Origin: an uncultured Bacteroidia bacterium
GTDB taxonomy: Bacteria; Bacteroidota; Bacteroidia; Bacteroidales; Prolixibacteraceae
Direction: 5' to 3'
Assembly: GCA_903850335.1 (NCBI GenBank)
Contig: CAINLJ010000019.1
Span: 1 to 34,349 of the forward strand
DNA: 34,349 nt
A program made the position numbers and the translations under genes. The notes beneath the pieces were generated by a model. That model ran no database searches. It worked only from the letters and a program-made list of their open reading frames with translations, and was not told the origin of the DNA. Below, one piece after another: positions 1-34,349 of the stretch. Every line of letters starts with the position of its first letter. The first letter of the stretch is position 1.

Positions 1-2
1 AC

Positions 3-848
3 CAACAAAACATCGAAATCCCTTTTTTTAACTATTACCTTAAAAATCAGGGTACTAAACCTGAAATTGCTGAGGCAACTATCTTTATTTCCGGTGCCAA
101 TGAATGGCAGCTATTTAGTCAGTGGCCGCCTGTCGGGACTAAAAATAAGGCTCTTTATTTGCAGTCAGGTGAAAATCTGGGGTGGAAAAAGCCTGCCTCA
201 AAATCAGGTTTTGATGAGTATATCAGCGATCCGGCCAAACCTGTACCCTATACAAGCGATATACATTTTAACCGAACTAGAACATATATGGTAGATGATC
301 AGCGGTTTGCAGAGCGGAGAACTGATGTACTAACTTATAAAACTGAAATTCTGAAAGAAGATATTGTTGTAACGGGTACAGTTAAAGCCAATCTTTTTAC
401 CTCGATCTCAACAACAGATGCTGATTTTGTTGTAAAATTAATTGATGTTTTTCCGGATAGTCTATCCTACAATGATGTAAACATCTATGCTGAAAAGGAT
501 CCGGTTCTTAATTACCCGATGGGTGGCTATGAGATGCTGGTCCATGGTGAGGTCTTCAGGGGAAGATTCCGTGAAAGTTTTGAAGAGCCTAAACCTTTTG
601 TCCCTAATAAAATAGAGAAGATTGATTTTAATATTGCTGATGTGGCCCATTGCTTTAAAAAAGGTCACCGTATCATGGTGCAGGTTCAGAGTAGCTGGTT
701 TCCATTAGTTGACCGTAACCCCCAAAAGTATGTAAATATCTATCAGGCAACCGAAAAGGATTTCCAGAAAGCCATTATTCGAGTTTATCATGATGAAGGA
801 AATAGTAGTAATGTTATCCTTCCTGTCTTTCAAGGCAAACTAAAATAA
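3..848 (+). CDS. CocE/NonD-family alpha/beta hydrolase, C-terminal part (cut by window edge)
   Basis: The frame is open from the first bases to the TAA at 846-848, giving 281 residues with no start inside the window, so the gene is cut on its 5' side. The segment reads as the C-terminal jelly-roll domain of the CocE/NonD (X-Pro dipeptidyl-peptidase, S15) family: a strand pattern ending in a GANEW motif, then LYLQSGENL, a DEYISDPAKPVPY stretch, and an internal MVDDQRFAERRTDVLTY segment followed by EDIVVTG and DADFVVKLIDV. Family members hydrolyse acyl, ester or amide bonds with a Ser-Asp-His triad that lies N-terminal to this part, so the catalytic residues cannot be checked. The gene heads a plus-strand run of secreted hydrolases. 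The shorter reading from the ATG at 159 would cut the domain in half and is not a real start. Confidence 0.82.
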   Translation, partial: QQNIEIPFFNYYLKNQGTKPEIAEATIFISGANEWQLFSQWPPVGTKNKALYLQSGENLGWKKPASKSGFDEYISDPAKPVPYTSDIHFNRTRTYMVDDQRFAERRTDVLTYKTEILKEDIVVTGTVKANLFTSISTTDADFVVKLIDVFPDSLSYNDVNIYAEKDPVLNYPMGGYEMLVHGEVFRGRFRESFEEPKPFVPNKIEKIDFNIADVAHCFKKGHRIMVQVQSSWFPLVDRNPQKYVNIYQATEKDFQKAIIRVYHDEGNSSNVILPVFQGKLK

Positions 849-914
849 GGGGATTGTTTTGAAGATTCTGAATCAGAAATAATTAGCTATTTTAATCAAT
901 ATCAAAAACCATTT

Positions 915-1619
915 ATGAGACCAAATTTCACATTCAAAACTTTGTTCCTGTGTATTTTTCTATTCACAATCTCTATTGCCTATGGGCAGGACTGGGCAAA
1001 TCTCGCGAGATATCAAAAGGAGAATTCTGCATTGACTGTGCCTTCCCCGGGTGAAAACAGGATCGTTTTCATGGGTAATTCCATTACACAGGGCTGGTTT
1101 GAGACGCATCCTGAGTTCTTCAAACAAAATCCGTTCATCGATCGTGGAATAAGCGGCCAGACCACACCGCAGATGCTGGTTCGTTTCCGTCAGGATGTCA
1201 TTTCACTTAGCCCTAAAATAGTTGTAATCCTCGCAGGAACAAATGATATTGCGGGAAATACAGGCCCTTCAACGCTCGAAATGATCATGGATAATCTTTC
1301 ATCGATGGCTGAACTTGCAAAAACCAATGGAATAAAGGTCATCTTATGCTCCGTTTTGCCCGCTTTCGATTATCCCTGGAAGCCTGGAATGGAACCGAAT
1401 ATCAAAATACCAAAATTAAATGCGATGATTAAATCGTATTGCAAGAAACATCATTTTGTATATCTTGACTATTTCAGCGCTATGGCAGATGAAAAAAATG
1501 GTATGATAGCCGACCTGACTACCGATGGCGTACATTGCACTTTAAAAGGTTACCAGACCATGGAGAAACTTGTACTGGGGGCAATAAAAAAATCATTAAA
1601 TGAAGGTTTAAAGAAATAA
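915..1619 (+). CDS. Secreted SGNH/GDSL-family esterase
   Basis: A 234-residue protein starting with a Sec signal peptide (hydrophobic stretch about 9-23, ending AYGQ). All four SGNH blocks are visible: GNSITQGW with Ser56 as predicted nucleophile, the block II glycine in RGISGQT, the block III GTND, and block V DGVH with Asp204 and His207. This fits the GDSL_2 group related to PAF acetylhydrolase and to bacterial carbohydrate acetylesterases. The likely role is removing O-acetyl or other acyl groups from a glycan in the periplasm or outside the cell; the substrate is inferred only from the neighbouring CAZymes. It lies 66 bases after the upstream hydrolase and 24 bases before the next gene, consistent with an operon. 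Confidence 0.9.
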   Translation: MRPNFTFKTLFLCIFLFTISIAYGQDWANLARYQKENSALTVPSPGENRIVFMGNSITQGWFETHPEFFKQNPFIDRGISGQTTPQMLVRFRQDVISLSPKIVVILAGTNDIAGNTGPSTLEMIMDNLSSMAELAKTNGIKVILCSVLPAFDYPWKPGMEPNIKIPKLNAMIKSYCKKHHFVYLDYFSAMADEKNGMIADLTTDGVHCTLKGYQTMEKLVLGAIKKSLNEGLKK

Positions 1620-1643
1620 GTCATACTGAATTAGTTCAAAAAC

Positions 1644-3239
1644 ATGAAAGAATTACTGTTTCTCTGTCTTTTTTTGAGTGTCTTTAGCGTCTATTCCCAG
1701 AAAAGCCCGGAAAAATTAATTTACCATGAAATTAAAACCGATGGCAAAGGAAATCTTCTTCCCTGGTACGACAATGATCCCGGCAAATCATACGATCACA
1801 TTGTCAATAGCGTCTGGAAGTTTTGGGATACAATGAGAACTGATCTCAATGGCCTGCCTTATCACATGAATCACCAGGTATGGAAGAAGGATCATAATGA
1901 TTATCGCGGCATCGGAGGAGACCAGATTGCTATGGCATTGTCTTCATGGCGGCTTTTGTATGCCTATACGGGAGATGAACGGATTCTGGACAACATGAAA
2001 TTTATGGCAGATTACTATTTGTCCCACTCACTTTCCGGCCCGGAATGTAAATGGAAAGACCTTCCATATCCATATAATATGCTGATTTATTCGGGCACTT
2101 ACGATGGGGATATGATTTCCGGTAAGGGATATACTCAACCCGATAAAGCAGGTTCGTTCGCTGCTGAACTTATTGATATTTACAAGATTACAGGTAATAA
2201 TATTTATCTTGAAGCGGCAGAGAAAATAGCGAATACACTGTCTTCCAATATGGTATCAGGTGACCTTGGTCATTCTCCGTTACCGTTTAGGGTGAATGCA
2301 TTAACAGGTGAGACGGGAAGCATGAATAAGGGAACAGCTTCCGAAATTGTTTATTCCTATACATCGAACTGGACTGGCACGATGAAATTGTATAACCAGT
2401 TAATCGGTTTCGGGAAGGGAGATACAGCTTTGTATCATAAGTCTTTTGAAACTCTTCTGGTGTGGATGAAGCAATATCCCTTGAAAACAAATAAGTGGGG
2501 CCCATTTTTTGAGGATGTTGGTTCATGGTCTGATACACAGATTAATGCAGTAACATTTGCGCGCTATATAATGGAAAACCCGTTATATTTTGAGAATGGA
2601 AATGCTTATGCGCGCCAAATTCTTGACTGGGTTTATAAAGAGCTGGGAAATCCTAAATGGGAAAAATATGGAGTTGCTGTTGTAAATGAGCAGACCTCTT
2701 ATCGCGTTCCCGGAAATAGCCATACATCCCGGCAAGGCGCAGCAGAATTACTATATGCCTCTTTAACAGGTGATAAAATCTCAAAGGAAAGAGGTATTAA
2801 GCAATTAAACTGGGCAACTTATACGGTTAATTTTGATGGGGAGAATACATATCCCAATGGTGAAACCTGGATGACAGATGGATACGGAGACTATATAAGG
2901 CATTATTTACGGGCAATGGCAACATTTCCTGAACTGGCCCCTGCATCTCAAAATCATTTGGTCAGTTCATCTTCCGTTATCCGGCATATTTCATATTCAG
3001 CCGAAAAAATACAGTATGATACATTTGATAAACAATCTGTTGAGATTCTTCGATTAAAAGTCAAACCTAAACTTGTAATGGAAGGCGAAGAAATATTGAT
3101 TGATACCGCCAACCCGGATGAAAAGGAATGCTGGAATTGGAAGGCAATGAAAGAGGGTGGCATATTAAGAATTGTACATCATAAGAATACAAGGATAATC
3201 ATACAATTTGTTGAAAAAGACCAAATCATAAAAAGGTAA
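1644..3239 (+). CDS. Secreted (alpha/alpha)6-toroid protein, possible glycosidase or lyase
   Basis: A 531-residue protein with a signal peptide (about 1-18, ending VYSQ). Residues about 45-430 are rich in regularly spaced amphipathic helices with Trp and Tyr patches (WKFWDTM, GGDQIAMALSSW, LYAYTGDERIL, AAELIDIYKITGN, RQGAAELLYASLTGD, TWMTDGYGDYIRHYLRAM), the look of six-hairpin glycosidases such as GH88/GH105 or GH127-type enzymes. About 430-531 is beta-rich. I cannot place it in a named family: the HNDYRGIGGD and GSFAAELIDIY segments could line an active cleft, but no diagnostic catalytic motif was recognised. The stop codon is separated by one base from the start of the next gene, which implies translational coupling. 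The function is probably hydrolysis or elimination on an oligosaccharide. Confidence 0.6.
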   Translation: MKELLFLCLFLSVFSVYSQKSPEKLIYHEIKTDGKGNLLPWYDNDPGKSYDHIVNSVWKFWDTMRTDLNGLPYHMNHQVWKKDHNDYRGIGGDQIAMALSSWRLLYAYTGDERILDNMKFMADYYLSHSLSGPECKWKDLPYPYNMLIYSGTYDGDMISGKGYTQPDKAGSFAAELIDIYKITGNNIYLEAAEKIANTLSSNMVSGDLGHSPLPFRVNALTGETGSMNKGTASEIVYSYTSNWTGTMKLYNQLIGFGKGDTALYHKSFETLLVWMKQYPLKTNKWGPFFEDVGSWSDTQINAVTFARYIMENPLYFENGNAYARQILDWVYKELGNPKWEKYGVAVVNEQTSYRVPGNSHTSRQGAAELLYASLTGDKISKERGIKQLNWATYTVNFDGENTYPNGETWMTDGYGDYIRHYLRAMATFPELAPASQNHLVSSSSVIRHISYSAEKIQYDTFDKQSVEILRLKVKPKLVMEGEEILIDTANPDEKECWNWKAMKEGGILRIVHHKNTRIIIQFVEKDQIIKR

Positions 3240-3240
3240 G

Positions 3241-3963
3241 ATGAGGATAATTCTATTGTTAGCGGGACTATTAGCGATTATTAAGTCAGAAGTTGCCATT
3301 GGAAATCAGCCTGTAGCAAAAACAAATAAAATGAACACAATCTCATTGATGAAGAAAAGAATCCTCCTGGATTCCTGTAAAGTTCTCTTTGATAAACCGG
3401 TCACAGGCGAGGAGTTTACCCGTGACTGGTATGTCCATCACAGCAAATGGAAAGTTAAAGATGGGTGGCTAGAGGGTGAAAATCCTGGTAACTGGCCCGG
3501 AATGGCCGTACTTAAACAGGATTTTCCCGGAAATGTGCTTGTCGAATTTGAGGCGCAGACGATACTTCCTTCGTCCCATGATATAAATGTGATGTGGAAC
3601 GGCGAGTGGCTTCCGGGAACCGACCAGCGAGGAATTGCATATGTAGCTGGTTTACAGGGTTGGTGGACTGGCAAGGTTGGTATCGAGAAGTCGAATGAGT
3701 ATAAATTTATGTTAGGTACACCACTTTATGATTTTGAGCCGGGGAAAATTTACAAAATACAGGCGGGAAGTATTGATGGCCACTGTTTTATTCTTGCGGA
3801 TTGTAAATTGCTTCTGGAGGGTATGGATCCAAATCCTATAGATAATCAAAAATACACGAAGGTTGGTTTCGAGGCTTATTGCAGCAAAATCCGGATCAGA
3901 AATATCAAAATCAGGCAGATAGCATGGGAAGCTGTGGATATGAAATATGAAGTTGAATTCTGA
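3241..3963 (+). CDS. Secreted concanavalin-like domain protein (DUF1080/DUF1961 type)
   Basis: A 240-residue protein. The ATG lies one base after the preceding stop and is followed by a hydrophobic stretch (about 2-20), so a signal peptide is plausible; a later Met at residue 31 would lose it. The rest is beta-rich with many Trp and Gly residues: DWYVHHSKWKVKDGWLEGE, NVLVEFEAQT, DINVMWNGEW, GLQGWWTGKVGIE, then a closing KVGFEAYCSKIRIRNIKI strand pair. This is the layout of jelly-roll domains of the DUF1080/DUF1961 or LamG kind, which occur in Bacteroidota sugar-utilisation loci and near rhamnogalacturonan genes in Bacillus (YesU). It could bind or hydrolyse a sugar; no catalytic residues are claimed. 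It ends the first operon, with a large palindrome 18 bases downstream. Confidence 0.55.
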   Translation: MRIILLLAGLLAIIKSEVAIGNQPVAKTNKMNTISLMKKRILLDSCKVLFDKPVTGEEFTRDWYVHHSKWKVKDGWLEGENPGNWPGMAVLKQDFPGNVLVEFEAQTILPSSHDINVMWNGEWLPGTDQRGIAYVAGLQGWWTGKVGIEKSNEYKFMLGTPLYDFEPGKIYKIQAGSIDGHCFILADCKLLLEGMDPNPIDNQKYTKVGFEAYCSKIRIRNIKIRQIAWEAVDMKYEVEF

Positions 3964-3981
3964 AATCGTTGATTTAGTGCG

Positions 3982-4016
3982 TAGTGATAGTTTCACTTCA
4001 AGTGAAACTATCACTA
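3982..4016. terminator. Perfect 35-base palindrome, probable terminator
   Basis: Two perfectly complementary 17-base arms (3982-3998 and 4000-4016) flank a single central C. It begins 18 bases after the stop codon at 3961-3963, where the first plus-strand operon ends. The stem is AT-rich and has no clear following T-run, so it is not a textbook intrinsic terminator. A mobile or protein-binding palindrome is the alternative. Confidence 0.5.
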
Positions 4017-4033
4017 TTCATGCTGTTTGGATC

Positions 4034-4087
4034 AATTTTACTCAGTTCATTGAGTAAAATTACTCAGTGTATTGAGTAATTTACTCA
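4034..4087. repeat. Array of five alternating TTACTCA/TGAGTAA heptamers
   Basis: TTACTCA occurs at 4038-4044, 4060-4066 and 4081-4087, and its complement TGAGTAA at 4051-4057 and 4073-4079. They form two consecutive stem-loops: arms 4034-4044/4051-4061 (11 bases) and 4057-4066/4073-4082 (10 bases), each with a six-base loop. The array lies between the end of the first operon and the toxin-antitoxin remnant, downstream of genes on both sides. It may be a decayed mobile palindrome, a terminator cluster, or a protein-binding array. Confidence 0.7.
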
Positions 4088-4118
4088 TTTTAATTACAAC
4101 AAGGTTATTTATTGTAGT

Positions 4119-4220
4119 TTAAATTAGGAATTGTCTATATTCGTCTTTATAATGCCCTCCTGCAAAAAGCAAAAGTACAATTTGTTGATCTTCCTCAATC
4201 CGATAAATATTCCGATCCAT
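4119..4220 (-). pseudogene. Remnant of a RelE/ParE-type toxin gene (C-terminal fragment)
   Basis: The minus strand carries a 33-codon frame overlapping the 3' end of the antitoxin gene. It reads like the last two beta strands of a RelE/ParE-family ribonuclease or gyrase toxin: NIYRIEEDQQIVLLLFAGGH followed by YKDEYRQ, matching the family pattern YRI-Y-R-IE-D-x-IVLL-x-x-GHR-x-x-x-Y. An intact toxin has roughly 85-105 residues, so about two thirds of the N-terminal side is missing. The simplest reading is an internal deletion that joined the antitoxin end to the toxin end. It should have no toxic activity. The identification rests on a short fragment, but the position directly after a Phd-type antitoxin supports it. 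Confidence 0.55.
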
Positions 4221-4452
4221 TAATATCTTCTCTTTTTAATGATGTTATACCACGGCTATCAGCCTGACTTATTGATTGGGCTAAGCGATTTTTAATTATT
4301 GGTTCTTCAACAAAACGATCCAGATCGGAAATGGCGGTTAACCGGTAGGCTTTATTTTTTCCCCTTTGAACAATCACCTGTTCATTTTGATCAACAAGGT
4401 CTAGATACATCTTCTGTTTCTCTCGGAATTCACGGCTGCTAATAATATACAT
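4195..4452 (-). CDS. Phd/YefM-family antitoxin of a type II toxin-antitoxin system
   Basis: An 85-residue protein starting at the ATG on 4452-4450. The N-terminal MYIISSREFREKQKMYLDLV segment and the following VQRGKNKAYRLTAI strand are characteristic of Bacteroidota Phd/YefM antitoxins, which dimerise, bind the operator in front of their own operon, and neutralise a RelE/YoeB-like toxin through the C-terminal tail. A longer reading from 4485 would begin inside the operator palindrome and adds residues not seen in the family, so the inner ATG is preferred. The toxin gene downstream is reduced to a fragment, and the last residues of this protein (GSEYLSD) come from a stretch shared with that remnant. 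It is probably an orphan antitoxin that still regulates itself. Confidence 0.85.
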   Translation of the reverse strand: MYIISSREFREKQKMYLDLVDQNEQVIVQRGKNKAYRLTAISDLDRFVEEPIIKNRLAQSISQADSRGITSLKREDINGSEYLSD

Positions 4453-4460
4453 GGTATTTA

Positions 4461-4491
4461 ATATTTGTGTAGTAAATTGGTACACAAATAT
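4461..4491. promoter_or_regulatory. Putative antitoxin operator (11-base inverted repeat)
   Basis: ATATTTGTGTA (4461-4471) and its exact complement TACACAAATAT (4481-4491) are separated by nine bases, placing the half-site centres 20 bases apart, about two helical turns. The site ends nine bases before the antitoxin start at 4452 on the minus strand. Phd/YefM proteins bind palindromes with TGTACA-like cores at this place, so autoregulation is the likely role. Confidence 0.65.
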
Positions 4492-4560
4492 AGTGATAAA
4501 TTTGGTTGATTGTTATTCAGAATTCGTATATTTATCTGAAAAGTGATTTAACTTTATACC

Positions 4561-5238
4561 ATGCGCCAGGTAATTGAAGGTAATGTTGATCTGAGAATTG
4601 ACTTTCGTGAGCAACGAAGCGGAATCATTGAAGAACTTGAAAAAATTAGCGGTGAATTTACTTTTCGAATTGAACAATTGGAGACGGGAGATTATTGGAT
4701 TGGAGATCGCATTATTATTGAGCGAAAGACCCTAAATGATTTTTTGGCCTCTCTCAAAACCGGCAGGATTTTTCAGCAGGGATATAGGATGGCTCAATCC
4801 GGTAAAAATGCTATGATCATTCTGGAAGGCAATAAATCTGATATTGTAAGCAGCTCCATGTCCCGTCAGGCAGTTCAGGGGGCAATGGTACACCTGTCTG
4901 TTTTTCTTGGAATCCCGATAGTCAGGTCAATGAATATCTGTGAAACGGCATCCCTTCTTGTGTATATCTGCTCTCAATTACAAAGACAGGAATTACCCAG
5001 GCCAAAGTCAATAATTCAAGGAATACCGGGTATCCGAATTACCCACAAGCAGCGACAAAAATTATTTCTTCTCCAGAATCTTCCTGGGATTGGTGTTAAA
5101 AAAGGGATGGCGCTCCTAAAATCATACGGCACCATCGAAAACATTCTGAATGCCTCATCGGATGATTTACGAAAAGTCAAGGGAATAGGTGGCCGATTGG
5201 CAGAGCGAATATTTTCAGTGTTTCATGAACCATTTTAA
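4561..5238 (+). CDS. ERCC4-domain (XPF/Mus81/Hef-type) structure-specific nuclease
   Basis: A 225-residue protein. Residues about 9-135 form an ERCC4 nuclease domain with the metal-binding signature: Asp15 in RIDFRE, Gly43-Asp44 in ETGDY, then IERK with Glu54-Arg55-Lys56 and Asp60 (the GD-ERK-x3-D motif). Residues about 168-222 hold a tandem helix-hairpin-helix (LPGIG at 174-178, VKGIG at 206-210) for binding branched or single-strand/duplex junction DNA. This is the architecture of the nuclease half of archaeal Hef or eukaryotic XPF/Mus81, without a helicase. The expected activity is cutting flaps or forks during repair or recombination. It is divergent from the antitoxin gene, with no ribosome-binding site typical of other phyla. 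It could be housekeeping repair or part of an accessory module; nothing beside it settles this. Confidence 0.87.
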   Translation: MRQVIEGNVDLRIDFREQRSGIIEELEKISGEFTFRIEQLETGDYWIGDRIIIERKTLNDFLASLKTGRIFQQGYRMAQSGKNAMIILEGNKSDIVSSSMSRQAVQGAMVHLSVFLGIPIVRSMNICETASLLVYICSQLQRQELPRPKSIIQGIPGIRITHKQRQKLFLLQNLPGIGVKKGMALLKSYGTIENILNASSDDLRKVKGIGGRLAERIFSVFHEPF

Positions 5239-5370
5239 TCATCGTGGAATTAAAAATATTGATTGCCACCAAAACACCCGATCACCAAAACGAACTAAAA
5301 GTATTAATTTCGCAATTCATTATAATTTATAGTATTGTACCTAATATTCTTTTTTACTAATTAACTTAAG

Positions 5371-6086
5371 ATGAAGATTATAATTAACGACAATCAAACA
5401 AATTTAAGATTTGGGAATTACAGATTATTTTTATTGATCTTTTTCCTGCTGAAAAGTACATTCAGATGTGCCGTGAATTTAATCCGGTAAAGTTTGATGC
5501 CGAAGAATGGGTTTGTATTGCAAAGGGTGCAGGAATGAAATATATCGTGTTTGTACCGAAGCATCATGACGGATTTTCGCTCTGGGATACTAAGGCAACT
5601 GACTTTAATATCATGAACACTCCCTATGCCAAGGAATGCATCCAAACAATGGTTAAAATTGCAGGAAGGAACGGGAACTATTTGTTGGATATGGCTCCTA
5701 AGCCAGATGGTAGTGTCGAAGATCCACAAATTAAACTCTTTAGCCAGATAGGAGATTGGATGAAAGCTTTTGGTGAGAGTATTTATCAGACTCAGGGTGG
5801 GCCTTATCTCCCAATAAAAGGTGAATTTGCGAGTACAAGGAAGGAAAATTAAATCTACCTTCATCTGCTGAACGGACAGAGATATATTATTCTTCCTGAT
5901 TTTGGAAAGGAAATAATTTCTGCAAAAATATTTGAAACCCCTGTCCAGGTTAAGATCGAGAGGATTAATGGCAAAAATATTTTCTATGTCCCGCGTGACA
6001 ATACGAATGAAATTGATGTTATTATTGAATTGATCATTAAAGGTTCATCGTCAGAGATGCCGTTGTTAAGCTCTGAGGTAAACTAA
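5371..6086 (+). pseudogene. Degenerate GH29 alpha-L-fucosidase gene (three lesions)
   Basis: An ATG at 5371 opens a signal-peptide-like segment (LFLLIFFLLKS) whose frame stops within 40 codons. GH29 similarity starts in another frame at about 5445, with FNPVKFDAEEW, GAGMKYIVFVPKHHDGFSLWD and TDFNIMNTPY. It then jumps at about 5637, with no intervening barrel, straight to the C-terminal GRNGNYLLDMAPKPDG and GDWMKAFGESIYQT segments. The TAA at 5850-5852 interrupts the frame, but fucosidase-like sequence (IYLHLLNGQRYIILPDFGKE) continues in phase to the stop at 6084-6086. The lesions are therefore a 5' deletion with frame change, an internal deletion that removes the nucleophile region, and a nonsense codon. 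An intact GH29 gene lies at 8910, but its residues differ enough that this is not a recent copy. Confidence 0.85.
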
Positions 6087-6146
6087 CAATGACATTCCTC
6101 TTTTCATTCTGTTTTCCGGATTAATATTTATCTGAAATTGAAAAAA

Positions 6147-7019
6147 ATGACAACCTGTAAATACGGTGCACATCAGTTTTTATGGATTGAACACTGGACT
6201 GATCAAAGTATAGATTTGTTGGATGAAGTCAGGGAACTTGGACTGGATTGTTTTGAGATTTCCCTTGGCGATGATGTCTCTTTCAATCCTGTACCGGTTA
6301 GGAAAAGAGCAGAACAACTTGGTTTAGAGCTCACTGTCGGACCAGGTAATGTTTGGCCGATGGAATGCGATATATCTCTGGAATCGGTTGAATATCAACA
6401 TTCCGGAATGGAATGGCATCGGAGAATCATTCGAAAAGCAGCTGAGTTGGGTGCGGTAGCTTATTGCGGGGCAACCTACGGTCATCCGGGTCATGTGTTG
6501 CGTCAACCTGTGCAAATTGCAGAAATCAAAAGGATCGCAGAAAACCTTCATGAGCTTGCCAAATATGCTGAAAGCCTTTCTGTTGAGCTTGTAATTGAAC
6601 CTATGAGCCGGTTTAGGACTCATCTTTTACATACATCGCAACAGGCTGTTGATCTTATTTTAATGGCTGACCATCCTAATCTTTATATCAATCTTGACAC
6701 ATATCACATGATTACCGAAGAACGTGATTATTCCAGTGCGATAAGTATTTCCGGAAATAAATTAAGAGGAATACATGCCTGTGAAAATGATCGTGGCGTT
6801 CCCGGGGGTGGTCTGGTACCATGGGTGGATGTATTTAGGGCATTAGAGAACACTTGCCCAAATGCACGGATTTTAATGGAGACCTATAATACTGGACAAC
6901 ACGGATTTGGCTATAAACGAGGCATTTTCAAGGATGTATGTCCCGACGCAAATGAATTTGTAAGAAAAGGGTTATCTTTTTTGAAAAATTGTGCCAAGGA
7001 GGTTCACCAAACAAACTAG
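6147..7019 (+). CDS. Sugar (phosphate) isomerase/epimerase, tagatose 3-epimerase-like TIM barrel
   Basis: A 290-residue TIM-barrel protein of the xylose isomerase-like family. The metal-binding residues of the D-tagatose/D-psicose 3-epimerase group can be placed: Glu151 in VIEPMSR, Asp184 in INLDTYHM, His210 in GIHACEND and Glu245 in LMETYN, with the group's RGVPGGGLVPW loop after the histidine. There is no signal peptide, so it acts in the cytoplasm, probably interconverting ketoses or related sugars by C3 epimerisation or aldose-ketose isomerisation. The ATG at 6147 is chosen; a TTG three codons earlier (6138) is possible. It follows the GH29 pseudogene by 60 bases and is convergent with the GH20 gene, with stops 26 bases apart. 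Confidence 0.85.
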   Translation: MTTCKYGAHQFLWIEHWTDQSIDLLDEVRELGLDCFEISLGDDVSFNPVPVRKRAEQLGLELTVGPGNVWPMECDISLESVEYQHSGMEWHRRIIRKAAELGAVAYCGATYGHPGHVLRQPVQIAEIKRIAENLHELAKYAESLSVELVIEPMSRFRTHLLHTSQQAVDLILMADHPNLYINLDTYHMITEERDYSSAISISGNKLRGIHACENDRGVPGGGLVPWVDVFRALENTCPNARILMETYNTGQHGFGYKRGIFKDVCPDANEFVRKGLSFLKNCAKEVHQTN

Positions 7020-7045
7020 ATAAACCATCAGGGTTCTCAATTGAA

Positions 7046-8722
7046 CTATTTTTTCACTGGTTCAGGAGTTTTACCCCCTGCTTTAAAGGCACTTTTCGCA
7101 TATTTGATACCCATCAGATCATAACGTTTTGTAAATGATTGAATTCGCCGGTAAAAATCATCATAGTTTCTGACCTCTTTTGGACTCCACAGTGCTTCAG
7201 CTATAGCAGCAATCCTTGGGAAAGTCATGTATTGCGCGTGTTTTATATTCGGCACATATTCGGTCCATAGATTAGCTTGTGCACCCAGAATGTGTTTAGC
7301 ACTTTCGGCATCGAGTTCTTTGGGTACCGGATTGAAATCATAAACCTTGTCCAATGGATTAAATCCGCCAATGGCCAATGGCTCTTCTTCTTTAGCGCCT
7401 TGATAATGGTCGAAATAACAGGGTTGTCCCGGTGTCATTACAACGTCATGTCCCTGTTTGGCAGCATCTATGCCTCCTTGTGTTCCGCGCCAGCTCATTA
7501 CAGTGGCTTTCGGAGGAAGTCCGCCTTCCAGGATTTCATCCCAACCCAGCAATACCCGGCCTTTGGAATTGATAAACTTTTCGATGCGCTTAATGAAATA
7601 ACTTTGAAGCTCACCTGCATTTTTCAATCCTTCGGTTTTGATCCGCATCTTGCATTTCGGACATTTTCCCCACTCCGTTTTTGTTGCTTCATCACCACCA
7701 ATATGGATATACTTAGAAGGGAAGAGGTCAATAACCTCACTTAACACATCCTGCAAGAACAAGAAAGTTGAGTCATTCCCTGCGCAATAAATGTCTGTCA
7801 CCGGCCAGACACCACCAGGAAGTACGGTAAACGGACCTCCGGAGCATGAGTACTGCGGATAGGCAGCTAAAGCAGCCGTAACATGTGCAGGCATTTCAAT
7901 TTCAGGAACTACATTGATATAACGGTCAGCAGCATACGAAACAATTTCTTTTATATCCGACTGAGAATAGAAACCACCATAGGTTGCCTTCTCATCAGCG
8001 GTTTGTTTAGGGCGCGAATTCCAGGGTTTATCCTCGCGGTTGACACGCCACGCGCCAACAGAGGTAAGTCTGGGATATTTTTTAATTTCAATCCGCCACC
8101 CCTGATCATCGAGTAAATGGAGGTGCAGTGTATTTATTTTATGGATAGCCAGAAAATCTATCATTTGGATAACCTCCTCTTTAGGGAAGAAATGACGTGA
8201 AACATCGAGCATATAACCCCTCCATTTAAACGATGGGCTATCTGAGATTGAAATTACAGGAACCAGCCACTCTGTTTTTTCCTGCTTCTGCGAACTTTCA
8301 ATCTCAGCAGGTAACAATTGACGTAATGTTTGGATAGCGTAGAAAAATCCTGCAGGCTTAGCTGCTTTAAGTTCAATACCCCTTGTCGTCACATCCAAAG
8401 AATATCCTTCTTCACCGAGCGACTCTGTGGTAATGAACCTAACCTGATTTGAACCCTCGGCAACATCCTTAACAACCTTAGGTTTCCAACCGGCCGATTT
8501 GCCAAACAAGCCCGAAAAATTCTCAGCAATCGTCTGTTGATCAGCTGTTCGAATTACAATTTCCGTATTCTCGCCAAACCGGAAAGATGAGCTTCCCAGA
8601 GTCATTTTCTGCACCTGCGGGATCAGGATAATCTCTCTATCAGAAAATGTTCTTGATGGTTGACAACTCCATAATAAGCAGCTAACCAGTAAAATAGCTA
8701 TTCCTGCAATTTTCTCTTTCAT
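7046..8722 (-). CDS. GH20 beta-N-acetylhexosaminidase, lipoprotein
   Basis: A 558-residue protein. The N-terminus is a lipoprotein signal (lipobox LLWSC, Cys20), with no acidic export signal after the Cys, so a periplasm-facing anchor is more likely than the surface. Residues about 30-150 form the GH20b-like alpha/beta domain and about 160-510 the catalytic barrel. The family signatures are clear: WRGYMLDVSRHF, NTLHLHLLDDQGWR, VVPEIEMPAH and the catalytic pair Asp344-Glu345 in HIGGDEA, where Asp orients the substrate N-acetyl group and Glu is the acid. It removes terminal beta-GlcNAc or GalNAc by substrate-assisted catalysis. It is divergent from the fucosidase operon with 187 bases between starts. 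In context it would trim antenna or core GlcNAc of N-glycans. Confidence 0.95.
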   Translation of the reverse strand: MKEKIAGIAILLVSCLLWSCQPSRTFSDREIILIPQVQKMTLGSSSFRFGENTEIVIRTADQQTIAENFSGLFGKSAGWKPKVVKDVAEGSNQVRFITTESLGEEGYSLDVTTRGIELKAAKPAGFFYAIQTLRQLLPAEIESSQKQEKTEWLVPVISISDSPSFKWRGYMLDVSRHFFPKEEVIQMIDFLAIHKINTLHLHLLDDQGWRIEIKKYPRLTSVGAWRVNREDKPWNSRPKQTADEKATYGGFYSQSDIKEIVSYAADRYINVVPEIEMPAHVTAALAAYPQYSCSGGPFTVLPGGVWPVTDIYCAGNDSTFLFLQDVLSEVIDLFPSKYIHIGGDEATKTEWGKCPKCKMRIKTEGLKNAGELQSYFIKRIEKFINSKGRVLLGWDEILEGGLPPKATVMSWRGTQGGIDAAKQGHDVVMTPGQPCYFDHYQGAKEEEPLAIGGFNPLDKVYDFNPVPKELDAESAKHILGAQANLWTEYVPNIKHAQYMTFPRIAAIAEALWSPKEVRNYDDFYRRIQSFTKRYDLMGIKYAKSAFKAGGKTPEPVKK

Positions 8723-8771
8723 TGTAATCAGATTTTGTTTATGAAGGGAGCAAGATAGGAAGAAAACCTTG

Positions 8772-8800
8772 TTGAATAATGATATTTTGTAATAACTTTG
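8772..8800 (+). promoter_or_regulatory. Possible Bacteroidota-type promoter for the GH29-led operon
   Basis: TAACTTTG at 8793-8800 fits the Bacteroidota -7 element TAnnTTTG, with a weak TTG at 8772-8774 about 18 bases upstream as a -33 element. It would give a leader of about 100 bases before the ATG at 8910. This is one site in an AT-rich divergent gap, so chance is a real alternative. Confidence 0.3.
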
Positions 8801-8909
8801 ACTAAGTTTATCAAATAATTTTAAAAGTCCGGGAATTGCCGGATCTTTTCAAATTCGATTTACTTAATTTGTTGTTTGCAGTCGCTAACTTATCAAAAAG
8901 TGTTTAACT

Positions 8910-10358
8910 ATGAGATCTTTTCAATTCCTGATTTTATTATTTAGCCTGACCACATTAACTCTTTTCGGTCAGCATCACGAGCAGACGTATACTCCTGATC
9001 CGGATCCTAAGATTCAAAGACGGATTGGCGAATGGCAGGACATAAAATTTGGCCTCCTGATGCATTGGGGGCCATATAGCCAGTGGGGAATTGTTGAGTC
9101 CTGGTCTATTTGTCCGGAGGATGAAGGCTGGTGCGTCCCGGATACTGTAAAAGATTATTTTGCTTACAAGAGAAAGTATGAAAATCTTGGAAAGACATTC
9201 AATCCCACAAAGTTTGATCCTGAAAAATGGGCCAAAGCTGCAAAGGGGGCAGGAATGAAATACGTTGTTTTTACTACTAAACATCATGATGGATTTTGCA
9301 TGTTTGACAGTAAATACACAGATTATAAAATTACTGGAAAGGATTGTCCTTTCCACACAAATCCGAAGGCTGATGTGACCAGGGAAATATTTAATGCTTT
9401 TCGCAATGAAGGTCTATGGGTTGGGGCTTATTTCTCTAAACCCGACTGGCATACACCCGATTACTGGTGGTCTCATTTTCCTCCCCTTGACAGAAATGTC
9501 AATTATGATCCGGCAAAGTATCCTGACCGTTGGAACAGATTTGTAAATTTCACTCATAACCAGGTGATGGAGCTTTGTACAAATTATGGTAAGATTGACC
9601 TTCTTTGGTTTGATGGCGGATGGGTACAGAAAAACGGTCAGGCAGGTGAAAAGCCTCCTCATACTGATGGATACAAAATAAAAAAATACTTTGATCAGGA
9701 TATAAAGATGGATGAGCTTGTGACTAAAATCCGTTCGAAGCAACCAGAGGCAATTGTTGTTGATCGTGCAGTTGAAGGAAAAAATCAAAACTATCTGACC
9801 CCTGAAAATTTCGTTCCCGGAAAGCTCTTATCCTACCCGTGGGAGTCATGCATAATTCTTGGAGGAGGATGGTCCTATTCTTTTAATGCAAAGATGAGGC
9901 CGACACGTGAGATGATCCACATGCTTTCTGATATTGTTGCAAAAGGGGGAAATCTGCTGCTTAATATTGGACCCGGATCAGATGGAACCTGGTATGATGA
10001 GGCTTATGTCCGTTTACGGGAGATGGGCGATTGGTTAAAGATTAATGGTGAAGCTATTTATAATACACGTCCTCTGTCGCCTTATGTTGATGGGCAATTA
10101 CGTTTTACAAAAGGGAAAGACGGTTCAGCGAATATCATTTATTTATTAAAGGAAAATGAAAAGCTTCCGGCTGAAATTCAGGTAGATGGTTTTACTCCTG
10201 ATAAAGGGGCAAAGATTACATTCTTTGGTTTGAAAGGAAGTTCAGTAAAATGGAAATCCACAGGATCAGGATTTAAATTATCTATGCCTGAAAATCTTTC
10301 CAGGACTTTGCCTTCAAAATATGCCATTGTATTGCATATTAGTCAGATCAAAAAGTAA
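8910..10358 (+). CDS. GH29 alpha-L-fucosidase, secreted
   Basis: A 482-residue protein with a Sec signal peptide (about 1-20, ending LFGQ). The GH29 barrel follows: FGLLMHWGPYS, KFDPEKWAKAAKGAGMKYVV, KHHDGF (124-129), and LLWFDGGW with Asp235 as predicted nucleophile. NLLLNIGPGSDG closes the barrel, and a C-terminal beta domain runs from about 395. It cleaves terminal alpha-L-fucose with retention. It heads a tightly spaced plus-strand operon (25 bases to the ROK kinase), so in an N-glycan setting it would remove core or antenna fucose. The acid/base residue is not assigned because it varies within the family. The start is the only ATG that keeps the signal peptide. Confidence 0.94.
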   Translation: MRSFQFLILLFSLTTLTLFGQHHEQTYTPDPDPKIQRRIGEWQDIKFGLLMHWGPYSQWGIVESWSICPEDEGWCVPDTVKDYFAYKRKYENLGKTFNPTKFDPEKWAKAAKGAGMKYVVFTTKHHDGFCMFDSKYTDYKITGKDCPFHTNPKADVTREIFNAFRNEGLWVGAYFSKPDWHTPDYWWSHFPPLDRNVNYDPAKYPDRWNRFVNFTHNQVMELCTNYGKIDLLWFDGGWVQKNGQAGEKPPHTDGYKIKKYFDQDIKMDELVTKIRSKQPEAIVVDRAVEGKNQNYLTPENFVPGKLLSYPWESCIILGGGWSYSFNAKMRPTREMIHMLSDIVAKGGNLLLNIGPGSDGTWYDEAYVRLREMGDWLKINGEAIYNTRPLSPYVDGQLRFTKGKDGSANIIYLLKENEKLPAEIQVDGFTPDKGAKITFFGLKGSSVKWKSTGSGFKLSMPENLSRTLPSKYAIVLHISQIKK

Positions 10359-10383
10359 TTTTTAACAATATATAATTTCAACT

Positions 10384-11322
10384 ATGGGTTCTATAGCAAT
10401 AGGTGTTGATGTAGGGGGTAGTCATGTGAGTTGTGCTGCCTGTAATATTTTAGAGAAGAGGTATTTACCTGAGACCTTTTCAGAGCGCGATCTGGATAAT
10501 CAGAGTGACGCAGATGTGATAATTGGAATCTGGAGTGCTACAATTCAATCAACAATTGATAAAGTTGGTCTTGAAAATGTTAGTGGCATTGGTTTTGCGA
10601 TGCCCGGCCCGTTTGATTATGCAAACGGAATCGCCAAGTTTCAAGGCAATAATAAAAAGTACGAGAATATTTATGGTTTAAATGTGCCGGAAGCATTACG
10701 AAAAAAAATGAATCTTCCGGATAATTTCCCAATACGTTTTATAAATGATGCTACAGCCTTTGCGATTGGAGAGGACTGGATTGGAAAGGCCAGCGGCTCA
10801 AAACGGTCGATGGCTATCACCTTGGGAACAGGGTTTGGATCAGCCTTTCTTTGCGACCGCTTACCCGTTGTAATTGGTGACGAGGTCCCTGATATGGGTT
10901 GTGTGTGGTATCTGCCTTTTAAAGATGGAAATGCAGATGACTTTTTTTCTACCCGTGGATTTCTCAATCGTTATTCCGAAAAGACAGGAAATCACCTGAA
11001 AGGAGTAAAAGAAATTGCAAAACTTGCAGAAACTGATCCGATCGCAAAATCATTATTCGAGGATTTTGGCGACCAGCTGGGTCTGTTTTTAGAGCCATAC
11101 ATGACCAGATTTGGTGTTGAGGTTTTGGTCATTGGCGGAAACATTTCGTATGCATTCCCATTATTTGGTAAGAACCTGAATGATTGTTTGAAATCCAAAG
11201 GGTCAAATATTCGTGTTGAGGTATCCGAATTAAAAGAAACTGCTTCGATGATTGGAAGTTCGGTGCTTGTGGATGAGGCTTATTTTGAAAAGGTAAGATT
11301 ATTGTTACCCCAAATGTCCTAA
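10384..11322 (+). CDS. ROK-family sugar kinase lacking the usual zinc motif
   Basis: A 312-residue cytoplasmic protein with the ROK/actin-like ATPase fold: phosphate-binding DVGGSH at 9-14, FAMPGPFD at 71-78, catalytic Asp122 in INDATAFA, GTGFG at 148-152 and a second GG in VIGGNIS. ROK kinases phosphorylate glucose, mannose, fructose, ManNAc or GlcNAc. The conserved H-x-C-x-C-G-x-x-G-C-x-E zinc segment is absent: the equivalent region reads GDEVPDMGCVWYLPF with one Cys and no His. Several divergent ROK groups lack it, so activity remains possible. Between a fucosidase and mannosidases, the natural role is phosphorylating the mannose or hexosamine released by the operon. A regulatory role is unlikely, as there is no helix-turn-helix domain. 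Confidence 0.85.
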   Translation: MGSIAIGVDVGGSHVSCAACNILEKRYLPETFSERDLDNQSDADVIIGIWSATIQSTIDKVGLENVSGIGFAMPGPFDYANGIAKFQGNNKKYENIYGLNVPEALRKKMNLPDNFPIRFINDATAFAIGEDWIGKASGSKRSMAITLGTGFGSAFLCDRLPVVIGDEVPDMGCVWYLPFKDGNADDFFSTRGFLNRYSEKTGNHLKGVKEIAKLAETDPIAKSLFEDFGDQLGLFLEPYMTRFGVEVLVIGGNISYAFPLFGKNLNDCLKSKGSNIRVEVSELKETASMIGSSVLVDEAYFEKVRLLLPQMS

Positions 11323-11339
11323 TTTATAAACAGGTAAAC

Positions 11340-13748
11340 ATGGATCATATAAAAAATACGGGAATTAAAATTCTCTTTATACTTCTATTATGCGGTACAA
11401 TTCTTTCTTGCCAACAGCTACAAAAGTCCTTTAATCCATCACAATATGTCGATCCTCAGATAGGCTCAGTTCATGGCAGGTGGTTCTTTTATACCCCGGC
11501 TGCATTGCCTTTTGGAATGGCTAAATTAGCACCTCACACCAATGCAGCAGGCAGTTTGGGTAGCTGGGCACCTTGTGGGTATGACGATCGTCATACCTCC
11601 ATTGAAGGGTTTGGTCATTTTCATGAATTTCAGATTGGAGGTGTTGTATTTATGCCAACAGTTGGTGAGGTCAAGACCAGGCCGGGCACAACAGACCATC
11701 CGGCAGGAGGTTACCGGTCTCAATTTGACAAGAAAACTGAACACGCCGAGCCAGGTTACTATTCGGTTTTTTTGAAGGATTACGGAATCAAGGCAGAACT
11801 TACCGCGACAGAGAGGGTAGGATTTCACAGGTACACTTTTCCTTCAACGGAAACTGCTCATCTGATCATTGATATTGGTCATAAACAGGGAGAAAGCAGC
11901 GATGTAACTGACGCTTTTGCACAAGTCGTGAATGGAAACGAAATAGAGGGTTTTGTCGAGACTAATCCGGAATATGTAAAATTTGGGGATCCGGGTAAGC
12001 GTGTAAAAATGTATTTTATAGCAAGACTCAGCAAACAACCTCTGCAAACCGGGGCATTTGTCGATTCAATCCAACAAATTGGGGCAAAAACAACAAGAGG
12101 AATCCGAAACGGACTGTTTCTGAATTTCAGTATGACTTCAAATGAAATCCTGGAGATACAAACCGGGTTAAGCTATACTTCAATTCAAAATGCCCGGTTG
12201 AATCTCAAAACAGAAGCCGAAGGTAAGACTTTTGATGGAGTCAGGCAATCTGCTCACACAATCTGGAATGATAAATTAAGCCGGATCCGGGCTGAAGGTG
12301 GCGATAGTCTTAGTCGTGTTAAATTCTATACCGGACTATACCATGCATTGCTTGGGCGTGGTATGTCGAATGATGTAAATGGTCAGTATCCATTGGTTGA
12401 TAATGGTATAGGACAGATTCCTGTTGACGGAAGGGGAGAACCAAAGTACCATCATTACAATACAGACGGGATCTGGGGAGGGTTTTGGAACCTTAGTCAG
12501 TTATGGGCACTGGCTTATCCTGACTATTTTACCGAATACATTCAGTCAAATATCGATTTTTATAAGACACGAGGCTGGCTTCACGATGGTGAAGCAGCCG
12601 GGACTTACACAAATGGTGTTCAGACAAATTTTCAGGGCTTGTTAATTTCTTCAGCATATAACTGCGGAATACGTGATTTTGATGTAAAGACTGGCTATGA
12701 GGCTTCAGTTAAAAATGAGCTGGATTATCATGGAAGGAATCTTGGAAACGGGAAATACGATCTGAACTTTTTCGTGAAAAATGGATATGTACCTTCCCGT
12801 GACACACTATTATCAAATGGCTGGAAATTTAATTTTGGCTCGTCGCATACGCTTGAATATAGTTTCAGCTCTTATGCAGTAGCTCAGCTGGCAAAACAGC
12901 TGGGACATAATGATGACTTTGAGAAACTGATCAAACAGGCGTCATATTACAGAAATCTTTTTGACCCTGAAACGAAGATGATGAGACCGAAATTAATTGA
13001 GGGTACATTTATCCCGAATTTTGATCCAATGAAAGCATGGGTTGGATTTCAGGAAGGAAATGCGTTTCAATATACATGGTATGTTCCTCATGATATAGCG
13101 GGTTTGATCCAATTGATGGGTAAGGATGAGTTTAACAAAAGGCTGGAACATGTGTTTGACGTTTCCCAAAAGAGCAAGTTTGGTGGCGGCTCTGATGAGG
13201 TGGATAGTTTTTCGGGTATTGAAAAAATGTATAATCATGGTAATCAGCCTTGTCTGCATGATTCCTGGTTGTTTAACTACAGCGGCCAGCCTTGGTTAAC
13301 ACAGAAATGGACCCGGGCAATATGTGATGAATTTTATGGAACAGAATCGTTAAGGGGATATGGCATTGGGCAGGATGAAGATCAGGGTCAGCTTGGAGCA
13401 TGGTATGTGATGTCTGCATTGGGTATTTTTGATGTTCAGGGTCATAGCTCCATAAATCCTACCTTCCAGTTTGGAAGCCCACAGTTTGATCGGGTAACCA
13501 TCCAGCTTGATCCTAAATATTATAAAGGCAAAGAATTGATTATAAAGGCAGAGAATAATTCGAAAACCAATTCCTTTATCCAGTCACTTAGTTTTAATAA
13601 TCAAAATATTGAAAAGTGCTGGATCAACCGCGCGGAATTAACAAATGGAGGAACCCTGGTCTTTAAGATGGGTGCAGAACCAAATAAAACCTGGGGTATA
13701 AGTGCTCCTCCCCCAAGTATGAGCGACGGGCAGCAGAAAGTCAATTAA
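11340..13748 (+). CDS. GH92 exo-alpha-mannosidase, lipoprotein
   Basis: An 802-residue lipoprotein (lipobox ILSC, Cys24). Residues about 36-280 are the N-terminal beta-sandwich (YVDPQIGS, TPAALPFGMAKLAPHT, GFGHFHEFQIGG). Residues about 300-700 are the (alpha/alpha)6 catalytic domain with NTDGIWGGFWNLSQLW and QEGNAFQYTWYVPHD, where Glu572 sits at the place of the family's catalytic acid. It continues with HGNQPCLHDSWLFNYSGQPW and GQDEDQGQLGAWYVMSALG, whose Asp residues hold the base position. GH92 enzymes are calcium-dependent, inverting alpha-mannosidases that mainly cut alpha-1,2 and other mannosyl linkages of N-glycans. The usual GNEP and GNDD wording is changed to GNQP and GQDEDQG, marking a subgroup that may differ in linkage preference. 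It lies 17 bases after the kinase. Confidence 0.92.
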   Translation: MDHIKNTGIKILFILLLCGTILSCQQLQKSFNPSQYVDPQIGSVHGRWFFYTPAALPFGMAKLAPHTNAAGSLGSWAPCGYDDRHTSIEGFGHFHEFQIGGVVFMPTVGEVKTRPGTTDHPAGGYRSQFDKKTEHAEPGYYSVFLKDYGIKAELTATERVGFHRYTFPSTETAHLIIDIGHKQGESSDVTDAFAQVVNGNEIEGFVETNPEYVKFGDPGKRVKMYFIARLSKQPLQTGAFVDSIQQIGAKTTRGIRNGLFLNFSMTSNEILEIQTGLSYTSIQNARLNLKTEAEGKTFDGVRQSAHTIWNDKLSRIRAEGGDSLSRVKFYTGLYHALLGRGMSNDVNGQYPLVDNGIGQIPVDGRGEPKYHHYNTDGIWGGFWNLSQLWALAYPDYFTEYIQSNIDFYKTRGWLHDGEAAGTYTNGVQTNFQGLLISSAYNCGIRDFDVKTGYEASVKNELDYHGRNLGNGKYDLNFFVKNGYVPSRDTLLSNGWKFNFGSSHTLEYSFSSYAVAQLAKQLGHNDDFEKLIKQASYYRNLFDPETKMMRPKLIEGTFIPNFDPMKAWVGFQEGNAFQYTWYVPHDIAGLIQLMGKDEFNKRLEHVFDVSQKSKFGGGSDEVDSFSGIEKMYNHGNQPCLHDSWLFNYSGQPWLTQKWTRAICDEFYGTESLRGYGIGQDEDQGQLGAWYVMSALGIFDVQGHSSINPTFQFGSPQFDRVTIQLDPKYYKGKELIIKAENNSKTNSFIQSLSFNNQNIEKCWINRAELTNGGTLVFKMGAEPNKTWGISAPPPSMSDGQQKVN

Positions 13749-13785
13749 AATCCGGATTAAGTAAGGTTGAACTAATGATCATCAA

Positions 13786-16401
13786 ATGAAAACTAAAAGT
13801 ATTGCGACAATATTGTTTTTGGCTCTCTCAGTTCAGGTGTTTGCCCGTCATGAAATGATCAAAATCAACTCAGGATGGATAGCAAAAAAGTCTGAAGACA
13901 TCACAGCTGATGGTACTGTAATCACCGGAAAAGAGTTCAAATTTTACGATTGGATGGAGGCTGTGGTTCCGGGGACTGTTTTGACAACTTTACTCCATAA
14001 TCATAAAATTCCGGATCCTTTTTTTGGTATGAATAATGAATTGATCCCGGATATCTATCAGGTTGGGGCAGGATATTATACTTATTGGTTTTATAACGAA
14101 TTTAAAATAACGGATATTAAGGAGGGAGAGCAGGCCTGGCTAAACTTCCGTGGTATTAACTACGCTGCGGAGATGTTTCTTAATGGCAAAAAGATCAATC
14201 CGGATACCCATGAAGGGATGTATTTAAGAGAAAAATATCTCATCACACCGTTTCTTGAAAAAGGATCAAACCGTCTGGCAGTCTTGGTTCATCCACCCGA
14301 TCCTGTCGGGGCACCAAACGGGCAGGGGGGTGATGGAATGATTGCCAGGTCAGTAGCCATGCAATTTACTGCGGGTTGGGACTGGATCTGTCCGATCAGG
14401 GATCGCAATACAGGTATCTGGGACGAGGTGGCACTTGAGATTACCGGCCCTGTCGATTTACTGGATTCATATATTCAAACCATTGTTCCCGGAAAAAGAA
14501 CCCCCGATGGCAACCAGGCTGCAGCCTTGATTGCCTCTTCAACTGATTTGGTTAACAGCACAGATATAGTCCAAAGTGGTAAAGTAATTGTGAAATGCGG
14601 TAATCAGGAGGTATCCAAGACTGTTATAATCCCTGCTGGTGTGAAGATATCCGTCAGGCTTCCTGAATTTAAAATTGAAAATCCACTTTTGTGGTGGCCA
14701 AATGGGATGGGTGCACACCCTTTGTATAAAGCCCGATTCTCATATGTCCCGAATGCCGGAACCCTATCGGATGAAGAGGAGATCACCTTCGGTATCCGGC
14801 AGACAGGGACCCGCTTTGATGACAAGCTCAACGCGAGGATCTTTTCTGTAAACGGGCAGGATGTATTTATTAAAGGAGGAAACTGGATTGCCTCTGACGC
14901 CATGTTACGTTTATCCGCTCAGCGTTATGATGCGGATGTTAAGATGCATGCAGAGATGAATATGAACATGATCCGGATTTGGGGTGGTTCGATGACTGAA
15001 CGTCCCGAATTTTATGATGCATGCGATAAATATGGATTGTTGGTTTGGCAGGATCTTTACATCTCGGGTGATTGCAATGGTCGTTGGTTTGATCCCGCGA
15101 AGAAAGAGAGTCAGGAACGCAGGAGAGCTTATCCGGATAACCATTCCCTTTTTGTGAATACAGTCGTGGATCAGGTGAAGATGTTGCGCAATCATCCAAG
15201 CCTTTATCTCTGGTGTGGTGGTAATGAGTATCCTCCACCGGCTGATATAGATAGAAAATTAAAGATGGAAATTTTCCCGCAATTTGATGGTTCCCGCTAT
15301 TATTTGGATCAGTCGACTTCTGAGGATCTGGCAAAAAGTAATCTGGGCGGAAATGGGGATGGTCCTTATGGTATACAGAATCCACTCCATTTCTTTACGG
15401 TAACATCCTTTCCGTTTAATCCTGAACTGGGTTCTGTTGGAATCCCAAATGTAGAAACCATGCGTAAAATAATGGATGACAAAGACCTCGTGATTCCGGG
15501 CAGGCGTCATGAAAATCCAACCTGGTCCTATCATAAATATATAGGTTACGATAATTATATCGATCAATATGGAAAACCGGAAGGGATTGACGATTTTTGT
15601 AAAAAGGCTCAGCTGGTTAATTATGAACAATATCGTGCCCTTCAGGAGGGATTTAATGCCGGCATGTGGACAAAATATTCGGGTATGCTCGTCTGGAAGA
15701 ACCAAAATCCATGGACAGCCCTGAGGGGACAATTTTATGATGTTTTTCTCGAACAAAATGGCGGGTTTTACGGTTATAAACATGGTGCTAAACCTGTTCA
15801 TCTCCAGTTAAATCTAAATGATTCTTCTGTTTGCCTGATAAATCAAACGGTTGCGGATCTAAAAGGACTTTCTGTTTCTGCAGACCAGTTTACTATCCAC
15901 GGAATGCTTCTTTCCAATGAGGTGTACCCGGCAAATATCCCGGCAAATAAAATCGAGGTGCTAAATAAAATTAAAACGTCGAATACGAAAGAGGAAGTAT
16001 TTTTTTTAAGGCTTAAGTTGTTAGGTGATAAAAGCCAGGTTATTGATGAAAATCTCTATTGGCTTTCAAGGCCTGGTAAGAGCTATGAAAAACTGAATGA
16101 GCTAAAGCCGGTTGAACTTGAAAGTGTTATAAAAATTAGTGAAAAGGGTGATAAATCAGTTGTAATCACTAATCCCGGGAAGGAAACTGCGTTTTTTGTC
16201 AGGCTTAAAATTTTGAGAGAAGTTGGCGGTGAACTTGCTTTACCGGTCTTTTTCAGCGATAACTATATAACTCTTTTTGGGGGTGAAAGCAAGGAAATTA
16301 ACATCGATTGCTCTCATCTGTTAGATATTAGCTCACCAAAATCACTGTGGCTTGGTTTGGAAGGTTGGAATTTAAAGAAAAACATGATTAAAATAAACTG
16401 A
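13786..16401 (+). CDS. GH2 beta-mannosidase-like enzyme, similar to mannosylglycoprotein endo-beta-mannosidase
   Basis: An 871-residue secreted protein (signal peptide about 1-20, ending VFA). Domain order is typical of GH2: sugar-binding beta-sandwich (about 25-220), Ig-like domain (about 225-340), catalytic barrel (about 350-660) and C-terminal beta domains. GWDWICPIRDRNTGIWDEV at about 197-215 is close to the mannosylglycoprotein endo-beta-mannosidase/exo-glucosaminidase branch. The acid/base is Glu481 in CGGNEYPPP; Glu547 in NPELGSVGIP is the likely nucleophile. The expected reaction is hydrolysis of the Man-beta-1,4-GlcNAc bond of the N-glycan core, which fits between two alpha-mannosidase genes. 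An exo-beta-glucosaminidase is the main alternative. It is spaced 37 bases after GH92 and 5 bases before GH38. Confidence 0.85.
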   Translation: MKTKSIATILFLALSVQVFARHEMIKINSGWIAKKSEDITADGTVITGKEFKFYDWMEAVVPGTVLTTLLHNHKIPDPFFGMNNELIPDIYQVGAGYYTYWFYNEFKITDIKEGEQAWLNFRGINYAAEMFLNGKKINPDTHEGMYLREKYLITPFLEKGSNRLAVLVHPPDPVGAPNGQGGDGMIARSVAMQFTAGWDWICPIRDRNTGIWDEVALEITGPVDLLDSYIQTIVPGKRTPDGNQAAALIASSTDLVNSTDIVQSGKVIVKCGNQEVSKTVIIPAGVKISVRLPEFKIENPLLWWPNGMGAHPLYKARFSYVPNAGTLSDEEEITFGIRQTGTRFDDKLNARIFSVNGQDVFIKGGNWIASDAMLRLSAQRYDADVKMHAEMNMNMIRIWGGSMTERPEFYDACDKYGLLVWQDLYISGDCNGRWFDPAKKESQERRRAYPDNHSLFVNTVVDQVKMLRNHPSLYLWCGGNEYPPPADIDRKLKMEIFPQFDGSRYYLDQSTSEDLAKSNLGGNGDGPYGIQNPLHFFTVTSFPFNPELGSVGIPNVETMRKIMDDKDLVIPGRRHENPTWSYHKYIGYDNYIDQYGKPEGIDDFCKKAQLVNYEQYRALQEGFNAGMWTKYSGMLVWKNQNPWTALRGQFYDVFLEQNGGFYGYKHGAKPVHLQLNLNDSSVCLINQTVADLKGLSVSADQFTIHGMLLSNEVYPANIPANKIEVLNKIKTSNTKEEVFFLRLKLLGDKSQVIDENLYWLSRPGKSYEKLNELKPVELESVIKISEKGDKSVVITNPGKETAFFVRLKILREVGGELALPVFFSDNYITLFGGESKEINIDCSHLLDISSPKSLWLGLEGWNLKKNMIKIN

Positions 16402-16406
16402 AAAAA

Positions 16407-19064
16407 ATGAAGAATTCTGTAGTCTTTCTGCTTCTATTTTCAATTACGATGTGTTTATCTGTTCATGCACCTGCACAAACTAAGGTAAACGAGGTGATTG
16501 TTGTTTTCAAAACACATTTTGATATAGGATATACAGATTGGGCCGATAATGTTGTGTACAATTATTCGCACAGCACGATCACAGGGGCATTGGATCTGAT
16601 TGAAAAATCGAAACAATATCCTAAGAATGAGCAGTTCAAATGGACGATTTCAGGTTGGCCGATGCAAAAAATGATCTCATTATCTGAGCCGGCAGTGAAG
16701 CCACGGATTGAAAAAGCTATCCGTGAGGGTGATCTGATTGTTCAGTCTATGCCTCTAAGTTTTGAAACAGAGGCACTTGACCTTGAACCTTTGGTCCGGT
16801 CACTTTCCTATTCCTCAAAAATAAATCGGGAAGCCGGGTTATCTCTTCCGATAGATGCCAAACAAACCGACGTTCCGAGTCATTCCTGGATTCTTCCTAC
16901 TATTCTTACAAATGCCGGAATTAAATTTCTTCATATTGGTTGTAATGCTGCATCTATGTCGCCGGATGTTCCGATGTTATTCTGGTGGGAAGGTCCGGAT
17001 AAATCCAGGGTTATGACAATGTATTATGGCCCATATTATGGCACGAGTCCTGCTCCGCCGCAGGGATGGCCTTTTAAGTCCTGGCTGGCTATCGTGATGA
17101 CGAATGATAATACCGGAGTTCCATCTTTTCAGGACTACCGGAATGCAATCGAAGAGATTCAAAAGTTGAATCCGGGTGCAAAGATCAAAACCGGAAGCAT
17201 GGGAGATTTCTATGCCTCATTAATCAAAGAGAATCCGGAATTGCCTGTTATAAGAGGAGACATGCCTGATACCTGGATCCATGGATACATGTCGATGCCC
17301 AAAGAGGTGAAAGAAGGCAGAATCCTTAGTAAATCCGTTGCAAACCTTGAAGCACTTAATTCACTCACAAGCATTTGGGGCTGTGAGACGGAGAAAAAGA
17401 TTGGCCCGGTAGTTGACGATGCAATGGAACAAATTCATCTTTGGGATGAGCATTCTTTTGGAATGGCAATGAGTCACGGTCACGGAGGATATTGGGCTTA
17501 TGGTGACGAATTTGACAATTTACGGTCAAAGGGCTTTTACGACCCGATTGAATATTCATGGAAAGAAAAAGCCAGTCATATTGATCTTGCCGCTAAGCTT
17601 ATTAATCCTGCTTTGACCCGGGAAATGAAAGGACTTGCAGAATCTATTGATATTAAAGGGGATAGAATTGTTGTTTATAATCCGCTTCCCTGGGAACGCA
17701 GCGGACTGGTGACCGTTCAAACAACTTCAAAATTGAGTGAGTCATTAAAAAATACAATGACCGGCGAGGTGGTGCCGGTTTTCAGGAATCATAACATCCT
17801 TCAATTCAAGGCAAATAAAATTCCTTCAATGGGATATGTCTCCTTCGTTCCGACTGAAAACACCAAGCTTAAAAACTCTGATGGGATGGTTTGTGATGCG
17901 AAAGGTGGTATCCTCGAAAATCAGTTTTTTAAGGTTGTATTTGACTTACAAAATGGAACAATTAAATCGGTAAAGGATAAGAATTCCGGACGTGAGTTAG
18001 TCAATCCAGACTCTGAACTGCAATTTGGCCAATATGTTTATGAACGATTCAGCAAGCAAAATACAGATAAATATGCCAGGGATTACATCAAGGGTGGATA
18101 TGACTGGGCATATCCTGAACTTGGGAGAATCAACCTGACTAACGAACCCTACACCAGAAGTTCAGGCAAAAATGCCCGTGTTGAATTCTTAAATGATTCG
18201 ATATCCGTTTCTGCTGTAATGCATTTTAATTCTGACGCGGCGTTAAAACAGAATTATTCATTGATCTGCACGTTAACCCAAACAAGTCCGGTAATTGAGA
18301 TAATCTGGAGTATTAAAGGTAAGCCTGCCGATGCATGGCCTGAAGGTGGATGGGTAAGTTTCCCGTTTAATGTGGAAAAACCAGTATTTAAACTGGGACG
18401 GCCGGGTGCTGTTGTCGATCCTGCCATTGACTATATCAAGGGTTCGAACCATGATTATTGTTTCCTTAGTTCAGGAATGGCAATCCTGGACTCTAATAAT
18501 CAGGGATTTGGTATTATGTCTCCGGATGTTCCGGGGATCAGCCTTGATCGACCCGGATTGTGGTCCTATTCTCCGGATTTTGTCCCGAAAAAGGCAAATG
18601 TCTTTTTTAACCTCTTTAACAATCAGTGGAGCACAAACTTCACAGAATGGATTGAAGGTTCATGGAACGCACGGTTTTATATCTGGAGCATTGATAAATA
18701 TGCTGAGGCTGCTTCAATAGTTACGCCTTCTGAAGAAATTCGAAATCCTTTAATGACCGGGCTGGCAACTGGAAATGCGGGTAAGATGCCGGCTTTCAGA
18801 CAAGGAATTGTCCTTTCAGCTAAAGGTGTTTTGGTTACAGCATTTGGCAAAAACAGAGATGGGTCGGGGGATCTTCTCCGATTATGGGAGCAAAATGGAA
18901 TAAATACAAAATGTGTTGTCACACTACCTGTTGAAAGTAAATATTCTGTCGCTCAGTCGTGCAATTTAAGAGGAGAAAAAAATGGTATGGCCATACAAAT
19001 AAAAGATCATTCTTTTGTTACTGAGTTAAATGCCTGTCAACCGGTTACGTTCATACTTAACTAG
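16407..19064 (+). CDS. GH38 alpha-mannosidase, secreted
   Basis: An 885-residue protein with a signal peptide (about 1-23, ending APAQ). The catalytic domain shows the zinc-binding KTHFDIGYT segment (His37, Asp39), TDVPSHSWILP with Asp155 as predicted nucleophile and zinc ligand, FWWEGPDKSRVMT, and MSHGHGGYW (His357/His359) where the fourth ligand is expected. About 460-880 is the beta-rich C-terminal region (GGILENQFFKVVFDLQNGTIKS, SGRELVNPDSELQFGQYVY). GH38 enzymes retain configuration and remove alpha-1,2/1,3/1,6-linked mannose. With GH92 it would strip the branches that GH92 leaves, before the GH2 enzyme attacks the core. It starts 5 bases after the GH2 stop. The DVPSHS nucleophile segment differs from the eukaryotic DPFGHS form. 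Confidence 0.9.
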   Translation: MKNSVVFLLLFSITMCLSVHAPAQTKVNEVIVVFKTHFDIGYTDWADNVVYNYSHSTITGALDLIEKSKQYPKNEQFKWTISGWPMQKMISLSEPAVKPRIEKAIREGDLIVQSMPLSFETEALDLEPLVRSLSYSSKINREAGLSLPIDAKQTDVPSHSWILPTILTNAGIKFLHIGCNAASMSPDVPMLFWWEGPDKSRVMTMYYGPYYGTSPAPPQGWPFKSWLAIVMTNDNTGVPSFQDYRNAIEEIQKLNPGAKIKTGSMGDFYASLIKENPELPVIRGDMPDTWIHGYMSMPKEVKEGRILSKSVANLEALNSLTSIWGCETEKKIGPVVDDAMEQIHLWDEHSFGMAMSHGHGGYWAYGDEFDNLRSKGFYDPIEYSWKEKASHIDLAAKLINPALTREMKGLAESIDIKGDRIVVYNPLPWERSGLVTVQTTSKLSESLKNTMTGEVVPVFRNHNILQFKANKIPSMGYVSFVPTENTKLKNSDGMVCDAKGGILENQFFKVVFDLQNGTIKSVKDKNSGRELVNPDSELQFGQYVYERFSKQNTDKYARDYIKGGYDWAYPELGRINLTNEPYTRSSGKNARVEFLNDSISVSAVMHFNSDAALKQNYSLICTLTQTSPVIEIIWSIKGKPADAWPEGGWVSFPFNVEKPVFKLGRPGAVVDPAIDYIKGSNHDYCFLSSGMAILDSNNQGFGIMSPDVPGISLDRPGLWSYSPDFVPKKANVFFNLFNNQWSTNFTEWIEGSWNARFYIWSIDKYAEAASIVTPSEEIRNPLMTGLATGNAGKMPAFRQGIVLSAKGVLVTAFGKNRDGSGDLLRLWEQNGINTKCVVTLPVESKYSVAQSCNLRGEKNGMAIQIKDHSFVTELNACQPVTFILN

Positions 19065-19111
19065 GCTTTTAGGCTGTTCGGTAATTAGGCTCTTTGGCTT
19101 TTAGGCGAATC
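19064..19111 (+). repeat. Imperfect 8-base tandem repeat (GGCTTTTA-like, six units)
   Basis: Six consecutive octamers start at the last base of the GH38 stop codon: GGCTTTTA, GGCTGTTC, GGTAATTA, GGCTCTTT, GGCTTTTA, GGCGAATC. Every unit starts with GG and four of six share GGCT. The repeat fills part of the 116-base gap before the transglutaminase-fold gene. No function is known to me. Confidence 0.6.
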
Positions 19112-19180
19112 TCCGATCAACCGAATCGCCGGTCAGGCACCCTTAAAAATATTAAACATTTTAAATTAAACATTCAATCC

Positions 19181-21883
19181 ATGGCAAATAAATTACAAAC
19201 AATAACGGGTATTTTCCTTTTGTTCATTTCCTGTGCCCCGAAAGAGACGCTTATAAAAAGTCCGGAACGTCTTGCTGATATACAAAGGATGTTAAAAGAA
19301 CAGAAAGATCTTACTTCAAAGAGTCTGCTTCCAACATGGGATTTTCTTAATCAGGAGTTACCGGAATCTGAGAAGCAGGCCATGGAGTTTTTATATGCCT
19401 ATATGCCATTGAGCGATCTGGCCGATTACAAATCTGATTTCTTCCTTAAAAATGTAAGGTTCAGTTTAAAGGCGCGGGAAGAAATGCTATGGGGAAAGAC
19501 AATTCCGGAGGAGGAGTTTCTTCATTTTGTCCTTCCTCTTCGGGTTAATAACGAAAATCTCGATAATTTCAGGGAAGTGATGTATCCACAGATAAAAGAG
19601 CGGGTTAAAGGTCTTGGGATGAAGGAGGCAGCGCTGGAGATTAACCACTGGTGCCATGAAAAGGTTAATTACAGGGGTACAGATTCCAGAACCAGTGCGC
19701 CATTAAGTACTGTGAAGAAATCTTTTGGCCGGTGCGGGGAGGAATCAACATTTACGGTTACAGCGCTTCGAACTGCCGGAATTCCCGCAAGGCAGGTCTA
19801 TACCCCTCGTTGGGCACATTCGGATGATAATCATGCATGGGTTGAGGTTTGGATCGACGGAAAATGGAATTATCTGGGTGCCTGCGAACCTGATGTTGAC
19901 CTGAATATGGGATGGTTTAGTGAACCTTCGCGCCGCACAATGCTTGTCCATACGCGTGCATATGGCCGTTACTTTGGCAAAGAAGACCTTGTTATCGCGA
20001 CAGACCGCTTTTCTGAATTAAACCTTACTTCCAATTATGCGACTGTAAAGAAGATTACAATCTCCGTCAGGGATATTAATGGTGTCCCGGTCGATAGTGC
20101 AAAGGTTGAATATCAACTATATAATTATGCTGAATACTATCCGATTGCAACAGGGTTTACAAATAAAAACGGATTGGCTGGTTTAACAACAGGAATGGGT
20201 GATCTTGTAATTTGGGCGTCAAAAAATGGAAAGTTTAATTACCAAAGGTTTTCGGTACCTGAGAGAGATACTTTAAAACTGGTTTTGTCACTAACTGTTC
20301 CTTCGAATAAGAATGAATCTTTTGATTTCATCCCACCACATGCTGCCAAAGTGGTTTCAAATGTTACCGAAAAAGCTGTTAAGGAAAATACACGGCGCCT
20401 TTCAGTCGAAGATTCTATACGCGGAGCTTATCAGAAAACCTTCAGGGACTCAGTCTGGATTGCCGGTTTTGCAAAGAAAACAAATCTGCCATTTGATACA
20501 ATCTCGAGATTCTTTAAATTAAGCTATGGGAATTGGGATCAGATCGCTGAATATCTGGAGAAGAATGCACCTAAATATCGTACCAACATGCTTGATATGG
20601 TTATTCAGATTTCGGACAAGGACTTCAGTGATACTCCAGAATCAATCCTTACAGATCATTTGGTTCAGGTTGCTCAGAACGGTGGAAATTTTAATGGGTT
20701 TTCAAAAGAATTATTTACTCGAACTATTTTATCTCCCCGGATTGGACTGGAAAAGCTGAGTCCATGGAGGAGTTTTCTGTCAGCCTCCTTGGGAAAAGAG
20801 ATGGCTGTGGCGGTTCAAAATGATGTTTTAGTGCTTACCAAATGGATCCGTGAAAACATCAGAATCGATAACAATGCAAACAAACATTCGCGTTCACCCC
20901 TTTCTCCGATCGGTGTTTATAATCTTAGGGTAGCGGATCCTGTTTCAAGGGATATTTTCTTTGTTGCTGTTTGTCGGACTTTTGGCATTCCTGCCCGGCT
21001 AAATCCGGAGAACCAGATACCTGAATATCTTAATAAAGGCCAATGGCTGCGTGCCGGTTTTGAACCGGAGGCCGTCGTTCAACCACAAATGGGAAAACTT
21101 CTGTTATCAGATAAAGGAAATGGTGTTCCTCCGCAGTATGCGCTTCATTTTACGATTGCCATTTTAAGAAATGGCTTCTTTCATACACTTGAATTTCCTG
21201 AGGGCAAAGTACTTACTGATTCTAAGGATCCTATCTCACTTGAGACAGGACATTATGCATTGATTACCGGAAACCGTCTCCAGGATGGTTCAGTATTAAG
21301 CAATATGACATTTTTCGAAATTGAGAATGGAAAAGTTACTAAGGTGCCTATCGAACTTCGTAAACAGGCCGGTGAGCTTAAATCCTTGGGAAGGCTTAAT
21401 CTTGAGCTCCTTAACCTCAGAAAAACGGGCAGTGAAATCACTGAATCAGTCTCTTCGGTTATAGCTGGCAATCATTCCGTTATAGTACTCTTTGATCCTG
21501 ATAAAGAACCTTCAAAACATATTCTCAATGATCTTGGACCTTATGTTGATTATTTTAATAAATGGGGCGGCCAGTTTGTTTTTGCAATGCCAGCTGAAAA
21601 GTCTGCCCTTGCCGGAGTACTTAAGACTTATAATCTTCCAACAAAAATAGTGAGCGGGATCGACTATAATGAAAATATTTTTAAGGCGGTTTCTGCTATA
21701 TTCGGAGATGGACTTAAAGATAAACTTCCCCTTGTTTTACTTTGTGATGGGACAGGAAATATTTATCTTTTCTCAGCAGGTTATAAGATTGGAGCCGGTG
21801 AACAACTACTCAAAATAATCTCTTCAATGGGATCCCTGCAGAGAAATAAGTCTCAGAAAATATCATGCACAACAATTAAGTAG
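19181..21883 (+). CDS. Lipoprotein with N-terminal transglutaminase/PNGase-like core, second degenerate core and thioredoxin-like tail
   Basis: A 900-residue protein. The ATG at 19181 gives a lipoprotein signal (lipobox LFISC, Cys18); an upstream TTG frame start at 19094 hides it and is rejected. Residues about 140-245 are a transglutaminase-fold core: Cys185 in GRCGEE, RTAGIPARQV, His218 in NHAWVEVWIDGKW, then a GACEP segment. RCGE, HxWxEV and ACE resemble eukaryotic peptide:N-glycanase, although the triad Asp site is Gly233. About 285-375 is a beta domain. About 545-670 is a second core (FGIPAR, His656) whose nucleophile position is Pro587, so it is inactive. About 755-890 looks thioredoxin-like. 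As the last gene of an N-glycan exoglycosidase operon it may release glycans or degrade glycopeptides; a protease or structural role is possible. Confidence 0.8.
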   Translation: MANKLQTITGIFLLFISCAPKETLIKSPERLADIQRMLKEQKDLTSKSLLPTWDFLNQELPESEKQAMEFLYAYMPLSDLADYKSDFFLKNVRFSLKAREEMLWGKTIPEEEFLHFVLPLRVNNENLDNFREVMYPQIKERVKGLGMKEAALEINHWCHEKVNYRGTDSRTSAPLSTVKKSFGRCGEESTFTVTALRTAGIPARQVYTPRWAHSDDNHAWVEVWIDGKWNYLGACEPDVDLNMGWFSEPSRRTMLVHTRAYGRYFGKEDLVIATDRFSELNLTSNYATVKKITISVRDINGVPVDSAKVEYQLYNYAEYYPIATGFTNKNGLAGLTTGMGDLVIWASKNGKFNYQRFSVPERDTLKLVLSLTVPSNKNESFDFIPPHAAKVVSNVTEKAVKENTRRLSVEDSIRGAYQKTFRDSVWIAGFAKKTNLPFDTISRFFKLSYGNWDQIAEYLEKNAPKYRTNMLDMVIQISDKDFSDTPESILTDHLVQVAQNGGNFNGFSKELFTRTILSPRIGLEKLSPWRSFLSASLGKEMAVAVQNDVLVLTKWIRENIRIDNNANKHSRSPLSPIGVYNLRVADPVSRDIFFVAVCRTFGIPARLNPENQIPEYLNKGQWLRAGFEPEAVVQPQMGKLLLSDKGNGVPPQYALHFTIAILRNGFFHTLEFPEGKVLTDSKDPISLETGHYALITGNRLQDGSVLSNMTFFEIENGKVTKVPIELRKQAGELKSLGRLNLELLNLRKTGSEITESVSSVIAGNHSVIVLFDPDKEPSKHILNDLGPYVDYFNKWGGQFVFAMPAEKSALAGVLKTYNLPTKIVSGIDYNENIFKAVSAIFGDGLKDKLPLVLLCDGTGNIYLFSAGYKIGAGEQLLKIISSMGSLQRNKSQKISCTTIK

Positions 21884-21906
21884 AAAGATTTGAATTCTAA
21901 AACCGG

Positions 21907-21948
21907 GATCAGGGAATTAAAGGATTTCTAATCTTTAATTCCCTGATC
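21907..21948. terminator. Bidirectional terminator hairpin between convergent genes
   Basis: A perfect 16-base stem (GATCAGGGAATTAAAG at 21907-21922, complement at 21933-21948) with a ten-base loop, followed on the plus strand by TTTGTTTTC. It ends the plus-strand operon 24 bases after its stop, and its right arm encodes the last residues of the minus-strand exporter, whose stop codon (21928-21930) lies in the loop. Confidence 0.8.
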
Positions 21949-24351
21949 TTTGTTTTCAGGTTTAGGATTTGTTTTTTCAACCTCCTCGTGTTCCTGATCC
22001 AGGTCATCATCGTCATAGATTTCCAGGATTGGTTCTGTAAATGCTTTGCTGGTCAGTCGTTTATCAAGTGTAAGAAGCAGGGATGGAAGCACCATTATGT
22101 TAAAAAACATAGCTATAAGCAGTGTCGTTGAAATGAGGACGCCCAGAGCCTGGGTTCCGCCGAAACTTGAAACAATAAAGACACTAAAGCCAAGAACCAG
22201 TACGATACTCGTATAAATCATGCTAAATCCCGCCTCATGAAGGGCGCTTATTGCGGATTGTTTAATCGCCCCATTGGTAACTTTCAGCTCATGTCTATAG
22301 CGGGAGAGGTACTGAATCGCATTGTCCACGGAGATTCCAAGAGCAATACTAAAAACAATTATTGTCGATGGTTTGATAGGTATTCCTATGAAACCCATGA
22401 GAGCAGCTGTAATTAGCAAGGGAATAATATTAGGAATCATCGAGACAAGGATCATCCTGAACGAAGAAAACAATAAAGCCATAAGCAGTGAGATTAGCGC
22501 GATTGCAATAAATACACTCTCAAAAAGATTATTAATCAAAAAGTTTGTGCCTCGTGCATAAATTACGCTATTCCCTGTTACAATTACCTTATATTTTGAA
22601 GGGCTGAAGATACTGTCAATCCTGGGATGAATTTTAGCCATTAATGAATCCATGTGTTTGGTCCCAATATCAGCCATTTGAAAACTTACCCTGGCTAATC
22701 TTTTGGTGCTGTCGAGATATGCATAGAGCAGATTATTCTTTTTCCCGTTCTGATTTTTTGGAAGATATCCCATGATAAAACCTTTCTCCACATTGCTTGG
22801 CATTGTATACATTGAAGAATCGCCTCCGAAATAGGCTTGTTTCGAAAACTTGAATAGTTCAGCAATCGAGAGCGGTTTCGAAAACTCAGGATTTTTATTG
22901 ATCATCTTCTGAAGATCATTGATCTTGTCAAGCGTTGTTCCTGAGATTACACCGTTTTTCTTTTTCGTATCAATTGAAATCTCAAATGGCATTACTCCTC
23001 CAAAATTTTGTTCGAAGAACTTAAGATCCAAATAAATAGGGTCGTTTGTTTCAAAGTCATCAACGATCTTGCCTGAAGTTTTCATGAGACTGATTCCCCA
23101 GAATCCGATCACAAGAAGTCCTCCGGCAATGCTGTAAATCAGGTTTCGGCGAAAACTGATCAACTGGATGATTTTATTGATAATTGCGCCGAAGAAGTTA
23201 CTGTCCAGATGTTTTATATGCTTGGCTGTGGGTGGATCAATGAAACTGAAAATAATGGGCAACAAGGTAATGCAAAGGATATATTCAAGCATTATATTGA
23301 GAGCAGTTATAATGCCAAACTCCCTTAACATCTGATTCGGGACTAAAATAAAAGCCGCAAATCCCAGTGCAGTAGCTGCATTTGTCATCAGTGATGCAAA
23401 ACCTATGCGTTGAACAACCCTGATGAGTGCCCTGATTTTATTACCGTGACTTCGGAATTCCCAATGATATTTATTCAGGATATAGATACAATTTTCGATC
23501 GCTATGATTACTATTAGCGACGGGATTACTCCGGTTAGAATTGTAATCTTAAAATTAAACAGTACGGTTGTTCCTAAAACCCACACTATGCTTATCGCCA
23601 CAATGAGTAATGAACTCAGTACTACTTTTACCGACCTGAAAAACAAATACATAATTAATGCGGCAATGCCTATACTCATAAGAATGAAAATGAAAAGCTC
23701 CTGCTTGACAGTTTTCATCATTATCGTGCGGATATATGGCATGCCTGAATAATGAACCTCAATTTTGTTGGCAGTTCCATATTCTGAGGCAGCTTTTACA
23801 ATATTTGCAACCAGTGCTATCCTTCGCTTGTCAATAAGTATTTTCTTATTAAGAGTGATAGCCATGAGTGCTGCATTTGTTCGGGGATTATACAACATTC
23901 CTTCATAAAACTTAAGCCCAAGTAATGTATTTCTAAGGCTGTCGACCTCCGTTTGTCTTGCAGGCCGTTTGAGTACTAAAGGATAATAATCAAACTGGTG
24001 GGTCACTTCGTTTTTGACAAGATTTAGCCCCCGGGTCATGCTGATTACATCTTCAACCCCATCAATTCCCCGTATTGTGTTTCCCAGATCATACCAGGCT
24101 GTAAATTGATTGAGTTTGAAAATATCGGGATTTTTTATTCCCAGCATAAGAACAGTACCATCTTCACCAAACTGATTTTTAAACTTTTGGTACTCAATCA
24201 TTGCACTGTCTTTGGCACTAAGTAAAGCCGTATTTTCGTAAGAAAGTTTTACGCTTTGTGCCTCATAACCAAGAAAAGCAGTAAAAGCTGCCAATATTGC
24301 GATTACAATGATTCTGTTACGAAGGATAACACGGGAGGTTTTTGTAAACAT
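21928..24351 (-). CDS. RND/MMPL-superfamily exporter
   Basis: An 807-residue membrane protein with duplicated architecture: a transmembrane helix at about 13-29, a periplasmic porter domain to about 215, then a bundle of helices beginning FIFILMSIGIAALIMYLFF. The same order repeats from about 395, ending with ALGISVDNAIQYLSRYRHEL, the RND signature segment in which the Asp sits in the proton-relay region; the first half has IAIENCIYIL with Glu instead. These proteins use the proton gradient to move lipids, sterol-like molecules or drugs, and MMPL-type members act without an outer-membrane partner in the same operon. The tail of about 35 residues is strongly acidic (EIYDDDDLDQEHEE). It is transcribed against both flanking operons, so a link to glycan use is not implied. 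Confidence 0.9.
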   Translation of the reverse strand: MFTKTSRVILRNRIIVIAILAAFTAFLGYEAQSVKLSYENTALLSAKDSAMIEYQKFKNQFGEDGTVLMLGIKNPDIFKLNQFTAWYDLGNTIRGIDGVEDVISMTRGLNLVKNEVTHQFDYYPLVLKRPARQTEVDSLRNTLLGLKFYEGMLYNPRTNAALMAITLNKKILIDKRRIALVANIVKAASEYGTANKIEVHYSGMPYIRTIMMKTVKQELFIFILMSIGIAALIMYLFFRSVKVVLSSLLIVAISIVWVLGTTVLFNFKITILTGVIPSLIVIIAIENCIYILNKYHWEFRSHGNKIRALIRVVQRIGFASLMTNAATALGFAAFILVPNQMLREFGIITALNIMLEYILCITLLPIIFSFIDPPTAKHIKHLDSNFFGAIINKIIQLISFRRNLIYSIAGGLLVIGFWGISLMKTSGKIVDDFETNDPIYLDLKFFEQNFGGVMPFEISIDTKKKNGVISGTTLDKINDLQKMINKNPEFSKPLSIAELFKFSKQAYFGGDSSMYTMPSNVEKGFIMGYLPKNQNGKKNNLLYAYLDSTKRLARVSFQMADIGTKHMDSLMAKIHPRIDSIFSPSKYKVIVTGNSVIYARGTNFLINNLFESVFIAIALISLLMALLFSSFRMILVSMIPNIIPLLITAALMGFIGIPIKPSTIIVFSIALGISVDNAIQYLSRYRHELKVTNGAIKQSAISALHEAGFSMIYTSIVLVLGFSVFIVSSFGGTQALGVLISTTLLIAMFFNIMVLPSLLLTLDKRLTSKAFTEPILEIYDDDDLDQEHEEVEKTNPKPENKDQGIKD

Positions 24352-24601
24352 TACGTGGTAGATAATAACTTATTGTGTTTATTTAAATGTAATATATACC
24401 GTTCGACACGAGTTGCCAAAAGTAGTATAATAATAAATCTTTACAAAGACTTCTTTGAACTGACTAAATGCCAAAATTAAATTGAATATCAATCTTCGGT
24501 TCAGAAATAATTAGAAGAAATGGCTACTTTTATTCCGCCAAACCTGTCCTGGACAGCCACATTTAACAACAACTAAAGCGAATATATTAAAAAAGAACAA
24601 A
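24352..24601. other. Divergent intergenic region (250 bases)
   Basis: AT-rich spacer between the exporter (minus) and GH106 (plus), where promoters for both must lie. A 13-base palindrome, CTGTCC-T-GGACAG, sits at 24544-24556, 46 bases before the GH106 start, and could be an operator. No convincing TAnnTTTG promoter element was found and no RNA gene is visible. Confidence 0.4.
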
Positions 24602-27600
24602 ATGTCGTCAAAACAAACATTAAACCGCCGCAACTTTCTAAAAGGAATGACGTTTGGTACTGCCGGAATAATGACTGGTTTTTGGTTAAATTTATCTTCC
24701 GCAACAGCTTTAAATTCAAATGTTTCACAAAATATCCGAACCTGTTTTATGAACCCGCCCGACTTTGCCCGGCCATGGGTATACTGGTTCTGGATTAATG
24801 GGAACATAACCCGCGAAGGAATAACTGCGGATCTTGAAGCCATGCAGCGGGTAGGGATTGGGGGAGTCCTGATCATGGAAGTAGATGGAAGTCCAAAGGG
24901 CCCGATAGCTTTTGGCACTATGGAATGGCAGGAAATGTTTCGTTTTGCATGTAAGGAGGCTGCCAGACTGGGTCTTGAAATAAATATGAACGACGGCGCA
25001 GGATGGACTGGCAGCGGAGGACCATGGAACACTGCTGAGAATTCGATGCAACAACTTTTATATTCTGAAATGCAGATATCAGGAAGTAGTCATTTCAGTG
25101 GGTCCCTTCCACAACCCAAAATCCGGAAAGAAGGTATTACGGGAACGGAATCCGTTGAACCTGAATATTATCAGGACATTGCAGTAATCGCTTTTCCAAC
25201 ACCTGTGAACGACACTTATCAAACAGACAATATTCAACTTAAGGCGGGATTCAGGACAATCTCAACTCCCCCGGGAAGCCTTAGAAATGGCAATAATGCA
25301 TTTCAGATGCTCCCAATATCAGGTTCACCGGCACCGAAGGATGCAATAATTCAACCTGAGGCGATACTGAACCTCTCCTCATCGTATGTCAAAGGGCAGT
25401 TAACCTGGGATGTACCACCCGGTAACTGGACTATCTTAAGGTTTGGTCATGGTCCGACCGGAGCAACAAACCATCCTGCCCCACGAGCAGGTCTTGGATA
25501 CGAATGTGATAAGATGAGTAAAGAATCAGTTGAAATCCATTTTAACAAGTTTTTAGGAGATATAATGGCAATGGCCGGGCCGCTTACTGGTAAAACGCTT
25601 GTAGCAACTCATGTCGACAGTTGGGAGGTCGGTTATCAGAACTGGACAAAAAATTTCCCCGGGGAGTTCAGAAAGCGATGCGGATATGACATTATCCCAT
25701 TCCTTCCGGCAATTACAGGTCGTATAATAGGAAACGGTGAGTTTACTGAACGATTTCTTTGGGATTTACGTTTTACAATTTCGGAGCTTATCGCAGAGAA
25801 TTATGCCGGTCATCTGAGGACACTTTCCAATCAGCATGGGCTCAAATTTTCGATGGAAGCCATTGACAATACTCCTTTTGATGAGATCAGGGTTGGGGGG
25901 CAGTCTGACCTGCCACAGACTGAATTTTGGTACCGCCGTGAGACAGAAGCCATAGGAGAGTCAGGAGATTGTTTCGAAGGAGTATTCCGTTCTTATGCCT
26001 GGACTCCGGCAATGGTTTCAGCCGCTCATATCTATGGTAAAAAAATCATTCCATCAGAAGCATTCACAGCAAATCCTGGAGAAAACTGGCTGGCACATCC
26101 TGCTTTATTAAAACCGCAGGGCGACTGGGCATTTTGTGCCGGGATTAATCGTTTTATTTTTCATCGCTATGCCATGCAACCCTGGAAAGACCGAAATCCG
26201 GGAATGACAATGTCTTTTTGGGGTCTTCACTACGAACGAACACAAACATGGTGGGAAGAAACCAAACCATGGCATGACTACCTCACCCGTTGCCAGTACC
26301 TGCTTCAAAAAGGAAACTTTGTGGCCGATCTCCTCTACTTGCAAGCTGAATCAGCCCCAAACAGATTCATACCACCGGGTGTCGACTTCTCGAATCCTAT
26401 ACCTCCTGACACCCCGGGATATAATTTTGACGGATGTACTGCTGATGCAGTCTTAAACAGAATATCTATTAAAAATGGCCTCATTTCCCTGCCGGATGGA
26501 ATGACCTACCGGGCATTGGTACTCCCATCACAGGGAGACCAGTTGATGGCTGGTGTCATGACTGTAAATCTGGCAAAAAAGATTGGCGATCTTGTCAGTG
26601 AAGGAATGGTAATTATTGGGCCTCCACCTCTGAGGACTCCGGGACTCACAAACTATCCGCAATGTGAAGAAGAATTAAAGGATATCGTTGCTGGTCTTTG
26701 GGGTGAAAATAGCGTCGCAGGAGAACATAAAATTGGAAAAGGAGTAGTCTTTACAGGAAAGACTCCACAACAAGTACTTACTGAACTCGGGGTTCCTGAA
26801 GATTTTTCTTGTGGTCAACCAGCTCATTTTCGGTATACTCATCGTCGTGACGAAGATGGAACTGAAATATATTTCATTTCGAATAAGCAGGACCATGAAG
26901 TTGAAGCAGAATGTAATTTTAGGGTGACCAAACGGTGGCCTGAGTTTTGGTGGCCAGAATCGGGATTGACTGATATACCTGTCATGTTTTCGGAAATAAA
27001 TGGCGTAACAAAACTCCCGGTCAGGTTACCCGCTTTTGGTTCCGTTTTTGTTATTTTCCCTTCTGAAAGTCAACCTGGACCAGACCGCATTGTGAGTATA
27101 TCTCAAAATGATAAACAAATCAATGAAAATTTTGGAAGTAAAATTCAGGTTACAAAGAAGAACAGAAAATTTCAAGCTGTCATTTTTCAGCCAGGAAAAT
27201 ATACCCTTCAAACTGCAAACAACAAAAAACACAACATAGAAATTACAAACTTGCCTGAACCACAAAAAATTACAGGCTCTTGGGAAGTGCACTTTGCACA
27301 TGACCTGGGGGCACCACCCAAGGTTGAATTTCAGGATCTTATTTCATGGAGTGATCATCCTGATAAAGGAATCAGGTATTTCTCAGGGAAAGCGACGTAT
27401 CATAAAAAAATCAATATTTCACCTGAGTTGATAAAGAAGGACAGGCAGCTAATTCTGGATCTTGGCCAGGTTGAAGTCATTGTTATTGTGAAATTGAACG
27501 GAAAAGATCTTGGAATCCTTTGGAAAAAGCCTTATCAGGTTGATATAACTAAGGCAGCTCTGGCTGGTGAAAACTCTGTTGAACTGACAGTCGTTAACCT

Positions 27601-27844
27601 TTGGCCTAACCGGTTAATTGGCGATGCCAACCTTCCTGAAGATTGTAACTGGTCAGGTGAAGATTCCAAACCAATTATGCAGTCATTAAAAGAATATCCT
27701 CAATGGTTTGTTGATGGAAAACCTAGTCCTGCAGGACGTTATACATTTAGCATAATTAAAGTATGGTCCAAGGATGATGATCTGCGGAAGTCAGGTCTTT
27801 TAGGACCGGTAATGCTAAATGTTATTGCTAAGGTAATCATCTAA
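24602..27844 (+). CDS. GH106 alpha-L-rhamnosidase with Tat-type signal
   Basis: A 1080-residue protein. The N-terminus has a twin-arginine signal (Arg9-Arg10 in NRRNFLKG, hydrophobic core to about 35), unlike its Sec-exported neighbours. The catalytic part starts with the GH106 hallmark PPDFARPWVYWFWINGNITREG, then GITADLEAMQRVGIGGVLIMEVDG and MNDGAGWTGSGGPW. Candidate catalytic acids are Glu419 (FSMEAID) and Glu486 (PSEAFTA), by position relative to known GH106 enzymes; this assignment is tentative. Residues about 930-1075 are a beta-sandwich carbohydrate-binding domain (WEVHFAHDLGAPP, LDLGQVEVIVIVKLNGKDLG). GH106 enzymes invert configuration while removing terminal alpha-L-rhamnose, for example from rhamnogalacturonan II or glycosylated natural products. 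It leads a block with GH78, 132 bases downstream. Confidence 0.88.
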   Translation: MSSKQTLNRRNFLKGMTFGTAGIMTGFWLNLSSATALNSNVSQNIRTCFMNPPDFARPWVYWFWINGNITREGITADLEAMQRVGIGGVLIMEVDGSPKGPIAFGTMEWQEMFRFACKEAARLGLEINMNDGAGWTGSGGPWNTAENSMQQLLYSEMQISGSSHFSGSLPQPKIRKEGITGTESVEPEYYQDIAVIAFPTPVNDTYQTDNIQLKAGFRTISTPPGSLRNGNNAFQMLPISGSPAPKDAIIQPEAILNLSSSYVKGQLTWDVPPGNWTILRFGHGPTGATNHPAPRAGLGYECDKMSKESVEIHFNKFLGDIMAMAGPLTGKTLVATHVDSWEVGYQNWTKNFPGEFRKRCGYDIIPFLPAITGRIIGNGEFTERFLWDLRFTISELIAENYAGHLRTLSNQHGLKFSMEAIDNTPFDEIRVGGQSDLPQTEFWYRRETEAIGESGDCFEGVFRSYAWTPAMVSAAHIYGKKIIPSEAFTANPGENWLAHPALLKPQGDWAFCAGINRFIFHRYAMQPWKDRNPGMTMSFWGLHYERTQTWWEETKPWHDYLTRCQYLLQKGNFVADLLYLQAESAPNRFIPPGVDFSNPIPPDTPGYNFDGCTADAVLNRISIKNGLISLPDGMTYRALVLPSQGDQLMAGVMTVNLAKKIGDLVSEGMVIIGPPPLRTPGLTNYPQCEEELKDIVAGLWGENSVAGEHKIGKGVVFTGKTPQQVLTELGVPEDFSCGQPAHFRYTHRRDEDGTEIYFISNKQDHEVEAECNFRVTKRWPEFWWPESGLTDIPVMFSEINGVTKLPVRLPAFGSVFVIFPSESQPGPDRIVSISQNDKQINENFGSKIQVTKKNRKFQAVIFQPGKYTLQTANNKKHNIEITNLPEPQKITGSWEVHFAHDLGAPPKVEFQDLISWSDHPDKGIRYFSGKATYHKKINISPELIKKDRQLILDLGQVEVIVIVKLNGKDLGILWKKPYQVDITKAALAGENSVELTVVNLWPNRLIGDANLPEDCNWSGEDSKPIMQSLKEYPQWFVDGKPSPAGRYTFSIIKVWSKDDDLRKSGLLGPVMLNVIAKVII

Positions 27845-27976
27845 AAACAAAGATAAAGGTTTGGTTTTTTGATGTAAATTGTGATGTTTCGGGGCTGCAA
27901 TAAAAGTCTTGTTAACGGAAGTCTTCAAAATGAACATGCAGAATTCAGCAGATTTAATATTTTAATTATAAAAATT

Positions 27977-30900
27977 ATGATGAACACCCTTCGATTAAAA
28001 CGGTTGGGAATTTTCCTGATGTTTGCCCTGTTAATATCTTCTTCTTTTTATGCAAAAGGGATTGCAGCTATTCAGAACCTTCAGGTAGAATATACAAAGA
28101 CACCTATCGGGATAGATATTGAAAAACCTCGCTTTTCATGGCAAATGGTTGTTTCTGATACAAGCAGAGGATATTTTCAGACTGCCTATCAACTTTTTAT
28201 TACAGACCCGGAAGGAAAAGTCGTATGGGATAGTCAGAAAATAAACAGTGAAAAATCTTTAAATATTGATTACGCCGGATCACCGTTAAAACCGGTAACC
28301 AGGTACATCTGGAAAGTTACGGTTTGGGATCAAAATGGAAAGATAGCAGAAGCATCCTCATGGTTTGAGACCGGCCTTATGAACCCAGATCCAAAACTTT
28401 CAGGTTGGGATGGTGCCACCTGGATTGGAGGATCGGATAATGATTTAGTTCTTTATTCACAATCCTTATCTGTTTTCAGGCTATCGTTTAAGATTAGACT
28501 CGATAAAGAGTCTGGTACAACCAGGGCATGCTTTATCTTTGGTGCAAATGACAAACGACTGATGGATAAAAATAAAAATATCTATGGAGTGGAGAGTAAA
28601 AAAAATGAAAGCTACATCGGTCTTGAACTTGACATTTCGAAAATGAATAGTTCCATAAATGGATTGGCTCAGATTAATATTTACAGGAAGGGATATCATC
28701 CTGATGATAAGAAAGATAATCCTCTTATTAATCTGCCGGTTCCCCTGGAAATTATAAATGGAAACAATAAATATGAGCCGCATCAGATATATGTCGAGTC
28801 GGTCTTCGGTTCAGTAAACTTTTATGTAGACAGAAATGATGCATCGCATAAAATCTCCACGAAAGAAAATTTAAATCAGGATGGTTATCCGTCTTTCTTC
28901 CTAAACCCAGTTGGAAGGGGCGGCGATTTTATCAGTTTTCCAATGCTTGCCGATATTGGGTTTTCACTTGAACCAGGTCAAAAGGCGGCTTTCTCAGATG
29001 TTGAAGTAAGAAATTTCAGACGTCCATCAAATAAACTTTTTAGTGAAGATCTTAGTTCTAAAATCAGTTATTTGGGAATTTTTTCTGAATTTGTAAATAA
29101 GCCGGAGTCAGGATTGAATATTTCTGATCATTCATATCTTGTTGATGGAGGTAAAAAGGGTTCATTTGTAGTTGCAACTCCTGACAGGAACTCGGCACCT
29201 ATGCTTCGTACAACATTTGACTCCGGAATTAAAAATATTGCCAAAGCGAGATTATATGTTACAAGCCGCGGAATTTATGAGATGTATATCAATGGCAAAA
29301 GAGTCGGAAAGGATTATTTTAATCCCGGGCTCACTCAGTACAACAAAACCCACTTTTACCAGACTTATGATGTATTAGAACTAATTCATGGTGGTAAAAA
29401 TGCAATGGGAGCTCTTTTGGGTGAAGGATGGTGGAGTGGTAACATAACGTATAGTGGCCAAAATTGGAACTTCTTCGGGGACCGTCAGTCTTTGCTTGCA
29501 AAATTGGTGATCACTTATTCTGACGGGACAACAAAGATTGTTACGACAAATCCAGAGCATTGGTCTTGTTTTAATAATGGACCCCTCATATATGGAAGTT
29601 TTTTCCAGGGCGAGACTTACGATGCATCAAAGGAAAAGTCAATATTAGGTTGGAATACAGTGAATTATGATGATCGTTCATGGAAAAGGGCTGTCAGTGT
29701 TTCACTTGAAGGAAATAGTTTCAGTGACAATAATATTCAGGGAACGAATGGTATGGCACCTGTTTTGGATTTCGATAATATGAAGCTTACCGGTCAGCCT
29801 GGTGAAAATGCTACGATCGTAAAGGAACTGGATGCGGTGAAAATGGAGGAGGTTCGTCCTGGTGTTTTTGTATATGACATGGGGCAGAATATGGTGGGGT
29901 TTCCTCAGATTATTGTTAATAGTGGGATGGCAGGAACAAGGCTTACCCTTCGTTATGCAGAGGTGAAATATCCTGATCTTCCTGAATATAAGGGTAATGT
30001 TGGGATGATAATGCTCGAAAATATCCGGGGAGCATTAGCGCAGGATACATATATTCTTAAGGGAGGTAATGAAGTGATTCAACCAAGGTTTACCTTTCAT
30101 GGATATCGCTTCATTGAGATTACAGGCATCTCAAAACCCTTACCAGTCAAATCAGTCATGGGAAAAGTTGTCAGCTCATTAAAATCATTGGCTTCATCCT
30201 ATACAACATCCAATCCTAAGGTGAATAAGCTTTGGGAGAATATCACCTGGTCAACCCGGGGGAATTTTCTTTCCATTCCGACGGATTGTCCGCAAAGAAA
30301 TGAACGAATGGGTTGGAATGGAGATATATCCTTATTTTCAAGAACTGCTACCTATCTTACGAATGCCCCGCAGTTTTTCCGCAGACACATGATTGCTATG
30401 GCAGATGTTCAGCGTACCGATGGCCGTTTTACCGATGTGGCCCCTCTTGGCGGCGGATTCGGCGGAATACTTTGGGGGAGTGCAGGAATTACTGTCGCAT
30501 GGGAATCATTTCAGCAATACGGGGATAAAGTAATGATTGCCGAACATTATGACGCCATGAAGAGGTATCTTTCCTACATTAAAACCCGGATTGACCCAAA
30601 AACCGGGATAATCGATGAAGGTCCATTGGGAGACTGGCTCAGTCCTGAAGGAGATAAAAACGATAATACACTGCTTTGGGAAGCCTATTACATTTACGAT
30701 CTTGAGATGATGGCTAAGATGGCAGATGTTTTAAAAAAGACAGATGATGCAGTAGCATTCAGAAATAGTATGGCCGAAAGGAAAACATACTTTAGTAAAA
30801 CCTACATCAATGCTGAATCAGGGAAAACCATTAAATCAGACAGACATTTATTTGATAATCAAGTGTCTTATGCAGTTCCGTTGGCTCTAGGTGTATTCAG

Positions 30901-31621
30901 TGCAAAGGATGAAAAAATCGCAGCTAATTATCTTGTTGAGGCAATAAAAAGAAAAAATACGGACGATAGTGGTGCAATCCTTCCTGAATTTAGTCTGATG
31001 ACCGGATTTATTGGAACTGCATGGATAAGTAAGGCCCTCTCAGACCACGGCTATACCGAGATAGCATACAGATTACTTCAACAGACTAAATACCCTTCAT
31101 GGCTTTACTCCGTCGATCAGGGTGCAACAACAATTTGGGAACGTCTTAACTCCTATACAGTTGAAAAAGGATTTGGAGGGAATAACAGCATGAATTCATT
31201 CAGTCATTATTCCTTTGGGGCAGTGGGTGCGTGGATGTATAATTATTCACTTGGTATACAGCGTGATGAAAATGAACCCGGATTTAAGCATTTTATCCTG
31301 CAACCTTCACCTGATCCAACGGGGCAGATGACTTTTGCAAAAGGTTTTTACGATTCAATGTATGGCCGGATTGAAAGCAGTTGGAAGACAGAGAAAAGAA
31401 TTTTGATTTATTCTGCAACTGTTCCTCCAAATACATCTGCCACACTTTATTTTCCTACGTCCGATCCCCAAAAAATAACTGAAGGAGGGAAAAATATATC
31501 ACTTTCAAAGGGTGTGAAGTTTGTCCGGATGGAAAAAGGGAAGACAGTTTATGAGATACAGTCTGGACATTATGAGTTTAAAATTCTTAATATTGAGCCA
31601 TCAATTAATCCCTTGCTATAA
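27977..31621 (+). CDS. GH78 alpha-L-rhamnosidase with an extra concanavalin-like insert
   Basis: A 1214-residue protein. The ATG at 27977 (or the next codon) starts a signal peptide ending SFYAKG; a GTG start at 27881 would bury it and is rejected. Order: Ig-like N-domain (IQNLQVEYTKTPIGID, PRFSW, about 25-125), an extra beta-rich segment (about 140-345), the rhamnosidase beta domains (YEMYINGKRVGKDYFNPG), and an (alpha/alpha)6 barrel from about 730. Catalytic landmarks are DCPQRNERMGWNGD with Asp770, Glu776 and Asp783, and GATTIWER with Glu1055. It hydrolyses terminal alpha-L-rhamnose with inversion. GH78 proteins are often about 900-1000 residues, so the insert accounts for the extra length and could bind polysaccharide. 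The esterase gene begins 13 bases later. Confidence 0.93.
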   Translation: MMNTLRLKRLGIFLMFALLISSSFYAKGIAAIQNLQVEYTKTPIGIDIEKPRFSWQMVVSDTSRGYFQTAYQLFITDPEGKVVWDSQKINSEKSLNIDYAGSPLKPVTRYIWKVTVWDQNGKIAEASSWFETGLMNPDPKLSGWDGATWIGGSDNDLVLYSQSLSVFRLSFKIRLDKESGTTRACFIFGANDKRLMDKNKNIYGVESKKNESYIGLELDISKMNSSINGLAQINIYRKGYHPDDKKDNPLINLPVPLEIINGNNKYEPHQIYVESVFGSVNFYVDRNDASHKISTKENLNQDGYPSFFLNPVGRGGDFISFPMLADIGFSLEPGQKAAFSDVEVRNFRRPSNKLFSEDLSSKISYLGIFSEFVNKPESGLNISDHSYLVDGGKKGSFVVATPDRNSAPMLRTTFDSGIKNIAKARLYVTSRGIYEMYINGKRVGKDYFNPGLTQYNKTHFYQTYDVLELIHGGKNAMGALLGEGWWSGNITYSGQNWNFFGDRQSLLAKLVITYSDGTTKIVTTNPEHWSCFNNGPLIYGSFFQGETYDASKEKSILGWNTVNYDDRSWKRAVSVSLEGNSFSDNNIQGTNGMAPVLDFDNMKLTGQPGENATIVKELDAVKMEEVRPGVFVYDMGQNMVGFPQIIVNSGMAGTRLTLRYAEVKYPDLPEYKGNVGMIMLENIRGALAQDTYILKGGNEVIQPRFTFHGYRFIEITGISKPLPVKSVMGKVVSSLKSLASSYTTSNPKVNKLWENITWSTRGNFLSIPTDCPQRNERMGWNGDISLFSRTATYLTNAPQFFRRHMIAMADVQRTDGRFTDVAPLGGGFGGILWGSAGITVAWESFQQYGDKVMIAEHYDAMKRYLSYIKTRIDPKTGIIDEGPLGDWLSPEGDKNDNTLLWEAYYIYDLEMMAKMADVLKKTDDAVAFRNSMAERKTYFSKTYINAESGKTIKSDRHLFDNQVSYAVPLALGVFSAKDEKIAANYLVEAIKRKNTDDSGAILPEFSLMTGFIGTAWISKALSDHGYTEIAYRLLQQTKYPSWLYSVDQGATTIWERLNSYTVEKGFGGNNSMNSFSHYSFGAVGAWMYNYSLGIQRDENEPGFKHFILQPSPDPTGQMTFAKGFYDSMYGRIESSWKTEKRILIYSATVPPNTSATLYFPTSDPQKITEGGKNISLSKGVKFVRMEKGKTVYEIQSGHYEFKILNIEPSINPLL

Positions 31622-31634
31622 AAATTGACTTTTG

Positions 31635-33848
31635 ATGAAGCAAATTACATTATTGTTAGTTACACTTATATTGATCCTGGTTGCAGCTCCTTCAAATGGA
31701 TATCCTGCAATGGACAGTAAGAAAAATGAGGAAAGATCGGTATACCTTTCGCTTTCGGGTCAGATCATATCCGATAAAAATCAAATTAAGGCTAACAGGC
31801 TGGTAAATGCTCCGATGTGGCATTTGACTTTTACACAATCCAAACCTAATCGGGGTACCATTTTGATTTTTTCTGGAATTGCAGCTGAGCTATCAAAGCC
31901 AGTAAGTGAAAACCTAATGTTGATAAGCTTTCTGAATTTACTGGGATTTGATGTTGCAAATCTGGAATATTCACAGGCTATAAATCAGGATGTCACTCTG
32001 GTAACTTTCCTGCAAGCATTAAAGGCAATACGTATTAATTCTGGCAAGATTGGATTGTCAGGTGGTCATTTTAGTATTTTGGGTCTGGATTCAGGTGGTG
32101 AGCCGGCTGCCAGAATGGTCCAAAAACTTGGAAATGATGAACAGCCGGAAAATCTGATTCTTGTCAATCCTTCCCGTATGGATGAAACTCTCCCCGGAAC
32201 AGTATTTCCGATAGTGATGCCGCCTCACAGGCTAAAGGGAAGATTGCTTTGTATGTTTGATGAGGAAGGTAAAAGGGAATGGATCAGAGCAGCTCAGGAA
32301 TACACAAAAACATGGATAGGATATGGTGGGCAGGGTGCCTTTAATCTGACTGTAAATGAGACAATTGTTAATACAAAGGGTAAAATCCTGTCGGATAATA
32401 ACCGTGGACTTTCGGAGGTACTTAAGGCCTTTTTAGAAACGAAAGGCAAAACTGTCTCAACAATTACAAATCCGGCAGCCGTCCCTGTCAAAGGGGATAG
32501 TTATGATCGTCACGCGCAAAAGCTCGCAATAGTCGCAAAAGAGAAATACGATTTGATAATGATTGGTAATTCAATTACGAATAATTTTGAGAAGCCTGAA
32601 TATCAAGCCGTTTGGAAACAGTTTTTCGAACCCCGAAAGGCTCTTAATCTTGGCTATTCAGGATATCGAACTGAAAATTTGATTTGGAATATTCAAAATG
32701 GAGAGCTTAAAGGACAATCCCCTAAAGTTATTGTTCTCGAAATTGGCACAAATAACATAGATGAGAAGAATTATCCAACACGACATACAGCGGGACAACT
32801 TGCAGGAGGAATTAAGGCAATTGTTAAATTATTACGTGAAAAATGTCCTGATTCAAGGATAATTGTATTACGATGTTTCCCTGGATGCTATGGTGGGCCG
32901 AATCCAACGTCTCACCGCGCCATTCTCGAACGGGCTTCTGATTTGGTTTCCAAACTTACCGATGGGAAACATGTTTTCTATTGTGATGTAAACCATGTTT
33001 TTCTTAATCTGGATGGTTCAATTAATCACGAAATGATGCCCGATTGGTTGCATCCAAGTCCGGAAGGTGCGAAACGTTGGGCTCAGGCAATGGAGCCTTT
33101 ACTTTCAAAGTTAATGGGCGATAAATCCCTTGACAATGAAATTCCTGCTAATTCGGCTATTGTACCCGTTTCAAAACTGGAGGAGGATAGTTACAATTGG
33201 TGGAATCGTCATGCAGAAATATTACAGATCAAAGATTCTTTAAATCCTGAAATCGTTCTCATTGGTAATTCGATAACCCATTTTTGGGGTGGGTTACCAC
33301 AAGTCAGAAATGCAGACGGAAAGCCAAGGCTTCCCAACGGGCCTAAAACATGGGCTTCATTATTTGGAAAATACCGGGTTTTAAATCTTGGATTTGGATG
33401 GGACCGTACTCAAAATGTTTTATGGAGGCTGGATAACGGTGAGTTGGACGGGCTTCATCCTAAAAATGTGATTATTTCAATTGGAACAAACAATACAAGT
33501 CAGACTGTAAATGCAAGGATAAATACTGCAGAAGAGATTGTTGAAGGGATTCGTGCTGTATGTCTGCGTGTACGATCAAAGGTGCCAGGGACTAAAATAA
33601 TTCTTATGGCTGTTTTCCCCCGCGAACAAATGCCTGACAATCCCCGAAGAATTCTGATTAATGAGATCAATCATAAGCTTGAGATTTTTGCAAAAGAGAC
33701 CGGCATAACTCTTTTGGATATTGGTCCAAAGATACTCTCTCCTGATGGAACGATTTCAAAGGAAATACTGGGTGATTTTTGTCATCCTACTGAGAAGGGT
33801 TACCAGATATGGGCAGATGCGATAAGATCCTTGATTTCAAATCCCTGA
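31635..33848 (+). CDS. Three-part esterase: alpha/beta-hydrolase-like domain plus two SGNH domains
   Basis: A 737-residue secreted protein (signal peptide about 1-22). Residues about 30-265 look like an alpha/beta hydrolase, but the nucleophile elbow reads GLDSGG with Asp152 where Ser is normal. Two SGNH domains follow. The first (about 298-497) has GNSIT with Ser313, GTNN at 371-374 and DWLH with Asp470/His473. The second (about 535-737) has GNSIT with Ser546, GTNN at 617-620 and DFCH with Asp714/His717. Both share the pattern W-x-x-x-NGEL-x-G-x-x-PK before GTNN, so they arose by internal duplication. Both keep the full catalytic set, suggesting two active acyl-esterase sites, probably acting on acylated sugars cleared by the rhamnosidases. 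The ATG at 31635 is preferred over a TTG three bases earlier. Confidence 0.88.
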   Translation: MKQITLLLVTLILILVAAPSNGYPAMDSKKNEERSVYLSLSGQIISDKNQIKANRLVNAPMWHLTFTQSKPNRGTILIFSGIAAELSKPVSENLMLISFLNLLGFDVANLEYSQAINQDVTLVTFLQALKAIRINSGKIGLSGGHFSILGLDSGGEPAARMVQKLGNDEQPENLILVNPSRMDETLPGTVFPIVMPPHRLKGRLLCMFDEEGKREWIRAAQEYTKTWIGYGGQGAFNLTVNETIVNTKGKILSDNNRGLSEVLKAFLETKGKTVSTITNPAAVPVKGDSYDRHAQKLAIVAKEKYDLIMIGNSITNNFEKPEYQAVWKQFFEPRKALNLGYSGYRTENLIWNIQNGELKGQSPKVIVLEIGTNNIDEKNYPTRHTAGQLAGGIKAIVKLLREKCPDSRIIVLRCFPGCYGGPNPTSHRAILERASDLVSKLTDGKHVFYCDVNHVFLNLDGSINHEMMPDWLHPSPEGAKRWAQAMEPLLSKLMGDKSLDNEIPANSAIVPVSKLEEDSYNWWNRHAEILQIKDSLNPEIVLIGNSITHFWGGLPQVRNADGKPRLPNGPKTWASLFGKYRVLNLGFGWDRTQNVLWRLDNGELDGLHPKNVIISIGTNNTSQTVNARINTAEEIVEGIRAVCLRVRSKVPGTKIILMAVFPREQMPDNPRRILINEINHKLEIFAKETGITLLDIGPKILSPDGTISKEILGDFCHPTEKGYQIWADAIRSLISNP

Positions 33849-33955
33849 TATTAATTTCTTTTCTAATTGTATTCAAATTAACGATGAAAAATAAGGATTA
33901 ATAGCCAGGAATTTTGTAAATTGAAAGAGATTTGCCAGGTCATATTAGTAACCAG

Positions 33956-34288
33956 ATGTCAACTGAAGAAAATCGTGTTATAACGCCAGACGAAACAATC
34001 ATCGATCGGATTTATCTGATCAGAGGTCAGAAAGTGATGCTCGACAGAGATCTGGCGTCAATATTTTGCATAAAAGCAATAAGGCTAAGGGAACAAGTTA
34101 AAAGAAATCCTGATAAATTTCCTGCACATTTTATGTTCCAGCTTAATGATTTAGAAGTAGATTTCATGGTATCGCAAAAAGCGATACCATCGAAACAGCA
34201 TCTTGGTGGATCTTTGCCCTTTGTTTTTTCTGAATATGGGTTATTCAATACTTCGGTAAATTTTAAGCGGCAATTTTGCCATAATTGA
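33956..34288 (+). pseudogene. Truncated ORF6N-domain (antirepressor-like) gene
   Basis: A 110-residue frame. Residues about 11-95 are a clear ORF6N domain: IIDRIYLIRGQKVMLDRDLA, LREQVKRNPDKFP, FMFQL, then MVSQKAIPSKQHLGGSLPFVF and SEYG. ORF6N domains come from phage antirepressors and are common in Bacteroidota accessory regions, where complete proteins usually run to about 170-300 residues. After SEYG (base 34240) the family pattern (GVAMLSSVL) is lost; 15 unrelated residues follow before a stop at 34286-34288. The gene was therefore probably interrupted or deleted here. The ATG at 33956 is preferred to a TTG at 33932. A perfect 10-base inverted repeat lies inside the gene. Confidence 0.7.
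34166..34190. repeat. Perfect inverted repeat inside the ORF6N gene
   Basis: ATGGTATCGC (34166-34175) and GCGATACCAT (34181-34190) surround five A residues. The hairpin encodes the MVSQKAIPS segment. It could affect expression or be a recombination site; it may also follow partly from the conserved protein sequence. Confidence 0.6.
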
Positions 34289-34349
34289 GTAGTTCTTTGA
34301 CAATTTTTTGATTTTTTGGTGTGTTTGGGTTTATAGCAAACATGCACAT
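34263..34349 (-). CDS. Possible 3' end of a minus-strand gene entering from the right edge
   Basis: The minus strand is open from the window edge to a TAA at 34265-34263, giving 28 residues that end NYGKIAA and contain NPNTPKNQKIVKELL, a plausible protein-like end. It begins close to where ORF6N similarity is lost (34240), so it may belong to an inserted element. No family was recognised and the frame is too short to be sure it is coding. Confidence 0.2.
   Translation of the reverse strand: MCMFAINPNTPKNQKIVKELLNYGKIAA

Follow-up and report, generated by a model that had tools for sequence, protein, structure and literature searches.

A transglutaminase-like gene at the end of an N-glycan operon

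The question raised by this locus is which bond is cut by the last gene product of a bacterial N-glycan operon, a 900-residue protein encoded at positions 19181 to 21883 (forward strand) of the window, i.e., the whole 34,349-nucleotide stretch of DNA that was analyzed. The original prediction had proposed a peptide:N-glycanase of the NGLY1/Png1 kind, releasing either N-glycans or the GlcNAc-Asn stub from glycopeptides. Based on its open reading frame, a Transglut_core match and an AlphaFold model, the protein is regarded here as a candidate transglutaminase-fold GlcNAc-Asn amidase, and is referred to as TG.

Its proposed position as the final gene of an N-glycan operon holds, the gene order being GH29-ROK-GH92-GH2-GH38-TG. 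The forward-strand genes that precede TG encode a GH29 alpha-L-fucosidase (8910 to 10358), a ROK-family protein that is probably a sugar kinase (10384 to 11322; no NCBIfam model reached its cut-off), a GH92 alpha-mannosidase (11340 to 13748), a GH2 enzyme whose nearest solved structures are an exo-beta-D-glucosaminidase and then a beta-mannosidase (13786 to 16401), and a divergent GH38-like alpha-mannosidase with no solved relative at E 0.001 (16407 to 19064). Upstream, a GH20 beta-N-acetylhexosaminidase gene (7046 to 8722; E 6e-122) is oriented divergently on the reverse strand. TG seems to end the operon, since a terminator-like hairpin of 19 pairs, identified in a consensus scan, lies 3' of its stop codon (21905 to 21950, forward strand); the scanned region holds 13 terminator-like sites against 13.5 expected, and this hairpin is the longest by far. 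A convergent RND transporter gene separates the rhamnosidase genes at 24602 to 31621 from the operon, and these appear to form a locus of their own.

Domain organization of TG

The AlphaFold model of the full 900-residue protein (mean pLDDT 90, pTM 0.89) and the sequence matches define a succession of predicted domains, all on the forward strand; an alternative TTG start at 19094 would extend the protein to 929 residues. Residues 1-18 (19181 to 19234) resemble, by eye, a signal peptide with a lipobox-like LFISC motif, while the N-terminal stretch of the relative at locus L126 resembles a plain signal peptide. The catalytic transglutaminase core, delimited by Transglut_core, alignments and the core profile, comprises residues ~147-262 (19619 to 19966) and matches PF01841 with E 3.3e-26 and 92.1 bits, the curated cut-off being 23. 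It is followed by an Ig-like domain at residues ~290-383, also delimited as 293-369 (20048 to 20329), which matches 3e8v (E 1.9e-18; 44% identity; TM-score 0.97 over the 3e8v fragment), and by a second transglutaminase-like core lacking the catalytic Cys at residues ~529-607 (20765 to 21001), recognized from two Transglut_core stretches and from self-alignment. The C-terminal part, residues ~745-893 (21413 to 21859), is predicted to adopt a thioredoxin-like fold on the basis of ResA-like foldseek matches and a weak match to 2m72 (E 0.036). In this fold the place of the CxxC motif is occupied by EPSKH, of which Glu776 and His780 are present in all 76 aligned sequences, and CxxC is absent throughout the 900 residues. 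An NCBIfam search assigned no family to TG.

The catalytic residues and their nearest relatives

The motifs on which the original prediction was based, i.e., Cys185 in RCGE (codon 19733 to 19735), His218 in HAWVEV (19832 to 19834) and WIDGKW followed by LGACEP, with Gly233-Ala-Cys-Glu236 encoded at 19877 to 19888 (all forward strand), are present as claimed. Cys185, Glu187, His218, Gly233, Ala234, Glu236 and Trp245 are invariant in all 76 sequences of alignment A1, which comprises the window and 75 loci; these were drawn from 80 loci kept of 433 confirmed relatives, with L006, L022, L030, L041 and L054 left out as split, truncated or not called. This invariance speaks against a chance origin of the motifs. 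Two further alignments, A2 and A3, comprise 66 rows (six of these from 13 loci fetched with a short paralogue) and 60 rows, respectively. The position of the PNGase triad Asp is indeed taken by Gly233, as had been noted, and is Gly in 76 of the 76 sequences. In passages of PMC9102325 the Cys-His-Asp triad of NGLY1/Png1 is called essential, and two CxxC motifs are described for yeast PNGase. An orthologous relationship between TG and NGLY1/Png1 was ruled out by the Gly at the triad position and by the lack of CxxC.

A search of the TG core profile against solved structures returned five matches up to E 10. The best was 3isr (1.2e-5), ahead of mouse PNGase (0.0083), two yeast PNGase entries (0.18 and 0.2) and 6g49, titled TgpA (3.3), with alignments spanning GRCGE, HxWxE and W-x-x-x-(D/G)-x-C-E. 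The PNGases thus rank second to fourth behind the uncharacterized 3isr, and the core sequence appears weakly closer to the PNGases than to other characterized transglutaminase folds. The proposed NGLY1/Png1-like identity consequently survives as a resemblance, at weak E values, to the nearest characterized relatives, but not as membership of that family. Foldseek with the entire 900-residue model was swamped by thioredoxin folds, and the core was therefore modelled separately; with the core model, the ranks were 1 for 3isr, 4 for Streptococcus pyogenes TglA, 5 and 6 for mouse PNGase, 11 for XPC and 15 for yeast PNGase. These foldseek scores do not separate the families. Zhao et al. reportedly observed that in yeast Png1 the Glu of the CE motif and a later Trp contact chitobiose; if so, Glu236 and Trp245 would, by analogy, be the sugar site of TG.

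TG and glycosylasparaginase do not co-occur in the sampled Bacteroidales genomes

The long form of TG was detected in 91 of 295 Bacteroidales genomes, while six further genomes of this collection possess only a paralogue of ~400 residues with SCTG-like letters replacing RCGE. TG is rare outside Bacteroidales: of 395 genomes from the class, seven had it, and every one of these belonged to the same order, a scan of the phylum with the TG core returned two of 247 genomes, both again of the same order, and Geothrix (L054) accounts for one among the 80 TG loci listed.

By score, the PF01112 matches in the 295 genomes separate into two classes, of which the glycosylasparaginase (AGA) class was set from scores of ~210-250 bits and a start near profile position 28. 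One member of this class scored 440 bits with glycosylasparaginase entries and ~130 bits with isoaspartyl peptidases among solved structures, and 15 of the 16 fetched AGA sequences were compared with it, 14 of them (the member itself included) giving 335-734 bits and one 240. Split or partial PF01112 matches (G473, G599, G638, G442, G511 and G449) were left out of AGA. So defined, TG (91 genomes) and AGA (32 genomes) occur together in none of the 295 genomes against 9.9 expected (Fisher 6e-6, a value that ignores kinship), the TG genomes G511 and G449 carrying PF01112 fragments that stand outside both the AGA and the non-AGA class assignment. Among the 194 genomes with GH92 the expected number of co-occurrences is 12.7, and the observed number is again 0 (8e-9, kinship likewise ignored). 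Three families (f1, f125 and f137) hold both genes, always in different genomes, and in f125 and f137 this is the case within a single genus each. Family f1 is that of the window: the source genome has TG and lacks PF01112, and three sampled relatives have AGA and lack TG.

In several loci the two genes also share their surroundings. For example, the TG locus L126 reads EamA-MFS-GH20-TG-CutC-GH2, while AGA loci read CutC-GH2-(phosphatase-like)-MFS-AGA-GH20-EamA (L200), CutC-GH2-AGA-GH20 (L199) and GH20-GH92-CutC-AGA-GH2 (L198). Overall, GH92, GH20, GH2 or CutC lies within three genes of AGA in ten of 16 fetched loci, and none of them does in the other six (L202 from coordinates).

Because TG occupies the place of glycosylasparaginase, cleavage of the GlcNAc-Asn stub, one of the two activities originally put forward, fits TG best, while release of whole glycans has no specific support. 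Our preferred reading, to which we give somewhat better than even chances, is that TG is an exported cysteine amidase which cuts GlcNAc-Asn on trimmed glycopeptides and is a non-homologous replacement of AGA. What holds confidence near that level is that 3isr is titled a protease, that the triad Asp is missing and that distant relatives show only a weak GH linkage.

A cluster of known function in Lactobacillus casei bears on this reading: passages of PMC6960285 describe an MFS permease, a GH29 fucosidase, the glycosylasparaginase AsnA2 and the ROK kinase SugK which take up and degrade Fuc-GlcNAc-Asn. The window likewise has a GH29 and a ROK gene, with TG in the place of the amidase. The same passages place a peptidase gene, dispensable for growth, beside the glycosylasparaginase gene, and TG could correspondingly be a peptidase that trims glycopeptides for the glycan-active enzymes, its link to N-glycans being real and its target a peptide bond. 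This is consistent with 3isr, titled putative cysteine protease, topping the core matches by both structure and sequence; however, a peptidase that feeds AGA should co-occur with it, and the complete separation of the two genes in the 295 genomes makes the explanation unlikely.

Other glycan-releasing enzymes

It had been argued that the enzymes which normally release N-glycans are missing here. For GH18 and GH85 this agrees with the source genome (95.6% complete), in which searches for both (E 1e-5) and for PF01112 (E 1e-15) returned nothing. For PNGase F the argument fails, as two PNGase F-type genes are located elsewhere in the genome, outside the window; these rule out the reasoning that TG must be the PNGase since none is seen beside it. 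Among 19 hand-picked TG genomes, source genome included, 12 have PNGase F-type genes and seven have none. These counts bear on the possibility that TG is a true peptide:N-glycanase, a functional bacterial NGLY1 which frees whole or large N-glycans from glycopeptides. The seven genomes could need such a substitute, and the PNGases, with which TG has RCGE and CE in common, are its closest characterized relatives by core profile; yet the other 12 are already provided for, the exclusion that is observed concerns AGA, and both CxxC and the triad Asp are missing, so that we consider it improbable.

Gene neighbourhoods and the association with CutC

The linkage to N-glycan enzymes that had been suggested as supporting evidence is found in other genomes. 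GH92 is present in 88 of the 91 TG genomes compared to 106 of the 204 genomes without TG, and an N-glycan-type gene or CutC (GH92, GH38, GH20, GH2, GH29, GH125, NagB-like or CutC) adjoins TG in 38 of 119 loci and four of 237 control centres. Within three genes, the same label set is met in 51/119 loci and 5/160 controls; these widest counts favour TG because NagB, GH125 and CutC joined the label set only once the TG loci had been inspected. When only the GH families of the window (GH92, GH29, GH2, GH20 and GH38) are counted, the figures are 24/119 versus 4/237 for adjoining genes and 37/119 versus 5/160 within three genes. No labelled neighbour lies within three genes in 68 of the 119 loci, 40 of the 119 ending early at a contig or locus end. 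The controls were 20 stretches at arbitrary contig places in 20 of the same genomes, whose centres overlap and needed full flanks, a requirement that did not apply to TG centres. Labels were assigned by HMMs built on the loci, with SusCD, GH18 and GH163 outside the label set; Pfam confirmed them for sampled members, not gene by gene, and the 'GH2' label is not specific to a single activity. The 119 neighbourhoods exclude L054, where ORF calling took the opposite strand, and three TG genes were entered twice (L055/L130, L069/L147 and L070/L124).

In 40 more distant loci (L117-L156, hand-picked from the 91 long-TG genomes) the GH linkage, which is strong among near relatives, is weak and little above control, the window's GH families adjoining TG in 4/40 and lying within three genes in 6/40, against the same control values of 4/237 and 5/160. 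CutC, on the other hand, is a neighbour in 11/40 of these loci versus 0/237 controls. In a large TG group at ~40% identity, TG is flanked by genes for LacI and a TonB receptor, next to CTP synthase, and many TG loci sit amid housekeeping genes. A FastTree tree requires at least 13 gains or losses of a GH neighbour, indicating that the link between TG and the glycosidases was made or lost repeatedly.

CutC is annotated as a copper homeostasis protein, and its copper-handling role has been questioned. It is encoded by 82 of the 91 TG genomes and by 41 of the 204 others; both genes are on one contig in 43 genomes and within 1 kb of each other in 28. Of the 123 CutC genomes, 118 also have GH92. 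AGA and CutC are without overall association, since they occur together in 15 of the 32 AGA genomes where 13.3 are expected. In these 15 genomes they are 66 and 88 bp apart in two, ~3.3 and 5.1 kb apart in two more, 31 kb apart in one, and on different contigs in ten. CutC accompanies AGA in four AGA loci, two of which also have GH2 and GH20, and one GH2, GH20 and GH92. These data suggest a role for CutC of Bacteroidales in N-glycan or amino-sugar catabolism, in most cases alongside TG.

The partnership with CutC, the housekeeping surroundings and the few GH neighbours of the distant loci would also suit an exported enzyme of general function (amidase, deamidase or transglutaminase) with CutC as its common partner and glycosidases as neighbours from some lineages only, but CutC itself goes with GH92 and, in those four loci, with AGA, which indicates the same pathway, and the repeated changes of neighbour state likewise speak against this reading, to which we assign a low probability.

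A proposed route for the GlcNAc-Asn stub

If TG is the exported GlcNAc-Asn amidase favoured here, the neighbouring fucosidase, mannosidases, GH2 enzyme and hexosaminidase would first trim the glycan, and TG would then hydrolyse the innermost GlcNAc-Asn bond, most likely that of glycoasparagine or of short trimmed glycopeptides, and probably outside the cytoplasm. The predicted fold, the conserved residues, the gene linkage and the replacement pattern are what the analysis shows; chemistry, substrate and compartment are inferred. By NGLY1-like chemistry, Cys185 would attack the side-chain amide with the assistance of His218, for which Glu236 or Asp215 are candidates as the orienting acid. The expected products are aspartate and 1-amino-GlcNAc, the latter decaying to GlcNAc and ammonia, and GlcNAc would next pass to a transporter and then to the ROK kinase or a NagB-type enzyme. 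TG would in this manner carry out the pathway step which is given in other bacteria to the unrelated Ntn-hydrolase AGA.

A broader proposition, for which the odds seem to us slightly short of even, is that Bacteroidales possess a second glycosylasparaginase on the NGLY1 (transglutaminase) fold which is swapped with the Ntn-type enzyme in the same N-glycan gene set, with CutC as a regular member of the pathway. A literature search (preprints outside its scope) did not return a bacterial transglutaminase-type glycanase, or its link to AGA or CutC, among the matches listed, and the word 'transglutaminase' is absent from the main text of the bacterial N-glycan papers PMC9522356, PMC11180146 and PMC6960285 as far as that text was available. 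If the proposal is correct, the GlcNAc-Asn step would be filled in about one third of the sampled Bacteroidales genomes (91/295), TG, as a bacterial counterpart with the NGLY1 fold, may aid the study of NGLY1 and of aspartylglucosaminuria and could become a tool for glycoproteomics, and CutC would be pointed towards an enzymatic role.

Comparison with known systems

Among solved structures, 3isr from Cytophaga hutchinsonii is the best match to the TG core in both structure and sequence, although the TM-score is only 0.35 and the aligned stretch ends before CE. The Bacteroides fragilis structure 3e8v, a possible transglutaminase-family protein, is an 82-residue fragment and a homologue of the Ig-like domain alone. 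PNGase F-type enzymes (PF09112/PF09113) and TG would both serve N-glycan catabolism and can share one genome; a search of TG for the PNGase F domains (N-glycanase_N/C) gave no match, solely transglutaminase families being matched.

With NGLY1/Png1 (EC 3.5.1.52), TG has in common the transglutaminase core, the Cys in RCGE, the His in HxWxE and CE past the strand turn, and the same bond is proposed as the target, the substrate of TG probably being the trimmed stub. It differs from these enzymes by having Gly for the triad Asp, no CxxC and a signal sequence, and by its Ig domain, second Cys-less core and thioredoxin-like fold. With AGA (EC 3.5.1.26; PF01112), TG shares gene neighbours in several loci and probably the reaction, and both appear by eye to be exported. 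Their folds are unrelated, and a PF01112 search of TG gave no match: glycosylasparaginase is described in passages of PMC6960285 as an autoprocessed hydrolase with a Thr nucleophile, whereas TG has a Cys on a predicted transglutaminase fold. TG would therefore be like NGLY1 in its chemistry and like AGA in its pathway, while being a member of neither family.

Gene neighbourhood of TG

In one of the fetched loci containing TG (L120; locus coordinates are each locus's own), the gene directly before TG (5089-7071) is a fusion of a glucosamine-6-phosphate isomerase domain and a PIG-L (GlcNAc de-N-acetylase) domain, with a second isomerase gene located further upstream. This arrangement is a further pointer to GlcNAc.

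Comparison of loci and genomes furthermore revealed that TG is repeatedly adjoined by CutC (PF03932, annotated as 'copper homeostasis'), which in places also adjoins AGA, GH92, GH2 and GH125. Examples of CutC as a neighbour are found at L126 9687-10430, L131 6315-7058, L197 9377-10138 and, on a contig of a sampled Bacteroidales genome, G558:C14 302200-304976. GH92 is present in 118 of the 123 Bacteroidales genomes that bear CutC.

A CBM9-like protein was found repeatedly near TG, often with GH92 also present (L026, L050, L070, L123, L124 and L131), and, judged by eye, even in the Geothrix locus L054 (12559-13380). Among the loci L058-L079, many TG genes with approximately 40% identity display the order LacI-type regulator, TG, TonB-receptor gene, with CTP synthase nearby; L052 and L056 also carry a LacI belonging to this cluster, and there the genes after it are GH38, TG and GH92. 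Separately, a PF01112 class distinct from AGA, isoaspartyl-peptidase-like by score, adjoins GH92 in two TG genomes (G107:C104 7969-10334 and G339:C19 156041-158588).

Thioredoxin-like domain and short paralogue

Within residues 771-790 of the window TG (19181-21883), the thioredoxin-like domain reads EPSKH where CxxC is expected, Glu776 and His780 being invariant. Downstream of this gene lies a separate rhamnose-related unit of GH106, GH78 and GDSL-esterase genes (window 24602-33848).

A TG paralogue of 400 residues, represented at L217 6975-8165, L218 7609-8802 and L215 7550-8743, comprises the N-terminal core only. Its nucleophile position reads SCTG, and in several copies the place normally taken by the third triad residue is occupied by Glu (TEYYP). 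CutC adjoins this paralogue in three genomes, all belonging to one genus.
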